Positions 1 to 64,000 of a stretch of 64,000 nt of DNA are shown one piece after another; positions within the stretch are counted from its first letter, which is position 1, and each line of letters opens with the position of its first letter. The notes beneath the pieces were generated by a model. The model was not told where the DNA came from. It made no database searches and saw only the letters and a program-made list of their open reading frames with translations. The stretch covers positions 1,616,001-1,680,000 of the forward strand of contig CP048486.1 in NCBI GenBank assembly GCA_025560025.1, in the 5' to 3' direction. The stretch comes from Agrobacterium tumefaciens. GTDB taxonomy: Bacteria > Pseudomonadota > Alphaproteobacteria > Rhizobiales > Rhizobiaceae. Made by a program: the position numbers and the translations under genes.

Positions 1-609
1 GACATGGACGGGACGATTCTCGACTCCAGCGCTGCGTCGGAGCGCGTCTGGGGAGGATGGGCCAGGGAAAACGGAATTCCGACGCCACCCTATCATGGTC
101 GCCGGGTGGAGGACACGATGGCAGACCTGAAAAGCGCAGGAATTGATCCCGCGAAGGCCGCGGCTGAAATCACCGAACGGGAGCTCTCGGATCTCGACGG
201 CGTGGTTCCTATCCCGGGAGCGATCGAATTTCTGGGATCGCTTCCAAGCGAGAAATGGGCGGTGGTGACCTCTGCTCCGAAGGAACTCGCCCTGAGACGT
301 ATCGCGGCGGCCGGATTGCCCCGACCGATGGCAATCATTGCGGCAGAAGATGTAAAGCAGGGAAAACCGAAGCCCGATCCGTTTCTTGCGGGCGCGGGGC
401 TTCTTTCCGTTGATCCCACGCGATGCCTCGTGTTCGAGGATGCGGATGCGGGAATTTATGCGGCAGAGGCTGCCGGCGCCTCCGTTGTTGTGATCACGCA
501 TACCAACAGTGCGACCATCAGGGATAGGCCGGCCGTGGCTGATTATCGGGATCTGCGTGCCCTGGTGGTTGGAGCGTCTCTTTCGGTTGAGCTGGTTCAA
601 CGCAGTTAG
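1..609 (+). CDS. HAD-superfamily phosphatase, 5' end outside window
   Basis: Haloacid-dehalogenase-type hydrolase, probably a small sugar-phosphate or glycerol-phosphate phosphatase. The window opens inside HAD motif I: codons 1-15 read D-M-D-G-T, so the ATG at 4 is the methionine within DxDGT and not the true start, which lies upstream of the window. Motif II is the Thr/Ser in VVTSAP, motif III the Lys in KQGKPKPDP, and motif IV the acidic pair in VFEDADAG. The helical cap (about residues 15-80) is of the beta-phosphoglucomutase type. About 202 residues are visible, so only a few are missing. The substrate cannot be told from sequence. It is followed by a 166-base gap before paaX and seems unrelated to the paa genes. 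Confidence 0.85.
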   Translation, partial: DMDGTILDSSAASERVWGGWARENGIPTPPYHGRRVEDTMADLKSAGIDPAKAAAEITERELSDLDGVVPIPGAIEFLGSLPSEKWAVVTSAPKELALRRIAAAGLPRPMAIIAAEDVKQGKPKPDPFLAGAGLLSVDPTRCLVFEDADAGIYAAEAAGASVVVITHTNSATIRDRPAVADYRDLRALVVGASLSVELVQRS

Positions 610-775
610 GAATTGCTGTGTGTGAAGGGTTTTCCTGGCAGGCGGCTGGAAAGGTCGCCGCCGGCATGTGAGTTGCCTTATCCGTGGATGTCATGCATGG
701 AGGTGAGCGACCACGCCGCTTTTCGTCTGATTCATCCGAGATTGGGGAAAGCCCGCATGAAAGGTGGATGAGGAC

Positions 776-1630
776 ATGTCGCTAAGCCTTCTCCTGAGTA
801 ATGCTTCGCTCAGAGCTGCGAGCTTCATCGTCACGATTTACGGCGATGTCGTCGAGCCGAGGGGTGGCGCGATCTGGGTCGGCAACCTCATCGAAACCTG
901 CGCGGAAGTTGGCATCAGCGAGACTTTGGTGCGCACCGCAGCATCCAGGCTGGTTTCCGCCGGCCAGTTGACCGGCGAGCGGCAGGGACGTCGCAGCTAT
1001 TATAGTCTTACCGAGGCAGCCCAGACTGATTTCGCGGCGGCCGCGCGTCTGCTTTTCGGCACTGCCGATGAGCCGGTCTGGCGTTTTGTTTACCTCGGCG
1101 GACCTGCCTTCGAGGCCGATGCGCGAGCCCTGGAGTTGGCTGGATACACCCGGCTTGGTTCTCGCCTGTCAATTGGCGTGCGGCCACTTCCACCCCTGTC
1201 TGCCGCAGCCGTCACCTTTAATGCCGAGGTTGCCGGTGGCGGCGCCGGCCTCAAGGAACTGGCGGCGGAACAATGGGGTCTGCAGAGTTACGATGCGGCC
1301 TATCGGGAATTCCTTGAACGATACGGCAAATTCTCCGAGGCGCTGGAAGCGGGAGCACAGCTCAGCCCGATAGAACATCTGGCCGCCCGTCTTCTTCTTG
1401 TCCATCAATACCGGATGATCGTCCTGCATGACCCGCGGCTTCCCGCCGGTGCGCTGCCCGATGATTGGCCTCATGCCGAAGTACGGCGCCTTTTTGCCCG
1501 GCTCTATGTTCGTTTGTCAAAAAAGGCGGACGACTTCATTGCGCGGAAATTTCTGACGGAGGACGGGCCTCTGCCGGCCGAAACGGCTGCCACCAGGCAT
1601 CGAATAGACGGGCTCCTCGCCATCTTGTGA
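776..1630 (+). CDS. paaX: PaaX-type repressor of phenylacetate catabolism
   Basis: PaaX-family transcriptional regulator, 284 residues from ATG 776. In Escherichia coli PaaX represses the paa genes and is released by phenylacetyl-CoA. The N-terminal winged helix (about residues 10-85; RTAASRLVSAGQL, then RRSYYSLT) and the long C-terminal PaaX domain agree with the family in length and order. A GTG at 764 is also in frame, but AAGGTGG (761-767) overlaps it and lies 8 bases before ATG 776, which is therefore preferred. It stands just upstream of paaJ and reads the same way. A second, TetR-type regulator (9805-10401) is in the same cluster, so control may be dual. Confidence 0.88.
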   Translation: MSLSLLLSNASLRAASFIVTIYGDVVEPRGGAIWVGNLIETCAEVGISETLVRTAASRLVSAGQLTGERQGRRSYYSLTEAAQTDFAAAARLLFGTADEPVWRFVYLGGPAFEADARALELAGYTRLGSRLSIGVRPLPPLSAAAVTFNAEVAGGGAGLKELAAEQWGLQSYDAAYREFLERYGKFSEALEAGAQLSPIEHLAARLLLVHQYRMIVLHDPRLPAGALPDDWPHAEVRRLFARLYVRLSKKADDFIARKFLTEDGPLPAETAATRHRIDGLLAIL

Positions 1631-1680
1631 ATTCATGTTTCTGCGAACGCAAAAATGCGGATGAAAGCGCAGAATTTCAA

Positions 1681-1721
1681 ATGTCACAAGAATCGTCAAA
1701 AATTGTGTTGAACTGTGACAT
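1681..1721. promoter_or_regulatory. Inverted repeat over the paaJ -35 region, candidate PaaX site
   Basis: ATGTCACA (1681-1688) and TGTGACAT (1714-1721) are exact inverted repeats 25 bases apart. A nested pair, CACAA (1685-1689) and TTGTG (1703-1707), lies between them. The right arm begins directly after the -35 hexamer TTGAAC. The placement suits a repressor of the paaJABCDE promoter, and PaaX is encoded just upstream. Assigning it to PaaX is inference: the arms do not obviously match the E. coli PaaX half-site. Confidence 0.4.
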
Positions 1722-1736
1722 AAGGAATGGTATTAA
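1708..1736 (+). promoter_or_regulatory. Sigma70-type promoter of the paaJABCDE operon
   Basis: TTGAAC (1708-1713), a 17-base spacer and TATTAA (1731-1736) make a good housekeeping promoter. Transcription would begin near 1743, inside the ACCGATCGGT palindrome that follows, which is where a repressor would be expected to bind. Start site predicted, not mapped. Confidence 0.6.
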
Positions 1737-1739
1737 CTA

Positions 1740-1758
1740 ACCGATCGGTCGGCTAATT
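1740..1758. promoter_or_regulatory. TetR-type operator, paa copy 1
   Basis: ACCGATCGGTCGGCTAATT holds the perfect 10-bp palindrome ACCGATCGGT. The same 19-bp pattern is found at 13137-13155 with 14 of 19 positions identical and every difference a transition. It covers the predicted start of the paaJ transcript. The TetR-family regulator at 9805-10401 is the likely ligand-responsive protein. This agrees with what I recall of PaaR operators in other proteobacteria, but that was not checked. Confidence 0.55.
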
Positions 1759-1791
1759 GCCGGCCGGGCTGAGGAGGACGAGGAGGAATTA

Positions 1792-2997
1792 GTGCCTGAA
1801 GCATTTATCTGCGACGCTGTTCGCACTCCGATTGGACGATATGCGGGTTTATTGGCATCTGTACGTGCCGATGATCTCGCCGCTGTTCCGCTCGCGGCAC
1901 TGATGGCGCGTAATCCGCAGGTTGACTGGTCGAAGGTCGATGACCTGATTTATGGATGTGCCAATCAGGCCGGCGAAGACAATCGCAATGTTGCGCGCAT
2001 GGCGGCCCTTCTATCGGGCATGCCGGTCTCCGTCCCCGGCACGACCGTAAACCGCCTCTGTGGTTCCGGCATGGATGCCGTTGGCATGGCCGCCCGGGCA
2101 ATTCGCGCCGGTGACTGCGATTTCGTCATCGCCGGTGGCACCGAAAGCATGAGCCGCGCTCCATTTGTCATGCCCAAGGCGGAGAGCGCCTTTTCGCGTG
2201 CCAATGCCGTATATGACACGACAATCGGATGGCGCTTCATCAATCCGAAGATGAAAAAGGCTTTTGGCGTCGATTCCATGCCGGAAACGGCCGACAATGT
2301 CGCCGCCGATTATGGGGTTAGCCGTGAGGATCAGGATGCTTTTGCTGCGCGCAGCCAGGCACGGTGGGCCGCAGCATACGAGGCCGGTGTCTTTGCCGAT
2401 GAGATAGCCCCCGTTTCCGTACCGCAGAAGAAGGGTGATCCGATTATCGTTGATCGGGACGAGCATCCGCGACCCGGAACGACGGCCGAGCAGCTGGCCA
2501 AACTCAAGGGTGTCAACGGACCGGACCTTTCCGTCACCGCCGGCAATGCTTCAGGTGTCAATGATGGCGCTGCCGCGCTGTTGGTCGCGAGCGAGATGAC
2601 GGCCAGGGCGCAGGGGCTGACGCCGAAGGCCCGCATCGTGGCCATGGCCGCCGCCGGCGTCGAGCCCCGCATTATGGGCATTGGCCCTGCGCCTGCCGCG
2701 CGCCGCGTGCTGGAACGTGCTAAACTGTCCATCGGCCAGATGGATGTCATCGAACTGAACGAGGCCTTTGCCTCGCAGGCGCTCGCCACGTTGCGTGACC
2801 TCGGTCTGCCCGACGATGCTGCGCATGTGAACCCGAATGGTGGCGCGATCGCCATGGGCCATCCGCTCGGCATGAGCGGCGCTCGCCTTGTCACCACCGC
2901 CGCCTACCAGCTTCATCGTCAGGGCGGCCGCTATGCGCTGTGTACGATGTGCATCGGTGTCGGCCAGGGCATCGCACTCATTCTTGAACGTGTCTGA
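1792..2997 (+). CDS. paaJ: 3-oxoadipyl-CoA / 3-oxo-5,6-dehydrosuberyl-CoA thiolase
   Basis: Thiolase, 401 residues, carrying out the two thiolytic steps of the phenylacetate pathway: 3-oxo-5,6-dehydrosuberyl-CoA to dehydroadipyl-CoA plus acetyl-CoA, then 3-oxoadipyl-CoA to succinyl-CoA plus acetyl-CoA. The nucleophile is Cys90 in [11 protein letters not shown]. The [18 protein letters not shown] and [10 protein letters not shown] motifs supply the active-site Asn/His and the second Cys. The start is GTG 1792, preceded by a strong GAGGAGG-type ribosome site (1771-1788). The PcaF thiolase of protocatechuate breakdown is nearly identical in type; the paa neighbours decide for PaaJ. It is the first gene of a rightward operon running to paaZ. 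Confidence 0.9.
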
Positions 2998-3021
2998 CGC
3001 GATAAAACAGGAGGAATGGCC

Positions 3022-4026
3022 ATGTATGCACAGATGGTGAAAACCGACGCCGCCCACGTCCGCAGCCTCGAGGAAATGGACCCGGTCGAGCGCGCCTTCC
3101 AGGAGCGCATCGACGCAGGCCAGAAGATCGAACCGAAGGAATGGATGCCGGAAGGTTACCGCAAGACGCTGGTGCGCCAGATAAGCCAGCATGCCCATTC
3201 CGAGATCGTCGGCCAGCTGCCGGAAGGCAACTGGATCACCCGCGCACCGACACTGGAGCGCAAGGCGATCCTGCTGGCCAAGGTGCAGGACGAAGCCGGT
3301 CACGGTCTCTATCTCTATTGCGCCGCCGAAACCCTCGGTATCAGCCGCGACGAAATGTACGAGCAGCTGCATTCCGGCAAGGCCAAATATTCCTCTATCT
3401 TCAACTATCCGACGCTGAGCTGGGCCGATATCGGCGCGGTCGGCTGGCTGGTTGATGGCGCGGCGATCATGAATCAGGTGCCGCTGCAACGCTGTTCCTA
3501 CGGGCCTTATGCCCGCGCGATGGTTCGCATCTGCAAGGAAGAAAGCTTCCATCAGCGCCAGGGTTTTGACATCCTGATGAAAATGGTGAAGGGCACCCCG
3601 GCACAGAAGGCACTGGTTCAGGATGCGCTGAACCGCTGGTGGTGGCCGTCGCTGATGATGTTTGGTCCTTCCGACGACGCCTCCGTGCATTCGGCCCAGT
3701 CGATGGCGTGGAAGATCAAGCAGAATTCGAATGACGAGCTGCGCCAGAAATTTGTCGATCAGACCGTGCCGCAGGCAACCTATCTCGGCCTGACCGTTCC
3801 CGACCCGGATCTTAAGTGGAATGAGGAAAAGGGTGGTTACGATTTCGGTGAGCCGGACTGGAGTGAATTCTTCGCGGTGATCGCCGGCAATGGCCCCTGC
3901 AATGCCGAGCGTCTCAATGCCCGCAAAAAGGCCTGGGACGATGGCGAGTGGTTCCGTGACGGTCTCGTCGCCCATGCCGAAAAGGTGCAGTCGCGCCGGC
4001 AGGCCGCCCGCATCGCCGCCGAATAG
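3022..4026 (+). CDS. paaA: Ring-1,2-phenylacetyl-CoA epoxidase, catalytic subunit PaaA
   Basis: Di-iron catalytic subunit of the PaaABC(D)E multicomponent monooxygenase, which converts phenylacetyl-CoA to its ring 1,2-epoxide. The ferritin-like helices carry the ligand residues: Glu in QHAHSEIVG, the ExxH of [10 protein letters not shown] and the ExxH of [24 protein letters not shown] and [16 protein letters not shown] match PaaA closely. An in-frame ATG at 3016 directly abuts AGGAGG (3010-3014), so ATG 3022 with normal spacing is taken as the start; only two residues differ. In E. coli paaA is likewise followed by B, C, D and E. Confidence 0.95.
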
Positions 4027-4126
4027 GTGTGTTCAGGATCGCGCTTGCGGTCCCTTGGTCCCAATCGCAGTCAATACGCTCTCACCGCGGCCCGCCGCTG
4101 ACGAGCGCGAATAAGGGAGAGAAATC

Positions 4127-4411
4127 ATGTCCAGCGAATGGCCCCTCTGGGAGGTCTTCATCCGCGGCCAGCACGGCCTCAATCATCGCCATGTCGGCAG
4201 CCTGCATGCGCCGGATGCGGAAATGGCCGTCAACAATGCCCGCGACGTCTATACCCGCCGCAATGAGGGTGTCAGCATCTGGGTGGTCCGCTCCAGCGAC
4301 ATCACCGCCAGTGCGCCGTCGGAAAAGGGACCGCTGTTCGAGCCGTCCAATTCCAAGGTTTACCGTCATCCGACCTTCTTCGACGTGCCGGAAGAAGTGG
4401 GGCATATGTGA
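4127..4411 (+). CDS. paaB: Phenylacetyl-CoA epoxidase subunit PaaB
   Basis: Small subunit, 94 residues, the usual PaaB length. It bridges PaaA-PaaC units and is needed for full activity of the complex. WPLWEVFIRGQHGLNHRHVG at the N terminus and the HAPDAEMAVNNARDVYTRRNEG segment are family hallmarks. RBS GGGAGAG lies 7-8 bases before ATG 4127. The 100-base gap after paaA holds no gene. The stop codon overlaps the paaC start (TGATG), which suggests coupled translation. Confidence 0.93.
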   Translation: MSSEWPLWEVFIRGQHGLNHRHVGSLHAPDAEMAVNNARDVYTRRNEGVSIWVVRSSDITASAPSEKGPLFEPSNSKVYRHPTFFDVPEEVGHM

Positions 4412-5193
4412 TGGGCGCGGCTCAAGAGACTGCCACCGTCGACAATGCCGCCCTTTTCGAGTTCCTGCTGCGGATGGGCGACAATACCCTCATTCTCGGT
4501 CATCGCGTCTCGGAATGGTGTGGTCACTCGCCGGCGCTCGAAGAGGATATCGCGCTGTCCAACACCGCGCTCGACCTGATCGGCCAGACGCAGCTCTGGC
4601 TTGGCCTTGCCGGCGAAGTGGAGGGGAAGGGGCGTTCCGCCGACGATCTCGCCTATCTGCGTGACGGGCTGGATTTCCGTAACGTGCTGCTTGTCGAGCG
4701 CCCGAACGGCGATTTCGGCAAGACGCTGATGCGACAGTTCCTGTTCGATGCGTGGCACTACGTTCTGCTGAAGTGGCTCAAAAGCTCCAGCGACCAGCGC
4801 ATCGCCGAAATTGCCGAAAAATCCCTGAAGGAAGTGTCCTATCATCTCGATCGCAGCCGCGATCTGGTGATCCGGCTTGGCGACGGCACGGTGGAGAGCC
4901 ATCGCCGCATGCAGGCGGCACTCGACGATCTCTGGCCCTTTACCGGCGAGTTGTTCATCGGCGATGCCTCGGATACGGCCGTTGCCGCCGCCGGCGTGGC
5001 GCCGGAGCCCGCATCGCTGAAGGCATCCTGGGATGAACTCGTGGCCGAGACGCTGGAGGAGGCGACGCTGAACACGCCGGCCGATGGTTATATGCAGAAG
5101 GGTGGCAAGCGCGGCATCCACACCGAACATCTCGGCTTCATTCTCTCTGATCTGCAGTTTCTGCAACGCGCCTATCCCGGCGGAACCTGGTAG
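4411..5193 (+). CDS. paaC: Phenylacetyl-CoA epoxidase structural subunit PaaC
   Basis: Ferritin-like subunit, 260 residues, that pairs with PaaA as a mostly structural partner. Family signatures include LLRMGDNTLILGHRVSEW, ALDLIGQTQLWL and the RQFLFDAWHYVLLKWL helix. ATG 4411 overlaps the paaB stop by one base; a GTG at 4408 is in frame but is not needed. It ends 9 bases before paaD. Confidence 0.93.
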   Translation: MGAAQETATVDNAALFEFLLRMGDNTLILGHRVSEWCGHSPALEEDIALSNTALDLIGQTQLWLGLAGEVEGKGRSADDLAYLRDGLDFRNVLLVERPNGDFGKTLMRQFLFDAWHYVLLKWLKSSSDQRIAEIAEKSLKEVSYHLDRSRDLVIRLGDGTVESHRRMQAALDDLWPFTGELFIGDASDTAVAAAGVAPEPASLKASWDELVAETLEEATLNTPADGYMQKGGKRGIHTEHLGFILSDLQFLQRAYPGGTW

Positions 5194-5202
5194 GAGGCGC
5201 AG

Positions 5203-5730
5203 ATGATGGCGGCCGAGCATCACCCTTCTGCGCGGCAGGTCTGGACCTGGCTTGCAGACGTTCCGGACCCGGAAATACCTGTCATATCGCTGGTCGATCT
5301 CGGCATTATCCGCGATGTCGCCTGGGAAGAAGAGGGGCTGGTCGTGACCGTCACGCCGACCTATTCCGGCTGTCCGGCAACGACGATTATCAACCTCGAT
5401 ATCGAGCGTGCGCTGAACGAGCGGGGTATCGAAAAGGTCAGGCTGAAGCGCCAGCTTTCGCCCGCCTGGACGACCGACTGGATCAGCGCGGAAGGCCGCG
5501 AGAAGCTCAGGGCCTACGGTATCGCGCCGCCGATTGACGGAACCGCCGCCGACGGCGTGCTGATGAAGCGCATCGACCGGCTTTCGGGCCGCTCCAACCT
5601 GACGATCGCCTGTCCGCGCTGCGGGTCGGCCAATACTGAAAAGATCAGCCAGTTCGGCTCGACGCCATGCAAGGCCAGCTATCGCTGTACCGACTGCCTG
5701 GAACCCTTCGATTATTTCAAGTGCATCTGA
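5203..5730 (+). CDS. paaD: PaaD, iron-sulfur/di-iron maturation protein of the epoxidase
   Basis: 175 residues. The N-terminal MIP18/DUF59 domain (about residues 10-100; VPDPEIPVISLVDLGIIRDV and YSGCPATTIINLDIE) resembles cytosolic Fe-S assembly factors. The C-terminal zinc ribbon holds two CxxC pairs (CPRCG and CTDC) plus a final Cys next to the C terminus. PaaD is thought to help mature the epoxidase and is not part of the isolated catalytic complex. RBS GGAGG before ATG 5203; a second ATG follows at 5206. Confidence 0.92.
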   Translation: MMAAEHHPSARQVWTWLADVPDPEIPVISLVDLGIIRDVAWEEEGLVVTVTPTYSGCPATTIINLDIERALNERGIEKVRLKRQLSPAWTTDWISAEGREKLRAYGIAPPIDGTAADGVLMKRIDRLSGRSNLTIACPRCGSANTEKISQFGSTPCKASYRCTDCLEPFDYFKCI

Positions 5731-5756
5731 CCTGACGCAAAGGATGAGGGCCGCCC

Positions 5757-6833
5757 ATGGCACGTTTCCATTCCCTGAATGTTACTGAAGTGCGCCGCGA
5801 AACCCGCGATGCTGTTGTCGTGACGCTGGTTCCCGCCGAGGAAGACCGCGCCGCCTTCGATTTCACCCAGGGCCAGTACCTGACCTTCCGCCGCAAGTTC
5901 GATGGTGAGGAACTGCGCCGCTCCTATTCGATCTGCGCGGGGCGCGATGAAGGTGTGTTGCGCGTCGGCATCAAGCGGGTGGATGGCGGCTGCTTCTCCA
6001 GCTGGGCCAATGAGGGGCTGAAAGCCGGCGATACGCTGGAGGCCATGCCGCCGATGGGGGCCTTCTTCACCGATATCGAACCCGAAGTGTCCAAGCATTA
6101 CCTCGGCTTTGCCGGCGGCAGCGGCATTACGCCCGTCCTGTCGATCATCAAGACGACGCTCAAGCGCGAGCCGCGCTCCAGCTTCACGCTTGTCTATGCC
6201 AACCGCCAGATTTCCTCGATCATGTTTCGTGAGGAACTGGAGGACCTGAAGAACAGCTATCTCGGCCGTTTTTCCGTCCTGCATGTGCTCGAAAGCGAGG
6301 CGCAGGACATCGACCTCTTCACCGGCCGCGTCAATGCGGAAAAATGTGCGGCGCTGTTCAAGAGCTGGATCGACCTGACCTCGGTGACGACAGCCTTCAT
6401 CTGCGGTCCCGAGCCGATGATGCTGGCGATTGCCGGCGCGCTGCGCGAGCACGGGCTGCGCGACGACCAGATCAAGTTCGAGCTTTTCGCCTCTTCGCAG
6501 CCAGGCCGCGCACGGGCGAGGGCACAGAATGCCCATGGCACGGATGCGAATGCCAGCTGTCAGGCAACGGTGACGCTCGATGGCGCCACCCGTATCTTCA
6601 ACATGCCCAAACAGGGCCAGAGCCTGCTCGACGCCGCGCTCGAGAACAATATCGACGCGCCCTATGCCTGCAAGGCCGGCGTCTGCTCCACCTGTCGCGC
6701 CAAGGTCATCGAGGGCGAGACTGAGATGGAGGTCAATCACGCGCTTGAAGATTACGAGGTTCGGCAGGGTTACGTGTTGACCTGCCAGTGTTACCCGCTG
6801 AGCGACAAGGTCGTCGTCAGCTACGACCAGTAA
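5757..6833 (+). CDS. paaE: Phenylacetyl-CoA epoxidase reductase PaaE
   Basis: NADPH-dependent reductase that feeds electrons to PaaABC, 358 residues. The N-terminal FAD domain has RRSYSICAG (about residues 60-68), followed by the NAD(P) domain with GFAGGSGITPVLSI. The C-terminal plant-type [2Fe-2S] ferredoxin has C-x4-C-x2-C (ACKAGVCSTC) and the fourth Cys in VLTCQC. Domain order FAD-NAD-Fe2S and length are standard. ATG 5757 has GGATGAGGG as its ribosome site. Confidence 0.94.
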   Translation: MARFHSLNVTEVRRETRDAVVVTLVPAEEDRAAFDFTQGQYLTFRRKFDGEELRRSYSICAGRDEGVLRVGIKRVDGGCFSSWANEGLKAGDTLEAMPPMGAFFTDIEPEVSKHYLGFAGGSGITPVLSIIKTTLKREPRSSFTLVYANRQISSIMFREELEDLKNSYLGRFSVLHVLESEAQDIDLFTGRVNAEKCAALFKSWIDLTSVTTAFICGPEPMMLAIAGALREHGLRDDQIKFELFASSQPGRARARAQNAHGTDANASCQATVTLDGATRIFNMPKQGQSLLDAALENNIDAPYACKAGVCSTCRAKVIEGETEMEVNHALEDYEVRQGYVLTCQCYPLSDKVVVSYDQ

Positions 6834-6850
6834 GAGCGGAGGACGACCGC

Positions 6851-7612
6851 ATGACCCACACCGAAACGATGCCGATCGAAGACTATCTCGCACAGGGCGG
6901 TGTCCTCACCTCCCCGGACAATGTGCCGGCGCGCTATCGCGGCGAATTGCTGCGCCTGATGGCAAGCTTCGTCGACAGCGAACTGGCGGGTTCCGCCGGT
7001 TTTGCCGATATCATCAACGACGCGCCGGGTATCCAGGAGCGTATCTGTGCCGCCCGCATCGTGCTCGAAAAGACCGATCATGCCGGCCAGATCCTGAAGG
7101 TGATGGAAAGCTTCGGTGCCGATGGCGGACGTTACGCCGTCCACCACCCATGGGCCGAGCGCCTTCCCCGCGACGCCGATATCGGGGCTGCCCGCCAGAA
7201 AGGCGATATGCGTCTTTCGGTCTTCCATTATCCGCTTGGCGGCTGGGTCGACGCCGTCGTCATGAATGTGCTGATGGGCAAGGCGGGGGTCATTCAGCTG
7301 CGCGAGCTTTCACATGTCTCCTACCAGCCGCTGGCCGAGGTTTTCCGCCGCATCCTGCCGCGTGAGGCGCGCCATCTCGAACTTGGCATCGCCGGTCTTG
7401 AGCGCATCGCGGCAAATCCGGCCGAACGTGATACGGCCATGGCCTCCATCACCTATTGGCGCCCGCGGGTTGCGGCGAGCTTCGGGCTTTCCGGCTCGGC
7501 GCGCTTTGGCACGCTGGCACGGTTCGGCCTTCGCCATACTCCCAATGAAACACTCCTTGCCGAATGGCAGGCGGACGTCGAAGCGCAATTGTCTGCGCTG
7601 AAACTGATCTGA
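6851..7612 (+). CDS. Additional PaaA/PaaC-like ferritin-fold protein in the paa operon
   Basis: 253 residues from ATG 6851 (RBS GCGGAGG). Not one of the canonical paa genes of E. coli. Aligned by eye with PaaA it keeps Glu44 (VDSELAG), His77, Asp134, Glu172 and His175 (REARH). The helix-2 motif DEAGH is replaced by E-K-T-D-H (73-77), so the usual iron ligand three residues before His is Lys74, with Glu73 one place off. It may be a non-catalytic PaaC-like partner, an altered metal site or an accessory oxidase. It sits 17 bases after paaE and 10 before paaZ, so it is surely co-transcribed. The exact role is unknown to me. Confidence 0.75.
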   Translation: MTHTETMPIEDYLAQGGVLTSPDNVPARYRGELLRLMASFVDSELAGSAGFADIINDAPGIQERICAARIVLEKTDHAGQILKVMESFGADGGRYAVHHPWAERLPRDADIGAARQKGDMRLSVFHYPLGGWVDAVVMNVLMGKAGVIQLRELSHVSYQPLAEVFRRILPREARHLELGIAGLERIAANPAERDTAMASITYWRPRVAASFGLSGSARFGTLARFGLRHTPNETLLAEWQADVEAQLSALKLI

Positions 7613-7622
7613 CAGGAAGGAA

Positions 7623-9686
7623 ATGACTATGAACGTTCTGGCGTCCCGGCCTCGCCGGCTCGAAAGCTATGTCTGTGGCAGCTGGACCGCGGGGGCCAGG
7701 GAAGGGGTTCCGCTTCTTGACGCCTCGACCGGTGCGCCCGTCGCCTTCATCGATTCGAGTGGCATCGATTTTGCCAGTACCCTTGCCTATGGTCGGGAAA
7801 AGGCCGGTCCGGCGTTGCGTCGCATGTCCTTCCATGAACGGGCCGCGATGCTGAAGGCGCTTGGCCTGGCGCTGATGGACCGCAAGGAAGAATTTTATGC
7901 GCTTTCCGCCGCCACCGGCGCCACCCGTGCCGACAGCTGGGTCGACATTGACGGCGGCATCGGCACGTTGCTTTCCTACGCCTCCAAGGGCCGGCGCGAA
8001 CTGCCCAATACGCGTGTGCTGCTCGATGGCGATGCCGAGGCTTTGTCGAAGGACGGCACCTTCTCCGCCCAGCATATTCTAAGCCCGCTTCAAGGCGTGG
8101 CAGTGCACATCAACGCCTTCAATTTTCCCTGCTGGGGCATGCTGGAAAAGCTTGCCCCGACGCTGCTTGCCGGCATGCCGGCAATCGTCAAACCCGCTAG
8201 CCAGACGGCCTATCTGACGGAACTGATGGTGCGCCGGATGATTGAGACAGGGCTTCTGCCGGAAGGTGCGGTGCAGCTTATTGCTGGCTCGGTCGGCGAT
8301 CTACTGGATCATGTCGAGGGTCAGGACGTCGTCACCTTCACCGGATCGGCCTCCACCGGCCGTAAACTAAAGAGCCATCCTGCCGTCATCGGCAATTCCG
8401 TCCGCTTCACCATGGAAGCCGATAGCCTGAACGCTTCCGTGCTCGGCATCGATGCCGGTCCCGGAACCGAGGAATTCGATCTCTTCGTCAAGGAAGTTGC
8501 CCGTGAAATGACGTCGAAAGCCGGGCAGAAATGCACGGCTATCCGCCGTGTCATCGCGCCGCGCGCCCATTGTGATGCGCTGGTCGCGGCTTTGGGCGAC
8601 CGGCTGAGCAAGACGGTGCTCGGCAATCCCACCGACGAAAACGTCCGCATGGGCCCGCTCGCCAGCCTCGACCAGCGCGACGAAGTGCGCGCCCGCATCC
8701 GCGATCTGCTCGGCGATGCGGAAATCGTTGCCGGTGATCCCGATATGCCGCGCATCGTTTCCGGTGACGCCGAGGCCGGCGCCTTTCTCAATCCGGTGCT
8801 GCTTTATTGCGACCGGCCATGGGAGGCGAAGGCCGTGCATGACGTGGAGGCTTTCGGCCCGGTCAGCACCGTCATGCCCTATGACAGTGCCGAGGAGGCC
8901 GTTGATCTCGCGCGTCGTGGCAAGGGCAGTCTCGTCGCCTCGGTCTTCACCAATGATCCGGCCTTTGCGGAAGAGGTCGTGCTTGGCATGGCGCCGTTCC
9001 ATGGCCGGGTGATGATCGGCAACCGCGTCAGCGCCAAGTCTTCCACTGGCCACGGTTCGCCCTTGCCCGGCCTCGTCCATGGCGGTCCCGGCCGCGCCGG
9101 TGGCGGTGAGGAGCTTGGCGGCATGCGCGGCGTCAAACATTACATGCAGCGCACTGCCATACAGGGCTCGCCGACACTTCTTTCAGCGGTCACCGGCCGC
9201 TGGGTTGCCGGTGCGCAGACCCAAACGGACGGCGAGCATCCATTCCGAAAATCGCTGGCGGAGCTTCGCATCGGCGATCAGCTCGTCACCGCCACCCGTC
9301 GGGTGACGCTGGAGGATATCGAACATTTCGCCAATTTTACCGGCGACACATTCTACGCGCATATGGACGAGGAAGCGGCCAGGGCCAATCCGTTCTTCGA
9401 AGGACGCGTTGCCCACGGTTACCTGATCGTCTCCTTCGCGGCAGGCCTTTTCGTCGATCCGGCACCGGGTCCGGTGCTTGCCAATTACGGTGTCGACAAT
9501 CTGCGCTTCCTCACGCTGGTCAATCCGGGGGACACGTTGCAGGTGCAGCTGACCTGCAAGGAAATCAATCCGCGCGTCGATGCCGAGCACGGGGAGGTGC
9601 GCTGGGACTGCAGGGTCACCAACCAGAATGATGTTGCCGTCGCCCAGTATGACGTTCTGACCATGGTGGCGAAAACGAGAAGCTGA
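7623..9686 (+). CDS. paaZ: Bifunctional oxepin-CoA hydrolase / semialdehyde dehydrogenase PaaZ
   Basis: Two-domain enzyme, 687 residues, that opens the oxepin-CoA ring and oxidises the resulting aldehyde with NADP. The N-terminal aldehyde dehydrogenase domain (about 1-520) has the nucleophile Cys304 in GQKCTAIRR and a Glu in FTMEADSLN. The C-terminal MaoC hot-dog hydratase (about 540-687) has the Asp575/His580 pair in GDTFYAHMD, spaced as in E. coli PaaZ Asp561/His566. RBS AGGAAGG before ATG 7623. Last gene of the paaJ operon; a hairpin follows. Confidence 0.95.
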   Translation: MTMNVLASRPRRLESYVCGSWTAGAREGVPLLDASTGAPVAFIDSSGIDFASTLAYGREKAGPALRRMSFHERAAMLKALGLALMDRKEEFYALSAATGATRADSWVDIDGGIGTLLSYASKGRRELPNTRVLLDGDAEALSKDGTFSAQHILSPLQGVAVHINAFNFPCWGMLEKLAPTLLAGMPAIVKPASQTAYLTELMVRRMIETGLLPEGAVQLIAGSVGDLLDHVEGQDVVTFTGSASTGRKLKSHPAVIGNSVRFTMEADSLNASVLGIDAGPGTEEFDLFVKEVAREMTSKAGQKCTAIRRVIAPRAHCDALVAALGDRLSKTVLGNPTDENVRMGPLASLDQRDEVRARIRDLLGDAEIVAGDPDMPRIVSGDAEAGAFLNPVLLYCDRPWEAKAVHDVEAFGPVSTVMPYDSAEEAVDLARRGKGSLVASVFTNDPAFAEEVVLGMAPFHGRVMIGNRVSAKSSTGHGSPLPGLVHGGPGRAGGGEELGGMRGVKHYMQRTAIQGSPTLLSAVTGRWVAGAQTQTDGEHPFRKSLAELRIGDQLVTATRRVTLEDIEHFANFTGDTFYAHMDEEAARANPFFEGRVAHGYLIVSFAAGLFVDPAPGPVLANYGVDNLRFLTLVNPGDTLQVQLTCKEINPRVDAEHGEVRWDCRVTNQNDVAVAQYDVLTMVAKTRS

Positions 9687-9705
9687 ACCTTCGGGCACGC
9701 CGAGG

Positions 9706-9735
9706 AGGCCTGATCTTGAGTGCGAGATCGGGCCT
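9706..9735. terminator. Hairpin between convergent paaZ and paaR
   Basis: AGGCCTGATCT (9706-9716) pairs with AGATCGGGCCT (9725-9735) through 11 positions with one G-U wobble and an 8-base loop. No clear U-run follows, so it is a probable but not textbook terminator, placed between the ends of two convergent operons. Confidence 0.5.
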
Positions 9736-9804
9736 GTCGGATCACGGGAGATGTGGGGAAGGGCGTCTTGAGTCGTTCGTTCTCGAAAAGAGCGATGGTG
9801 CGCG

Positions 9805-10401
9805 TCAGCGCACGGCCTTGACGCCTTCGAGGATGAGCGTGGTTGCTATATCCGCATATTCGTCGCGCGTGACCGGGCCGTTCGGCCTGAACCACATATA
9901 GACCCAGTTCATCATGCCAAAGAGCGACATGGTCACTGGCATCAGCAATGGCCGGTCCCGGTTAAGGTCGGGGTTGACCTGCTGTATCACGCCGGAGAAG
10001 CGCTTAACGATCCGTCTTTCGATCGCCTGCAGCTCTGCAAGCTGTTCCTGCGACAGCGCGCTGGTGCCGTTGAGCTGCACCTTGTGTTCGTTATCGCGGC
10101 CTTCGTAGTTCTTCATGACGGCCTTCACGAGAAGGCGCAGGCGCTCCTGCGGCGCCACATCGCTACGATCCGCCGCTTCGATCGCGCCGTCGAGTTCCGT
10201 CAGGTGCGTGCGGACGATGTCGAAGATCAACGCGTCCTTGCCGGGATAATAGTGATAGAGCAGGGCCTTGGAGACATTGCTGTGCGAGGCGATCATCGAC
10301 ATGGAAGCCTTCTCCATGCCCACCTCGGCAAACACCGCCGCAGCACTCGTCAGAATGCCACGCTGTTTTTCCTCGAAATCAACTGCCCGCGTCCGTGCCA
10401 T
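9805..10401 (-). CDS. paaR: TetR-family regulator of the paa genes (PaaR type)
   Basis: 198 residues. N-terminal TetR helix-turn-helix (about 15-60) with SMSMIASHSNVSKALLYHYYPGKDALI; the C-terminal ligand domain is of the type found with acyl-CoA-sensing TetR proteins. An ATG at 10422 is in frame, but ATG 10401 has AGGAAG 5 bases upstream and is preferred. It is the last gene of the leftward paaG-paaI-paaK-paaR unit. Repeated operators at 1740-1758 and 13137-13155 suggest that it controls both halves of the cluster, probably relieved by phenylacetyl-CoA. The symbol rests on context. Confidence 0.8.
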   Translation of the reverse strand: MARTRAVDFEEKQRGILTSAAAVFAEVGMEKASMSMIASHSNVSKALLYHYYPGKDALIFDIVRTHLTELDGAIEAADRSDVAPQERLRLLVKAVMKNYEGRDNEHKVQLNGTSALSQEQLAELQAIERRIVKRFSGVIQQVNPDLNRDRPLLMPVTMSLFGMMNWVYMWFRPNGPVTRDEYADIATTLILEGVKAVR

Positions 10402-10506
10402 GGTCTTCCTGTTTCTGCTCATTCCCGGGCGATTGCCGTGGGAGGGTTGCCGCTCCTCCCTTTACACAGTCAACCCGGTGCCGGACTATTCCGGCTTTTC
10501 CTTCAT

Positions 10507-11817
10507 TCATTCTTTCGGGCGGTTGTCCACCACCCGCTTCGCCTTGCCTTCCGAGCGCGCCACGCCTCCGGGCTCATGCACCGAAATCTTCGTGGAAACG
10601 CCAACCACGCTCTTGATGTGGTGGGCAAGCTCTTTCGCAGATCCGGTGCGTGCGCCCTCGTCGGTCGCGTCCAGCGTACATTCGACGTGAACCGTCATGT
10701 TGTCCATACGGCCCGAACGGCTGAGCTCGATCTGGAAATGAGGGGCAAGGCCGCGACATTTCAGGATCTGTTCCTCGATCTGCGTGGGGAAAACATTGAC
10801 GCCGCGCAGGATCATCATGTCGTCGGAACGTCCGGTTATCTTCTCCATGCGGCGCATGGATCGCGCCGTGCCGGGGAGAAGCCGTGTCAGGTCCCGCGTG
10901 CGGTAGCGCACGATCGGTAGGCCTTCCTTGGTCAGTGTCGTGAAGACCAGTTCGCCAAGTTCGCCATCCGGCAGCACGTCACCGGTCACCGGATCGATGA
11001 TTTCGGGGTAGAAATGATCCTCCCAGATGTGCAGGCCGTCCTTCGTCTCGACGCATTCGTTGGCGACGCCCGGCCCCATCACTTCCGAAAGACCGTAGAT
11101 ATCGACGGCGTGCATGTCGAAGGCCTGCTCGATCTCCTGCCGCATCGAATTGGTCCATGGTTCGGCGCCGAAAATACCGACGGCGAGGGAGCTTTCGCGC
11201 GGGTCGATCCCATGACGGCGGAACTCGTCGAGGATGGAGAGCATATAGGAAGGCGTGACCATGATGATGCGCGGCTTGAAATCCTGCATCAAGGTTACCT
11301 GGCGTTCTGTCATGCCGCCGGAGATCGGCACGACCGTGCAGCCGAGTTTCTCTGCGCCGTAATGCGCGCCGAGGCCACCGGTGAACAGGCCATAACCATA
11401 GGCGACATGGACGATATCGCCGGCACGGCCGCCCGAGGCGCGGATCGAGCGGGCGACGACGGTTGCCCAGGTGTCGATGTCCTTTGCGGTGTAGCCAACG
11501 ACGGTCGGCTTGCCGGTGGTGCCGGAGGAGGCGTGGATGCGGGCGAGCTTTTCGCGCGGCACGGCGAACATCCCGAACGGATAGGTGTCGCGCAGGTCCT
11601 TCTTGGTGGTGAAGGGGAATTTTGCGAGATCCGACAATGTCTTCAGGTCTGAGGGGTGAACGCCGACCTCATCGAAGCGCTGGCGGTAAAAGGGGGAATT
11701 CTCGTAGGCGTGGGTCAGCGACCACTTCATGCGCTCAAGCTGCAGCGCGGAAATCTCGTCGCGCGACGCCGTCTCGATCGTGTCGAGGTCGCCGGGGCGG
11801 GGGGAAAGGTCTTCCAT
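10507..11817 (-). CDS. paaK: Phenylacetate-CoA ligase
   Basis: AMP-forming ligase, 436 residues, that activates phenylacetate to phenylacetyl-CoA, the entry step of the pathway. The P-loop-like SSGTTGKPT motif is at residues 97-105. YGLSEVMGPGVANEC and the C-terminal GRSDDMMILRGVNVFPTQIE hinge region are family markers. GGAGGAG stands 7 bases before the start. Co-directional with paaG and paaI upstream, 40 bases from paaI. Confidence 0.95.
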   Translation of the reverse strand: MEDLSPRPGDLDTIETASRDEISALQLERMKWSLTHAYENSPFYRQRFDEVGVHPSDLKTLSDLAKFPFTTKKDLRDTYPFGMFAVPREKLARIHASSGTTGKPTVVGYTAKDIDTWATVVARSIRASGGRAGDIVHVAYGYGLFTGGLGAHYGAEKLGCTVVPISGGMTERQVTLMQDFKPRIIMVTPSYMLSILDEFRRHGIDPRESSLAVGIFGAEPWTNSMRQEIEQAFDMHAVDIYGLSEVMGPGVANECVETKDGLHIWEDHFYPEIIDPVTGDVLPDGELGELVFTTLTKEGLPIVRYRTRDLTRLLPGTARSMRRMEKITGRSDDMMILRGVNVFPTQIEEQILKCRGLAPHFQIELSRSGRMDNMTVHVECTLDATDEGARTGSAKELAHHIKSVVGVSTKISVHEPGGVARSEGKAKRVVDNRPKE

Positions 11818-11857
11818 TAAAATCTCCTCCGAGAATGCGATGGTACCGGCGTCGGCT

Positions 11858-12298
11858 TTATTCCGGCAGATGGGTACCCTTGACTGTTCGCGAGTGGCCG
11901 CGGAATTCCGCGACGTGCTCGCCCTCCTGATTGGTGATGCGGATATCGTAGATCCCGGCCCGTCCGCGGCGTGACACCTCCCGTGCCGTCGCCGTCAGCC
12001 GGTCGCCCTTGAAGGCCGGCGCGATATAGGTCACCGAACAGTGCTGGGCGACGGTGCGCTGGTTATAGGTGTTGCAGGCAAAGGCGAAGGCCGAATCCGC
12101 CAGTGTGAAGATGTAACCGCCATGGCAGGTGCCATGGCCATTCGTCATGGTTTCGGCAATCGTCATCGTGATCGTCGCCTCGCCGGGCGCGATCGCAAGA
12201 AGCTCCATGCCAATATGGCGGGTGGCGTTGTCATCGTCCCACATGGCTTTGGCGCAGGCTTCGGCCATCGCCTGCGGGGAAAGGCTGGCGGCGCTCAT
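11858..12298 (-). CDS. paaI: PaaI hot-dog acyl-CoA thioesterase
   Basis: Thioesterase, 146 residues, thought to rescue CoA from dead-end intermediates of the pathway such as hydroxyphenylacetyl-CoA. A single hot-dog domain with NGHGTCHGGYIFTLADSAFAFA holds the catalytic Asp after the HGG turn. The start overlaps the paaG stop by four bases (ATGA), showing coupled translation. Confidence 0.93.
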   Translation of the reverse strand: MSAASLSPQAMAEACAKAMWDDDNATRHIGMELLAIAPGEATITMTIAETMTNGHGTCHGGYIFTLADSAFAFACNTYNQRTVAQHCSVTYIAPAFKGDRLTATAREVSRRGRAGIYDIRITNQEGEHVAEFRGHSRTVKGTHLPE

Positions 12299-13083
12299 TT
12301 GCCTTTGAACTCCGGTTTGCGCTTTTCGAGGAAGGCGGCAACGCCTTCGGCATAATCGGCGCTGCGCCCGGCCTCGCGCTGCAAGTCGCGTTCGAGGTCG
12401 AGCTGCTGATCCAGCGAGTTCGTCGCAGCCGCCTGTATGGCGCGCTTCGTCATGCCAAGCCCTTTCGTTGGGCCTGCGGCGAGGCGTTTGGCGAGCGCGG
12501 ATGCCTCTTCCAGCAACTTGTCGTCATCGACGGAGCGCCAGATCAGCCCCCAGTCGGCGGCGGTTTCGGCTGCAAGCGGTTCTGCTGTAAGCGTGAGCGC
12601 CTTGGCACGGGCCTCGCCAATCAGACGCGGCAGGCTCCAGGTGCCGCCGGAATCCGGCACGAGGCCGATCTTGGCAAAGGCCTGGATGAAGCGGGCGGAG
12701 CGGGCGGCGAGGGTGATATCGCAGGCAAAGGCGATATTGGCGCCAGCGCCGGCGGCGACGCCGTTCACGGCACAGATGACCGGCTTTTCCAGGCTGCGGA
12801 TCAGGCGCAGCAACGGATTATAGAAGGTCTCGATGGTGTGGCCGAGGTCCGGCACGCCCTTCTTAGGGTCACGATCGCCAAGGTCTTGCCCCGCGCAGAA
12901 ACCGCGGCCGGCACCTGTCAACAGGACGGCGCGGACATCCGCATCCGCATGGGCGCGCTCGAAACCGGCGCGTAGTGCAAGATGCATTTCTTCATTGAAG
13001 GCATTGAGCCTGTCCGGGCGGTTCAGCGTCAGGCTGAGAACGCCATCGGCAAACGCAGACAGAATAGTGTCTGAATCCGACAT
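12295..13083 (-). CDS. paaG: Ring 1,2-epoxyphenylacetyl-CoA isomerase (oxepin-forming)
   Basis: Crotonase-family enzyme, 262 residues. It isomerises the epoxide to oxepin-CoA and also shifts a double bond later in the pathway. GAGRGFCAGQDL, KPVICAVNGVAAGAGAN and IGLVPDSGGTW match E. coli PaaG, including the catalytic Asp of the last motif; the ending SADYAEGVAAFLEKR is also typical. An upstream in-frame ATG (13134) overlaps the operator and has no ribosome site, whereas ATG 13083 is preceded by GGGAGG. First gene of the leftward unit. Confidence 0.93.
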   Translation of the reverse strand: MSDSDTILSAFADGVLSLTLNRPDRLNAFNEEMHLALRAGFERAHADADVRAVLLTGAGRGFCAGQDLGDRDPKKGVPDLGHTIETFYNPLLRLIRSLEKPVICAVNGVAAGAGANIAFACDITLAARSARFIQAFAKIGLVPDSGGTWSLPRLIGEARAKALTLTAEPLAAETAADWGLIWRSVDDDKLLEEASALAKRLAAGPTKGLGMTKRAIQAAATNSLDQQLDLERDLQREAGRSADYAEGVAAFLEKRKPEFKGK

Positions 13084-13136
13084 GTTTCCTCCCTGTCGCC
13101 CTTCCCAGCGGCGACCGTAAAAAAGTTCTTGCATAA

Positions 13137-13155
13137 ACCGGCCGGTCAGTCAATT
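13137..13155. promoter_or_regulatory. TetR-type operator, paa copy 2, between paaG and paaN
   Basis: ACCGGCCGGTCAGTCAATT, with the perfect palindrome ACCGGCCGGT, matches the copy at 1740-1758. It lies between the divergent paaG and paaN starts. A leftward TTGACT (complement of 13148-13153) and a rightward TTGCAT (13129-13134) both border or overlap it, so one bound dimer could close both directions. The promoter hexamers are weak guesses. Confidence 0.55.
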
Positions 13156-13184
13156 ATAAAACAACAGACTGGGAGGAGTGGGAC

Positions 13185-14849
13185 ATGACCGGACTATTCG
13201 AGCGCCATTATCCGACGCTGCAAGCGGCGACAGATGCTGCGGTCAAGCGCGATTACTGGTCTGCTTATCCGGAAGTTCCAAGCGGCAAGATCTATGGCGA
13301 AACCGCCAAGGATGATGGTCTAGCCTCTTACAAAGCACGCCTCGCGCAGCCCTTCGATCTGCCCGGACACCCGGCAGATAAAAGTCCTGTCGGTGTGGAA
13401 ATCTCTCCTTTCGGCCCGGCGCTCGGCATTACCTATCCCGCCGCATCCCCCGATCTGCTGATTTCGGCGTCTCGCGCCGCCGCGGCGCAATGGGCATCCG
13501 CATCGCCGGAGGTGCGCACCGGCATCTGTCTCGAAATCCTGGCGCGACTGAATGCCAGAAGCTTCGAAATGGCGAATGCCGTCATGCACACGACGGGCCA
13601 GGCTTTTGCCATGGCCTTTCAGGCCGGTGGCCCGCATGCCCAGGATCGTGGTCTTGAGGCGGTCGCTTATGCCTATGCCGAGATGACCCGCACGCCTTTG
13701 CAGGCGATCTGGACGAAGCCGCAGGGCAGGGGCGAGCCGATTGTCATGGAAAAACACTGGCGCATTTTTCCGCGCGGTATTTCACTGGTCATCGGCTGCA
13801 ACACGTTTCCCACCTGGAACAGCTATCCCGGCCTTTTCGCCAGCCTTGCCACCGGCAATACGGTCATCGTCAAGCCGCACCCGGCCGCGATCCTGCCGCT
13901 CGCCCTTACCGTCGAGATAGCCCGTCAGGTGCTGGTGGAAGAGGGGTTTGCGGCCGACATCGTGCTGCTCGCCGCCGACGCGCCTGGCGCCGAGACTACG
14001 AAGGATCTCGTGCGGCATCCCGCCATCGCTATCATCGACTATACCGGTTCGAACAGTTTCGGCAGCTGGGTGCGCGAAAACGCCGGCAGCGCCGATGTCT
14101 ATACCGAAGAGGCGGGCGTCAATTCCATCGTCATCGGCGCCACCGACAATTTCGCCGGCATGTGCAGCAATATCGCCTTTTCGCTGTCGCTTTATTCCGG
14201 CCAGATGTGCACCGCGCCACAGGATATTTTCGTGCCGCGCGGCGGCATTGAAACGGATGAGGGTCACAAGAACTTCGATGAGGTCGCGTCCGGTATCACC
14301 GCTGCCGTCGATGCCCTGCTTGCTGACCCGGCGCGTGCTGCCGGTATCTGCGGAGCGATCGCCAATCCCGACACGCTTGCCCGCATTGCGGCAGCCCGGT
14401 CGACCGGCCGCGTATTGCGCGAGTCCATGCCGGTCGAGGGACTTGAGGAGGCGCGCACCGCGACACCTCTGATCCTTGCCGTCGATGCGGCCGATACGGA
14501 TGCTTATGGTGAGGAGCGCTTCGGCCCGATTGCCTTTGTCGTTGCTGTCGATGACGTTACCGAGGGCGTCAACCGCGCTGCTGAACTTGCCGAGCGCAAG
14601 GGGGCGATTACGGCCGCACTCTACGAAACAGACGAGGCACGAATTCTCGGCGCAGCCGACGGTTTCGCTGCCGCGGGCGTCAATCTTTCGGTCAATCTGA
14701 CCGGCGGCATCTATGTCAACCAGAGCGCCGCTTTCAGCGATTTCCACGTTACCGGTGCCAATCCTGCGGGCAATGCCAGCCTGACGGATGCGGCTTTTGT
14801 TGCAAACCGGTTCCGCGTGGTGATGTGGCGCCGCCCTGTGGCGGCGTGA
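13185..14849 (+). CDS. paaN: PaaN-type aldehyde dehydrogenase-like phenylacetate protein
   Basis: 554 residues, aldehyde dehydrogenase superfamily without a MaoC domain; the family is annotated as phenylacetic acid degradation protein PaaN. The nucleophile is the Cys in YSGQMCTAPQDIFVP, and the long N-terminal extension (YPTLQAATDAAVKRDYWSAYPEVPSG) is characteristic. Since PaaZ with its own dehydrogenase domain is also encoded here, PaaN could act on another aldehyde or back up PaaZ; its biochemical role is poorly defined. RBS GGGAGGAG before ATG 13185. First gene of the rightward unit that continues into the ABC importer. Confidence 0.82.
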   Translation: MTGLFERHYPTLQAATDAAVKRDYWSAYPEVPSGKIYGETAKDDGLASYKARLAQPFDLPGHPADKSPVGVEISPFGPALGITYPAASPDLLISASRAAAAQWASASPEVRTGICLEILARLNARSFEMANAVMHTTGQAFAMAFQAGGPHAQDRGLEAVAYAYAEMTRTPLQAIWTKPQGRGEPIVMEKHWRIFPRGISLVIGCNTFPTWNSYPGLFASLATGNTVIVKPHPAAILPLALTVEIARQVLVEEGFAADIVLLAADAPGAETTKDLVRHPAIAIIDYTGSNSFGSWVRENAGSADVYTEEAGVNSIVIGATDNFAGMCSNIAFSLSLYSGQMCTAPQDIFVPRGGIETDEGHKNFDEVASGITAAVDALLADPARAAGICGAIANPDTLARIAAARSTGRVLRESMPVEGLEEARTATPLILAVDAADTDAYGEERFGPIAFVVAVDDVTEGVNRAAELAERKGAITAALYETDEARILGAADGFAAAGVNLSVNLTGGIYVNQSAAFSDFHVTGANPAGNASLTDAAFVANRFRVVMWRRPVAA

Positions 14850-14894
14850 GAGGAATTTCGACTTAAACTTTTTTCTTTGGGAGGAGAAATCAAC

Positions 14895-16043
14895 ATGAAA
14901 TTTTTGACGACGACTGCGCTTGCAGCTTCGCTGGCCTTTGCCCTCGGCTTTGCCGCGCCCGCTTTGGCCGACATCAAGATCGGCGCCACCGTTTCCGAAA
15001 CCGGCCCAGCATCGTTTCTGGGCGACCCGGAAGCCAAGACGCTGAAGATGCTCGTGGAAGAGATCAATGCGGCCGGTGGCGTCAATGGCGAGAAGCTGCA
15101 GCTTGTCATCTATGATGATGGCGGCGACCCGAACAAGGCCCGCACCTTTGCGACCCGCCTCGTCGAGGATGATGAAGTCGTTGCGGTCATCGGTGGCACC
15201 ACGACCGGCACATCCATGGCCGTCATCCCGGTCCTTTCTGATGCCGAAGTGCCGTTCATCTCGCTTGCCGGCGCAATCGAGATCATCGATCCGGTCAAGC
15301 CCTTCGTCTTCAAGACGCCGCATACGGATCGCATGGCCTGCGCCAAGATTTTCGAGGACATGAAGAAGGCCGGCATCGCCAAGATCGGCCTGATCTCCGG
15401 CTCGGACGGTTTCGGCGCTTCCATGCGCAAGCAGTGCCTGGCGATCATCGGCGAATATGCCATCGAGGTTCTGGCCGACGAGACCTATGGCCCGACCGAT
15501 GCCGACATGACGCCGCAGCTGACCAACATCAAGGGCAAGAATGGCATTCAGGCCGTGCTCAATCCGGGCTTCGGCCAGGGTCCGGCGATCGTCACGCGCA
15601 ATTATGCGCAGCTTGCCGTCGGCCTGCCGCTCTACCAGTCGCACGGCGTCGCCTCGGACGGCTTTATCGAGCTTGCAGGTGCGCAGGCGGCGGAAGGTGT
15701 GCGCCTGCCAGGCACGGCGCTGCTTGTCGCCGGGCTGCTTCCGGAAAGCGACCCGCAGCGCGCCGTGGTCGTCGCCTACAAACAAGCCTATGAGAAAGCG
15801 ACCGGAAAGCCGGTCTCGACCTTCGGTGGCTATGCTCATGACGCCCTGCGCATTCTCGTTGATGCGATCAAGCGGGCTGGTAGCGCCGAGCCGTCGGCAA
15901 TCCGTGATGCCATTGAAGGCACATCGGGTCTTGTCGGAACGACCGGTACGGTGACGATGTCGGCAACGGATCACCTTGGCCTCGATCTCTCAGCCTTTCG
16001 CATGCTGAAGATCGAAAACGGCGGTTGGAAAATCGTCGAATAA
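14895..16043 (+). CDS. Periplasmic substrate-binding protein, LivK/leucine-binding type
   Basis: 382 residues. Sec signal peptide 1-25 (KFLTTTALAASLAFALGFA, cleavage after APALA). The mature protein is a type I two-lobed periplasmic binding fold: IKIGATVSETGPASFLGDPE, then GGVNGEKLQLVIYDDGGDPNKA, then GGTTTGTSMAVIPVLSDAEVPFIS. RBS GGGAGGAG (14879-14886) serves ATG 14895; the in-frame TTG at 14877 is discounted. Placed between paaN and the PaaF/PaaH enzyme under a paa operator, so it probably binds phenylacetate or a related aromatic acid rather than a branched amino acid (inference). Confidence 0.88.
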   Translation: MKFLTTTALAASLAFALGFAAPALADIKIGATVSETGPASFLGDPEAKTLKMLVEEINAAGGVNGEKLQLVIYDDGGDPNKARTFATRLVEDDEVVAVIGGTTTGTSMAVIPVLSDAEVPFISLAGAIEIIDPVKPFVFKTPHTDRMACAKIFEDMKKAGIAKIGLISGSDGFGASMRKQCLAIIGEYAIEVLADETYGPTDADMTPQLTNIKGKNGIQAVLNPGFGQGPAIVTRNYAQLAVGLPLYQSHGVASDGFIELAGAQAAEGVRLPGTALLVAGLLPESDPQRAVVVAYKQAYEKATGKPVSTFGGYAHDALRILVDAIKRAGSAEPSAIRDAIEGTSGLVGTTGTVTMSATDHLGLDLSAFRMLKIENGGWKIVE

Positions 16044-16115
16044 CCGGACCGTGCCGCCGGTCTGCGCCATCAAGGCGCTGACCGGCGGGAACCGTCGCGC
16101 CAAGCGGAGGCCCCC

Positions 16116-16988
16116 ATGCCCGAACTGCTGCAATTCCTTTTGTCCGGGATAACGGTCGGCGCCGTCTATGCGCTGGTCGCTCTCGGTTTCACGATCATCT
16201 ACAATGCCTCCGACGTCGTGAATTTCGCCCAGGGTGAGTTCGTCATGCTGGGCGGCATGATCACGTTCTTCGCGCATGCCGCAGGCGTGCCGCTGCCGCT
16301 GGCCGCGCTCATCGCCATCGTGACGACGGCGGCGATTGGCGTTGCGCTCAACAAGCTGGCGATAGAGCCGGCGCGCGGCGCGCCGGTCGTTTCGCTGATC
16401 ATCATCACCATCGGCGCTTCGATCTTTATCAGAGGCGCCACGCAGCTCGTCTTCGACAAGCAGCTTCACCGTTTCCCGGCTTTTTCAGGCGACCAGCCGA
16501 TTGCCATCGGCGGCGCGACCATCTTGCCGCAGAGCCTCTGGGTCATTGCCGGTGCCCTGGCCGTCTTCTTCTGTCTCTGGCTGTTCTTCACCCGCACGCT
16601 GATCGGCCGTGCGGTGCTGGCAAACGCCAATAACCGCGTCGCCGCGCAGCTTGTCGGCATCAACACCAATTACGTGATGACGCTCTCCTTCGCCATGTCC
16701 GCCGCCATCGGGGCGCTGGCCGGCGTGCTGGTGACGCCGATTACGCTGACGGGCTATGATGTCGGCCTTGCGCTGGCGCTGAAAGGTTTTGCCGCAGCCA
16801 TGCTGGGCGGCATGGGCAACCCGAAGGGCGCGCTGGTCGGTGGCCTGCTGCTCGGTATTCTGGAAGCAATGACGGCTGGTTACATCAGCTCGCAATATAA
16901 GGATGCGGCTGCGTTCATCATCATCCTCGCTGTGCTTTTCGTCTTGCCACAGGGGCTGTTTGGCCACAAGTCGACGGATCGGGTGTGA
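16116..16988 (+). CDS. ABC importer inner-membrane permease, LivH type
   Basis: 290 residues, about eight hydrophobic segments. LSGITVGAVYALVALGFTII at the N terminus, then ASDVVNFAQGEFVMLGG, are LivH hallmarks. GGMGNPKGALVGGLLLGILE near the C terminus is the cytoplasmic loop contacting the ATPases. It ends 2 bases before the next permease. Part of the importer inside the paa region. Confidence 0.9.
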   Translation: MPELLQFLLSGITVGAVYALVALGFTIIYNASDVVNFAQGEFVMLGGMITFFAHAAGVPLPLAALIAIVTTAAIGVALNKLAIEPARGAPVVSLIIITIGASIFIRGATQLVFDKQLHRFPAFSGDQPIAIGGATILPQSLWVIAGALAVFFCLWLFFTRTLIGRAVLANANNRVAAQLVGINTNYVMTLSFAMSAAIGALAGVLVTPITLTGYDVGLALALKGFAAAMLGGMGNPKGALVGGLLLGILEAMTAGYISSQYKDAAAFIIILAVLFVLPQGLFGHKSTDRV

Positions 16989-16990
16989 CA

Positions 16991-17947
16991 ATGCGGTTAT
17001 CGAACAAGGCAACCACACTTCTCATCCTCGCAGCAGTCATCGCGATTGCGCCGGTCTTCTTTCCGTCGTCCTATTATTTCCGTGTCGGCTCGCTGATTTT
17101 CGTCAACGGTCTTGCCGTGACGGGCCTCGTCATCCTCATCGGTTATGCCGGCCAGATCAGCCTCGGCCATGCGGGCTTTGCGGGTATCGGCGCCTATGCC
17201 TGCGCGCTTGCGCCTGTCCATCTCGGCCTGCACCCGGCGCTTGCCGCCGTTCTCGGCGCGCTTGTCTCTGCTGCGATCGCCTATCTTGTCGGTAGGCCGA
17301 TCCTGCGACTCAAGGGGTATTATCTTGCCGTCGCCAGCCTCGGCTTTGGCATCCTTGTCTCGATGGTGCTTTCGAACGAGGCCAAATTGACCGGCGGGCC
17401 GGATGGCATGGCGGTGCCGGAACTGGGGCTGCGCGCCATGCTGAAGGCAATCGGCATTGACCTGTCCAACACCGAGTTCTGGTATGCTTTTTCCGGCGTC
17501 GTGCTGGTGATCGGCGCCTGGCTGGCGCTCAATCTTTACCACAGCCCGACCGGCCGGGCGCTGCGGGCATTGCATGGCTCGGAAGTCGCCGCCCGCACGG
17601 TTGGCGTCGATGTTGCGCACCATAAGCTGGTCGCGTTCGTCATCTCGGCTGTCTATGCCTCGGTTTCGGGCTCTCTGCTGGCGCTGCAGAACAAGTTCAT
17701 CACGCCGGATGTCGCGGGTTTCATGCATTCCATCGAAATGGTGACCATGACGGTGCTCGGTGGGGCCGGTTCGGTGCCGGGCGCCATTCTGGGTGCTGCG
17801 ATCCTTACCACGCTGCCGCAGGTGCTGACGATCTTTCAGGAATATGAACAGCTCATGCTCGGCCTCGTGATGATGCTGGTGATGATCTTCATGCGCGAGG
17901 GCCTGCTGCCGTCCATCGCGCGCCGTCTCAGAGGGAGGGGAGAATGA
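16991..17947 (+). CDS. ABC importer inner-membrane permease, LivM type
   Basis: 318 residues from ATG 16991 (an in-frame GTG at 16985 overlaps the previous gene). Multi-spanning; GYAGQISLGHAGFAGIGAY and GVDVAHHKLVAFVISAVYA are LivM signatures. VLGGAGSVPGAILGAAILT is the ATPase-contact loop. The stop overlaps the next start by four bases. Confidence 0.9.
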   Translation: MRLSNKATTLLILAAVIAIAPVFFPSSYYFRVGSLIFVNGLAVTGLVILIGYAGQISLGHAGFAGIGAYACALAPVHLGLHPALAAVLGALVSAAIAYLVGRPILRLKGYYLAVASLGFGILVSMVLSNEAKLTGGPDGMAVPELGLRAMLKAIGIDLSNTEFWYAFSGVVLVIGAWLALNLYHSPTGRALRALHGSEVAARTVGVDVAHHKLVAFVISAVYASVSGSLLALQNKFITPDVAGFMHSIEMVTMTVLGGAGSVPGAILGAAILTTLPQVLTIFQEYEQLMLGLVMMLVMIFMREGLLPSIARRLRGRGE

Positions 17948-18729
17948 GCCTGCTTCAGATAGAGGGTCTCGGCATCGATTTCGGCGGATTGCGCGCCGTC
18001 CAGGATGTCGGGTTTTCCCTGAAACCCGGTGAGATCGTCTCCGTCATCGGCCCGAACGGTGCCGGCAAGACGACCCTCTTCAACATGATCTCCGGCGTCT
18101 ATGCCCCGACGCGCGGCCGTGTCCTGCTGGACGGTGAGGACGTTACCCGCATGTCGCCGCACCTGCTCGCCCGCCGCGGCCTGTCGCGGACCTTTCAGAA
18201 TTTGCAGATATTCCAGTCGATGAGCGTGCTCGAAAACGCCATTGTTGGCCATCATCTGCATGAGCGCGGTTCGGTCTTTGCCGATCTCTTCTCGCTGCCT
18301 GCAACGCGTCGCCGCAGTCGGGCGTCGGAGGAAAGTGCGCGGGCCCTGCTCGACCGGGTCGGTCTCGGCCGGGCCGCCGAACAGGAGGCGGGCTCGCTCT
18401 CCTATGGCGCGTTGAAGCGTTTGGAGATTGCCCGCGCGCTGGCGCTGAAACCCCGTGCGCTGCTGCTCGATGAACCGGCCGCCGGCTGCAACGCCGTCGA
18501 GACGGAGGAGATCGATCACCTTATCGCGCAGGTCGCGGCCGAGGGCGTGTCGATCCTGCTGGTGGAGCACGACATGAAGATGGTCATGCGCATTTCCAAC
18601 CACATCGTCGTACTCGACCATGGCGAAAAGATCGCCGAAGGCGAACCGGCGGCGATTTCGCGCGATCCGCGTGTCATCGAAGCCTATCTCGGCACCCAGG
18701 CAGCGGAGGTCCAGAATGCTGACGGTTGA
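17944..18729 (+). CDS. ABC importer ATPase, LivG type
   Basis: 261 residues. Walker A GPNGAGKTT (about 36-44), FRRLSRTFQNLQIF-type Q-loop region, LSYGALKRLEIARAL as a divergent signature motif (SYG in place of SGG, which is usual in LivG), Walker B ALLLDEPAAGCN and the switch His in LVEHDMKMV. Overlaps livM-type and livF-type neighbours (4 and 14 bases), so the five importer genes are one tightly coupled unit. Confidence 0.9.
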   Translation: MSLLQIEGLGIDFGGLRAVQDVGFSLKPGEIVSVIGPNGAGKTTLFNMISGVYAPTRGRVLLDGEDVTRMSPHLLARRGLSRTFQNLQIFQSMSVLENAIVGHHLHERGSVFADLFSLPATRRRSRASEESARALLDRVGLGRAAEQEAGSLSYGALKRLEIARALALKPRALLLDEPAAGCNAVETEEIDHLIAQVAAEGVSILLVEHDMKMVMRISNHIVVLDHGEKIAEGEPAAISRDPRVIEAYLGTQAAEVQNADG

Positions 18730-19417
18730 GGGGCTGCGCTCCCGTTATGGCCGCATCGAGGTGTTGCACGGTATCGATCTCGACGTGGCGTCCGGGGAAA
18801 TCGTCACCGTGGTCGGCGCTAATGGCGCCGGCAAGACGACGCTTTTGAAGTGCCTTTCCGGCATCCAGCCGGTCTCGGCAGGCTCGATACTGTTTCGCGG
18901 TGAAGCGCTGACAACCGTTCCGGCGCATACCCGTGTGAAACGCGGTCTCGCCCAATCGCCGGAAGGCCGCCAGATTTTCACCAACCTCACGGTGGAGGAA
19001 AATCTTCGGCTTGGCGCCTATCTCTTCGCCGACGACAAGGTGGAGCGCGACATGCAGGATGCCTTCGTAATGTTTCCGATTCTCAAGGAGAAGCGGAACC
19101 TTGCGGCGGGCGGCCTTTCCGGCGGCCAGCAGCAGATGCTGGCGATTGCCCGGGCGCTGATGGCACGCCCCTCCTGTCTGCTTCTGGACGAACCGAGCAT
19201 GGGCCTTGCGCCCATCCTCGTCGCGCAAATCTTCGACGTGGTGAAGAGCATGAAGGCGCTGGGCGTCACCGTGCTTCTTGTCGAGCAGAACGCCTTTGGC
19301 GCGCTCTCCGTCGCCGATCGCGGTTATGTCATGGAGACTGGGCGTATAACCATGTCCGGCCCTGCCGCAGACCTGATTGCGGACGAACGCATCCGCGCCG
19401 CTTACCTGGGAATATGA
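18716..19417 (+). CDS. ABC importer ATPase, LivF type
   Basis: 233 residues from ATG 18716, inside the end of the preceding ATPase gene. Walker A GANGAGKTT, GLAQSPEGRQIFTNLTVEENL (the LivF-type Q-loop region), signature LSGGQQQMLAIARAL, Walker B CLLLDEPSMGLAP, switch LLVEQNAFGA. A longer in-frame reading from 18620 would only add residues antiparallel to no known domain and is rejected. Five bases before the fused enzyme gene. Confidence 0.9.
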   Translation: MLTVEGLRSRYGRIEVLHGIDLDVASGEIVTVVGANGAGKTTLLKCLSGIQPVSAGSILFRGEALTTVPAHTRVKRGLAQSPEGRQIFTNLTVEENLRLGAYLFADDKVERDMQDAFVMFPILKEKRNLAAGGLSGGQQQMLAIARALMARPSCLLLDEPSMGLAPILVAQIFDVVKSMKALGVTVLLVEQNAFGALSVADRGYVMETGRITMSGPAADLIADERIRAAYLGI

Positions 19418-19421
19418 GACA

Positions 19422-21467
19422 ATGACCGTTACCATCGCCCGCGAAGACGCCATTGCAATCGTCACAGTCGACAATCCGCCCGTCAATGCGCTGTCGCAGG
19501 CGCTTCGCCAGGCGCTTGTCGACACGGTGGCGGAGCTGGACGCGGATGCGAGGGTGAAGGCCGTCGTGTTGCTCTGCGCCGGCCGCACCTTCATCGCCGG
19601 CGCCGATGTCAGCGAGTTCGGAAAGCCGCCGTTGCCGCCGCATCTGCCGGATGTGGTGGCGAGTATCGAAAACGCGAAAAAGCCCTGGGTCGCGGCGATT
19701 CACGGTAGCGCGCTTGGCGGCGGTCTCGAAGTGGCTCTCGGCTGTGCCTATCGGGTGGCGCTTTCCAACGCCAGTCTCGGTCTGCCGGAGGTCAAGCTTG
19801 GCATCATTCCCGGCGCTGGTGGGACGGTGCGCCTGCCGCGCCTGATCGGTGCTGCTGCCGCTGTCGATATGGTGACGAGCGGCAGCCCGGTCGGGGCGAA
19901 GAAAGCAAAGGACCTGGGTCTCATCGATGCCGTGATCGACGGCGAGCTTCGTGCAGGTGCAATTGCGTTTGCGAAGCGTGTCGCTGGAGACCCCCTTCCG
20001 CAGCCTATCTCCAGCCGTGCCGTGCCGGCCGTCGAAACCGGCTTTTGGGAAAGCGCTGAAAAAGCCGTGGCCTCCAAAGCCAGACGCGAGGTTGCCCCAC
20101 TGCGCGCACTCGCCTCCATCCGCAAGGCGAGCGAGGCCGAATTCGCCGACGCCATGGTCTTCGAGCGGGAGACTTTCCTGGAACTGCGCGGTTCTCCCCA
20201 GGCAGTCGCACTGCGCCACGTCTTCTTCGCCGAGCGGGCTGCGCCACGTCCGCCTGAACTATCCGGCATTACGCCGCATGATATTGGCTCCGCAGCCGTC
20301 ATCGGCGGTGGCACCATGGGTGCTGGCATTGCCGCAGCGTTGCTTGATGCGGGCCTGCCCGTCACCCTCATCGAGCGCGATACGGCGGCGGTCGAGCGCG
20401 GGCTTGCGAATATCCGTGCTATTTTTGAGAGCTCGGTGAAACGCGGCCGTATCACACAGGACGTTGCGGACCAGCGCATGGCCGGTGTCACCGGCAGCGA
20501 TGATTATTGCCTGCTTGCCGATACCGACCTCGTTGTCGAGGCCGTATTCGAGGACCTTGCCGTCAAGCGCGCTGTGTTTGAAAAACTTTCCGATGTCTGC
20601 CGGCCGGATGCGGTGCTGGCGACAAACACCTCCTATCTCGATCCCACCGTCATCAGCGAAGGCGTGAGGCACCCCGAACGTTTCCTCGGCCTGCATTTCT
20701 TCAGCCCCGCCCACATCATGAAGCTGCTGGAGATCGTGCCGACAGCGGCAACCGCGCCGGAGGTTCTGGCCACCGGCTTCGCGCTTGCCCGCCTGCTGGG
20801 TAAAATCCCGGTTCGCGCCGGCATTTGCGATGGTTTCATCGGCAACCGCATTCTGAAGGTGACGCGTGTGCAGGCCGAACGGTTGCTGCTTTCCGGTGCA
20901 ACGCCTTCGGCGGTCGATGCCGCCATGCGCGCCTTCGGCCTGCCCATGGGGCCTTTCGAGGCGCAGGATCTCGGCGGTCTCGACATTGCCGCCTTCCAGC
21001 GCAAGGCAGCGCGGGAGCGGGGTGAAACGCCGTTTGCGCCGGTGGCGGACCGGCTTTGCGCCATTGAGCGCTTTGGCCAGAAATCCGGCGGTGGCTGGTA
21101 CGATTACCAGCCGGGCGATCGCGCAGCAAAACCGTCGGAAACCGTGGCTGCGATAATCACCGAGGAGGCAGCCGGTCAGGTACAGCGGGTTTGGGACGAC
21201 GCCTCGATTGCCGATGCGATCATTCTACCGATGGTCAACGAGGCGATGCGTATTCTGGAGGAGCATATCGCCCTGCGCTCCGCCGACATCGATCTCGTCA
21301 AGATCCATGGCTATGGCTTCCCGCGATGGCGCGGCGGGCCGATGCACTATGCCGTGGAGCGCGGTCTTGGCGAGGTCGTGGCGGTCCTCGACCGCCTGTC
21401 AGCCGAGGGCCTTGCGGAGCCCCCATGCGATGGCCTGCGCCGAGCAGGCATCCAGTCAGCGATCTAG
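19422..21467 (+). CDS. Fused enoyl-CoA hydratase / 3-hydroxyacyl-CoA dehydrogenase (PaaF+PaaH roles)
   Basis: 681 residues of the FadJ/peroxisomal multifunctional-enzyme layout. The N-terminal crotonase domain (about 1-185; GRTFIAGADVSEF, ALGGGLEVALGC, IIPGAGGTVRLPRL) comes first. It is followed by a dinucleotide-binding domain with GGGTMGAGIAAALL (about residue 300). Then comes the 3-hydroxyacyl-CoA dehydrogenase core (ATNTSYLDPTVIS, GLHFFSPAHIMKLLEIVP) and a duplicated C-terminal helical domain. No separate paaF or paaH is in this window, so it most likely hydrates dehydroadipyl-CoA and oxidises 3-hydroxyadipyl-CoA. Start ATG 19422; the in-frame 19377 is inside the ATPase gene. Confidence 0.85.
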   Translation: MTVTIAREDAIAIVTVDNPPVNALSQALRQALVDTVAELDADARVKAVVLLCAGRTFIAGADVSEFGKPPLPPHLPDVVASIENAKKPWVAAIHGSALGGGLEVALGCAYRVALSNASLGLPEVKLGIIPGAGGTVRLPRLIGAAAAVDMVTSGSPVGAKKAKDLGLIDAVIDGELRAGAIAFAKRVAGDPLPQPISSRAVPAVETGFWESAEKAVASKARREVAPLRALASIRKASEAEFADAMVFERETFLELRGSPQAVALRHVFFAERAAPRPPELSGITPHDIGSAAVIGGGTMGAGIAAALLDAGLPVTLIERDTAAVERGLANIRAIFESSVKRGRITQDVADQRMAGVTGSDDYCLLADTDLVVEAVFEDLAVKRAVFEKLSDVCRPDAVLATNTSYLDPTVISEGVRHPERFLGLHFFSPAHIMKLLEIVPTAATAPEVLATGFALARLLGKIPVRAGICDGFIGNRILKVTRVQAERLLLSGATPSAVDAAMRAFGLPMGPFEAQDLGGLDIAAFQRKAARERGETPFAPVADRLCAIERFGQKSGGGWYDYQPGDRAAKPSETVAAIITEEAAGQVQRVWDDASIADAIILPMVNEAMRILEEHIALRSADIDLVKIHGYGFPRWRGGPMHYAVERGLGEVVAVLDRLSAEGLAEPPCDGLRRAGIQSAI

Positions 21468-21540
21468 AGCCTGAACGTCTGCCACGGCAGGCAATGATGG
21501 CCGGCCGGCAATGGGGCCGGACATTTGGACGCGCTTGCGT

Positions 21541-21993
21541 CTAGGACTGCTCGTTGTCCGCGCGGGTAAGCCCGTCTCTCAGCGATTGAACCTTCTCGTT
21601 CAGATCGATCATCTGGGGTATGGTAAACCCGGAGCGGCGCAGCAGCGCATCCGTGAGGCAGCCGGTTTTCGGATGCAGTTCCGTTCCCTTCGGGGTCAGG
21701 AATACCTCGACCAGACGCTCGTCGGTCGTGCTACGCCGGCGTAAGAGGAAGCCGGCGGTCTCCAGCCGTTTCACCGCCGGTGTGATCGTGCTCGGCTCCA
21801 GGCCGAGCCTATCGGCTATGGCGGATATCGTCAGGCCATCGCGTTCCCATAGGGCGCTGAGGGCAAGATATTGGGTATAGGTGACGCCGAGTGCATCGAG
21901 CATGGGTTTATAGGCCCGGTTGATCGCAATCGCGGCGGAATAGATCGAGAAGCACAATTGGCTGTCCAGCGGTAGGGTCGGGGCGTCGGTCAC
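21541..21993 (-). CDS. OhrR-like MarR-family redox regulator
   Basis: 150 residues, winged-helix MarR fold (LTISAIADRLGLEPSTITPAVKRLE recognition region, wing RRRSTTDERLVEV). Cys14 in QLCFSIYS, with Tyr28 and Tyr39, has the exact spacing (+14, +25) of the peroxide-sensing Cys22-Tyr36-Tyr47 triad of Xanthomonas OhrR. A second Cys112 could form a disulfide. No ohr peroxidase gene is nearby; the divergent gene is an exported alpha/beta hydrolase, so the regulon is unusual for an OhrR. Probably represses from the palindromes at 22048-22116. Confidence 0.82.
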   Translation of the reverse strand: MTDAPTLPLDSQLCFSIYSAAIAINRAYKPMLDALGVTYTQYLALSALWERDGLTISAIADRLGLEPSTITPAVKRLETAGFLLRRRSTTDERLVEVFLTPKGTELHPKTGCLTDALLRRSGFTIPQMIDLNEKVQSLRDGLTRADNEQS

Positions 21994-22047
21994 GTTTCAT
22001 CTCCAAAATTTTCTGCGAGTGTTTTCATTACATTATCACAGAAATCG

Positions 22048-22116
22048 TTATCGCGATAATAAAAATATGGACAGATAAAATTTAATGGCATACAAGATAA
22101 TTATCGCGATAATTAT
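22048..22116. promoter_or_regulatory. Two matching AT-rich palindromes between MarR gene and hydrolase gene
   Basis: TTATCGCGATAA (22048-22059) is a perfect palindrome. ATAATTATCGCGATAATTAT (22097-22116) is a perfect 20-bp palindrome containing the same core. Their centres are 53 bases apart, close to five helical turns, which would put two regulator dimers on one DNA face. They fill the AT-rich divergent promoter region and are the obvious operators of the OhrR-like protein; the sequence differs from the usual TACAATT-type OhrR boxes. Confidence 0.6.
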
Positions 22117-22149
22117 TATTGCGAAATAAACAAAACAGGAGTTACGCAC

Positions 22150-22917
22150 ATGCTCAAGAATGTCCTGCTTGCCGCCGCCTCCATCGTTGTGGCCGCCACC
22201 GGCGCCTCCATCGCATCGGCGCAGAATGACGCCGCCGTCAAAAACATCGTCCTTGTCCACGGTGGTTTCGCTGATGGTTCCGGCTGGAAGGGCGTCTATG
22301 ATATCCTGAAGAAGGATGGTTACACCGTCAGTATCGTCCAGAACCCGACCACCTCCCTTGCCGATGACGTTGCCGTCACCAAGCGCGCCATCGACCAGCT
22401 GAATGGCCCTGTCGTGCTCGTCGGCCATTCCTATGGCGGTGTTGTCATCAGCGAAGCCGGCACCCATGAGAAGGTCCAGTCGGTCGTCTACATCGCCGCT
22501 TTTGCCCCGGATAAGGGGGAGTCGGTTTCATCGCTGATCGCCAATCCGCCGGAAGGTGCTCCCGTTCCGCCGATCCTGCCTCCGGTGGATGGCTTCCTGT
22601 TCCTCGACAAGGCAAAATTTGCGGCTTCCTTTGCCGCCGACGTTGACCCGCAAACCGCTGCTTTCATGGCGGATTCCCAGGTTCCGTGGGGTGTTGAAGC
22701 CCTGGCTGGCGCCGTGACCGAGCCGGCCTGGAAGGCAAAGCCGAGCTTCTATCTGGTCGCTTCCGACGACCGCATGATCCCGCCGCCAGCCCAGCGCCTG
22801 ATGGCAAAGCGCGCCGGCGCCGACGTCACGGAAGTTCCCGGCAGCCATGCCGTCTATGTCTCCAACCCGCAAGCTGTTGCCGACATTATCGAAAAGGCGG
22901 CAAAAGCCAGGGACTGA
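22150..22917 (+). CDS. Exported alpha/beta hydrolase
   Basis: 255 residues with a Sec signal peptide (1-24, LLAAASIVVAATGASIASAQ). The alpha/beta fold has the oxyanion segment NIVLVHGGFADGSGW, nucleophile Ser in VGHSYGGVV, the acid Asp in VASDDRMIPP and the His in VPGSHAVYV. This is the family of small esterases and plant hydroxynitrile-lyase/methylesterase-like proteins. Periplasmic or secreted; substrate unknown. RBS CAGGAG before ATG 22150. It stands alone and is followed by a strong terminator. Confidence 0.85.
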   Translation: MLKNVLLAAASIVVAATGASIASAQNDAAVKNIVLVHGGFADGSGWKGVYDILKKDGYTVSIVQNPTTSLADDVAVTKRAIDQLNGPVVLVGHSYGGVVISEAGTHEKVQSVVYIAAFAPDKGESVSSLIANPPEGAPVPPILPPVDGFLFLDKAKFAASFAADVDPQTAAFMADSQVPWGVEALAGAVTEPAWKAKPSFYLVASDDRMIPPPAQRLMAKRAGADVTEVPGSHAVYVSNPQAVADIIEKAAKARD

Positions 22918-22944
22918 GACGCGCAAAAGTGAAATTGAAACGAT

Positions 22945-22969
22945 AACCGGGGAAATGATCCCCGGTTTT
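22945..22969 (+). terminator. Rho-independent terminator after the exported hydrolase
   Basis: AACCGGGGA (22945-22953) pairs perfectly with TCCCCGGTT (22959-22967) around a 5-base loop, followed by a short T-run. It lies between the convergent hydrolase and fecE genes and may serve both. The remaining bases up to 23077 hold nothing recognised. Confidence 0.75.
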
Positions 22970-23077
22970 CAGGCTGACGCCCCAAAGGAACCAGTCGCCA
23001 GCGGTGGTTTCAGGGTTAAGCCCCAAACCTCCCCCCAGAGTACAAAGCGAAGGCTTCGTGCACCCACACATTCCCGG

Positions 23078-23884
23078 TCAGCTATTCGATTTACTGCCGA
23101 GAGGCAGACACAGTGGCGTGCCATCGGCGGGATGCGGAATGACCATCGCCTCGACCCCGAAAATGGCGTTGATGAGGTGTGGGGTCAGCAGGGCGGAGGG
23201 GCTGCCTGTGGCGAGTATGCCGCCATCTGCAAGGGCTACCAGGTGGTCGGCATATTGCGCAGCGTGGTTGAGGTCATGCACAACCATGACGATCGTTCGG
23301 CCTTCGTCTGTGTTCAGCTTTCTCAGGAGGTCGAGAATTTCCAGCTGATGGGCGATGTCGAGATAGGTCGTCGGCTCATCGAGCAGGAGGAGCGGAGTCT
23401 CCTGCGCCAGCGCCATGGCAATCCAGGCGCGCTGCCTTTGACCACCCGACAGCCGATCGAGCTCGCGCTCGGCAAGGTCAAGAAGGCCGGTGGAGGCCAG
23501 GGCCTGTTCGACAATCTCTTCGTCGTGCCGGCTCGGGCGAGACAGGATGCCTTTGTGCGGATGGCGACCGAAACGGCAGAGTTGTCTGACGGTCAGCCCA
23601 TCCGGAGATACCGGGCTCTGCGGCAACAGGGCAAGCGATTGTGCAACCGTTCTTGCGGCCATCGTTCTGATTGGTTTGCCATCAAGATAGACCGTGCCGG
23701 AGGAGGGGTGAATGACACGCGCGAGCGTGCGCAGCAGTGTCGACTTGCCACTGCCGTTTGCGCCGATCAGGGCCGTGATTTTCCCATCCGGTATGGCGAG
23801 ATCGACATCGTTCAATACAGGGGCGGCGGCATAGCCGACGGTGATTTTTTCGCAGTGAAGGCGTGTCGGGTGGGCATCAGCCAT
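23078..23884 (-). CDS. fecE: Ferric citrate ABC importer ATPase
   Basis: 268 residues. Walker A GANGSGKST, signature LSGGQRQRAWIAMAL, Walker B LLLLDEPTTYLDI, switch His in VVHDLNHAAQY. VLNDVDLAIPDGKITALIG and the closing LINAIFGVEAMVIPHP...PLCLP stretch follow E. coli FecE closely. Overlaps fecD by 8 bases. Last gene of a fecABCDE operon in the standard order. Confidence 0.88.
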   Translation of the reverse strand: MADAHPTRLHCEKITVGYAAAPVLNDVDLAIPDGKITALIGANGSGKSTLLRTLARVIHPSSGTVYLDGKPIRTMAARTVAQSLALLPQSPVSPDGLTVRQLCRFGRHPHKGILSRPSRHDEEIVEQALASTGLLDLAERELDRLSGGQRQRAWIAMALAQETPLLLLDEPTTYLDIAHQLEILDLLRKLNTDEGRTIVMVVHDLNHAAQYADHLVALADGGILATGSPSALLTPHLINAIFGVEAMVIPHPADGTPLCLPLGSKSNS

Positions 23885-24881
23885 GGCGACCTGTCTCCTT
23901 GATCAATAGAAAGACAAGATAGGGACCGCCGATCACAGCGGCGACGATGCCGGCGGGAATTTCATTCGGCAGGGCGATTATCCGGCCGATCAGATCTGCC
24001 GAAGAAAGGGCAAGGGCGCCGATAAGGGCGCTTGCCGGCACAAGATGGCGTGCGCGGCTGCCGACGAGAATGCGTGCGGCATGCGGTGCGATGAGCCCCA
24101 GAAACCCCATGCTTCCCACAGCCGCGACGCCACCGGCGCACAGGAGAACGGATATGAGGATCAGGCCGCCACGCAGGGCAGGTGGTGAAATTCCGATGCT
24201 GATCAGCGTATCGTCACCGAAGCCGCCGGCATCCAGCCGTAGCGCAGAGTAGATAACGGCCGGAAGGCAGGCGAGGAGCCAGAGCGAAAGGAAGAGCCCA
24301 TCGCGTGCCGTGCTGCCATAGACGCTTCCCGCAAGCCAGACCATGGACTGGTCGGCGCGGGAAGGGTGGAGCACCATGATGTATTGCATCAGCGCCTGGG
24401 CAAGCATTCCGAGAGCGACGCCCGTCAGCGCGAGCGAGGCAACGCCAGCGAAGCGCCGACCGATGAAAAGGAGCGCGGCCGCACCGAACAGGGCGCCAGC
24501 GATCACGCCGAGCGGCACCGACCAGCTCACCCAGGCCGGTGGTGTCGCGAGCCCGGCGAGAAAAGCCCCTAGCCCCGCCCATTTGGTGATGCCGACGACA
24601 TCCGGAGAGGCGAGTGGATTACGCAGCGCACCCTGCAGGAAAACACCGGCGAGGCCGAAAGAGAGACCTGCAAGAAGGGAGACGGCGATCCGCGGCAGAC
24701 GGTATTGCATCACGATGAAGGCGTTTTTACCGCCGCCGAGCGCGTCGAGAACCTCGCGAAAACCGAGCGTGACGGCACCCGCCATGATGCCCAGAAGAGC
24801 GATGGCCGCAAGCAGCAGAAAAAGGATGCCGCAGACGCCGATGGCACGCGCGTCTGCCTGTCGCTCCAGCGCGCGGCTCAT
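23877..24881 (-). CDS. fecD: Ferric citrate ABC importer permease
   Basis: 334 residues of the FecCD/BtuC permease family with about nine to ten membrane segments. QYRLPRIAVSLLAGLSFGLAG and GALRNPLASPDVVGI are the family N-terminal motifs; GFLGLIAPHAARILVGSRARHL is the cytoplasmic coupling region contacting FecE. Its ATG overlaps the fecC stop by four bases. Confidence 0.87.
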   Translation of the reverse strand: MSRALERQADARAIGVCGILFLLLAAIALLGIMAGAVTLGFREVLDALGGGKNAFIVMQYRLPRIAVSLLAGLSFGLAGVFLQGALRNPLASPDVVGITKWAGLGAFLAGLATPPAWVSWSVPLGVIAGALFGAAALLFIGRRFAGVASLALTGVALGMLAQALMQYIMVLHPSRADQSMVWLAGSVYGSTARDGLFLSLWLLACLPAVIYSALRLDAGGFGDDTLISIGISPPALRGGLILISVLLCAGGVAAVGSMGFLGLIAPHAARILVGSRARHLVPASALIGALALSSADLIGRIIALPNEIPAGIVAAVIGGPYLVFLLIKETGRHG

Positions 24882-25891
24882 GCACCCCTCCGGCGGTTGA
24901 GCAGCAGAAGAAAGGCTGGAGCGCCGATCAGGGCCGTCACGATGCCGACCGGCAGTTCAGACGGAAAAGCGGCGATGCGGCCGAGAAGATCGGCGGTGTT
25001 GAGCAGGAGTGGGCCACAGAGCAGGGAGAGGGCAAGGACGGTTGCCTGGTCGCTGCCGACGAGACGCCGGACGATATGCGGCACCAGAAGGCCGATGAAA
25101 CCTATGGGGCCACTGACGGCAACAGCCGAGCCGGCCAGGACGACGATGAGAACCGCAGCCAGTCCGCCAACGCGCCGCGCATTCTGCCCGAGTGACACGC
25201 CGGTGCTTTCATCGAGCGACAGAACGCCGAAATGCCGCCCGGCGACAAGCGCCAATCCACCACCCACCAGCGAGAACGGCAGGATCGTCCAGACCTTGGG
25301 CCACTGCGCGCCGTTGACCGAGCCGGCGAGCCAGTAGACGATGTCCTGCGCCGCATTGTTGGCGATCAATATTGCCTGGACGAGGGCGGAGAGCACGAGC
25401 TGGATCGAGATGCCGGCAAGGGCGAGTTTCATATCGTTCATTGCCCCGGATACCGAGAGCGCCCACATCGCAAAGCCCACGATGGCAGCGCCCACGAAGG
25501 CCGGCCAGACTGTGCCTGCTCCCCGAAGCGCCGGAAAGGCGATCAGGCAGACGACGATGGCAAGCGACGCGCCGGCATTGATGCCGAAGGTCTGCGGCGA
25601 TGCCAGCGGGTTGCGTGTCAGGGTCTGGATCAGGACACCGGCCACTGCCAGATTGGCGCCGACCAGAACGGCAAGAAGGACGCGCGGCAGGCGGATGTCC
25701 CAGACAAGCGCGTTTTCTGGCGATCCGTCGGGAGCCATCAGAAGCCGCAGGGCCGTCATTGGCGACAATTGCGATACACCGAAGGCAATCCCGGCGATCA
25801 GGCTTGCGGCCAGAAGCACGAAGAGAAAAGCTGCGACGAGAAGTGGCCGCCGTGTTTTGTTGTCCGGGCCTTTGGAGGCCATCGCCGTCAC
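24878..25891 (-). CDS. fecC: Ferric citrate ABC importer permease
   Basis: 337 residues from GTG 25891, five bases after the fecB stop, with AGGA 8 bases upstream; ATG 25882 is an in-frame alternative three codons later. FecCD-family permease: DIRLPRVLLAVLVGANLAVAG, LTRNPLASPQTFGINAGASLAI and GFIGLLVPHIVRRLVGSDQ. Nine to ten membrane segments. The much longer upstream reading to 26050 is antisense-free but overlaps fecB and is rejected. Confidence 0.85.
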   Translation of the reverse strand: MTAMASKGPDNKTRRPLLVAAFLFVLLAASLIAGIAFGVSQLSPMTALRLLMAPDGSPENALVWDIRLPRVLLAVLVGANLAVAGVLIQTLTRNPLASPQTFGINAGASLAIVVCLIAFPALRGAGTVWPAFVGAAIVGFAMWALSVSGAMNDMKLALAGISIQLVLSALVQAILIANNAAQDIVYWLAGSVNGAQWPKVWTILPFSLVGGGLALVAGRHFGVLSLDESTGVSLGQNARRVGGLAAVLIVVLAGSAVAVSGPIGFIGLLVPHIVRRLVGSDQATVLALSLLCGPLLLNTADLLGRIAAFPSELPVGIVTALIGAPAFLLLLNRRRGA

Positions 25892-25896
25892 GATCC

Positions 25897-26820
25897 CTAT
25901 CCTGCCCTGTAGACCTTGGCCAGCAGCTCCCGGGCGATCATTTCGGCAGTTCGCAATCCGCGGAACCGGGCGAACTGGTTGCGATCGACTTCGAAGACCA
26001 TGTTGCTTCGGATCGCCGCGATGTTGGCCCAGGCGGCATTGCCCTTCCATTGGTCAAGCGCGGTGCCGCCCGGGTCGGTAGCGACAAGCAGGATGTCGGG
26101 ATTGACCGCGATCAGCCGCTCAAGGCTGGCCCCGCTCTCCACCGGATCGGAGGAGCGGAGGGCGGGCACGAGGCCGAGAGCCTCAAAAACCGAGCCGGTG
26201 AAGGATGACGAAGTATGAAGGCTCATCGAATCCGGTGTCGCCACCGCAAGCAGAATGCGACGCTGTTCACCGGACGGGATGCGTGCGACCAGTGCGGCGA
26301 TGGTCTCATCGTGCGCTGCAAGCACCTGCTGGCCCCTGTCGTGTTCGCCGAGGGCGTCGGCAATGGTGGCCACGCTCTCCTTGATGGTCCTGTAGTCACC
26401 TTCCCAGCTATTCAGAACGATGGTTGGCGCAATGGCACTCAGCTGGCCATATATGGCGGCGTGCCGCACCTCATCCGCGATGATCAGGTCCGGCGCAAGG
26501 GTGCTGACGAGTTCGAGATTGGGTTCAAGCCTTGTGCCGACCGAGGCGTAATCGATGCTCTTGCCCAGCAGCAGCTCGATGCGCTGGCGCTGGTTGTCGT
26601 CGGCTATGCCTGCGGGAACGACGCCAAGAGCATCGAGAGCCTGCACGAAGGAGAATTCCAGTGCCACGATGCGGCGTGGTCTGCCGACGATTTCCGTCGA
26701 GCCAAGCTGGTGGGCGATGCTTCTTGGCGCGTCCTCGGCGATGCCGGTTCGGGAAAACATGGCCGACGTGATCGTCGAAAGAAGCAGGATGCCTGTTGTT
26801 CTGCGAGTAAAGGTAATCAT
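25897..26820 (-). CDS. fecB: Periplasmic ferric citrate-binding protein
   Basis: 307 residues from ATG 26820, with an N-terminal export signal containing TRRTTGILLLSTITSAMFS. Type III siderophore-binding fold. RRIVALEFSFVQALDALGV, AGIADDN, SVGTRLEPNLE, APDLIIADEVRHAAIY and LHTSSSFTGSVFEALGL match E. coli FecB motif by motif, which distinguishes it from general siderophore-binding proteins. 58 bases after fecA, 5 before fecC. A longer reading to 26904 adds nothing family-like. Confidence 0.88.
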   Translation of the reverse strand: MITFTRRTTGILLLSTITSAMFSRTGIAEDAPRSIAHQLGSTEIVGRPRRIVALEFSFVQALDALGVVPAGIADDNQRQRIELLLGKSIDYASVGTRLEPNLELVSTLAPDLIIADEVRHAAIYGQLSAIAPTIVLNSWEGDYRTIKESVATIADALGEHDRGQQVLAAHDETIAALVARIPSGEQRRILLAVATPDSMSLHTSSSFTGSVFEALGLVPALRSSDPVESGASLERLIAVNPDILLVATDPGGTALDQWKGNAAWANIAAIRSNMVFEVDRNQFARFRGLRTAEMIARELLAKVYRAG

Positions 26821-26878
26821 CGATGGTTCCGGAGAGTGCGGCAGGCCGGTACTATACCCGCCCGCAAATTTTACGCGA

Positions 26879-29023
26879 TCAGAAAGCAACCGAGGCACTG
26901 ACAAAGAAAGTGCGTGGCTGGCCGACGAACTTGCCGCCGTTGTTGTCAGTTGAGCGTGTGAAATATTCGTTGTCGAAGAGGTTTTTCACGCCGAGTGCGA
27001 ATTTGGGTGCGTTCTTGTTGTTTTCCGGCTGATACGCCAAGCGCAGGTTGACGGTGCCATAGCCCGGTATGTCGCCAAGGCGTCCGGTAGAGTCTTCTTC
27101 CGTGACATAGGTCGTGCCGCTTCCGGGGGAGCGCTGCTTCGACTGCGCCGTGACATCCGCATTGATGACCCAGTCTTCATATCGGTAGCTTGCACCGACG
27201 GTGCCGAAGTGGCGAGAATAAAAGGGAAGATCTTTCCCCCTGAAATCTCCTGCCTCGTAAACGGCTTCCGTATAGGTGTAGTTCGCATAGACAGAGAGCC
27301 CGTCCAGCGATGGGGTGAGGCTGCCGAGATCGTAACGCCCTGCCGCCTCTATACCCTGGTGGGTGGTTGCGCCGAGATTTGTCCACACGCCTTCACCGAC
27401 GATGTTGCGGCTGAGCAGCAGTTCCTTGTCGAAATCGATGTAGAAGGCCGTCAATTCCCCGCTCAAGGCATCGCCCTGATAATGCGTGCCGATTTCATAT
27501 GTCTTTGCTTTTTCAGGATTAAGGCCATCCGTGGTCGAGGCAAGATGGCTATATTGCTGAGGCCCGAAGGAAACGCCGGCATTTCCAAAGACGCTCCAGG
27601 CATCGTTGATCTGGTAGGCGACAGAGAGCGTGGGCAGCAGTTCGTTCGCGTCGAATTGCGGCGAGCGCGATGCGGTCACGACACCACCGGTGACGTCATT
27701 GACGGTGTTATTGGTGCTGATCATCTCGTAGCGGACGCCCGGCGTGACGGTCCAGTTGCCGAACTGGATCTTGTCGTCGATATAGATGGCGTGTGCCTTG
27801 GTGCCGCCCTCGCTGGTCTGGTAGGTGACCATCGGACGCGTATGGGGATTATAGCCGGGAACGCGGTCGTAATATGCGGTGCGCGCTGCCACCTCGGAGC
27901 TTTCCTCCCAGAGATAACGATAGCCGACAGTCACCTCATGCGTGGTGTCGCCGATGTCGAATAGGCGCGAGTAGCGTGGTTCGATGCCGAAATATTCATA
28001 GTCGCGCGGTGCCGAAGTCAGGCGATAGCGGTTTGCGCTTGCCCCTGTTCCCTGCTGTTCGACGAAGCTGCCGCGGAACGAATTCACATAATAGCCGAGG
28101 ATCTCGAAGTTGTTTTCGCCGTCATTGTGCTGATAGCGCAGCGAGATATCATTACGTCGTCCATTGAACTCATCGTATTGCCGTGTCGACTGGAATGGGT
28201 CTGCCGCATATTCACCCGTTGTCAGGCCCCCTGGCATTTGCCCTTCGCCGCTGTAGTGGTGATATTGCAGGCTCAGCGTATCCGTATCCGAAAATTCATA
28301 TTTGCCCTTGAAGATCAGGTCGTCGATATCCGTGCGGTCGTTGCTGTCACGATAGCCGGTGCCATGAATGCCCGAATAGAGAAGTGCGGCCCCAAGCCCG
28401 TCATCATTGGTCCCGCCGATCAGGAAACTTGGTGTTGCCTTGGTGCCGCCGCCGAATTCAGCGGAGGAAGACATGCGAACGGTGACGTCATCCGGGATCG
28501 GGTGTGTCACGAAATTTATGATTCCGCCGACATTCTGCGGTCCATAGCGTACGGAGCCTGCCCCGCGCACCACATCCACGGTATCGACATTGCCCAGCAC
28601 GAGAGGGAATAGCGACAATTGCGGCTGGCCATAGGGAGCGTAGGACAGCGGTATGCCGTCCATCAACACGGTGGAGCGTGGTGACAGGCGCGAGGTGAGG
28701 CCTCGAACACCGAGGTTTAGAGAGACATCGCTGCCGCCGGTGCCGGCACTTTCCTGCACCTGGACGCCGGGAATCTGGTTGAGGGCGTCACGAATGTCGA
28801 CAGCGCCGCGCTCTTCCAGCTCCGTTTTGTCCATGATGGTGCGAGCGCCGGGGTGCTTCAGCACCTTTTCCTTGTTGGGCTGCTCCAGCCAGTTGCCGGT
28901 AATGGTGATGGCTTCAAGGACGGTTTCGCCGCCATTGGCGCTATCCTGCGCGAAAACGCTGGCGGGTGCGAAGGCGACCGAAGCGAGGAGAACGGAATTT
29001 GCTAATCTACGGTAGGAAATCAT
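26879..29023 (-). CDS. fecA: TonB-dependent outer-membrane ferric citrate receptor, FecA-like
   Basis: 714 residues. Signal peptide 1-25 ending VFAQ; a TonB-box-like ETVLEAITITG follows; plug domain (about 50-165) with NLGVRGLTSRLSPRSTVLMD and RYGPQNVGGIINFVTHP as in FecA; then a 22-strand barrel ending in the aromatic C-terminal Phe (FVSASVAF). It lacks the roughly 80-residue N-terminal signalling domain of E. coli FecA, and no fecI or fecR is nearby, so it is not a surface-signalling receptor. Start ATG 29023 chosen for its signal peptide; the longer in-frame reading to 29092 is not. Confidence 0.88.
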   Translation of the reverse strand: MISYRRLANSVLLASVAFAPASVFAQDSANGGETVLEAITITGNWLEQPNKEKVLKHPGARTIMDKTELEERGAVDIRDALNQIPGVQVQESAGTGGSDVSLNLGVRGLTSRLSPRSTVLMDGIPLSYAPYGQPQLSLFPLVLGNVDTVDVVRGAGSVRYGPQNVGGIINFVTHPIPDDVTVRMSSSAEFGGGTKATPSFLIGGTNDDGLGAALLYSGIHGTGYRDSNDRTDIDDLIFKGKYEFSDTDTLSLQYHHYSGEGQMPGGLTTGEYAADPFQSTRQYDEFNGRRNDISLRYQHNDGENNFEILGYYVNSFRGSFVEQQGTGASANRYRLTSAPRDYEYFGIEPRYSRLFDIGDTTHEVTVGYRYLWEESSEVAARTAYYDRVPGYNPHTRPMVTYQTSEGGTKAHAIYIDDKIQFGNWTVTPGVRYEMISTNNTVNDVTGGVVTASRSPQFDANELLPTLSVAYQINDAWSVFGNAGVSFGPQQYSHLASTTDGLNPEKAKTYEIGTHYQGDALSGELTAFYIDFDKELLLSRNIVGEGVWTNLGATTHQGIEAAGRYDLGSLTPSLDGLSVYANYTYTEAVYEAGDFRGKDLPFYSRHFGTVGASYRYEDWVINADVTAQSKQRSPGSGTTYVTEEDSTGRLGDIPGYGTVNLRLAYQPENNKNAPKFALGVKNLFDNEYFTRSTDNNGGKFVGQPRTFFVSASVAF

Positions 29024-29243
29024 CAGGGCCCCAGACTGAAAACAGGACAATAAAATTCCTTCCGTGCCGGTACGGCGCGGTAAGGGGATCATCGGTTTGA
29101 AATGGCGTGTGGGAGCGGTTGCTTGCGCGCTTCCGCTAGAAAATGATTTTTCGACTATATTTCATGAGTGCCCCTCGACGGAAAATACGGGATCGGCCGC
29201 TGTCGCCCGCGGTTATGTCGTCGTCACTACATTATTGAAGTGC

Positions 29244-29271
29244 GGATATCAATAAAACATTACTGATATCC
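29244..29271. promoter_or_regulatory. Inverted repeat upstream of fecA
   Basis: GGATATCA (29244-29251) and TGATATCC (29264-29271) are exact inverted repeats with a 12-base spacer, in the 280-base gap 29024-29303 between the rpiR-type gene and fecA. It may be an operator for iron control of fecA or part of the rpiR terminator. It does not match the Fur, RirA or Irr boxes I know. The rest of the gap shows nothing clear. Confidence 0.3.
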
Positions 29272-29303
29272 TCATCTTTTTGAATGGCGCCTTTCGGGAT
29301 GCG

Positions 29304-30170
29304 CTATTGCGGTATCTGTTCGCGCAGCCGCGCGAGGCGCTTTCGGCTCTTGAGCGCTCGGTCCTGATTACGCGTGGCAATGCCGTAGGCAAGAATATCG
29401 GAGGTGACGACGGCGCCGAGCGTCCAGCTTGCAAGTCCCGCCGCGGATCCGACGCATGTCAGCACTGCGGAAACCCTGTCGCGATAAAGCTCCGTCAGCT
29501 GGACGCCGCATACCAGGATGACACGACAGCCGATGTCGCTGACCTGATTGACGATGAGCCGCAATTCGGCCGTGTCGCGGGCGACGTGGAACAGAATGAC
29601 GACGTCCTCCTGCCGCAGATCAACCAACTCGTTGGCGAGCGAAAAGCCGGACGATCCGGAATGACGGGTTCTCAGCCCGACGCGGCTGAGTGCTGTCGCG
29701 CAATGCCTTGCTTCCACCTCGGATCGTCCCATGCCCAGGCACCACACGGTATCGGCGGCATCGAGCAACTGGATCGCATTCGCAAGCGAATCGATCTCCA
29801 GTTTTTCTTCACATGAGGTCATGATCTCATGGGCTGTGGAGAAGATGCGTTTTTTGATCCTGCCAAGATCGTCGCCGGTGGCGCGGAACCGCTGCGACAG
29901 CCGTTCCGTTGTTGGAACGCTTTTCGCCATGTTGCGGCTGGAGAGCCGCTTGAGTTCCGGCAGGCCGGTGAAGCCGAGCCGTCGCGCCGCACGAATGACC
30001 GTTGCGTCGCTCGTACCGCTCTTGGCGGCTATATCTTCCGCGCTTTCGAAGATCAGGATGTCGATCGGCGTTGCCAGTAAATATTCGGCAACAGCCAGTT
30101 CCGAACGGCTGAGTTTCGATTTGTGCTGCTGAAAGCGGTCCCGCAACAGCATATTATTGTCGTCGCTCAT
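29304..30170 (-). CDS. RpiR/MurR-family transcriptional regulator
   Basis: 288 residues. N-terminal HTH_6 domain (1-80; LSRSELAVAEYLLATP, SAEDIAAKSGTSDATVIRAARRLGF) and a C-terminal SIS sugar-phosphate sensor domain (about 120-260; DAADTVWCLGMGRSEVEARH, DVVILFHVARDTAELRLIVNQV). Such regulators answer to phosphosugars. It follows the GH38-like gene by 171 bases on the same strand, so it may sense a product of that locus. The gap 30171-30341 contains a GC-rich inverted repeat (GGGCGCC 30283-30289, GGCGCCC 30302-30308) and no gene. Confidence 0.85.
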   Translation of the reverse strand: MSDDNNMLLRDRFQQHKSKLSRSELAVAEYLLATPIDILIFESAEDIAAKSGTSDATVIRAARRLGFTGLPELKRLSSRNMAKSVPTTERLSQRFRATGDDLGRIKKRIFSTAHEIMTSCEEKLEIDSLANAIQLLDAADTVWCLGMGRSEVEARHCATALSRVGLRTRHSGSSGFSLANELVDLRQEDVVILFHVARDTAELRLIVNQVSDIGCRVILVCGVQLTELYRDRVSAVLTCVGSAAGLASWTLGAVVTSDILAYGIATRNQDRALKSRKRLARLREQIPQ

Positions 30171-30341
30171 GCCATTCCCGTTTTGAAAATGAAGTACTCA
30201 CGACAAACTAGATAGCTGACAAGCCTTTCCATCGAAACAGGAAATCCGCTCACCGATGAGAATGAGCAGCGAAGGGATGAGCGGGCGCCCGCTTCGATCG
30301 TGGCGCCCGGCGATTTTCACATCAGTAATCCGAGGCGAAGT

Positions 30342-32273
30342 TCAGGCGGAAACGCGCAGTCTGAACCGGGCGAGGATATTGCCTTCACACCACATCGGAA
30401 AATTGGTGCCCCACTTGTTATTGTGCAAATTGAAGCGGATGCCTTCGGCAAAGCTCGGTCGTTCCCGGCAGAATGTCATGAAATCCCAGCTTGCGGGCGC
30501 GACGAGTGGCGTGTCCAGGGGCTCGATCGTGTATTGCAGCCCGTCCGACAATGCTGCGCGAGCAGCGGTGACCGCCTGGAGCTGAGCGCCGCCACTCTCG
30601 GCGGTGTTCTCCGCCTTGTGCCAGAGGTCCATCTTCTTGAGATTCCAGGCGATATCACCCTTCGGGGTGAAGGACAGGAAACTTGCCTCGGGCATGCGGT
30701 TGGCAGGTTTTTCATGCAGGACGAATGTCAGCAGCAATGTATCCTGATCCTGTGCCAGCCGCAGCGAGACGGTCGGCGGCGCGCCATATTCGGCCGTTGC
30801 AAGCGTCGGCAGGGAAAGGAGCAGGCTGTCGCCTTCCGCGGCCAGCAGCTTTGGCAGGAAGGTCTTTGACAGGCCGGTGCCGGAGGCGGCAAGGCCGGGC
30901 TTGTCATGGTCGAGAACCGCCCATTCCTGCCGGTGCGTAAGATAGGTATCCATATGACGGGCCACGTCTTTGGCGTCGTAGCTTTCATAACGATAGCTGA
31001 TAAGCGACCCGTCGCCGCCTTCAATGCGATGGCCTGATGGTGCGATGATGGTGACGATATCCCCTGTCGCAGGATCGATCTCGGCCGACCACGCGCCGGC
31101 CTTCAGATTGCCTTCGACGGCTTGTGGCGAGGGCATTGCAGGCGGCGTCACGGCAGCAATGGCTGCCTTCGCCTCGGCATGGTCTTTTTCATCCAGCGCC
31201 GACATTGCCTGATCGAGATAGTTTCGCTGCTCCTGCCATGAGGCTTCGGAATAGGTAAAGCGGTGGTCGCTGAGGCGCGCAGCATCGAAATCCTTGCGCG
31301 ACCAGGCCTTGTCGTCACGCAGATAGGACTTGATGTCGACGCCGCAGGTATGCTCGGCCACCATGGCAAGACCGCGGCCGAAGGCGAGGCGCGAAGTGGT
31401 GAGGCCATCGGCGGCGAAACGATCATAGACGCCTTGCAGGGCGAGGAATCGGGATATTTTCTGCGGATCGGTGGCGCTGCCATGAATCCAGCTGTCCGCC
31501 AGTTCGAGATCGATGACAGGGAAGCGTTCGCGCTCCTGCCACATCAGCGCACCATAATCCTCAAGGGTGGCTGCCTGGATTGTCGCCTCGGGTTCGCGAT
31601 GGCGCATTTCACGATAGGTTTCCGCCGTCTGCGGCACGCTCTGCGGGCCGATATTATCGCTGGTATGGGCAAAGCCGAGACCATCCATCATGCCCTCGGG
31701 GAAACAGGTTTCGCCATAGGAGCGCTGGTACATGACGACGATTTCCTCGCCGCCCGGCGCGCGCCAGCGGAAAATGTCGGGAACTTCCGGCGGGGGTGAG
31801 GCTGTGTTGACGCCAAGATGCAGGAAACGAATGCCGGCTTCGGCAAGCAGCGGCACCATGCCGAGCGTGTGGCCGGGAACGTCGGTCATCTTTGCTGCGA
31901 TTGTTTTGGTTGCGAAGCGGCGGTCAAGTTCCTGCGAATAGGAGAGCCCGGCGCGGAAGAGATGGGGCGACATCAGTTCCGTATGGGTGGTGAAGGGCAG
32001 GCCGTGCCAGCGGATCAGGCCGCGCTCGATCGCTTCTTCAAGCTTTGCGACATCCGAGGCGGGGCGGGTATTGAGATAGTCCCAGATCAGCCACGCGCCA
32101 GTCGTCCAGATGAACTTTGGCGCCTCGGGATTTTCTGCATAAAAATGCGCCCCGGTCTCGATGGCCTGCGGGATGAAACGTTCGTGATATTGCTTGCGGA
32201 CCTTTTCCGCGTGGTCGGTGAAACCAATGTCGAGATGGGTCTTGAAGACCAGATGCACGCGCTTTTTTGTCAT
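30342..32273 (-). CDS. GH38-like (DUF5054-type) putative glycosidase
   Basis: 643 residues, no signal peptide, so cytoplasmic. The N-terminal half resembles the catalytic barrel of GH38 alpha-mannosidases: HLVFKTHLDIGFTD stands where the family has its His-Asp metal site, and MTDVPGHTLGMVPLLAEAGI where the Asp nucleophile lies. The C-terminal half (about 390-643) looks like a beta-sandwich. I place it in the group annotated as DUF5054. Substrate unknown; GH38 relatives cleave alpha-mannosides. It starts 11 bases after the lacI-type gene, on the same strand, and is divergent from a sugar ABC importer, so it probably processes the imported glycoside. Confidence 0.7.
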   Translation of the reverse strand: MTKKRVHLVFKTHLDIGFTDHAEKVRKQYHERFIPQAIETGAHFYAENPEAPKFIWTTGAWLIWDYLNTRPASDVAKLEEAIERGLIRWHGLPFTTHTELMSPHLFRAGLSYSQELDRRFATKTIAAKMTDVPGHTLGMVPLLAEAGIRFLHLGVNTASPPPEVPDIFRWRAPGGEEIVVMYQRSYGETCFPEGMMDGLGFAHTSDNIGPQSVPQTAETYREMRHREPEATIQAATLEDYGALMWQERERFPVIDLELADSWIHGSATDPQKISRFLALQGVYDRFAADGLTTSRLAFGRGLAMVAEHTCGVDIKSYLRDDKAWSRKDFDAARLSDHRFTYSEASWQEQRNYLDQAMSALDEKDHAEAKAAIAAVTPPAMPSPQAVEGNLKAGAWSAEIDPATGDIVTIIAPSGHRIEGGDGSLISYRYESYDAKDVARHMDTYLTHRQEWAVLDHDKPGLAASGTGLSKTFLPKLLAAEGDSLLLSLPTLATAEYGAPPTVSLRLAQDQDTLLLTFVLHEKPANRMPEASFLSFTPKGDIAWNLKKMDLWHKAENTAESGGAQLQAVTAARAALSDGLQYTIEPLDTPLVAPASWDFMTFCRERPSFAEGIRFNLHNNKWGTNFPMWCEGNILARFRLRVSA

Positions 32274-32284
32274 ATCTTTTCCGT

Positions 32285-33325
32285 TTAGCCCACGGTACCG
32301 CGCACGACGAGACGCGTGCCGAGCGTTTCGACCATGGGGTCTGCGTCGGGGGTTTTGAGCCGCCTCAGGATAAGGCGGACGAGGGCCCGGACGCGATCTT
32401 CGAGATCGATCCGGACTGTGGTGAGGTTGTAGCTCTTCCAGTGGGCTTGCGGGATGTCGTCGAAGCCGACCACCTTCACGTCGCCCGGAACGGAAAGGCC
32501 GAGATCATGGCGCAGCGCATCGATCGCGCCGAAGGCGCCAACGTCATTGGCAGCAAAGATGGCATCTGCGCCGTCACCGACGCGGAAGAGGTCAAGTGTC
32601 GCGCGGTAGGCGGTATCATAGGTATAGTCACCGGCAACGACGATCGGTGGCTCCATGCCCCGTTCGGCGAGAATTTCGGTGATCATGCGCTCGCGCTCGT
32701 TGTTTGCGAGCGATTGTTGCTTGCCACCCAGATAGGCAACACGGCGTGCGCCATAACCCTGCAACAATGCAACCGCCTGCTCGATGCCTTCTCTCTGGCG
32801 CACCAGAAGACGGTCGTAGATGCTGGAGGTAGGCTTGCCGGAAAACTCCGTGGCATCGTCATAGATAACGTAGATCGGCACCGCGCGGTCGAGAAAGCCG
32901 GTCAGCACGTCAGGCGCGATATTTTCCGTGAACGCGATTACCGAATCCGGGTTGAAACCGCGCATATAGGTCAGCAGGGTCTGATCCATGCTGAAATCGG
33001 CCTTGGCCTTGAAAAGCAATGTGGCAAAGCCCTCTGCCTGCAATGCCGTCGTCAGTGCGTCAATTTCCTGGCTTTCCCATGGGCTGCACACATCAGGCAC
33101 AATCATGCCGACAAGGTGCGAGCGGCGCGTGACCAGCGACCGCGCGGCCATGTCGGGCGTGTAATTCAATTCGCGCGCCACCTGCAGGATGCGGTCGCGC
33201 TTCTCCGGCTTCAGCGAGGCATTCGGGTTGAATGCACGCGATACAGCGACCCGGGAAACATTGGCTTCGCGCGCCACGAGGTCGGCGGTCGCACGGGCTG
33301 CTTTTTTGCTGTTCAGTTCATCCAT
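32285..33325 (-). CDS. LacI-family regulator of the GH38/ABC/PHP locus
   Basis: 346 residues from ATG 33325. Helix-turn-helix with VAREANVSRVAVSRAFNPNASL, hinge helix DMAARSLVTRR, then the two-lobed sugar-binding domain ending in ...GTRLVVRGTVG. The in-frame ATG at 33361 lies inside an operator and gives an atypical leader, so 33325 is preferred. Divergent from the importer at 33612; two LacI-type operators (33345-33362, 33494-33511) lie between, fitting autoregulation and control of the importer. Confidence 0.87.
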   Translation of the reverse strand: MDELNSKKAARATADLVAREANVSRVAVSRAFNPNASLKPEKRDRILQVARELNYTPDMAARSLVTRRSHLVGMIVPDVCSPWESQEIDALTTALQAEGFATLLFKAKADFSMDQTLLTYMRGFNPDSVIAFTENIAPDVLTGFLDRAVPIYVIYDDATEFSGKPTSSIYDRLLVRQREGIEQAVALLQGYGARRVAYLGGKQQSLANNERERMITEILAERGMEPPIVVAGDYTYDTAYRATLDLFRVGDGADAIFAANDVGAFGAIDALRHDLGLSVPGDVKVVGFDDIPQAHWKSYNLTTVRIDLEDRVRALVRLILRRLKTPDADPMVETLGTRLVVRGTVG

Positions 33326-33344
33326 AGATCGCACTCGGCGCCAA

Positions 33345-33362
33345 AATGAAAACGTGTTCATT
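33345..33362. promoter_or_regulatory. LacI-type operator, proximal to the regulator gene
   Basis: AATGAAAACGTGTTCATT: the outer arms AATGAA/TTCATT are exact inverted repeats around a CG centre, the usual LacI-family design. It lies 20 bases upstream of the regulator start. Matches the second copy at 33494-33511 at 17 of 18 positions; the two centres are 149 bases apart, so DNA looping is possible. Confidence 0.65.
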
Positions 33363-33485
33363 GATGAATTGCCTTTTTGGAGATGTCCGTCAAGCTTGAT
33401 GTGGTGAAATTACGATAAATCTGGTCAAATTCTTCGTTTTTATGGTTCGTATTCAGGTTTGTAATTTTTTCTGATGAACGCCCTG

Positions 33486-33511
33486 TTGACAAAAATGAAA
33501 GCGTGTTCATT
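33486..33511 (+). promoter_or_regulatory. Promoter of the ABC importer with overlapping LacI-type operator
   Basis: TTGACA (33486-33491) is a perfect -35 box; the -10 box (near 33508-33514) is weak. The operator AATGAAAGCGTGTTCATT (33494-33511) fills the spacer, a position at which a repressor blocks polymerase directly. The rest of 33326-33611 is AT-rich with no gene. Confidence 0.6.
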
Positions 33512-33611
33512 CTTGGTGGCGGGATGAGGCGGGGACCGGAGGAGTTCTAGTTTGCCGGATCCTCGAAAAGCGCGCGCCGTCGCGCCGAACTATTTTTTGG
33601 GAGGACTTTCA

Positions 33612-34976
33612 ATGCGCAGGAGCATCAAAACTCTGTTGTTGGGTGCCACAGCAGCAATCGCGCTGTCGGGCCCGGTCTTGGCCGCGACGGAGCTCAACAT
33701 TACCTGCCGCTGCGTGATCGGCGGTGTTAATTCCGGCATGGCGGAATGGATTCAGAAGGCCGTTATTCCCGCCTTCACGGAAAAAATGAAGGCCGATGGC
33801 AAGGATGTCACGGTCAAGCTGACCCAGTTTGGCGGCGAGGACGAGCAGCTGACGCAGCAGCTCGCGCTTGATTTCTCCACTGGTGCAGGCCCGGATATTT
33901 CCAATTTCGACGGCTTCATGATCCCGAGCTTTGTGCAGGGCGGCCTATTGAAGTCGCTCGAAGAGATTGCCGGCCCCGCGGCGGCATCCTGGGAGGGCTG
34001 GAAGCATATCTCGGAAGGTTCTCAGGCCCTGATGAGCTACCAGGGCAAGCCCTATGGCATCGCGCTTGGCACCGATGCGCGCATGATTTTCGTGCGCAAG
34101 GACGTATTCAAGAAGGCTGGCATCGATGCCGACGGCTGGCAGCCGAAGTCCTGGGACGAACTCCTCGAAGCCGCCCGCAAGATCAAGGCTGCCGATCCTG
34201 AAAGCTTCCCGCTGCAGCTGAATGCCGGCGTCTCAATGGGCGAAGCCACGACGATGCAGGGCTACTGGATGGCGCTGCTCGGCACCGGTGAGCAAGTTAC
34301 CGATGAAAACGGCAAATACATCGTTTCCAGCCAGGGCATCCTCGATACGCTGAAGCTCTATAAGACAATCTATCTGGACGAGAAGCTTGGAGACCAGCGG
34401 GCTCAGCTGCTGGCCGATGGCCGTAACCGCAGCTTTGCCAATTTCCGCAATGGCAAAACCGCCATGCTGGTCGAAGGCGACTGGTTCTATCGCTCCGTCA
34501 CCAAGCCGGGCGCCGAATTCGAAGTCGCTGACCGTGACAATGTCATGACCTGGAAAAAGATGCCTTCCGAAAAGCCCGGCCGTGGCCTGCGTGGTCAGGA
34601 TTTTGTCACCATGTCTGGCGGCACCGGTTTTGTCATCAATCCCAATACGGATACGCCGCAGGAAGCCTGGGAACTGCTCTCTTTCATGAACAGCAAGGAA
34701 CAGCTTGATGCCTTTCAGGCGATCCAGCCTGCGATCCGCATCCGAAATGACGTACCGATCCCGAATTCACCCTTCCTGACGGAAACCGCCAAGACATTGC
34801 TGCCGATCACCACCGCGCGCCCAAATGACGCGAACTACAACAAGGTTTCCGCTGAAATTCAGCGCATGACCGAACGCGTGGTTTCCGGCGAGCTCTCGCC
34901 GGAGGATGCAATGGCTCAGTTCAAGACCGCCGTGATCGGTATCGTCGGTGCAGAAAATACGGTTAGCCGCCTCTGA
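33612..34976 (+). CDS. Sugar ABC importer, extracellular binding protein
   Basis: 454 residues, family 1 extracellular solute-binding protein (MalE/UgpB-like). Signal peptide 1-24 (SIKTLLLGATAAIALSGPVLA). Mature part: LTQFGGEDEQLTQQLALDFSTGAGPDI and the GKTAMLVEGDWFYR motif common in this family. RBS GGGAGGA 6 bases before ATG 33612. First gene of a five-gene operon to 39328. Imports a sugar or oligosaccharide of unknown nature; followed by a strong intercistronic hairpin. Confidence 0.88.
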   Translation: MRRSIKTLLLGATAAIALSGPVLAATELNITCRCVIGGVNSGMAEWIQKAVIPAFTEKMKADGKDVTVKLTQFGGEDEQLTQQLALDFSTGAGPDISNFDGFMIPSFVQGGLLKSLEEIAGPAAASWEGWKHISEGSQALMSYQGKPYGIALGTDARMIFVRKDVFKKAGIDADGWQPKSWDELLEAARKIKAADPESFPLQLNAGVSMGEATTMQGYWMALLGTGEQVTDENGKYIVSSQGILDTLKLYKTIYLDEKLGDQRAQLLADGRNRSFANFRNGKTAMLVEGDWFYRSVTKPGAEFEVADRDNVMTWKKMPSEKPGRGLRGQDFVTMSGGTGFVINPNTDTPQEAWELLSFMNSKEQLDAFQAIQPAIRIRNDVPIPNSPFLTETAKTLLPITTARPNDANYNKVSAEIQRMTERVVSGELSPEDAMAQFKTAVIGIVGAENTVSRL

Positions 34977-34988
34977 GGCATAACGGAC

Positions 34989-35017
34989 TGCGTCTGACCG
35001 ATTACCGGTCAGACGCA
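34989..35017 (+). terminator. Intercistronic hairpin after the binding-protein gene
   Basis: TGCGTCTGACCG (34989-35000) and CGGTCAGACGCA (35006-35017) form a perfect 12-bp stem with a 5-base loop, followed by AATTT. In ABC operons such hairpins protect the 5' mRNA and/or partly terminate, so that the binding protein is made in excess over the permeases. Confidence 0.65.
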
Positions 35018-35059
35018 ATTTGCGACGGATCGATGCGATCCGCCATGAGGTAAAAAAGC

Positions 35060-35968
35060 ATGAAAAACTTCTCGCTGCTTTCCACGCGGGCAGGCGCTGT
35101 CTTTTTGGCTCCTGCCGCCGCGCTGGTCGGCATTTTTGTTATGGTCCCGTTTTTCTGGGTGATCTTCGTTTCTTTCACGAACCGAACGCTCATCGGGCGC
35201 ACGGCAGTCGATCCGGATTTCGTCGGTCTGCAAAATTATTTCACGCTGTTTAATCCGGATACGTTCTTCACCCGCGGCCAGTTCGGTTTTTCCTTCATCC
35301 TGACGCTGCAATTCGTGCTGCTTTCCGCGCTTGCAGGCCAGGCGCTGATCGGCCTGTTGCTCGCCTGGCTCAGCCAGGCCGTATCGCCGGCATTGAAGTC
35401 CTTCCTGCAGACGGCGGTCATTGCCGCATGGATATTGCCGGAAGTGGTCATCGGTTTCGCGTGGTTCGCCTTTCTCGACTATGACAATGGCACGCTGAAC
35501 ATGATCATGCGCGGCCTCGGTCTGCCACCCGGCGACTGGCTTCTGCAGCAGCCTTTCTGGGTGATCGTGTTTTTCAACACCTGGCGCGGCGCAGCCTTCT
35601 CGATGATGCTGTTTAATTCCGCCTTTCAGTCCATCCCGCCGAGCTATTTCCAGGCAGCGGACGTGGCGGGTGCGACCTCATGGCAGAAGCTTCGCGACAT
35701 TGCGTTGCCGCTCATCCGCGGCCATGTCGTCACCGACCTCATCCTCATCACAATGTGGACTTTCAACGTGTTTACGCCATTCCTGCTCACCAATGGCGGG
35801 CCGTCCTACCGAACGGAACTGCTGTCGATCTATACCTATCGTATCGCATTCAAGGATTTCGAGTTCGGCAAGGGTGCGGCGGTCGGCGTCATCATCATGC
35901 TCGTCAACCTCGCCTTTGCGCTTGTCTATTTGCGTATCGCGCGCAAGAAAACGGCGGAGGCTGAATGA
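35060..35968 (+). CDS. Sugar ABC importer permease, MalF type
   Basis: 302 residues, six membrane segments. The EAA-loop motif is QAADVAGATSWQKLRDIALPLIRG, the contact for the ATPase. RBS GAGG before ATG 35060. Its stop overlaps the next permease start (ATGA). Confidence 0.88.
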   Translation: MKNFSLLSTRAGAVFLAPAAALVGIFVMVPFFWVIFVSFTNRTLIGRTAVDPDFVGLQNYFTLFNPDTFFTRGQFGFSFILTLQFVLLSALAGQALIGLLLAWLSQAVSPALKSFLQTAVIAAWILPEVVIGFAWFAFLDYDNGTLNMIMRGLGLPPGDWLLQQPFWVIVFFNTWRGAAFSMMLFNSAFQSIPPSYFQAADVAGATSWQKLRDIALPLIRGHVVTDLILITMWTFNVFTPFLLTNGGPSYRTELLSIYTYRIAFKDFEFGKGAAVGVIIMLVNLAFALVYLRIARKKTAEAE

Positions 35969-36798
35969 TGCAGATCTCCGGAAACGTCTTTAAACGCCGC
36001 ATTCTCTTTTCCGTGGCAGCATCCCTGCTCGGCGTGGCCTTCGCCCTGCCGCTCGTCTGGTTCATCTTCGCACCGTTCAACGCCCGCGCCGAACTCGGAC
36101 TCGCAATTCCCGAAGCGTTCACTCTCTCGAACTTCATGACGGTGTTCGAGAACACCTTTGCAATGCGGGCCCTTTTGAACAGCCTGATCCAGTCTTTCGG
36201 CGGGGTCATTCTGATCGGCGCGGCAGCGACGCTTGCTGCTTATGCGCTGTCTCGCTCGTCAATTCCCGGTAAAGGGGCCGTCACCTATACGCTTCTGCTG
36301 TTTTCTTCCGTTGTGTCGGGTTCCGCGGCGATGGTGCCGATCTTCCTGATCATTTCTGCGGCCGGTCTCATCAATACCCATATCGCCGTCATTCTCGTTT
36401 TTGCGGGCGGGCTGCTGCCGACGGCAATGTTCATTCTCCGCGATTTCATCGATGCCATCCCGCGTTCCTACGAGGAAAGCGCCATGGTGGCCGGTGCCTC
36501 ACCGCTGCAGGCTTTCTTCGACGTGGCATTGCCGGTCATCCGGCCGGGCATCGTGGTCGTCGTGGTCTGGGCATTCGTCAATATCTGGGGTTCATTCCTC
36601 ATCCCCTTCATCCTGCTGCGCAGCGATAGCCTGATGCCGGCCTCGGTCGCGATCTATTCCTTCTATTCGGAGGCGGGCACACCGATCGTTACGCTGCTCG
36701 CTGCCTATTCGCTCATCTATTCGCTCCCCGTCATTGTGCTTTACCTCTTCGTGAACTGGAAGTTTGGTTTCCGGTTCTTTGGTGGCATCAAGTCGTAA
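35965..36798 (+). CDS. Sugar ABC importer permease, MalG type
   Basis: 277 residues, six membrane segments; EAA loop EESAMVAGASPLQAFFDVALPVIRPG. A second ATG directly follows at 35968. Second membrane subunit of the heterodimeric channel; 15 bases before the ATPase gene. Confidence 0.88.
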   Translation: MMQISGNVFKRRILFSVAASLLGVAFALPLVWFIFAPFNARAELGLAIPEAFTLSNFMTVFENTFAMRALLNSLIQSFGGVILIGAAATLAAYALSRSSIPGKGAVTYTLLLFSSVVSGSAAMVPIFLIISAAGLINTHIAVILVFAGGLLPTAMFILRDFIDAIPRSYEESAMVAGASPLQAFFDVALPVIRPGIVVVVVWAFVNIWGSFLIPFILLRSDSLMPASVAIYSFYSEAGTPIVTLLAAYSLIYSLPVIVLYLFVNWKFGFRFFGGIKS

Positions 36799-36813
36799 TC
36801 GGAAATCAGTTTC

Positions 36814-37914
36814 ATGGCCTCTGTCGAATTCCAGAATGTCTCCAAGAGCTTCGGTCACTTTCATGCGGTGCCCGACATCAGCTTTCAAATATCGGACGGC
36901 GAGTTCGTCTGCCTGCTCGGCCCCTCCGGCTGCGGCAAGACGACGAGCCTGCGCATGATCGCCGGCCTCGAAACGCCGACCTCGGGCAAGGTGCTGATCG
37001 GCGGCAAGGACGTCACCTATCTGCACCCCAAGGACCGGCAGATATCGATGGTCTTTCAGGACTATGCGCTTTATCCGCACATGAACCTTGCCGACAACAT
37101 CGCCTATCCGCTCAAAGTGCGCGGCGAGAGCGAGGAAAAGCGCCACGCGCGCGCCAAGCAGGTGGCCGACGTGCTTAAGATCGGTGATCTGATGAAGCGC
37201 CTGCCGAGCCAGATTTCCGGCGGACAGCAGCAGCGTACATCGCTGGCACGTGCGCTTGTTTATCCCAGCCAGGTCTATCTGTTCGACGAGCCGCTTTCCA
37301 ACCTCGATGCCAAGCTACGTCTTGAAGCGCGCGGCTTCCTCAACCACCTGCAGCGCGACATGGGCATGACGGCGGTCTATGTCACCCACGACCAGGCGGA
37401 GGCCATGGCGCTTGCGACCCGCATCGCAGTCATGGACAAGGGCCGCATCGTTCAGTTCGCACCGCCCATCGAGATTTACCGGCGTCCGGCCACCACCTTC
37501 GTTGCCAATTTCGTGGGCAACCCGCCAATGAACCTCGTGTCGGCCGATGCCATGGTTGCCTATGGCAAGCTGCAACTGCGCGCCGATGGCCTGACACTGC
37601 CGGGCCTGCCTGTCTCCGACGCCATTGCGGCGGCCGCGGGCCGCGGCCGGATGACGCTTGGCGTCCGGCCCGAACATTTGCGGATTGCCCAGGCCGGTGA
37701 TGAAAACACCATCACGGGCAAGCTTTTCGCCAATGAGAACATGGGCCCGGAAAGCCTTGTCACGATGGAGCGCGAGGATGCCGGCCGGGTGACCGCCCGC
37801 ATTTTCACGGATGATGAGATTCGGGTGAACGACGTCGTGACGCTCGCCTTCGATATCCGCCACGTCACATTGTTCGATGGCGCCGGCATACGCATTCCGG
37901 ATGTCGGTGAGTAA
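36814..37914 (+). CDS. Sugar ABC importer ATPase, UgpC/MsmK type
   Basis: 366 residues. Walker A GPSGCGKTT (about 38-46), Q-loop MVFQDYALYPHM, signature ISGGQQQRTSLARAL, Walker B YLFDEPLSNLDAKLR, switch VTHDQAEAM; C-terminal regulatory OB/TOBE domain from about 240 (GVRPEHLRI). The family energises many sugar importers and can be shared between them. The next gene starts 13 bases later. Confidence 0.88.
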   Translation: MASVEFQNVSKSFGHFHAVPDISFQISDGEFVCLLGPSGCGKTTSLRMIAGLETPTSGKVLIGGKDVTYLHPKDRQISMVFQDYALYPHMNLADNIAYPLKVRGESEEKRHARAKQVADVLKIGDLMKRLPSQISGGQQQRTSLARALVYPSQVYLFDEPLSNLDAKLRLEARGFLNHLQRDMGMTAVYVTHDQAEAMALATRIAVMDKGRIVQFAPPIEIYRRPATTFVANFVGNPPMNLVSADAMVAYGKLQLRADGLTLPGLPVSDAIAAAAGRGRMTLGVRPEHLRIAQAGDENTITGKLFANENMGPESLVTMEREDAGRVTARIFTDDEIRVNDVVTLAFDIRHVTLFDGAGIRIPDVGE

Positions 37915-37927
37915 GACGGGAAGTGTG

Positions 37928-39328
37928 ATGACCGAAATCAGGGTTCACGTCAGTCGCGCCGACCAGTCGGCCGATCCTTACTTCTATGTTCCTTTCGATG
38001 TTCTGAAGGGTGTAACGCGCATCGACGTGACGATGGCCTATCGGAAGGACGAGGATTGCGTCATCGATCTCGGCGTGCTCGACGCTACGGCGACGGACTA
38101 CCCTTCAGTCGCCGGTTTCCGTGGCTGGAGCGGTGGCGCACGCGATTGCTTCTTTGTTGCGACCGATGATGCAACGCCCGGCTATATCCACGGCGAGATG
38201 CCGGCCGGCACATGGAAAGTCATGCTCGGCCTGCATAAATTGCCGGAAAACGGAGCCGATGTCGTCGTGACTATCCGTTGCGACAGCGCGCCGCGCAAAC
38301 TCGAGCCGCAGCCGGAACGCCGCTTTCCGCGGCGGGAAGGGGCGGGCTGGTATCGGGGCGACCTGCATTGCCACACTTTCCATTCCGATGCATTGGGCTC
38401 TCCGGAGCTGCTGCATCAGGCTGCCTCCCAGGCCGGTCTCGATTTTCTTGCCATTGCCGATCACAACACCATCACGCAGCGCCGCTATTTTCATCCGCAA
38501 TCCTCGCCGGACCTTGTCTTCATCCGGGCGATGGAGATAACGACGGCGACTGGCCACGCCAATGTCTATGGTGTCGATGAGTGGATCGATTTCCGCATGA
38601 CCAAGCCGGAACATGCCCATACGCTCTCCCGGCTGGTGCATGAGCGCGGCGGGCTTTTGTCCATCAATCACGACAAGCCCACCATTCAATGGGACTACGA
38701 ACTGCCCGAGATCGACTGCATGGAGGTCTGGCAGTCACACTGGATGGCGTGGAACTGGGTGTCGCTCGGCCGCTATCAGCAGCGACTGGCTTCGGGTCTG
38801 AAGATCTCCGCCATCGGAGGCAGCGATTTTCATCAGCCTGCGCAACTCATGCCCGAGGGGCCGCTGGTGCTTGCCCGCCCGACGACGGTGTTCTGGCTGG
38901 AGGAGTTGTCGGAAGATGCTATCCTCGCTGCGATGAAGGCGGGTCGCGGTTATGTGACGGAAAGCCCGACGGGGCCGCATCTTGCGCTGACGGTGAACGG
39001 CCAGCCGATGGGTTCGACGGTTTCCGGACCGGTCATCGCAGAGGCCGATGTGAGGGGTGCGGATGGCGATCTGCTCGTCTGGATCGATGCAAGTGGCATT
39101 CTCACCACGCAGACCATTGAAACAGATGCTTGGACGGGCAGTTTCTCCGGCGAGGCAAAGACGTTTCTTCGTACCGAAATCATCGCTGCGAATAGCCGCG
39201 AAAGGCTGGTTGCCGATTTCATGGCGGCACAGGAGGGGCGCTCGCTTCCCTGGCAGCTTCAGGGCGCCCATATGCAGGATCAGCCGATCCGCCGGGCAGT
39301 GAGCAACCCGGTTTACATCCAGCCCTAG
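37928..39328 (+). CDS. PHP-family metallohydrolase (CehA/McbA type)
   Basis: 466 residues from ATG 37928. An N-terminal beta domain (about 1-130) precedes a PHP phosphoesterase domain with the metal motifs GDLHCHTFHSD, IADHNT, NHDKP and GGSDFHQ; a C-terminal beta domain (about 370-466) follows. The architecture resembles CehA/McbA-type proteins, whose members hydrolyse phosphodiesters or carbamate esters. No signal peptide, so cytoplasmic. As last gene of the importer operon it probably acts on the imported compound, perhaps a phosphorylated or esterified sugar; substrate unknown. Confidence 0.75.
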   Translation: MTEIRVHVSRADQSADPYFYVPFDVLKGVTRIDVTMAYRKDEDCVIDLGVLDATATDYPSVAGFRGWSGGARDCFFVATDDATPGYIHGEMPAGTWKVMLGLHKLPENGADVVVTIRCDSAPRKLEPQPERRFPRREGAGWYRGDLHCHTFHSDALGSPELLHQAASQAGLDFLAIADHNTITQRRYFHPQSSPDLVFIRAMEITTATGHANVYGVDEWIDFRMTKPEHAHTLSRLVHERGGLLSINHDKPTIQWDYELPEIDCMEVWQSHWMAWNWVSLGRYQQRLASGLKISAIGGSDFHQPAQLMPEGPLVLARPTTVFWLEELSEDAILAAMKAGRGYVTESPTGPHLALTVNGQPMGSTVSGPVIAEADVRGADGDLLVWIDASGILTTQTIETDAWTGSFSGEAKTFLRTEIIAANSRERLVADFMAAQEGRSLPWQLQGAHMQDQPIRRAVSNPVYIQP

Positions 39329-39663
39329 TTTCCCGGACAGATGACAGGTGGGGCGGGCGGACTTCTCCGCTCGCTCGTGCACTTGCGATATTACGGGCGC
39401 GGCAAAGCCCGCACGCCGTCGCGGCCGGTTCTGCCGCATCCTTGGTTAAAGACTATCAGGTGGTCCGGTCGTTTCTCCGCCATGGCACAGGTTTCGGCAA
39501 CGATGTTATGATGCGTCCGAGAGTGACGTGTATATACAAATGGATGCCGCTGAGGTCATTCGGCCTCCCAGCGCGATCTCCAGATTTCAGGGCAGTTCCG
39601 GCGCGCAGATCGCCTGATTTACCGATGTGAGCGTCAGTCGATAAAAGTGCTTCAAGCGGTATT
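39329..39663. other. Intergenic stretch without recognised gene
   Basis: Between the PHP gene and the next cluster. Every frame gives only short readings with no family resemblance; a 25-codon reading from ATG 39541 has no ribosome site. I see no tRNA, repeat or mobile-element end. The right edge leads into the operator pair of the next operon. Confidence 0.5.
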
Positions 39664-39701
39664 GCATTCGTATGCATTTATGCTACTTTGCATACGAATG
39701 C
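39664..39701. promoter_or_regulatory. Pair of LacI-type operators before the second ABC operon
   Basis: GCATTCGTATGC (39664-39675) and GCATACGAATGC (39690-39701) each differ at one base from the palindrome GCATACGTATGC. They are mirror images of one another, so the pair also forms a 13-bp inverted repeat (39664-39676 with 39689-39701). Centres are 26 bases apart. The same 12-mer, again with single changes, recurs at 45139 and 48407. The LacI regulator at 47329-48357 is the likely binder. Confidence 0.7.
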
Positions 39702-39748
39702 AAAAACTGACGCGACGTCGTTATGAGAAATTTGGGAGGAGCCAAATT

Positions 39749-41083
39749 ATGATTTCGAGGCGTAACTTCACGCAACTGGGTTTGGCGGCGTCGATGGCGG
39801 CCACCTTCGGTGTTTCGCCGCGCCGGGCCTCGGCTGCTCTTCTTGAGGGCAAGCCTTTCGCCGGCCAGGCTATCAATATCATGCTGCCGCAATCGAGCCA
39901 GTTTCGCGCCCATGAAAAGCGGCTTGCGCAATTTGAAGAACTGACGGGCATCAAGGCTGTTTATACCTATGTTCCCTATGGTCAGGTGCGCGACAAGATC
40001 ACGACCGAAGCGGTGGCGGGCAGCTCTGAATATGATGTCGTCTGTTATCAGGACAATTGGGGTCCGTCCCTGTCGATTTATCTGCACCCGCTCGACGAAT
40101 TGCTCAAGCGCGATGGGCTCGACATCAACCGTTACCCGCAAGCCTACAAGCTCGGCGGCCAGATCGGCGGCGTGACCTACGGTCTTCCGGTGCGCGGCCA
40201 TCCCCAGATGCTGTTTTATCGCAAGGACCTTTTCGATGCCGCGGGCCTCAAGCCGCCGACGACCTGGGACGAGGTTGCTGCTGCGGGTGCCGCCATACAG
40301 TCGGCCAATCCCGATGTGTCGGGCGTGGCGATGTATTACGGCAAGGGCAATGGCCAGCAGAACCTCTTCCTCTGGCTCAATCATTTGTGGGGCAAGGGCG
40401 GCGACATCTTTTCACCCGACTTCAAGGAAACCCGCTTCACCGATCCGGCTGCCATCGAAGCCACGCAGATGTATCTGGACCTTTTGCTGAAGCATAAGGT
40501 GGCTGCGCCCGGTTCCGTGCAGTTCGTCGAAGGGGACGCCGTCAATTCCGTGGCGCAGGGCAAGTCGGCCATGGTCATGGTCTGGTGGTGGGTCTATTCG
40601 GTTCTGACTGGCGAAAAATCCTCTCTGAAGCCGGAACAGGTCGGCTTTGCGCCCATGCCGCAGTTCGACAGCGGTGCCCCCGTATCCTATGCACTGTCTT
40701 TGCCCTTCGCGGTCAGCGCGCTTTCGAAAAAGAAGGATGCGGCATGGGAATTCATGAAATGGGTTTCGACGCCGGAACTCGAGATCGAATGTGCGATCGA
40801 CAAATCCGACCCCAAGACGTCCGATATCGTGGTCACCAACACGAAGAGCTTCCTCGACGAAAAGGTGAATGCGGCAAATCACGGCCTTCATAAGGTCGCT
40901 GCGAAGAGCCTTGAGGGTTCGCGGATCATGCCGCAGCTCAAGGAATGGCCGCAGATTGCCGTCACACTCGAAAACACCATCTCGGAACTTGCCACCGGTT
41001 CAAGGCCGGTAAAGGATGGGCTGGATCAGGCGGCTCAGGACATCGATCGTATCCTGCGGCGTGCAGGTTATCGCAAGGGCTGA
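39749..41083 (+). CDS. Tat-exported ABC substrate-binding protein
   Basis: 444 residues from ATG 39749 (RBS GGGAGGAG). The N terminus SRRNFTQLGLAASMAATFG is a twin-arginine signal, suggesting folding before export. Family 1 binding protein: INIMLPQSSQFRAHEKRLAQF, GLPVRGHPQMLFYRKDLFDAAG, then QGKSAMVMVWWWVY. Substrate unknown; the neighbouring enzymes point to a polyol, sugar acid or similar. First gene of the 39749-45098 operon, directly below the operator pair. The long in-frame upstream reading from 39647 crosses the operators and is rejected. Confidence 0.87.
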   Translation: MISRRNFTQLGLAASMAATFGVSPRRASAALLEGKPFAGQAINIMLPQSSQFRAHEKRLAQFEELTGIKAVYTYVPYGQVRDKITTEAVAGSSEYDVVCYQDNWGPSLSIYLHPLDELLKRDGLDINRYPQAYKLGGQIGGVTYGLPVRGHPQMLFYRKDLFDAAGLKPPTTWDEVAAAGAAIQSANPDVSGVAMYYGKGNGQQNLFLWLNHLWGKGGDIFSPDFKETRFTDPAAIEATQMYLDLLLKHKVAAPGSVQFVEGDAVNSVAQGKSAMVMVWWWVYSVLTGEKSSLKPEQVGFAPMPQFDSGAPVSYALSLPFAVSALSKKKDAAWEFMKWVSTPELEIECAIDKSDPKTSDIVVTNTKSFLDEKVNAANHGLHKVAAKSLEGSRIMPQLKEWPQIAVTLENTISELATGSRPVKDGLDQAAQDIDRILRRAGYRKG

Positions 41084-41172
41084 GTGAACCGCCTTCACCG
41101 TGAATGAAGGCATATGCCGGGTGGAGCAGGCGCTTCCCCTGGCAGGCCTTCCTTGTCGTCAAGGGATTTTCC

Positions 41173-42045
41173 GTGAAAGACAAACATCTGAAATACTGGC
41201 TGATTACACCAGCCTTCGTCGTCATCGCAGCGACGCTTCTCTACCCATTGGGCGCCGCTCTCTGGTACTCGGTGCATGAGTGGAACCTGGCGCAGCAGCC
41301 GACGCTCGGGCCTTTCGTCGGCATGGAGAACTATACCCGCGTCATCACGGACGATCCGGATTTCTGGCACAGCATCCGGGTGACGTCGGTCTTCACGGTC
41401 TTCTCCGTCTTCTTCACGATGATCCTCGCCATGGGGCTGGCTTTGCTTCTAGCCGGTGCCGATATGATGCGGGTAAGTGTGCGCACGCTGCTCGTGATAC
41501 CTTTCGCCATGTCGCCTGCATTGCTCGGCATATCCTGGCGCTTCCTGTTCAATCCGGAGTTCGGCGCATTTGCCGCCGTGGTCGGCGCCGTCGTTCCGTC
41601 GTTGAAAGGCGTTCCGATCCTTGCTGATCCGACACTTGCGATGGCAACGTTGATAGCTTCGGACGTCTGGCACTGGTCGCCTTATTTCATGCTCCTCTTC
41701 ATTGGCGCGCTTGCCGCTCTTCCGCAGGAAACGGTTGAGGCAGCCCAGGTCGATGGGGCTTCCAAGACGCGGGTGTTCTTTGAAATCGTGTTGCCGCAGC
41801 TGCGGCCGGTGCTTGCCATCGCCCTTCTGCTCAAGGCGATCTTCTCGCTCAAGGTCCTCGATCAGGTCGTCACGCTCACCAATGGCGGGCCGGGGACGGC
41901 GACGGAAACGCTGGCGCATTTCGTGTTCCAGACCGCCTTCCGCTGGTACGACCTCGGTTATGCGGCGGCAGTTGCCTATCTGCTCGCGGCTGTCATGGCG
42001 GTGCTTGCAGCAATTTATTCACGGTTCGTCATGGAGCGCCAGTGA
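41173..42045 (+). CDS. ABC importer permease, MalF type (second system)
   Basis: 290 residues from GTG 41173, preceded by AAGGGA; ATG 41104 is an in-frame alternative that adds 23 residues with no ribosome site. Six membrane segments; KHLKYWLITPAFVVIAATLLYP is the usual start of MalF-type subunits. EAA loop EAAQVDGASKTRVFFEIVLPQLRP, then TNGGPGTATETL. One base before the next gene. Confidence 0.85.
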   Translation: MKDKHLKYWLITPAFVVIAATLLYPLGAALWYSVHEWNLAQQPTLGPFVGMENYTRVITDDPDFWHSIRVTSVFTVFSVFFTMILAMGLALLLAGADMMRVSVRTLLVIPFAMSPALLGISWRFLFNPEFGAFAAVVGAVVPSLKGVPILADPTLAMATLIASDVWHWSPYFMLLFIGALAALPQETVEAAQVDGASKTRVFFEIVLPQLRPVLAIALLLKAIFSLKVLDQVVTLTNGGPGTATETLAHFVFQTAFRWYDLGYAAAVAYLLAAVMAVLAAIYSRFVMERQ

Positions 42046-42046
42046 C

Positions 42047-42874
42047 ATGCAGATGAAAACCAGAAACCGGATTTCAAGCCTCGCGCGCGGACTTGCCATC
42101 GCGCTCATTCTCCTCGTTTTCATCGGCCCGATCGTGTGGATCGTGGCGACGGCATTCAAGGACCCGCGTGACGTCTACGCGCTGAGGTTCTTCTTCACAC
42201 CCACGCTTGAAAACATCCGCACTGCGTTCGAAGCGCCGTTTCTCGTCGGCGAGCGCACCTGGAACAGCATCGTCGTGACGATGGGAACGCTGCTGCTGTC
42301 GTTGCCGATCGCCACTGCCGCGGCCTATGCCTTTTCGCGCTTCCGGTTCCCCGGTGGCAGCATCTGGCCAATCGGCGTGCTGGCGACCCAGTTCATCCCG
42401 CCCGTCATCGTCATCATCCCGCTCTTCATTGCCTTTCGCCAGGGTGGTCTGCTCGACACGCGCATCGCGCTCATCATCGCCAACATGTCTTTCGTGGTTC
42501 CCTATGCGATCTGGATGATCAAGGGGTTCATCGACTCCATACCGGTGGACATGGAGGAAGCAGCACAGATCGACGGCGCCTCACGTCTGAGGGCAATCTG
42601 GGATGTCGTCGTGCCGATGGCGCTTCCGGGCATCGCCACCGCCGGCATCTTCTGTTTCGTCGTCGCATGGAACGAGTTCTTTTATGCGCTGGTGCTGACG
42701 CGGGAAAACGCAACGACCATCCAGGTAGCGCTGATGAGCGCCAGGACGGAACGCGGCGACGCGTGGGAAATCATGGCCGCCATCGGTCTCGTGATCATCC
42801 TGCCGATGCTTGTTCTGTCCCGATACGTCCAGAAATATTTCGTCAAAGGCCTTGTTTCGGGCTCGGTAAGATAG
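42047..42874 (+). CDS. ABC importer permease, MalG type (second system)
   Basis: 275 residues, six membrane segments. Start ATG 42047, one base after the previous stop; a longer in-frame reading from 41702 lies within the preceding gene and is a shadow. EAA loop EEAAQIDGASRLRAIWDVVVP. Pairs with the preceding permease. Followed 10 bases later by the NTF2-like gene, which interrupts the importer genes. Confidence 0.88.
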   Translation: MQMKTRNRISSLARGLAIALILLVFIGPIVWIVATAFKDPRDVYALRFFFTPTLENIRTAFEAPFLVGERTWNSIVVTMGTLLLSLPIATAAAYAFSRFRFPGGSIWPIGVLATQFIPPVIVIIPLFIAFRQGGLLDTRIALIIANMSFVVPYAIWMIKGFIDSIPVDMEEAAQIDGASRLRAIWDVVVPMALPGIATAGIFCFVVAWNEFFYALVLTRENATTIQVALMSARTERGDAWEIMAAIGLVIILPMLVLSRYVQKYFVKGLVSGSVR

Positions 42875-42884
42875 GGAGAAGACA

Positions 42885-43985
42885 ATGAACGATGTATCAA
42901 CCGCAAAGCGTGACTTGCGCGCAGGCGTGACAACGGTGCGGCAGCGCTCCGTGGAGGAACTGCTTGCACCCAAGGAACGCAATGGCTTTCCCCTGTCGGG
43001 CTTCGACGATGCATTCGGCGATATCGTCGACTATATCTTCAAGATAACGCACTGGATCTGGGCTGAAAAATCGGTCGGCAAGATCTACGATTATTACGAT
43101 CATGCCTGCATGGTTTATACCGCCTTCGATATTACCCGCTCCGTCGAGGAGGTCGTCAACGGCACCGTTTCGATGATGCAGGCCTTTCCCGACCGGGAGA
43201 GCCGTTTCCTCAACGTGGCCTGGAGCGGCGATGACAAGGAGGGCTATTACACAAGCCATCTCGGCTTCAGCCAGATGACCAATATCGGTCCGAGCGCTTA
43301 TGGCGAAGCGACCGGGCGGCGGGTGAACATCCATACCGTGGCCGACTGTGTCTCCAGGGATAACAAGATTTTCCGTGAATGGCTGGTGCGGGACAACGGC
43401 GCGATGGTGCGCCAGCTGGGTTTTGACATTCATGAGGTTGCGCGCAGCCTCGCGGATCGGGATGCCGCTGCCGGCCGTGAACCCTGGTTCATCGGCCAGC
43501 CCGAGCGCTCCGCAGGCCAGGCGCTGCCTTTGCCCCTCGACCGGCCGAAGAAGACGATCGAAGACAGGCTTGCCCATATGCTGCACGAGGCATGGAACCG
43601 CCGGCGGTTCGACGCGCTTCGGGAAGTTTACGATCCTGCCGTCAATGTCCATATGGCCGGCGGCCGCGAAATTACCGGTATCGAAGGCCTCGTCTATCAT
43701 TTCATCCAGATTGTCGCGGCTTTCCCGAACGCGGTGTTTTCCTTCGATAATTATTGCCACGCGGACGAAGCGGACGGCACGATTGCGGCGGTACGCTGGT
43801 CCATCCGCGGACATCATCGCGGTAACGGTCTGTTCGGCGCGCCAAGCGGCAAACCGGTCTATATTCTCGGCATGTCGCATTTCCGCTTCAACGACGACAA
43901 GATCATCGAAGAGTGGACCCTGTATGACGAACTTGCCATCCTCCGGCAGATATATGCCCACGGGCCGGTTCGGCAGGAGGATTGA
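42885..43985 (+). CDS. Tandem NTF2/SnoaL-like protein inside an ABC operon
   Basis: 366 residues with two NTF2/SnoaL-like cone domains in tandem (about 35-190 and 225-355). Both copies end alike: DNKIFREWLVRDNGAMVRQLG in the first, DDKIIEEWTLYDELAILRQI in the second, indicating duplication. SnoaL-like folds act as isomerases, cyclases, dehydratases or ligand-binding proteins. RBS GGGAGAAG before ATG 42885; it ends 3 bases before the ATPase gene, so it is made with the importer. No signal peptide. I do not recognise a characterised relative. Confidence 0.7.
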   Translation: MNDVSTAKRDLRAGVTTVRQRSVEELLAPKERNGFPLSGFDDAFGDIVDYIFKITHWIWAEKSVGKIYDYYDHACMVYTAFDITRSVEEVVNGTVSMMQAFPDRESRFLNVAWSGDDKEGYYTSHLGFSQMTNIGPSAYGEATGRRVNIHTVADCVSRDNKIFREWLVRDNGAMVRQLGFDIHEVARSLADRDAAAGREPWFIGQPERSAGQALPLPLDRPKKTIEDRLAHMLHEAWNRRRFDALREVYDPAVNVHMAGGREITGIEGLVYHFIQIVAAFPNAVFSFDNYCHADEADGTIAAVRWSIRGHHRGNGLFGAPSGKPVYILGMSHFRFNDDKIIEEWTLYDELAILRQIYAHGPVRQED

Positions 43986-43988
43986 GAC

Positions 43989-45098
43989 GTGGCGTCAGTA
44001 AACCTCACCGATATCGAAAAACGTTTCGGGTCCTTCGTTGCCCTGCCCAAGCTCAATTTGTCCATCGCCGACGGCGAGTTTCTGGTGCTGCTGGGACCAT
44101 CTGGCTGCGGCAAGACGACGACGATGCGTATCGTGGCCGGACTGGAAGAGGCGAGCGCGGGCGAATTGCGGATCGGAGACAAGGTCGTCAACAACATGTT
44201 GCCCAAGGACCGCGACGTGGCGATGGTCTTTCAGAACTACGGTCTCTATCCGCATATGACGGTGGCAGGCAACATCACCTATCCGCTTAAGGTGCGTGGC
44301 GTTCCCAAGGCGGAGCGGGAACGTCAGGTTCAGGCCGCAGCCGAGAAAGTCGAGCTTGGGCCGCTTCTCGGGCGCAAGCCCCGCGAACTGTCGGGCGGCC
44401 AGCGTCAGCGCGTTGCGCTGGCACGCGCCATCGTGCGCACGCCCAAAGTGTTCCTGATGGACGAACCGCTCTCCAATCTAGATGCGAAACTGCGGGTCAC
44501 CATGCGCGCGGAAATCAAGCATCTGCAGCATCAGCTCGGTGTGACAACCATCTACGTTACGCACGATCAGATCGAGGCAATGACATTGGCTGATCGGGTT
44601 GCCGTCATGAACAAGGGCGTCATTCAGCAACTTGCGCCACCGGAGGAAATATACGACCGGCCCGCAAACCTGTTCGTCGCCGGTTTTATCGGCTCGCCCC
44701 CGATGAATCTCATTTCCGGCGAGACTACCGATGGCGTCTTCTGTTCGGACGCCCTTTCGCTGGGCCGGCAGAAGCTGCCTGGAAAGGGCAAAATGGTTCT
44801 CGGTATCCGCCCCGAAGACATGTCGGTCGCCGAGGGCACGACGGGCGATTTCACCGGCAGCATCTATGCCATCGAGCTCACCGGCGAATCCAACTACATC
44901 ACCGTCCAGCTGGGCAAGGATCGGATCATCGTAAGAGCGCCGCGGTCATGGCGCGGAAAACCGGGGGATACGGTTGCGATCGACTTGAACGCATCCCGTC
45001 TGCATCTCTTTGACGCTGCCACGGGAGAACGCATTGACTTGCCCTCCATGGAGCACTCGCTTGGGGCAAATATCAGCCGTCCGCAATTGCAGGGGTAA
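43989..45098 (+). CDS. ABC importer ATPase, UgpC/MsmK type (second system)
   Basis: 369 residues from GTG 43989 with AGGAGG 8 bases upstream. Walker A GPSGCGKTT, MVFQNYGLYPHM, signature LSGGQRQRVALARAI, Walker B FLMDEPLSNLDAKLR, switch VTHDQIEAM, C-terminal TOBE domain (GIRPEDMSV). Last gene of the importer operon. After it, AGTAGC and GCTACT (45168-45182 region) form a short hairpin. Confidence 0.88.
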   Translation: MASVNLTDIEKRFGSFVALPKLNLSIADGEFLVLLGPSGCGKTTTMRIVAGLEEASAGELRIGDKVVNNMLPKDRDVAMVFQNYGLYPHMTVAGNITYPLKVRGVPKAERERQVQAAAEKVELGPLLGRKPRELSGGQRQRVALARAIVRTPKVFLMDEPLSNLDAKLRVTMRAEIKHLQHQLGVTTIYVTHDQIEAMTLADRVAVMNKGVIQQLAPPEEIYDRPANLFVAGFIGSPPMNLISGETTDGVFCSDALSLGRQKLPGKGKMVLGIRPEDMSVAEGTTGDFTGSIYAIELTGESNYITVQLGKDRIIVRAPRSWRGKPGDTVAIDLNASRLHLFDAATGERIDLPSMEHSLGANISRPQLQG

Positions 45099-45138
45099 CG
45101 ACCTTTTCAAATTGCTCTGGATGATAGCAGAGCCTATT

Positions 45139-45150
45139 GAATACGTATGC
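45139..45150. promoter_or_regulatory. LacI-type operator before the dehydrogenase operon
   Basis: GAATACGTATGC differs at one base from the palindrome GCATACGTATGC shared with 39664, 39690 and 48407. A possible -35 box TTGAAT (45137-45142) overlaps it; no good -10 is visible. It suggests that the dehydrogenase-SDR-lacI unit starts its own transcript under the same regulator. Confidence 0.6.
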
Positions 45151-45254
45151 ATTTGCCGGTAACTACTAGTAGCAGTGCTACTGGAAGGGAAGGCGATTGA
45201 AGTTTCCGAGCGGCATTGCGTTTTCGCATGCTGAAACGCCAAGGGAAGAAACAC

Positions 45255-46565
45255 ATGACAGTCACCTATCTCAAGCGCGGAAAGCCAGAGGCGCAACGGT
45301 CTGAAGACGATGCGAAGGTTCGTACGATCGTGGAGTCGACGCTGAAGGACATCGAGACGCATGGCGACGCTGCCGTGCGCGCGCTCTCGGAGAAATTCGA
45401 CAAATTTTCACCGCCATCCTTCAAGCTCAGCCCGTCCGAGATTGAGGCCGCGATGTCCAGGGTCTCGGCGCGCGATATGGCCGATATCGATTTTGCCCAG
45501 GCGCAGATCCGCCGGTTCGCACAGGCCCAACGCGCCTCGATGACCGATATCGAGGTGGAAACGCTGCCTGGTGTGATCCTTGGTCACCGCAACATTCCGG
45601 TTCAGTCGGTTGGCTGCTATGTGCCCGGCGGCAAGTTTCCGATGGTCGCCTCTGCCCATATGTCGGTGCTGACGGCGTCCGTAGCCGGCGTTCCGCGCAT
45701 CGTCGCATCCGCTCCGCCGCAAAAGGGCGAGCCGCATCCTGCGATCGTTGCGGCTATGCACAAGGCCGGCGCCCACGAGATTTACGTGCTGGGCGGCATG
45801 CAGGCCGTTGGCGCAATGGCTCTGGGCACGGAGACGATCAAGCCTGTCGATATGCTGGTCGGTCCCGGCAACGCCTTCGTAGCCGAGGCCAAACGCCAGC
45901 TTTATGGCCGCGTCGGCATCGATCTCTTTGCGGGTCCAACCGAGACGATGGTGATTGCCGATGAGACGGTGGATGCCGAGATGTGCGCCACCGACCTGAT
46001 CGGTCAGGCGGAACATGGCTATAATTCGCCATCCGTCCTCTTGACCAATTCCGAGAGGCTGGCAAGGCAGACGCTGGCCGAAGTCGAGCGCCTGCTGGCG
46101 ATCATTCCGACCACGGAAACAGCAAGCGCCTCCTGGCGCGATTATGGCGAGGTCATCGTCTGCGACACCTATGAGGAGATGCTGGCAGTTGCCAACGATA
46201 TCGCCTCCGAACACGTTCAGGTGATGACCGACCGTGACGATTGGTTCCTGGAGAACATGCACTCCTACGGCGCGTTGTTCCTCGGCCCGCGAACCAATGT
46301 TGCCAATGGCGACAAGGTGATCGGCACCAACCATACGCTGCCGACCAGGAAGGCCGGCCGGTATACCGGCGGTCTCTGGGTCGGCAAGTTTCTGAAGACG
46401 CACTCCTACCAGAGGGTGTTGACTGACGAGGCCGCGGCCGAAGTCGGTGCCTATTGCTCGCGTCTCTGCCTGCTGGAAGGCTTCGTCGGCCATGCCGAGC
46501 AGGCCAATGTCCGGGTTCGCCGTTACGGTGGCCGCAATATTCCTTACGGAGAGGCGGCCGCCTGA
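45255..46565 (+). CDS. Histidinol-dehydrogenase-family alcohol dehydrogenase (HpsN type)
   Basis: 436 residues from ATG 45255 (RBS AAGGGAAG). The fold is that of HisD, a zinc enzyme that oxidises a primary alcohol to an acid in two NAD steps. All catalytic positions are kept: Gln251/His254 (GQAEHG), Glu319/His320 (SEHVQ), Asp353 ([10 protein letters not shown]) and His413 (EGFVGHAEQ). The C-terminal [13 protein letters not shown] and the catabolic context point to the group annotated as sulfopropanediol 3-dehydrogenase (HpsN) and not to histidine biosynthesis. No transporter or lyase for sulfonates is nearby, so the substrate is open. Confidence 0.8.
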
Positions 46566-47329
46566 TGAATATCCCCCGCACGCCCTCCTTCCGCCTTGCC
46601 GGCAAACGCGCTCTCGTCGCCGGTGCATCGTCCGGCATCGGCTTCGGCTGCGCGGTCGCGTTGGCGGAGGCGGGCGCGCATGTGGTGCTTGCCGCCAGAT
46701 CGGCGGAAAAACTCGATGAGGCGGTGGAGGCTATCCGGTCCGAAGGTTTCTCGGCTGAAGCAATGGTGCTGGATATTGCCGATGTCGAGGCGACGCAGGC
46801 TCAGGTTGATGACCAAGGACCGTTCCAGGTGCTCGTCAACAGCGCGGGTAGCGCCCGGCATGGGCCGGCGCTTGAAACGACCCCTGTTGACTTCGATGCC
46901 GTCTTCTCTTTGAACGTGCGCGGTGCCTATTTCCTGACCCGCGCGGTGGCCAGAGGGCTGATTGACGCCGGCCAGCCGGGTTCCCTGATCAATATTTCGT
47001 CTCAGATGGCCCATGTCGGCGGCATCGACCGGGCGGTTTACAGCGCCACGAAACATGCCGTCGAGGGGTTTACGAAGTCGATGGCGATCGAATGGGGCTC
47101 GAAAGGTATCCGGGTCAATACGATCTGCCCGACTTTCATCGAGACGCCGCTGACCGAGCAAACCTTTTCTCAACCGGAACGGGTTCAGTGGATAAAGGAG
47201 AAAATCAAGCTTGGCCGCATCGGTCGTGTTGAAGACATTATGGCCGCGGTCACCTATCTTGCCGGCGACGCGGCGGCGATGGTGACAGGAACCGCGCTGA
47301 TGGTCGATGGGGGTTGGACGGCAGACTGA
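46565..47329 (+). CDS. Short-chain dehydrogenase/reductase
   Basis: 254 residues, classical SDR. Cofactor motif GASSGIG (about 20-26), structural VNSAGSA, catalytic Ser in NISSQMAHVGG and Tyr-x3-Lys in VYSATKHAVEG; the C-terminal end MVTGTALMVDGGWTAD is typical. Presumably oxidises a secondary alcohol with NAD(P). The start overlaps the dehydrogenase stop by one base (TGATG) and its stop overlaps the lacI-type start in the same way, so three proteins are translationally coupled. Confidence 0.88.
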   Translation: MNIPRTPSFRLAGKRALVAGASSGIGFGCAVALAEAGAHVVLAARSAEKLDEAVEAIRSEGFSAEAMVLDIADVEATQAQVDDQGPFQVLVNSAGSARHGPALETTPVDFDAVFSLNVRGAYFLTRAVARGLIDAGQPGSLINISSQMAHVGGIDRAVYSATKHAVEGFTKSMAIEWGSKGIRVNTICPTFIETPLTEQTFSQPERVQWIKEKIKLGRIGRVEDIMAAVTYLAGDAAAMVTGTALMVDGGWTAD

Positions 47330-48357
47330 TGGCAAACGATAAGATCACTTCGAACGATGTTGCGCGCCTGGCGGGCGTAAGCCAATCGGCAGTCTCGCGG
47401 TACTTCACGCCGGGAACCTCGGTTTCCAAGAAGACATCCGAGAAGATCAGGGATGCAGCCGAACAGCTCGGTTACCGGCCGAACGTTCTCGCCCGCTCGC
47501 TGATTACCGGGCGCAGCCGCATCATCGGTCTCGTCGTCGCCTATCTGGAAAACTACTTCTACCCGGAGGTTGTCGAGCGGCTGTCGAAAGCGCTTCAGGA
47601 TCAGGGCTACCATGTTCTGGTCTTCATCTCCTCGATCGCCTCCGAAAACGTCGACCAGATCACCCAGGAAATTCTGGACTATCAGGTGGATGGCATCGTT
47701 CTGGCATCGGCGAACATGTCGTCCGAACTTGCGGCGCGCTGCCATGCCTCTGGCGTGCCGATCGTACTGTTCAACCGGTCGCAGGATGATATGCGGCTCT
47801 CGGCCGTCACTTCGGACAACCGCGCCGGCGGGCGCCAACTGGCCGATCTGTTCGTGTCGCTTGGTCACACGCGTTGCGGCTATATCGCTGGCTTTGAAGG
47901 CGCCTCGACGCAGCGTGACCGCGAACAGGGTTTTCGGGAAGGGCTGGAAGCGGCGGGGCTCACGCTCTTTGCCCGTGAAGTCGGCAATTTCCGTTATGAA
48001 GAGGCGCAGGCGGCGGCGCGGCGGATGTTCGCCGGGCCGGATCGCCCCGATGCCGTCTTCGTCTGCAACGACCACATGGCATTTGCCGTCATGGACGTGC
48101 TGCGCTTTGAATTGAAGTTGAGCATTCCCGGCGACGTTTCGGTCGTCGGCTTCGACGATGTGCCGCCGGCGCGCTGGCCGGCATACAATCTCACGACCAT
48201 CCGCCAGAATGTCGACGACATGGTCGGCGAGACGGTTGCGACGCTGATGCAGAGCATCAAGCAGGGCGATGGCGCCGCGCGCCGTGTCGTCCTTGATGGT
48301 GCCCTGGTCCTGCGTGGCTCGACCCTCCAAACAGCTCCTACAGAAGTGAGACGCTAA
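47329..48357 (+). CDS. LacI-family regulator of the second catabolic locus
   Basis: 342 residues. Helix-turn-helix DVARLAGVSQSAVSRYFTPGTSV, hinge PNVLARSLITGRS, periplasmic-binding-like effector domain with FICNDHMAFAVMD-type loop (here FVCNDHMAFAVMDVLRFE). Encoded at the end of the dehydrogenase-SDR unit. The four single-mismatch copies of GCATACGTATGC at 39664, 39690, 45139 and 48407 probably bind it. A 7-bp hairpin (CCATCCC/GGGATGG, 48364-48381) follows the stop without a U-run. Confidence 0.87.
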   Translation: MANDKITSNDVARLAGVSQSAVSRYFTPGTSVSKKTSEKIRDAAEQLGYRPNVLARSLITGRSRIIGLVVAYLENYFYPEVVERLSKALQDQGYHVLVFISSIASENVDQITQEILDYQVDGIVLASANMSSELAARCHASGVPIVLFNRSQDDMRLSAVTSDNRAGGRQLADLFVSLGHTRCGYIAGFEGASTQRDREQGFREGLEAAGLTLFAREVGNFRYEEAQAAARRMFAGPDRPDAVFVCNDHMAFAVMDVLRFELKLSIPGDVSVVGFDDVPPARWPAYNLTTIRQNVDDMVGETVATLMQSIKQGDGAARRVVLDGALVLRGSTLQTAPTEVRR

Positions 48358-48406
48358 GCCTCCCCATCCCAGAAGGGATGGAGAAGCACTGACCGCAACC
48401 CATTTT

Positions 48407-48418
48407 GCATACGTATGA
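48407..48418. promoter_or_regulatory. LacI-type operator at the cupin gene start
   Basis: GCATACGTATGA, one base from the palindrome GCATACGTATGC. It ends only 10 bases before the cupin ATG and borders its ribosome site (AAAGG). Either the bound repressor acts as a roadblock to transcripts coming from the lacI-type gene, or the promoter lies close by; no good hexamers are visible. Confidence 0.6.
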
Positions 48419-48428
48419 AAGGCTGAAA

Positions 48429-49400
48429 ATGCAGATCTCCCAGGAAGAAATGGAAAGACGGATCGTTCGTTATGGCGAGTTGAAGCCATGCCGCACTGCC
48501 TTCATCGACGCCCATACGCCGGGCTCGAACAGCAAGGAGAACTTCACGATCATCGGTGGTGGCGTCTCGGAAAGTGCTGATCAGCACGTTCACATCAAGG
48601 ACACGCCCGGCTTCAATATCGGGGCCGCAGGCCAGCCGCCCAAATGCCGCAACTCGCTGCATTCGCACCGCACGGCAGAGGTGTTCTTCGTCCTCAAGGG
48701 GCGTTGGCGCTTCTTTTGGGGCCGCTGGGGCAATGCCGGTGAAGTGGTGCTTGAGGAAGGAGATATCTTCAATATCCCGACCGGCATCTTCCGCGGTTTC
48801 GAAAATATCGGAACCGACTATGGGATGATCATGGCGATCCTCGGCGGCGACGATGCCGGCGGCGGCGTGATCTGGGCGCCGCAGGTGATCGAGGATGCCA
48901 GGGACCACGGGCTGGTTCTTGGGGAAAACGGTAAGCTCTATGACAGCAAAAAGGGCCACACGCTGCCCGATGGTATCAAGCCGATGCCGCTGCTGACGGA
49001 CGAGGAACTGAAGGGCTTCCCCGAAACGCCAGTCACCGACGTGGTGCGTGACTATGTCGCCCGTTACTGGGACCTGATGGCGCTTGCCCAGAAGGCTCCG
49101 GCCAAGGTGATCGGTGAAAATGCATTGCTGCGGGACAAGCCGGGCTTTGAGGTCGAGCTTCTGACGCGCGGGTCCATTCCGGAAGCCGCCTATGTCAACG
49201 AGCGCCATGAGGTGCTGATGGTCATGCGCGGCCATTGGAAGCTTGACTGGGACGGTGGCACCGCCGTGCTGGCGCCGGGCGATACCTGCGCCGTTCCCCC
49301 GGGCCTGAAACACAGCCTCGTGCCTTCGATGACCGGCGAGGCCAGTCTTTATCGCGTCGTTGCCACTGGCGAAAAGGCAGGCCTTACCTGGCGCGGCTGA
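48429..49400 (+). CDS. Two-domain cupin protein
   Basis: 323 residues, bicupin of the gentisate-dioxygenase type by layout. The N-terminal cupin has the full first motif HSHRTAEVFFVLKG (His78, His80, Glu84), but its second motif GDIFNIPTGIFRGFEN has Arg122 where the third metal His is expected. The C-terminal cupin lacks HxH but keeps the second-motif His295 (PPGLKHS). Metal binding is thus uncertain. Could be a dioxygenase, isomerase or hydrolase; not assigned. Start ATG 48429; 101 bases before the RraA-like gene. Confidence 0.75.
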   Translation: MQISQEEMERRIVRYGELKPCRTAFIDAHTPGSNSKENFTIIGGGVSESADQHVHIKDTPGFNIGAAGQPPKCRNSLHSHRTAEVFFVLKGRWRFFWGRWGNAGEVVLEEGDIFNIPTGIFRGFENIGTDYGMIMAILGGDDAGGGVIWAPQVIEDARDHGLVLGENGKLYDSKKGHTLPDGIKPMPLLTDEELKGFPETPVTDVVRDYVARYWDLMALAQKAPAKVIGENALLRDKPGFEVELLTRGSIPEAAYVNERHEVLMVMRGHWKLDWDGGTAVLAPGDTCAVPPGLKHSLVPSMTGEASLYRVVATGEKAGLTWRG

Positions 49401-49501
49401 AATCGGATGCAACGCGGCGGCATACCTGCCGCCGCGGTTCCAGACAAAAGCAGGTATCGGACGAGACGTCTGATTTAACCTGACGCATCGGAGGATGACA
49501 C

Positions 49502-50197
49502 TTGGACGACACTCTCCTGGCCCTGCTGCGCAAGGTCGATACACCAACCGTCTGCAATGCGATCGAGGTGGCGCAGGGCAAACGCGGGTTCAATGCATTC
49601 ACCCGAGGTACGGTGATCTCTTCGGCCCCCGCGGCTGCACCCGCCGTCGGTTATGCCCGCACGGCGAAGATCGCTGCGGCTGTTCCTTCAAGCGAAGATC
49701 CCGCCACTATCAAGGCCCGGCGTCGGGACTATTACCGGCACATGGCAGGTGGCGATGCGCCGTCCATAGCCGTCGTCGAGGACCTGGACTTTCCCCATTG
49801 CGTCGGCGCCTTCTGGGGCGAGATCAATGCAACGGTACACCGGGGACTGGGTCTATCCGGGGTGCTGACCAATGGCGTCATGCGTGACCTCGGCGATGTT
49901 CCTGACGATTTTCCGATGATTGCCGGTTCGGTCGGGCCAAGTCATGCTTTCGTCCGTGTCGAGGCAATCGGCACGCCCGTCACGGTCTTCGGAATGACAG
50001 TTGCGCCGGGCGATCTCGTCCATACGGATCGTCATGGAGCCGTCGTCATCCCGCCCGACATCATCCCCGTCCTCGCTGCTGCGATTGATAAGCTGCAGGC
50101 GACGGAGCGGCTTATTCTGGAACCCGCTCGGCGGAAAGATTTCGATCTTGCGAAATTCGAAGAGGCCTGGGCCTCATTCGAGGCCGCGCGCACTTGA
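49502..50197 (+). CDS. RraA/HMG-aldolase-family protein
   Basis: 231 residues from TTG 49502, with GGAGG about 8 bases upstream; no in-frame ATG exists nearby. RraA-like fold: VDTPTVCNAIEV at the N terminus, the GVLTNGVMRDLGDV segment with the Arg-Asp pair used by the divalent-metal pyruvate aldolases, and PGDLVHTDRHGAVVIP. In catabolic loci such proteins are 4-hydroxy-2-oxo-acid aldolases or oxaloacetate decarboxylases, so it may carry out the C-C cleavage of this pathway (inference). Overlaps the next gene by four bases. Confidence 0.8.
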   Translation: MDDTLLALLRKVDTPTVCNAIEVAQGKRGFNAFTRGTVISSAPAAAPAVGYARTAKIAAAVPSSEDPATIKARRRDYYRHMAGGDAPSIAVVEDLDFPHCVGAFWGEINATVHRGLGLSGVLTNGVMRDLGDVPDDFPMIAGSVGPSHAFVRVEAIGTPVTVFGMTVAPGDLVHTDRHGAVVIPPDIIPVLAAAIDKLQATERLILEPARRKDFDLAKFEEAWASFEAART

Positions 50198-50949
50198 CCG
50201 GACAAAACGGCGGGGGACTTGCGTTGGAGAAAGGTCCAAAACACGCAGCAGATGGGCGGCCTCCGCTCCTCCTTCTTCCCGGAACCGCCTGCGACCGGCG
50301 CATCTTCCAGCCCCTGATCGATCGGTTAGGAGATTATCCCGTTATTGTGGGCGACACGACGGGTAGCCGGACAATGCCGGATCTTGCCCGAAGCGTGCTT
50401 GCGGCCGCGCCACCCGTGTTCCTGCTCGCTGGATTTTCGCTCGGAGGCATCTGCGCGCTCGAGATGGTCGCGCAGATGCCTCATCGCGTGGCAAAACTGG
50501 CCCTGATCGATTCCACTGCGCGACCAGACCCGCCCGCAAACGCGGAAATTCGGCGTCGGGCAGTCGAGCGCGCGAGAACAATGGGCATGGACACGTTCAT
50601 CCTCGATGGGTGGGAACGGCTCGTCGCTCCGGTTAACATCGGCAATGTCGGCCTGCGTGAAGAAATTGTGGCGATGGCGCGCGACTGTGGGCCGGACAAT
50701 CTTGAAACGCAGGCGGAAGCCGCCATTCACCGGGCAGACAGCAGGCCGCGGCTGGCTGCAATCGGCACACCAACGCTGGTGCTGGCCGGCGAGCATGAGC
50801 AGATATGCCCGATCGAGGCGCAGTATGAAATAGCGAACGGTATTGCGGGCGCAAATCTGCAATTGATCGCCAATGCCGGTCATTTCGCTCCGCTTGAAAA
50901 TGCCGAGGCGGTGGCGTTGCATATCGATCGCTGGCTGAAAGGCGCATAG
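50194..50949 (+). CDS. Alpha/beta hydrolase, enol-lactonase-like
   Basis: 251 residues if begun at TTG 50194, which overlaps the RraA-like stop. TTG 50224 with GGGGGA upstream is an equally good start. Alpha/beta fold: LLLLPGTACDRRIFQPL, nucleophile Ser in AGFSLGGICALEM, His in IANAGHFAPLEN. Resembles 3-oxoadipate enol-lactonase/RutD-like enzymes, so a lactone or ester may be the substrate. Cytoplasmic. Last gene of the locus. Confidence 0.8.
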   Translation: MTGQNGGGLALEKGPKHAADGRPPLLLLPGTACDRRIFQPLIDRLGDYPVIVGDTTGSRTMPDLARSVLAAAPPVFLLAGFSLGGICALEMVAQMPHRVAKLALIDSTARPDPPANAEIRRRAVERARTMGMDTFILDGWERLVAPVNIGNVGLREEIVAMARDCGPDNLETQAEAAIHRADSRPRLAAIGTPTLVLAGEHEQICPIEAQYEIANGIAGANLQLIANAGHFAPLENAEAVALHIDRWLKGA

Positions 50950-51099
50950 GGGGCATACTTCGTCAGACGGGCCCCGGCACCGCGTTGATCGCTGGCGCAG
51001 GAGTGCCGATTGCTGTGAGATGCACGCCACCCAGAACGAAAGATCCGTTGCACTGTTCGCACTATCTCTGCGTCGCCATTTGCGTCTCCTTGGCTGTCG

Positions 51100-51309
51100 C
51101 ACCAGCCGGCAGAATTCCTGGCGACGGATGCCATCCGGGACGGCTTGCTCAAGACCGTCCTGAACGAATACCTCGCCGCCCCGGGTCAGTTTTCGATCGT
51201 CTGGCCGTCGGCTCGGTTCATGCGCCGCGGCTGCGCGCCTTCATTGATTTTGCAGTCGAAAAGCTGTTTGTCGAAGCCTGGGCGAAAAAGGCCGCAGAGG
51301 CGAAGCCTG
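51100..51309 (+). pseudogene. Frameshifted remnant of a LysR-type regulator C terminus
   Basis: One frame reads HQPAEFLATDAIRDGLLKTV, then LNEYLAAPGQFSIVWPSARF (51100-51220). A second frame takes over at about 51215 with HAPRLRAFIDFAVEKL. Joined, they give the end of a LysR effector domain (ALLP-type loop, VYPSRR-like strand, then L-RAFIDFL). A single-base shift and the loss of about 200 upstream codons show decay. The remaining parts of 50950-51607 hold no gene or clear promoter that I can name. Confidence 0.65.
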
Positions 51310-51607
51310 TTGGCCCATGTCGACACTTCATGCATTTTGCGATGCCGCAATTGTCGTCGGTTACGTCTCCCAGGTAACACTTCATTTAGTGCTTTTGTGA
51401 AATCTAAAATACGCAGGTTCCAAGGTTTCATCGGCGGAGCCGGTAGAGCAAGTGGACCCATCTCGGAAAGCCCTGCGGCGACCCGTACTGGACATCCGCT
51501 TGTCGCCCTATGAGGAGGGGCACAGCTACCCGCAATGTTTCTTTATATGTTTCTTTGGCTTCCCGCACCGGCCGGGCAGCTGGAGAGCGCTTGCCCCGAG
51601 GCCATTC

Positions 51608-53551
51608 ATGTCTTTCCTGAAGAATACCAAAATTAAAACGAAGGTCGTTTTCGTCATTTCGCTAATGAGCTTGATGTCGATCTCAGGCATCAGCTACGTC
51701 AGCTTGCAATATAAAAAAACCGACGATGTCTACAGCGATTTCATTGCCAATGAGGCACTTGCCGCGGTGCTGAACGCCCGAACCAGCGGAAATCTCAATG
51801 CGCTCGGCATGCAGATGCTGCGCGCGTCTCTCAATGACCCTGCCAGCAGCGATTTCGAATCCGCAGTCAAGACCTTCAAAGCCGATCGCAAGCAGCTGGA
51901 AGAGCGGCAGAACAAGATCATCGAGCTGGTTCCAGCCCGCACGGAAGCCGCTCGCGATATCCTCAAGGGTGTTGTCGAAGTCGAGGAAATGGGTAACCAG
52001 GTCATTGCCCTGATGCAGGCAGGACAACGTGCGGAAGCACAGCAGATGGCGCTCAATCTGCTTCGGAAAATGACCGAGGTTTCGCCGAAGATCAGCGCGG
52101 GCAACGAGCAGCTGATCCAGGTGATGAACGATGGCAGAGAACGCCTCACGGCCAGCACCAACACGACGATCTGGACGGCTCTGGTCAGCATAGCGCTTGT
52201 GTCGCTGGCATTGATCGCCCTCGGCCTGTTCATCTCTTCCCGTGGCATAACAACCCCGATCGCACGGCTTCGCGAGCGAATGGGATCGCTGGCGGCAGGT
52301 GACACCGCCACGGAAATTGCCGGTATGGACCGCAAGGATGAAGTGGGCCAGATGGCCGCCGCGGTTCAGGCGTTTCGTGAGAACGCCATCGAGCGCGTTC
52401 GGCTTGAGAATGAGACGGAGGCCAACCGCTCATCTTCGGAGAAGGACCGGATCGAACGCGAAAAACAAAAGGCGAATGAGGCTGCCGACGTGCAGTTTGC
52501 CGTCGACAACCTTGCGACTGCCCTTTCGAAAATCTCCCAGGGTGACGTTACCTACAGGATCGTTCAACCCTTCGTATCCAGCCTTGATGGCATTCGCGGT
52601 GACTTCAACAGGGCGGCGGAGCAGCTGCAATCGACGCTGAGCCAGGTGGCGCAGAATGCGCGCGGCATTGATGCGGGTGCGAATGAGATCCGCTCGGCTG
52701 CCGACGATCTGGCAAAGCGTACCGAGCAGCAGGCTGCGGCTGTCGAGGAGACAGCGGCTGCCCTGGAAGAGATCACCACGACGGTGAAGGACTCGACGAA
52801 ACGGGCGCAGGAAGCGGGTCATCTTGTCGGTCGCGCGAAAATTGGTGCCGAACAGTCGGGAGAAGTGGTCCAGAAAGCTGTCGCCGCGATGGAGCAGATT
52901 GCAGGATCAGCGAACGAGATTTCCAACATCATCGGCGTGATCGATGAGATCGCCTTCCAGACGAACCTTCTGGCGTTGAATGCGGGCGTGGAAGCAGCCC
53001 GTGCCGGCGAGGCGGGCAAGGGGTTTGCCGTCGTCGCTCAGGAAGTTCGTGAGCTGGCACAGCGTTCCGCCGGTGCCGCCAAGGAGATCAAGAACCTCAT
53101 CACGACATCGAACAGCCAGGTTCAGCAGGGTGTGCAACTGGTCGGCCAGACCGGCAAGGCGCTCGAGTTGATCGTCACGGAAGTGCAGGAAATCAACCGG
53201 CACGTGGCGGCGATCGCAGAATCGGCGCAGGAGCAGTCCTCCGGTCTTCAGCAGATCAATACCGCCGTGAACCAGATGGATCAGGACACGCAGAAAAACG
53301 CTGCCATGGTGGAGGAAAGCACGGCGGCGAGCCACGGGCTGGCCCGCGAGGCAGCGTCGCTTAACCAGCTTCTCGCCCAGTTCAAATTGTCGGAAGGCGG
53401 TTACAGCGCGGCGTCTGCGCCGGTTCGTGCAGCCTCGCCCGTCGACAGGCCTGCGGCTTCACCCGCTCGCGCGCTTGGCGGAAAGATCAGGGCTGCATTC
53501 TCGGGCAATGCCGCACTGAGCACATCCGCTGATAACTGGGAGGAATTTTGA
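51608..53551 (+). CDS. Methyl-accepting chemotaxis protein
   Basis: 647 residues from ATG 51608 (GAGG upstream; the longer reading from 51452 has no membrane logic). TM1 about 11-33, a helical periplasmic ligand domain of the four-helix-bundle type (34-187), TM2 about 188-211, HAMP (212-265), and a cytoplasmic signalling hairpin whose tip EIAFQTNLLALNAGVEAARA is near residue 446. The C terminus DNWEEF is the CheR/CheB tether pentapeptide (NWETF in enteric receptors), so it is a high-abundance type receptor. Ligand unknown; the neighbouring catabolic loci are tempting. Confidence 0.92.
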   Translation: MSFLKNTKIKTKVVFVISLMSLMSISGISYVSLQYKKTDDVYSDFIANEALAAVLNARTSGNLNALGMQMLRASLNDPASSDFESAVKTFKADRKQLEERQNKIIELVPARTEAARDILKGVVEVEEMGNQVIALMQAGQRAEAQQMALNLLRKMTEVSPKISAGNEQLIQVMNDGRERLTASTNTTIWTALVSIALVSLALIALGLFISSRGITTPIARLRERMGSLAAGDTATEIAGMDRKDEVGQMAAAVQAFRENAIERVRLENETEANRSSSEKDRIEREKQKANEAADVQFAVDNLATALSKISQGDVTYRIVQPFVSSLDGIRGDFNRAAEQLQSTLSQVAQNARGIDAGANEIRSAADDLAKRTEQQAAAVEETAAALEEITTTVKDSTKRAQEAGHLVGRAKIGAEQSGEVVQKAVAAMEQIAGSANEISNIIGVIDEIAFQTNLLALNAGVEAARAGEAGKGFAVVAQEVRELAQRSAGAAKEIKNLITTSNSQVQQGVQLVGQTGKALELIVTEVQEINRHVAAIAESAQEQSSGLQQINTAVNQMDQDTQKNAAMVEESTAASHGLAREAASLNQLLAQFKLSEGGYSAASAPVRAASPVDRPAASPARALGGKIRAAFSGNAALSTSADNWEEF

Positions 53552-53605
53552 TAGTCTCCGCTCTTTCACGCCCCGCGTGAGGATGAGAGTTCTTTCATAA
53601 GAACT

Positions 53606-53645
53606 GCACCGGAGGTCGGGGATTTTCGCCTCCGATCTCCGGTGC
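53606..53645. terminator. Hairpin between convergent MCP and methyltransferase genes
   Basis: GCACCGGAG (53606-53614) and CTCCGGTGC (53637-53645) are a perfect 9-bp stem; an alternative inner pairing GGAGG/CCTCC is possible. It lies between convergent genes and probably ends the chemoreceptor transcript. Confidence 0.6.
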
Positions 53646-53666
53646 CGGTGAGCCGTTCTTTAGATT

Positions 53667-54353
53667 CTAGTCGCCAGGCTTGTTTGGTACGGCATAGGCC
53701 ACCCAGCCTCTGAAACTGAATGCCGTATAGAAATTGGTGATCCCGTCGAAACCGCTATCGCGGAGAAGTGCCTCTTCCTTCTCAGGATGTAGAATGGACA
53801 GCCTCTCGCGCATCGCGGCCCGTCCGCCCTGAAGTTTCGCAGGATCGGTTCCTTCCATCGCACCATAGCTTATGTGCCGATCTATCCAGATCGAACGTTC
53901 CGGCTCGTTCTGGGGGAAACTGACATGGGCAAGCACGAAGGGTGCGCCGGGCCTGAGGCGTTGTCGCACGCCATTCAGCGTTTTGATGCGTTCCTCCAAA
54001 AGGAGATGATGAAACACGAGAAGGCACGCCGCGCCATCAAAGGGTTCGTCCGGTGCGGCTGATATATCCCCCTCGTGCAGGTTAATTCGCGTGGCGTAAT
54101 CTGTGGTCGTTTCGCGAGCGAGGGTCAGCATGTCGGGCGAGGGGTCGACCCCGTCGAAAATCCACCCTTTATTGGCTTTGGCAAGAGCCTTGAGTTCGAG
54201 CCCGCCGCCAGCACCAACGACCAGAATCCGGCCTTTGTCGGGAGCTTTCTCGCCGAGCAGCATCGACGTCATTCGATGCAAGCTTTCAAGGCCGGGGACC
54301 TGGCGCGTTGCTCCTTCGATATAGCCAACCTGTCGTCCCTTGAAATCAGTCAT
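53667..54353 (-). CDS. SAM-dependent class I methyltransferase
   Basis: 228 residues. Motif I ILVVGAGGGLELKAL (about 43-57), the acidic end of strand 2 in FDGVDPSPDMLTLA, then EGDISAAP and the post-motif FDGAACLLVFHHL. The acceptor is unknown. RBS AGAAGGAAA before ATG 54353. Co-directional with the epoxide hydrolase gene, 15 bases apart, so likely one unit divergent from the Rrf2 gene. Confidence 0.85.
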   Translation of the reverse strand: MTDFKGRQVGYIEGATRQVPGLESLHRMTSMLLGEKAPDKGRILVVGAGGGLELKALAKANKGWIFDGVDPSPDMLTLARETTTDYATRINLHEGDISAAPDEPFDGAACLLVFHHLLLEERIKTLNGVRQRLRPGAPFVLAHVSFPQNEPERSIWIDRHISYGAMEGTDPAKLQGGRAAMRERLSILHPEKEEALLRDSGFDGITNFYTAFSFRGWVAYAVPNKPGD

Positions 54354-54368
54354 GGGATTTCCTTCTTT

Positions 54369-55349
54369 CTAGATGGAGGCGACTTGATTGAGAAACGACA
54401 GGATGAGGCTTGTCACCTCACTCGGTCGCTCCTGCTGGAGCCAGTGTCCCGCGCCGGGAATGATGTGGGATCCGAGCAGATGCGGCACCAGGTCGGGCAT
54501 GGAGGCGATGATCTGATCCATGCCGGGAATGGCCAGGCCGGTGTCACGTTCGCCGATGATAAACAGCGCCGGGACATTGACATGTTTACCGCTCACTGCC
54601 TGCTGCAGTTCCCAGTTGCGATCGAGGTTTCGATAATAATTCAGGCCGCCGGTAAACCCCGACGTCTTGAAATCATTGACGAGCCTGTCGAAGTCGCGGG
54701 GAGGCAGCCAGTCGGGCATGCGCGCGGGGAGGGGCAATTCTGCGAGAAGGCCCTTGTTGCGGCTGACCATGCCAAAAGGGTTTGGCGTGCCGTCGCCCGG
54801 CCGCCGTGCGCCCGCTTCTCCGCTTGCGGCGTAGATAATCTTGCTGAGCGTCTGGCTGACATCCCGGTTGAACTCCTCTTCCGCGACGCCCGCCTGCTGG
54901 AAATAGAGCGTGTAGAACAGCGATTGCCCGTCTTGCGGAAATATCCTTGAGGGCGGGAAGGGAGGCTGGTCCATCATGGGCACACTCAATGCGACGACGG
55001 CCCTGAACCTGTCGGGACGAAGGAGCGCGGCCTGCCAGGCGATGGTCGCGCCCCAGTCGTGGCCGACGATGACCGCTTCGCTTTCACCAAGGGCATCCAT
55101 GAGGGCGACAAGATCGCCAACGCCGTGGAAGACCGTATATTGATCCACCTGTTCGGGAATATCTGTCCTGCCAAAGCCGCGCATGTCGGGCGCAACGGCG
55201 CGAAAACCCGCTGCAGCCAGCGACAGGATCTGGTGCCGCCAGGCATGTTTGGTTTCCGGAAATCCATGGCAGAGCAGAACCAGGGGGCCCGTTCCCTGAT
55301 CAAGGATGCTCATGTCGATCGTGCGCGTCTTGATGATTGTTTCAATCAT
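54369..55349 (-). CDS. Epoxide-hydrolase-like alpha/beta hydrolase
   Basis: 326 residues from ATG 55349 (GGGGTGAG upstream). HGFPETKHAWRHQI gives the HGxP oxyanion motif; the nucleophile is the Asp in VGHDWGATIAW, the acid is in GERDTGLAIPG, and the His is in GAGHWLQQE. Nucleophile Asp with HGFPE and a cap domain of the usual length point to epoxide hydrolase rather than esterase or haloalkane dehalogenase. Upstream gene of the methyltransferase; Rrf2-type repeats lie between it and the divergent regulator. Confidence 0.85.
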   Translation of the reverse strand: MIETIIKTRTIDMSILDQGTGPLVLLCHGFPETKHAWRHQILSLAAAGFRAVAPDMRGFGRTDIPEQVDQYTVFHGVGDLVALMDALGESEAVIVGHDWGATIAWQAALLRPDRFRAVVALSVPMMDQPPFPPSRIFPQDGQSLFYTLYFQQAGVAEEEFNRDVSQTLSKIIYAASGEAGARRPGDGTPNPFGMVSRNKGLLAELPLPARMPDWLPPRDFDRLVNDFKTSGFTGGLNYYRNLDRNWELQQAVSGKHVNVPALFIIGERDTGLAIPGMDQIIASMPDLVPHLLGSHIIPGAGHWLQQERPSEVTSLILSFLNQVASI

Positions 55350-55462
55350 TTTCTCACCCCGGATTTTCTCAATCAGTTGCCACCGCAAGCCAGGGTTCGG
55401 AACATCCCGGGCCGAAGTGACCAGGAGAAGCCTGCGACGCAGCGCATTGCGCTTCCCTATTT

Positions 55463-55529
55463 GTGTAACTATAGATGTTGCGGAAAAGCGCTTGCGTCAA
55501 GATAGTGTAACAATTTTTGTTGCGGAAAG
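55463..55529. promoter_or_regulatory. Tandem 25-base direct repeats before the Rrf2 gene
   Basis: Copies at 55463-55487 and 55505-55529 are identical at 20 of 25 positions: both begin GTGTAAC and end TGTTGCGGAAA, with a variable 6-base middle. The period is 42 bases, four helical turns. Each copy contains the near-palindrome GTAAC-N7-GTTGC. They fill the divergent promoter region between the hydrolase-methyltransferase unit and the Rrf2 gene, so they are the probable Rrf2 operators. Confidence 0.65.
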
Positions 55530-55536
55530 GGTCGTG

Positions 55537-55977
55537 ATGAAAACCGACGGCAGGCTTGCCCGAATGCTGCATGTGCTTGTGCATATGGGGCTGCTTGGCG
55601 GCAGGGAAACATCAGAACGGATCGCACAGATGCTCAACACCAATCCGGTGGTCGTTCGCCGTACGCTTGGTGGGTTGCGCGACCACGGTATCGTCGCATC
55701 GGAAGGCGGCCGGGGTGGTGGCTGGAAACTGGTCAAGCCGCTGGAAGAGGTGACCGTTCTGGACGTTCAGCGCGCCTTGAATGCCGGTCTTATCCTACCT
55801 GCCCCCATATCGCATGACCATCCATCCTGCCCCGTGGAGAAAGCCTCCAACGCGATTATCGCAGCGGCCCATGCCGCGGCCGAAAATGAGCTCGTGGCGC
55901 GTTATGCCGCGACGACGCTGGCGCAGATAGCCGGGATGGCATTGCAGGAAAGCCGAAAATCGTCTCCGGCCGGGTGA
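55537..55977 (+). CDS. Rrf2-family transcriptional regulator
   Basis: 146 residues from ATG 55537 (GGAAAGG upstream). Winged helix with SERIAQMLNTNPVVVRRTLGGLRDHGIV and wing GGRGGGWKLVKPLEEVTVLDVQRAL. Only one Cys (HPSCPVEKA), so it lacks the three-Cys cluster of IscR/NsrR/RirA and resembles the YwnA-type, cluster-free group. Expected to control the divergent epoxide hydrolase and methyltransferase genes through the repeats just upstream. The convergent gap 55978-56059 holds a weak CCGGCC/GGCCGG hairpin. Confidence 0.87.
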   Translation: MKTDGRLARMLHVLVHMGLLGGRETSERIAQMLNTNPVVVRRTLGGLRDHGIVASEGGRGGGWKLVKPLEEVTVLDVQRALNAGLILPAPISHDHPSCPVEKASNAIIAAAHAAAENELVARYAATTLAQIAGMALQESRKSSPAG

Positions 55978-56059
55978 CTTCCGTTTAAGCCGGGCATGTC
56001 GCCGTTGTAACGACAGGTCACCACCGGCCGAAACTCAGGCCGGCGGCGGCGGGCCGGGT

Positions 56060-57184
56060 TTAGAATTCAATGACCTGCCGCACGGCGCTGCCATCGTGCA
56101 GCCGGTCGAAACCTTCATTAATGTCCTCGAGCCTGAGCCTTCCGCTGAGCAGGCGATTGACCGGCAATCTTCCGTCCCGGTAAAGGTCGATGAAACGCGG
56201 AATATCCCGGACGGGTACGCAAGTCCCGATGTAACTGCCCTTGAGCGTTCTTTCTTCGCCAACGAGCTGCACGACATTGACCGGCAGGGCAGCGCCGGGC
56301 GGTGGCAGGCCCGCGGTCACGGTTGTGCCGCCGCGCTTGGTCATTCTGAAAGCGTTTTCCAGCGCCCGAACCGACCCGGCCATCTCGAAGGCATAATCCG
56401 CACCGCCCGAGGTCGCGTCGCGAACCTGTTCGACAGCGTCTTCATCGCGCCCGTTCACGACGGTGGTTGCGCCAAGTTCGCTCGCAAGGGCCAGTTTTTC
56501 CGCAGAAAGGTCGACCGCGACGATCTTGCTGGCGCCCGCAGCCCGCGCACCAAGGACGGCGGCAAGGCCAACACCACCAAGCCCGATGACGACGGCAGTC
56601 GAGCCGGCCTTGACCTCAGCCGTATTCACAACGGCGCCCACGCCGGTCAGGACCGCACAGCCGAAAAGCGCAGCCTCCACGAAGGGGAGATCCCGGTCGA
56701 TCTTGACCAGCGAATTGCGGGACACGACGGCATATTCGGCAAATGCCGACACGCCGAGATGATGATGGACGGCCTTGCCGCGATAGTTCAGCCTGGTTGC
56801 GCCGCCAAGCAGCGTTCCCGCTGCGTTTGCCGCCGCACCCGGCTCGCATAATGCGGGCCTGCCTTCCGCGCAGGGCAGGCAATGCCCGCAGCTCGGCATG
56901 AAGACCATCACGACATGGTCGCCGGGTTGAAGATCGCGAACACCGTCTCCCAACGCCTCGACAATGCCTGCCGCCTCATGGCCCAGCGCCATCGGCATCG
57001 GACGAGGCCTGTCGCCGTTGATGACCGAGAGGTCGGAATGACACAGACCGGCCGCACGAATGCGGACAAGGACTTCGCCGGCCCCGGGTGGCGCAAGCTC
57101 TATGTCCTCGATAACGAGCGGCTTGTTGACAGCATAAGGATGAGAGGCACCCGTTCCCTGCAATAGTGCGGCTTTGACCTGCAT
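56060..57184 (-). CDS. Zinc-dependent alcohol dehydrogenase (class III-like)
   Basis: 374 residues of the medium-chain family. Catalytic zinc ligands: Cys in AAGLCHSDLSV, His-Glu in LGHEAAG, and Cys in LFGCAVLTGVG. The structural zinc Cys set C-x2-C-x2-C-x7-C is in SCGHCLPCAEGRPALC. Rossmann motif GLGGVGLAAV. Close to class III/NDMA-dependent-type dehydrogenases; the alcohol is unknown. RBS GGAGGGA before the start. Monocistronic by layout. Confidence 0.87.
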   Translation of the reverse strand: MQVKAALLQGTGASHPYAVNKPLVIEDIELAPPGAGEVLVRIRAAGLCHSDLSVINGDRPRPMPMALGHEAAGIVEALGDGVRDLQPGDHVVMVFMPSCGHCLPCAEGRPALCEPGAAANAAGTLLGGATRLNYRGKAVHHHLGVSAFAEYAVVSRNSLVKIDRDLPFVEAALFGCAVLTGVGAVVNTAEVKAGSTAVVIGLGGVGLAAVLGARAAGASKIVAVDLSAEKLALASELGATTVVNGRDEDAVEQVRDATSGGADYAFEMAGSVRALENAFRMTKRGGTTVTAGLPPPGAALPVNVVQLVGEERTLKGSYIGTCVPVRDIPRFIDLYRDGRLPVNRLLSGRLRLEDINEGFDRLHDGSAVRQVIEF

Positions 57185-57281
57185 TATTCCCTCCTTCGTG
57201 GACTTGCTTCAGCTGCGCGGCAATGGGCCGATCCGGCATGGCAATGCTATATTTGCAGCACGGCGCCGCTCGATGATGGTT

Positions 57282-58205
57282 TTACGGGAGTGGCTCGGAT
57301 TTTCCTCTTTCACTGAGGTGTTCCGCCAGGAAGTCGATAAACGCGCGAATGCGCGCCGCAAGATGCTCATGTCCAGCGAAGACGGCATGAATCTGTTCGA
57401 GGTCCTCGGGATTATATGCCTCGAGCAACGGAATGAGCCTGCCTGCGTCGATATCCGGCTGTACATGGAATTGCCCCACCCTGCCCAGTCCAATGCCGGC
57501 GAGGCAAAGCTGGCGCATGATCATGCCGCTATTGACCGCGGTGTTTCCCGTTACGGGAAGGCGATAAATGTCCGATGCTCCCGGGTTCCGGAACGGCCAT
57601 TCGTTGAGAGTGCGGCGGAAGTTGAAGCTGAAACAATTGTGGTCGGCCAGATCCTGTGGCGTTTGCGGTGCGCCCTTTGCTTCGAGATAAACAGGGGACG
57701 CTACAATAACTCGCCGGCTTTCGAGAAGCTTGCGCGCCTTCAGGGACGAATCGTCCATGGTTCCAGATCGAATGGCTATGTCGGTTCGTTCCTCGATCAG
57801 GCCGATGATGCCGTCGGTTAGCGAGATGTCGAGCTGAACTTCGGGATAGAGTTCGAGGAAAGCCGGGATCAGTGGAAGCAGATGCCGTTCCCCAAAGCCC
57901 ACGGACGCGTTGATGCGAAGCAGCCCGCGCGGGACCATTTTGCCTCCGCCAGCCACGATCTGCTCGGTCTCGGTAATATCGGCCAGGATACGCCGGGCGC
58001 GGGAGAGATACACCTCGCCTTCCGGTGTCAGTATCATCGACCGGGTCGAGCGTACCAGCAGGCGTGTTCCGAGACGATCCTCGATGCGCGTCACCAGCTT
58101 GCTGACGGCCGATGGAGACATTTTGAGCCGTCGTCCGGCGGCAGAAAAACTCTGCAATTCCGCCGCCAGGACGAAGACTTCCATTTCGCCCGTCCGGTTG
58201 TCCAT
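57282..58205 (-). CDS. LysR-family transcriptional regulator
   Basis: 307 residues. N-terminal winged HTH with SFSAAGRRLKMSPSAVSKLVTRIEDRLGTRL, then the effector-binding domain ending in a LRAFIDFL-type tail (RIRAFIDFLAEHL). Of the group that often controls adjacent oxidoreductases. Divergent from the MFS gene at 58364, which with the two oxidoreductases downstream is the probable target; the 158-base gap between them has no obvious palindrome beyond short T-N11-A matches. Confidence 0.88.
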   Translation of the reverse strand: MDNRTGEMEVFVLAAELQSFSAAGRRLKMSPSAVSKLVTRIEDRLGTRLLVRSTRSMILTPEGEVYLSRARRILADITETEQIVAGGGKMVPRGLLRINASVGFGERHLLPLIPAFLELYPEVQLDISLTDGIIGLIEERTDIAIRSGTMDDSSLKARKLLESRRVIVASPVYLEAKGAPQTPQDLADHNCFSFNFRRTLNEWPFRNPGASDIYRLPVTGNTAVNSGMIMRQLCLAGIGLGRVGQFHVQPDIDAGRLIPLLEAYNPEDLEQIHAVFAGHEHLAARIRAFIDFLAEHLSERGKSEPLP

Positions 58206-58363
58206 CGTTTCCGCCTATGAATGAAATTCACAGGTATTTATCCAATACTCCCGATTATCATTCAAGCCCTCTCCGCTCATATTCCGTCACAGCAATCGTT
58301 CAACCAGCAACTCTGCTGTCTCAGCACCCCTCACGTGCATTGTGGGGCGGAAAGGAATTTATC

Positions 58364-59545
58364 ATGCCCTTGGCTATATTTGCTTTGACGATCGCAGCTT
58401 ACGCGATCGGAACCACGGAGTTCGTCATTGTCGGCCTGTTGCCGACCGTCGCAAACGATCTTCACATCACCCTGCCGCTTGCCGGTCTTATCGTCAGTGT
58501 CTATGCGCTTGGCGTTACGTTCGGCGCGCCGATCCTGACCGCGCTTACCGGCAAAATAGAACGGAAGCCGCTGCTGCTCGGCCTCATGGCCCTGTTCATC
58601 GTCGGTAACACTGCCGCGGCGCTGTCACCGAGCTACGAGATTCTGCTCATTGCCCGCGTGATTGCCGCTTTCGCTCATGGCGTGTTCTTCTCCGTTGGCG
58701 CGACGATCGCTGCCGATCTCGTGCCCGAAAACCGCCGTGGCTCGGCGATTGCCATGATGTTCATGGGATTGACCGTCGCCATCGTCTCCGGCGTTCCTAT
58801 CGGTACCTATATCGGTCAGGTCTTTGGCTGGCGTGCAACCTTCTGGGCCGTTGGCGCTCTCGGTGTCGTTGCCTTTGTCGCCATTGCCGCCCTTCTGCCG
58901 AACACGCTCAAGAAGGCGCCGCCGGCAAGCATTCTTGATCAGGTCCGCGTGCTCGGTTCCGGTCGCCTGCTCATCGTCTTCGCCATGACCGCGCTCGGTT
59001 ACGGCGGCACCTTCGTCGCCTTCACCTTCCTTGCGCCGATCCTGCAGGACGTCACCGGCTTCTCCGAATCCAGCGTCAGCCTGATCCTCGTGCTCTACGG
59101 CATCGCCATCGCTGCCGGTAACATCGGTGGCGGCAAGATTGCCAACAGCAATCCCGTCAAGGCATTGATCGGTCTCTTCCTGGCACAGGCCATCGTATTG
59201 CTGGTGTTTTCGTTCACCGCCGTCTCGCCGGTCCTGACCCTGATCACGCTGGTGGCGCTTGGCTTCCTGTCCTTCGCCAATGTCCCGGGCCTGCAGCTCT
59301 ACGTCGTGCAGCTGGCCAAGGAACACCGCCCCGGCGCCGTTGATGTTGCATCCGCACTCAACATCGCCGCCTTCAACCTCGGCATCGCCATTGGCGCCTG
59401 GCTGGGTGGTGTGGTGGTGGAATCGCCGATGGGTCTTGCTGCAACCCCATGGGTCGGCGCCATCCTCGTTGCCGTCGCCCTGCTTCTCACGCTCTGGAGC
59501 AGCGCGCTCGACCGCCGCGCCGCCGTGTCCCTGAAGACTGCATAA
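58364..59545 (+). CDS. MFS exporter, AraJ/DHA1 type
   Basis: 393 residues, twelve membrane segments. IFALTIAAYAIGTTEFVIVG at the N terminus, then LPTVANDLHITLPLAGLIVS and the GALTGKIERKPLLL-type loop between helices 2 and 3 (here TALTGKIERKPLLLGL), mark the sugar-efflux/arabinose-efflux DHA1 group. Exports a small molecule with proton exchange. RBS AAAGGA before ATG 58364; the longer reading from 58217 has no such site. A hairpin separates it from the next gene. Confidence 0.87.
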   Translation: MPLAIFALTIAAYAIGTTEFVIVGLLPTVANDLHITLPLAGLIVSVYALGVTFGAPILTALTGKIERKPLLLGLMALFIVGNTAAALSPSYEILLIARVIAAFAHGVFFSVGATIAADLVPENRRGSAIAMMFMGLTVAIVSGVPIGTYIGQVFGWRATFWAVGALGVVAFVAIAALLPNTLKKAPPASILDQVRVLGSGRLLIVFAMTALGYGGTFVAFTFLAPILQDVTGFSESSVSLILVLYGIAIAAGNIGGGKIANSNPVKALIGLFLAQAIVLLVFSFTAVSPVLTLITLVALGFLSFANVPGLQLYVVQLAKEHRPGAVDVASALNIAAFNLGIAIGAWLGGVVVESPMGLAATPWVGAILVAVALLLTLWSSALDRRAAVSLKTA

Positions 59546-59549
59546 CCGC

Positions 59550-59582
59550 CGACAGGCCCGGTACATGAAGGGCCGGGCCTGT
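59550..59582 (+). terminator. Hairpin after the MFS gene
   Basis: GACAGGCCCGG (59550-59560) and CCGGGCCTGTC (59572-59582) form a perfect 11-bp stem with an 11-base loop, without a good U-run. It may end the MFS transcript or damp read-through into the next two genes. Confidence 0.55.
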
Positions 59583-59610
59583 CTGCTCAAACTCATTCCG
59601 GAGAATTCTC

Positions 59611-60651
59611 ATGTCCTCGGCATTGAAATCCACGACATCCAAAGTCCAATCGGGTGCGCTCGATCTTATCCGCAAGCCCCAGGGCGGCCTCACGCTTGGC
59701 ATTGAGCTTCCGCTCGACAACGACTGGGCGCCAGCGCGCGAAGCTGAACGTGTCGCGCAAGGCCGTCCCTTCGGTGTACCGGATCTCACACACTATCCCG
59801 ATCTCGTCCGCCAGGTCGATCGTTCCGGTTTCGCCGCCGTCTGGACGCGCGACGTTCCGGTCTTCGATCCCAATAATTTTGGCGATGCGGGCTCGGTCTA
59901 CGATCCCTTCGTCAATCTCGGTTTCCTTGCCGGCATCACAAAGAATGTGGCGCTCGGCACCGCGGCGATCGTGCTGCCGCTGCGTCATCCAATGATGGTG
60001 GCGAAGGCTGCGGCTTCCGTCGATCAGCTGTCCGGCGGCCGTCTCATTCTCGGCGTCGCCTCCGGCGACCGTCCGGTCGAATATCCGCTGCTTGGCCTTG
60101 ATTTCGAACAGCGCGGTGAAGCCTTCCGGGACGCGGTCGGTTATCTGCGCGATGCCTGGAAGACCGAAGGCCTGCCGCTTGGCGACGGGCGCATCGAAGC
60201 CAGCCTCGACCTGCTGCCAAAGCCAATGCGGGCGCAGGTGCCGATGGTTATTGCCGGGCAAGGCCGGCAGTCGCCAGACTGGATCGCCGCCAACATGGAA
60301 GGCCGCTTCGTTTATCCGAACGGGCTTGAGCGGCTCACCTCCCAGGCAAGAGGCTGGGCCGCCGCGCGCACCGCTCTCGGGCTGGATCGTGGTGTCTTCA
60401 TAAGCGCTTTCCATCTCGATCTGGCCGACGATCCGGATGAACAGCCGACACCGCGCCGCTTTGGCGCGCGCGTCGGACGCAATGCCTTCATCGACCATCT
60501 GCATGCCCTCGAAAACGCCGGGGTCGATCATCTCGCGCTTCTGCTGCGGCCATCGCGACGGCCCCTCAGCGAAGTGATCGATGAATTGTCGCACGATGTT
60601 CTGCCTGTAATCGGCAATATCTCTCCCGCCGTCAGAAATGCCGCGGAATAA
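59611..60651 (+). CDS. Luciferase-like (LLM-class) flavin-dependent oxidoreductase
   Basis: 346 residues, TIM-barrel of the bacterial-luciferase family: LTLGIELPLDNDW, LVRQVDRSGFAAVWTRDVPV, LGTAAIVLPLRHPMMVAKAA and SGGRLILGVASGDRP are the family's flavin-site strands. Reduced FMN or F420 is used; no flavin reductase is adjacent. Substrate unknown. Followed 16 bases later by an aldo/keto reductase gene, so the two are one unit. Confidence 0.85.
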   Translation: MSSALKSTTSKVQSGALDLIRKPQGGLTLGIELPLDNDWAPAREAERVAQGRPFGVPDLTHYPDLVRQVDRSGFAAVWTRDVPVFDPNNFGDAGSVYDPFVNLGFLAGITKNVALGTAAIVLPLRHPMMVAKAAASVDQLSGGRLILGVASGDRPVEYPLLGLDFEQRGEAFRDAVGYLRDAWKTEGLPLGDGRIEASLDLLPKPMRAQVPMVIAGQGRQSPDWIAANMEGRFVYPNGLERLTSQARGWAAARTALGLDRGVFISAFHLDLADDPDEQPTPRRFGARVGRNAFIDHLHALENAGVDHLALLLRPSRRPLSEVIDELSHDVLPVIGNISPAVRNAAE

Positions 60652-60667
60652 CCAAGGAGAAAGACCA

Positions 60668-61501
60668 ATGCATACTGTAACCGCCAACGGCTCCACCATT
60701 CCCGCTCTCGGCTTTGGCACCTTCCGTATCCCCGGCCCGGATGTTCTGCGGATCGTCCCGCACGCCCTGAAGCTCGGCTTTCGCCATGTGGATACCGCGC
60801 AGATCTATGGCAACGAGGCGGAAGTCGGCGAGGCGATCGCCGGTTCCGGCGTGGCCCGCGGTGACATATTCCTGACCACAAAAGTCTGGGTCGATAACTA
60901 CAGGCATGATGCCTTCGTCGCTTCCGTTGAGGAAAGCCTGAAGAAGCTGAAGACCGACTATATCGATCTGCTGCTGCTACACTGGCCGAATGAAGCGGTT
61001 TCGCTCGCCGAGCAGATCGATGCGCTGAACGAGGTCAAGCAGGCCGGCAAGGTTCGCCATATCGGTGTTTCGAACTTCAATACGGCGCTGATGGCCGAAG
61101 CGGTCAGTCTTTCCAAGGCGCCGATTGTTACCAACCAGATCGAGTACCATCCCTATATCGATCAGACGGTGGTGATCGAGGCTGCCAGGAAGGCGGGCAT
61201 GGCCGTGACCGGCTATTACGGCATGGCCGATGGCAAGGTATTTACCGATCCGGTCCTGAAGGAGATTGCCGCAAGCCACGGCAAGTCGGTGGCGCAGGTG
61301 GTTCTGCGCTGGCTGGTGCAGCAGGATGGTATCATCGCCCTGTCGAAGACCGTCGGTGAGGCACGTGCCGCCGAGAACCTGGCCATCTTCGACTTTGCCC
61401 TTTCAGCTGATGAAATGGCTGCCATGCATGGCCTTTCCAGCCCTGCTGGCCGGATCGTCTCGCCCGATGGCCTCGCTCCCCTGTGGGACAAGGCTGCCTG
61501 A
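60668..61501 (+). CDS. Aldo/keto reductase
   Basis: 277 residues from ATG 60668 (RBS AAGGAGAAAG). The catalytic tetrad is complete: Asp42 and Tyr47 (VDTAQIYGNE), Lys72 (TKVWVDNY) and His105 (LLLLHWP). Resembles the 2,5-diketo-gluconate-reductase type AKRs, NADPH-dependent carbonyl reductases. IALSKTVGEARAAENLAIFDF is the C-terminal cofactor loop. With the luciferase-like enzyme and the MFS pump it may form a stress or detoxification set. Confidence 0.88.
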   Translation: MHTVTANGSTIPALGFGTFRIPGPDVLRIVPHALKLGFRHVDTAQIYGNEAEVGEAIAGSGVARGDIFLTTKVWVDNYRHDAFVASVEESLKKLKTDYIDLLLLHWPNEAVSLAEQIDALNEVKQAGKVRHIGVSNFNTALMAEAVSLSKAPIVTNQIEYHPYIDQTVVIEAARKAGMAVTGYYGMADGKVFTDPVLKEIAASHGKSVAQVVLRWLVQQDGIIALSKTVGEARAAENLAIFDFALSADEMAAMHGLSSPAGRIVSPDGLAPLWDKAA

Positions 61502-61510
61502 GACGCAAAG

Positions 61511-61532
61511 GGGAGGGGTGCAAACCCCTCCC
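61511..61532. terminator. Hairpin between convergent AKR and flavin monooxygenase genes
   Basis: GGGAGGGGT (61511-61519) pairs perfectly with ACCCCTCCC (61524-61532) around the tetraloop GCAA. Very stable; no U-run on either strand. Between convergent genes. Confidence 0.6.
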
Positions 61533-61564
61533 GAGGCTGCACGACAAAACCAGGAATGGATTTC

Positions 61565-62701
61565 TTACGCCCGCCGGCTGTTCATGTGCTCCACTATGCC
61601 GGCGGGCGCGTCTTGCGAAAACATATCTGCAAAGCCCGAGGCGGCATCTTCGGCAATGCTGGCCGCGCGGTTCTGCATCATCGTTTCAAATCGCTCGACG
61701 GCCAGAGGCCAATCGGATGCCGAAACCAGAGCCTCGGCCAGATCGGCCGCATCGAGCATGGCAAGATTTACGCCGACGCCGACGGGCGGCATAACGTGAG
61801 CGGCATCACCAACAAGCGTAAGACCTGGCCGGTGCGCCCAGCGCAAGCCAGCGGGAAGCGCGATGATCGGGCGGATCGCCGTTATGGCGTCGGCGTTTAA
61901 AATCATCTTCAGAAGCTTCTCAGACCAGCCGGAGAACCGCTTCAGGAGCTCGTTTCGGGTGATGCCGGCCAGCGCCATATCCGGTCGCTTGCCTTCTGCG
62001 GGGGCGACTGGGATAGCGGCATAGACCCGAACATGCCCATTGCCGTTTCGCTGGGCAATCAGGCCCATTTCTGCATGCAGGGCAAATATGCTGCCGCGGC
62101 CGATCATCCCTGCGATGGATGGATGACGTTCATCGATTGCATCAATCCGCAGTTCAACAAAAGTGGTGCCGGTGTAAACGGGCTGCACATCGGTCAGGGC
62201 CGGACGTACACGGGACCAGGCGCCATCTGCGCCGATAACGAGGTCGAAACATTCGGTTCTGCCGTTCTCAAAATGGAGAGAATGTTTGCCATCTGAATGG
62301 CTTGTTACCGTCTTCAGCCGGTGATCCCATTGCACGGTTTCATGTGCAATCGAGGAAAGGAGAAGTTCGCGCAGGGCGTGACGATCAATCTCCGGCCTTT
62401 GGCCTTCGCCCGGAGCTGGCAGATCTTCCGCAAGAATTGTCGCCGACCGATAATCGAGCACACGGGTCTCTTGATCTTCGTGGCGGGCGATGCGGTTAAA
62501 GCAGGGTAGGAGGCCCGTCTTTTCAAGCGCGAGCTGACCCGTATCGGCGTGCAAATCCAATGTGCCACCCTGATCACGTGCCTGTGCCGAGGTGTCCGCT
62601 TCAAAAACGACGGTTTTCCAATTGTGCCTTTGAAGGATCGATGCTGCCGTGAGCCCTGCCGGACCTGCGCCGACAATGGCGACGATAGGATGTTGTAACA
62701 T
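61565..62701 (-). CDS. TetX-like FAD-dependent monooxygenase
   Basis: 378 residues from ATG 62701 (an ATG at 62716 is in frame but has no ribosome site). Class A flavin monooxygenase: GAGPAGLTAA FAD fingerprint near the N terminus, QGGTLDLHADTGQ, PEIDRHALRELLLSS, the DG motif region LVIGADGAWSRVR, and GDAAHVMPPVGVGVN. Several of these agree with TetX, the tetracycline-inactivating enzyme, more than with hydroxybenzoate hydroxylases, but the relation is distant and activity on tetracyclines is not implied. Divergent from a MarR gene with paired operators between. Confidence 0.82.
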   Translation of the reverse strand: MLQHPIVAIVGAGPAGLTAASILQRHNWKTVVFEADTSAQARDQGGTLDLHADTGQLALEKTGLLPCFNRIARHEDQETRVLDYRSATILAEDLPAPGEGQRPEIDRHALRELLLSSIAHETVQWDHRLKTVTSHSDGKHSLHFENGRTECFDLVIGADGAWSRVRPALTDVQPVYTGTTFVELRIDAIDERHPSIAGMIGRGSIFALHAEMGLIAQRNGNGHVRVYAAIPVAPAEGKRPDMALAGITRNELLKRFSGWSEKLLKMILNADAITAIRPIIALPAGLRWAHRPGLTLVGDAAHVMPPVGVGVNLAMLDAADLAEALVSASDWPLAVERFETMMQNRAASIAEDAASGFADMFSQDAPAGIVEHMNSRRA

Positions 62702-62723
62702 GGGAGACTCTCGCATAATAAAG

Positions 62724-62756
62724 ATAGGTTCCTATGTTATTTATATAGGTACCTAT
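62724..62756. promoter_or_regulatory. Paired operators between the flavin monooxygenase and MarR genes
   Basis: ATAGGTTCCTAT (62724-62735) and ATAGGTACCTAT (62745-62756) are palindromes with arms ATAGG/CCTAT, identical but for one central base. Their centres are 21 bases apart, two helical turns, so two MarR dimers can lie side by side. The region is AT-rich and holds both divergent promoters. Confidence 0.7.
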
Positions 62757-62787
62757 TTAAATGCAAGCCCCGGGGATGGCTCAAGCA

Positions 62788-63231
62788 ATGAATGAAGAAG
62801 CCGAATGGCGACCACAGGAAATGCCGGCGCTGATTATCGGGCGGATTGCACGGATGCTGGCAAGACTTGACGACGAGGGACTTCGGGAAATCGGCATCAG
62901 TGTCGCCCAGCTTCCCGTTCTGGTCGCCCTGAAGAACGGCGAAATGCGAACCCAGAAGGAACTGGCCGTCATTGCGGGGGTGGAGCAACCCAGCATGGCG
63001 CAGCTTCTGGCCAGAATGGAGCGGGATGGGTTGATCCGGCGTAGCCAGGATCCCAACGACAAACGCAGCAGCCTGATATGCCTGGAGCCGGAGGCGTATC
63101 GCAGGCTGGAACCGGGACGCGATGTCCTGCGTGGCACCAATGAACGTGCACTCGCCGGACTTGCGCCCGACGAGGTCCGAACGCTGACGGAGATGCTCCA
63201 TCGAATTCACGCGAACTTGGCAGGTTGCTGA
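62788..63231 (+). CDS. MarR-family transcriptional regulator
   Basis: 147 residues from ATG 62788, with GGGGATGG upstream; in-frame ATGs at 62761 and 62776 are possible, but 62761 lies only 4 bases after an operator. Winged helix: QKELAVIAGVEQPSMAQLLARMERDGLI with wing RRSQDPNDKRSSLICLE. Expected to repress itself and the divergent TetX-like gene until a phenolic or antibiotic-like ligand binds. Confidence 0.87.
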   Translation: MNEEAEWRPQEMPALIIGRIARMLARLDDEGLREIGISVAQLPVLVALKNGEMRTQKELAVIAGVEQPSMAQLLARMERDGLIRRSQDPNDKRSSLICLEPEAYRRLEPGRDVLRGTNERALAGLAPDEVRTLTEMLHRIHANLAGC

Positions 63232-63291
63232 CGGTGGTTGTTCCGATCAAAGGACGCTGCGCAACCTCCGGCCGATGCCAATAAAACGCGA

Positions 63292-63981
63292 CTAGCTGGC
63301 CGCCTTGGCGCCCCTTACTTTCGGGAGATTGCTCAAGAGGGACTCACAGGCTTTTGTGATGTGGGTGACAAGCAGATCGGTCGCGAGATTAACGTCTCGC
63401 TGCCGGCACGCGGCCAGGATCTGGCGATGTTCCCGGTCATCGACGCCGGTGCCGCCTGATAGTGTCAGCTGAATGCGAAGATACCGTTCGATCCGGTCGT
63501 TCACCGACCGTATTAGATTGAGCAGGAATGGTTTGTTGGCATCCTCGTAAAGGCAGGAGTGAAACTGCCAATTGAGTTCCGCCCATCGCGCCACGTCGGT
63601 CTCGCGTGCGAATTCATTGCAATAATCTTCCGCGCGCTGGAAGGTGTGCTCGGTCATTCTCGGGATCGAGAGTTTCAGGGCGTTGGCTTCCAGCATGGCC
63701 CTCACTTCAAAAATTTCAGCGATCTCTGGTTCGGTAATGCTTGTTACCACCGCGCCACGGTTGCGTTGGAATTCCACAAGGCCTTCTGCTTCCAGGCGCT
63801 TCAAAGCTTCGCGGACCGGGATTTTGCTGACGCCAAAAAGCTTTGCGATGTCATCCTGACGGATCGGTTCGTCTTCGTCGAGGACGCCCGTTATGATCGC
63901 CTCTCGTATGTGTTTTGCGATAATATCCGACGTCGGCGGGGTGTTGCCAAGAGAGGGTAGGTTTTGAGCTTTTAGCGGCAT
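63292..63981 (-). CDS. GntR-family (FadR/FCD type) transcriptional regulator
   Basis: 229 residues. N-terminal winged HTH (20-80; LDEDEPIRQDDIAKLFGVSKIPVREALKRLEAEGLV) and the all-helical FCD effector domain (about 95-215) with its metal-type residues, Asp/His in the ELNWQFHSCLYEDANKPFL and HITKACES helices and DDREHRQIL. GGAGT stands 5 bases before ATG 63981. Its target presumably lies beyond the right window edge. Confidence 0.88.
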   Translation of the reverse strand: MPLKAQNLPSLGNTPPTSDIIAKHIREAIITGVLDEDEPIRQDDIAKLFGVSKIPVREALKRLEAEGLVEFQRNRGAVVTSITEPEIAEIFEVRAMLEANALKLSIPRMTEHTFQRAEDYCNEFARETDVARWAELNWQFHSCLYEDANKPFLLNLIRSVNDRIERYLRIQLTLSGGTGVDDREHRQILAACRQRDVNLATDLLVTHITKACESLLSNLPKVRGAKAAS

Positions 63982-64000
63982 TTTTACTCCATGGTCAGAA

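Follow-up and report, generated by a model that had tools for sequence, protein, structure and literature searches.

The window, a stretch of 64,000 nucleotides from Agrobacterium tumefaciens contig CP048486.1, holds 11 intact genes that all lie on one strand between positions 39749 and 50949 (~11 kb; Table 1). Besides an ABC importer of the sugar type and a LacI regulator, their products are a SnoaL protein with two domains, two dehydrogenases (one of the HisD fold and one SDR), a bicupin, an RraA-like protein, and a hydrolase. The preliminary description had read these genes one way over 11 kb, and each of them proved to be present, intact, co-directional, and supported by Pfam. Several start positions were revised: the binding protein begins at 39749 (instead of 39664/39647), the HisD-like gene at 45255, the SDR gene at 46565, and the bicupin gene at 48429, while permease 2 starts at an ATG within a longer ORF (41702-42874) and the LacI start was placed by the MANDK... 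of its relatives. Long antisense ORFs are also present at the locus.

Table 1. Genes and predicted operator sites of the locus (positions in the window)
Feature	Position	Strand	Evidence or remark
LacI operator O1a	39662..39677	.	TTGCATTCGTATGCAT, 1 mismatch to TTGCATNCGNATGCAA
LacI operator O1b	39688..39703	.	TTGCATACGAATGCAA, 0 mismatches
CUT1-type sugar solute-binding protein, twin-arginine-like signal MISRRNFTQLG	39749..41083	+	PF01547 SBP_bac_1 E 1.5e-46
ABC permease 1	41104..42045	+	PF00528 BPD_transp_1 E 9e-11
ABC permease 2	42047..42874	+	PF00528 E 1.4e-18
Tandem SnoaL/NTF2-fold protein (SnoA), 366 aa	42885..43985	+	SnoaL Pfam 2.7e-29
UgpC/MalK-type ABC ATPase	43989..45098	+	ABC_tran with TOBE_2/OB_MalK; NF008653 463.9 bits
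Weaker LacI operator O2, before HisD-like gene	45137..45152	.	TTGAATACGTATGCAT, 2 mismatches
HisD-fold NAD dehydrogenase, G-[KR]-[FY]-P-[ML] class	45255..46565	+	PF00815 Histidinol_dh E 3.8e-135
SDR dehydrogenase, KduD/2-deoxygluconate 3-dehydrogenase-like	46565..47329	+	adh_short_C2 7e-58
LacI-family regulator	47329..48357	+	PF00356 LacI and PF13377 Peripla_BP_3
LacI operator O3, immediately 5' of bicupin	48405..48420	.	TTGCATACGTATGAAA, 1 mismatch
Bicupin	48429..49400	+	Cupin_2, two stretches
RraA-like protein, proposed pyruvate-forming aldolase	49502..50197	+	PF03737 E 2e-14
Alpha/beta hydrolase with distant likeness to PcaD; putative lactonase or C-C hydrolase	50194..50949	+	PF00561 Abhydrolase_1 E 8e-14

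The importer has the composition of the CUT1 class, with an SBP_bac_1 protein, two permeases, and a UgpC/MalK-type ATPase carrying OB/TOBE domains. The ATPase exceeds the NCBIfam cut-off for the UgpC subfamily (NF008653; 463.9 vs 432 bits), and the solved chains nearest to the binding protein are mostly sugar binders. We take SRRNFTQLG in the latter, matched by eye to the twin-arginine motif, to be a candidate Tat signal.

LacI control and its operator

The regulator combines a LacI helix-turn-helix with a periplasmic-binding-like domain, and VSQSAVSR presumably forms its recognition helix. A palindromic sequence with a central CG, TTGCATNCGNATGCAA, occurs twice before the binding protein gene, in weaker form before the HisD-like gene, and again before the bicupin gene. 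Allowing at most one mismatch, the 5.68-Mb genome has just three sites, all of them in the locus, and O1b is the sole exact one; at up to two mismatches there are 21 sites, compared with 2 for the reversed control pattern. With 18 sites of two-mismatch quality genome-wide, itself counted, O2 is weak taken alone. Sites resembling O1 lie 5' of homologous SBP genes at five other loci (L009, L010, L011, L016, and L096), three of which (L009, L016, and L096) also have a counterpart of O3, and the exact operator is found immediately 5' of HisD at L146, L147, L148, and L154.

Among 297 genomes of the order, 19 contain the exact operator and none the reversed control. A survey of the operator neighbourhoods, which left out one G068 site (contig C113), found a HisD-class gene together with an SDR or bicupin gene in the same stretch in 11 of these 19 genomes (the window's own included), and no HisD class at that stretch in the other 8. 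Other LacI proteins with an identical recognition helix share the operator (L141, L145, L150, and L152), and it therefore marks a LacI subclass and not the pathway alone, which weakens its use as a pathway-specific mark. The earlier proposal that the locus is LacI-gated is supported by this conserved, putative operator, and LacI would occupy O1, O2, and O3 until released by the substrate or an intermediate.

An operon further upstream (33.5-39.3 kb) encodes a second set of SBP, permeases, and ATPase along with a CehA-type metallohydrolase, and has its own LacI-type gene on the opposite strand. We considered this operon as part of the unit and judged it separate, because no operator with up to two mismatches lies inside 33.5-39.3 kb.

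Conservation of the gene set

The preliminary description had treated the genes as one system, a view staked on the neighbours being conserved together, and conserved they are. Gene order is repeated at L009 and L010, each with one SnoaL gene added between SDR and LacI (L009 also carries a MetE-like gene), and at L011 as far as the contig extends; at L016, from Shinella granuli, the same operon recurs minus the HisD and SDR genes. The enzyme set also recurs together, reshuffled and with other importers, in distant bacteria, and a Klebsiella core, arranged LacI / HisD-SDR-MFS-hydrolase-HpcH-cupin, does so without SnoaL. Taxa with the gene set include rhizobia, Ruegeria, sphingomonads, plasmids of Enterobacterales, Peribacillus, Deinococcus, and a Saprospiraceae MAG, and Chloroflexota have it in part. 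Within its own genus the locus is rare (1 of 37 genomes searched).

Of 297 loci found with SnoaL as anchor, 80 were kept, and HisD, bicupin, aldolase, and hydrolase genes occur jointly at 16 of these 80, a count that excludes loci lacking any one member, including those on cut contigs, many contigs being cut short. The 16 comprise L015, a near-copy of the window, and four loci at which HisD is more distant (44%; L037, L056, L057, and L076). HisD itself was counted at 26 of the 80 loci using an S. medicae seed that covers only part of a split gene, in agreement with clustering. A MetE-like protein is encoded at 19/80 loci and corrinoid modules at L031, L052, and L064; amidases (5/80), ornithine-cyclodeaminase-like proteins (4/80), and AstA-like proteins (4/80) likewise appear at relatives' loci. 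A search of the window's genome for a MetE-like protein, run without a positive control, gave no match.

The literature supports the claim that the set matches no known pathway: among the matches listed for the gene set or for substrate classes, none describes the set. SnoaL is mentioned merely in passing in the available parts of PMC10766802 and PMC9732360, and the accessible main text of a LacI regulon survey (PMC4052901) contains no mention of histidinol, SnoaL, or cupin.

A proposed catabolic route and its alternatives

Gene content, operator sequence, conservation, and key residues are established, and on this basis we favour, with moderate confidence, a LacI-controlled unit that would degrade a small polyhydroxylated, sugar-like compound to pyruvate, in line with the catabolic role proposed earlier; the chemistry is inferred from the kinds of enzyme. 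The compound would enter through the ABC importer. The HisD-fold enzyme would oxidise a terminal R-CH(OH)-CH2OH to R-CH(OH)-COOH with two NAD+ at a metal centre, in the manner of HpsN acting on DHPS; the lactone formed by such acids (or a beta-dicarbonyl) may be opened by the hydrolase, the SDR would convert a secondary alcohol to a ketone, and the bicupin could catalyse an isomerisation or ring opening. Finally, the RraA-like protein would split a 4-hydroxy-2-oxo acid into pyruvate and an aldehyde or oxo acid. SnoaL is absent from some relatives, such as the Klebsiella operon, and is therefore probably an entry enzyme outside the core, one that may feed larger or substituted substrates into it.

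The aldolase step draws on a pattern of exchange. RraA is encoded at 11 and an HpcH/HpaI aldolase at 14 of 42 core loci, and the two never occur together (0/42; P 0.005 if independent, with shared ancestry ignored). This mutual exclusion points to the same role and suggests that both are interchangeable pyruvate-forming aldolases, which narrows the original choice of aldol or decarboxylase cleavage to the former. Neither aldolase is in view at 17 of the 42 loci, 12 of which have a MetE-like protein instead; these 12 are unexplained by the proposed scheme, and the 17 loci as well as the L016 operon without HisD and SDR count against it. RraA-like pyruvate aldolases (LigK/HMG-CHA) carry a D-x20-R-D metal/catalytic motif. 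The locus protein reads E-x20-R-D and, in an alignment to the CHA aldolase 3noj of only 22.7 bits, retains R-D plus an acidic residue where Asp precedes R-D. It resembles 4-carboxy-4-hydroxy-2-oxoadipate aldolase LigK along the active-site stretch, but has Glu in place of Asp and falls below the LigK cut-off (31.5 vs 304.5 bits), as do all its NCBIfam matches below theirs. These low scores, the 17 loci without either aldolase, and family names by which RraA-like aldolases also decarboxylate would fit an oxaloacetate-type decarboxylase or a non-catalytic protein, with the carbon skeleton cleaved elsewhere; the mutual exclusion at the same loci argues against this alternative, which we consider unlikely.

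Our scheme shares with the KduI/KduD plus GarL/KDG aldolase pathways the logic of cupin, SDR, and pyruvate aldolase, and the nearest relatives of the SDR are dehydrogenases of sugar acids and sugars: its best NCBIfam match is KduD (TIGR01832; 203 bits, cut-off 338.85) and its best solved match 2-deoxy-D-gluconate 3-dehydrogenase (4hp8; 180.7 bits). The locus might accordingly run known 2-keto-3-deoxy sugar-acid chemistry on a uronate- or inositol-derived acid, with the SDR as KduD, the bicupin as a KduI/IolB-like isomerase, and RraA as a KDG-type aldolase, and locus L028 of Natroniella does have KduI/IolB and IolN-like proteins beside SnoaL. However, the proteins given these roles all remain under the curated family cut-offs, the Pfam model for KduI does not match the bicupin at E 0.001, and the locus adds a HisD-fold step that is not known to belong to such pathways. 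We regard this reading as rather doubtful. No KduI-type fold is among the 50 matches listed for the bicupin, an absence that carries no evidential weight.

Among the matches listed, the bicupin fold is nearest to dioxygenases, and the protein could be an O2-dependent ring-opener instead of an isomerase. Bicupin dioxygenases such as quercetinase and gentisate dioxygenase have a 3-His/1-Glu metal site. In the locus protein, metal-type residues (H78, H80, and E84) are confined to the N-terminal cupin and invariant across 25 aligned rows, but the fourth position is Arg122, likewise invariant, and the 3-His/1-Glu site is thus not formed. A full ring-cleavage route, in which the bicupin opens an enol- or phenol-like ring, followed by an MhpC/PcaD-like hydrolase and a LigK-type RraA acting on a branched hydroxy-oxo acid, appears improbable. 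The hydrolase scores 103 bits against the PcaDC model (cut-off 390).

More speculatively, and in our judgement very improbably, the tandem SnoaL proteins may form a novel group of catabolic lyases for C-C or C-X bonds, with the system degrading an abundant polyhydroxylated, methylated, N-substituted natural product such as the mycosporine/gadusol-type sunscreens, a compound class that the kinds of gene suggest on chemical grounds. Such a compound would offer a C(OH)-CH2OH group to the HisD-fold enzyme, a methyl group to the MetE-like protein or corrinoid modules, and N-linked groups to the amidases, ornithine-cyclodeaminase-like and AstA-like proteins of relatives; the bicupin would act on an enol, and RraA on a branched 4-hydroxy-2-oxo acid. 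The likeness to SnoaL/AknH polyketide cyclases is one of fold only, the locus having a fused tandem pair within a catabolic operon. The parts seen of a mycosporine review (PMC3083659) list no bacterial degradation genes.

A distinct class of HisD-fold dehydrogenases

The dehydrogenase belongs to the Pfam family of HisD and passes TIGR00069 (433 vs 243.8 bits), but its operon lacks his genes and another HisD, on contig C1, scores higher (569.8 vs 451.5 bits for the locus copy). Its nearest solved relatives are HpsN enzymes (389 and 374 bits, 8v35 being nearest, vs 267 for the best HisD), with which it shares the fold, an SDR partner, the catalytic Glu-His, and the metal-binding Asp (SEHVQV and NGDK align to HpsN E318/H319 and D352/K353); the four-electron oxidation of a terminal diol would be expected of both. 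PMC11382572 gives the HpsN motif as G-R-Y-[AS]-H, with the His as the sulfonate-binding residue, and the HisD motif as GSAPL. The locus enzyme reads GKFPM, with Met for this His, and all 27 locus relatives read G-[KR]-[FY]-P-[ML]. The HpsN motif does occur in three other genomes of the order, in proteins of 47-49% identity (L109-L111), a comparison that leaves uncounted one L096 fragment stopping short of the motif. The label HpsN-type thus stands for kinship, while the His that defines HpsN is absent, and sulfonate is therefore an unlikely substrate.

A DHPS (2,3-dihydroxypropanesulfonate) or sulfolactate operon, with the HisD-like enzyme as HpsN and the SDR as HpsO, is accordingly highly improbable: HpsN is the best solved relative, HpsO is an SDR (PMC11131964, in part; gene cluster in PMC11382572, in part), and the motif is no absolute bar, L-histidinol dehydrogenase having some DHPS activity at far lower affinity (PMC11131964, same excerpt), but the Met/Leu of the 27 locus relatives stands against it, as does the lack of any sulfo-lyase seen in the operon. 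Of Xsc, SuyB, and CuyA, the genome search covered Xsc, whose model stayed under its cut-off (best 283 vs 676 bits), as it did in all 14 genomes of the control rings. Unlike the hpsNOP pathway, the locus has a sugar-type importer and, instead, an aldolase, a bicupin, and a hydrolase.

Dehydrogenases of the GKFPM class also have TPP enzymes and GMC oxidoreductases as neighbours (L094, L099, L100, and L158), an observation that counts against the proposed route.

The breadth of the gene set points to a common nutrient, and the operator provides a handle for finding the set in further genomes. The GKFPM motif sets these dehydrogenases apart from those acting on histidinol or DHPS: members of the class appear as hisD in annotated plasmid records, and surveys based on bit scores could miscount them as DHPS enzymes.

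Gene content, surroundings and a predicted LacI operator

The window spans G000:C2:1616001-1680000 in a genome of four contigs and 5.68 Mb. The preliminary description had listed the genes of the operon, and its list proved correct (table). A near-identical public record, Agrobacterium genomosp. 13 CFBP 6927 (L015), shares SnoA, the tandem SnoaL protein, at 100% and the other genes at 96-100% (the SDR left out). The G+C content of the operon (0.59-0.62) lies within the range of the window (0.56-0.65).

Features of the operon and its surroundings (window coordinates)
Feature	Position	Strand	Remarks
Operon	39749-50949	+	Eleven genes: SBP, permease, permease, tandem SnoaL (SnoA), UgpC-type ATPase, HisD-fold dehydrogenase, SDR, LacI, bicupin, RraA-like, alpha/beta hydrolase
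Operator	39662		1 mismatch; upstream of true SBP start
Operator	39688		0 mismatches; upstream of true SBP start
Operator	45137		2 mismatches; upstream of HisD-like gene
Operator	48405		1 mismatch; upstream of bicupin
Second ABC operon	32285-39328		Just upstream: SBP, two permeases, UgpC-like ATPase, CehA/McbA-type metallohydrolase
Methyl-accepting chemotaxis protein	51452-53551		Downstream of operon

The upstream ABC operon has its own LacI-type gene on the opposite strand, and its metallohydrolase matches NF038032 with 271 bits. The chemotaxis protein on the other side could sense the operon's compound.

Searching for inverted repeats ahead of the SBP genes, in the window and in five relatives, yielded the palindrome TTGCATNCGNATGCAA, a predicted LacI operator. 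Allowing up to three mismatches, it matches nine times in the window, a number reached in 1 of 100 shuffles. Genome-wide, the three sites with 0-1 mismatch all fall within the operon region, and up to two mismatches give 21 sites versus 2 for a reversed control pattern. The exact operator occurs in 19/297 genomes of the Rhizobiales (reversed control, 0/297). Among 20 stretches inspected around exact sites, from 18 genomes of the order other than the window's own, a HisD-class gene with an SDR or bicupin shares the stretch with the operator at L138, L139, L140, L144, L146, L147, L148, L149, L153 and L154; counting the window's own genome, 11 of the 19 exact-site genomes combine these elements in one stretch, and the remaining eight have other LacI cassettes, fragments or no recognisable genes. 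Many distant loci carry an identical or similar motif, such as TTTTGAATACGTATTCAAAA in Peribacillus (2 mismatches). Since the recognition helix of the operon's LacI, SQSAVSR, is common to LacIs from other cassettes, the motif marks a LacI subclass.

Conservation and the aldolase swap

A SnoA-alignment scan of the genome collection gave 297 relatives, and gene families were counted by tblastn with family seeds over the best 80 of these. Besides SnoA (80/80 by construction), these loci contain a second SnoaL (40/80), bicupin (37/80), HisD (26/80), hydrolase (26/80), a MetE-like protein (19/80), an HpcH/HpaI aldolase (18/80) and RraA (11/80). HisD, bicupin, aldolase and hydrolase occur together in 16 of the best 80; these include L015, and four (L037, L056, L057, L076) have a more distant HisD (44%). 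Close operons are found at L009 and L010, with one additional SnoaL apiece, at L011, as far as its contig reaches, and at L016, which has no HisD or SDR. Annotated plasmid records hold the gene set in S. medicae (L096, HisD gene split), Ruegeria (L092), Klebsiella (L089), Pantoea (L097), Deinococcus (L095) and Novosphingobium (L101). The Klebsiella operon reads LacI, then HisD-SDR-MFS-hydrolase-HpcH-cupin, with no annotated SnoaL; in Vibrio (L090), cupin-HpcH-hydrolase adjoins otnK and otnI. The HisD class also keeps different gene company (L091, L093, L094, L098-L100, L102, L158), which is a point against universal linkage with the gene set.

The HisD-like gene of S. medicae ml29 (L096:8710-10010) looks broken or mis-sequenced, as it forms two overlapping pieces with no annotated CDS. 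The match in S. medicae CP140904 is partial (72%), and two further S. medicae records among the matches listed cover 97%.

Strong SnoA matches (E < 1e-50) occur in 3/61 relatives (8/61 at E 1e-3), bicupin matches (E 1e-30) in 3/61, and the HisD class (E 1e-120) in 6/61, one of which, G045, has an HpsN-motif protein only. Among the 37 genomes searched within the genus, the window's own is alone in matching any of these three strongly. The locus is sporadic, consistent with gain by transfer.

Over the 42 loci carrying bicupin or HisD, RraA is present in 11, HpcH in 14, both in none and neither in 17; the zero overlap has P = 0.005 if independence is assumed and phylogeny ignored. Aligned to the CHA aldolase 3noj, RraA conserves the R-D pair, with Glu replacing Asp 20 residues upstream, and we take it to be the operon's putative pyruvate-forming aldolase. 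A MetE-like protein in 12 of the 17 loci with neither aldolase is left unexplained by this scheme.

The HisD-fold dehydrogenase and its motif class

The solved chains nearest to the dehydrogenase are HpsN (389.5 bits), R-DHPS dehydrogenase (374) and then HisD (267); the genome has a separate HisD with a better score than the operon's enzyme. Like HpsN, the operon's enzyme retains the Glu-His pair for catalysis and the Asp-Lys loop at the metal. In the excerpted account of HpsN, the terminal His126 of the motif G-R-Y-[AS]-H binds the sulfonate (PMC11382572), whereas the window's dehydrogenase reads G-K-F-P-M. All 27 dehydrogenases of locus relatives, L015 included, have G-[KR]-[FY]-P-[ML]; among further sequences reaching the motif, only L109-L111 (47-49% identity) have the HpsN form.

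For P. phymatum (L093), a table excerpted from a study of NifA-controlled functions in nodules gives -6.13 for hisD Bphy_7422 and -5.68 for the SDR Bphy_7421 (PMC8305402). These values, given without a unit in the excerpt and taken here to be log2 fold changes in the nifA mutant, are a hint of how a relative is expressed.

Another protein with the HisD fold, 43-50% identical and with a GRYPLLSAPIM-like motif, is present at L138, L146-L149, L097, L101 and L095 and is possibly a separate module; most of these loci have SnoaL genes, and at several an amidase is nearby.

SnoaL proteins and a proposed pathway

Corrinoid and URO-D-like proteins occur at the SnoaL loci L031 and L064. In a Chloroflexota MAG (L052:5272-6791), a corrinoid protein and a pterin-binding methyltransferase directly adjoin the SnoaL genes, and SnoaL proteins are possibly linked to demethylation. 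Clostridia, including two C. difficile strains, carry a minimal cassette that consists of LacI, a pair of SnoaLs, an MFS and a sodium symporter (L035, L042, L045, L053, L069-L071, L083; at L033 LacI is not in view); no dehydrogenase family was found beside these cassettes, and SnoaL pairs may act alone on some substrate. A 685-aa protein of Saprospiraceae (L081:8641-10698) has four SnoaL stretches, a double tandem fusion. A family of 226-249 aa adjoins SnoaL genes in 6/80 loci; a Pfam scan of two members (L019:12108-12788, L024:12118-12867) gave no match.

From the observed genes, operator sequence, conservation, aldolase swap and residues, we infer the reaction steps. The HisD class would oxidise a diol to a hydroxy acid, the alpha/beta hydrolase would open a lactone, the SDR would form a ketone, the bicupin would isomerise or open a ring, and RraA would cleave the product to form pyruvate; SnoaL may provide an optional entry step. 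Modules at relatives, which besides the corrinoid and MetE-like proteins comprise amidases (5/80), OCD (4/80, one at 27%) and AstA (4/80), suggest groups that entry enzymes may need to remove. These module kinds lead us to the bold, speculative proposal that the substrate may be of mycosporine type, to which clostridia with SnoaLs, transporters and LacI only are a bad fit.

We found no description of the gene set in the literature searched, where coverage of subscription journals is thin. The operon's parts are of known kinds; within that literature, the way they are combined, the GKFPM class of dehydrogenase and the regulon appear to be undescribed.
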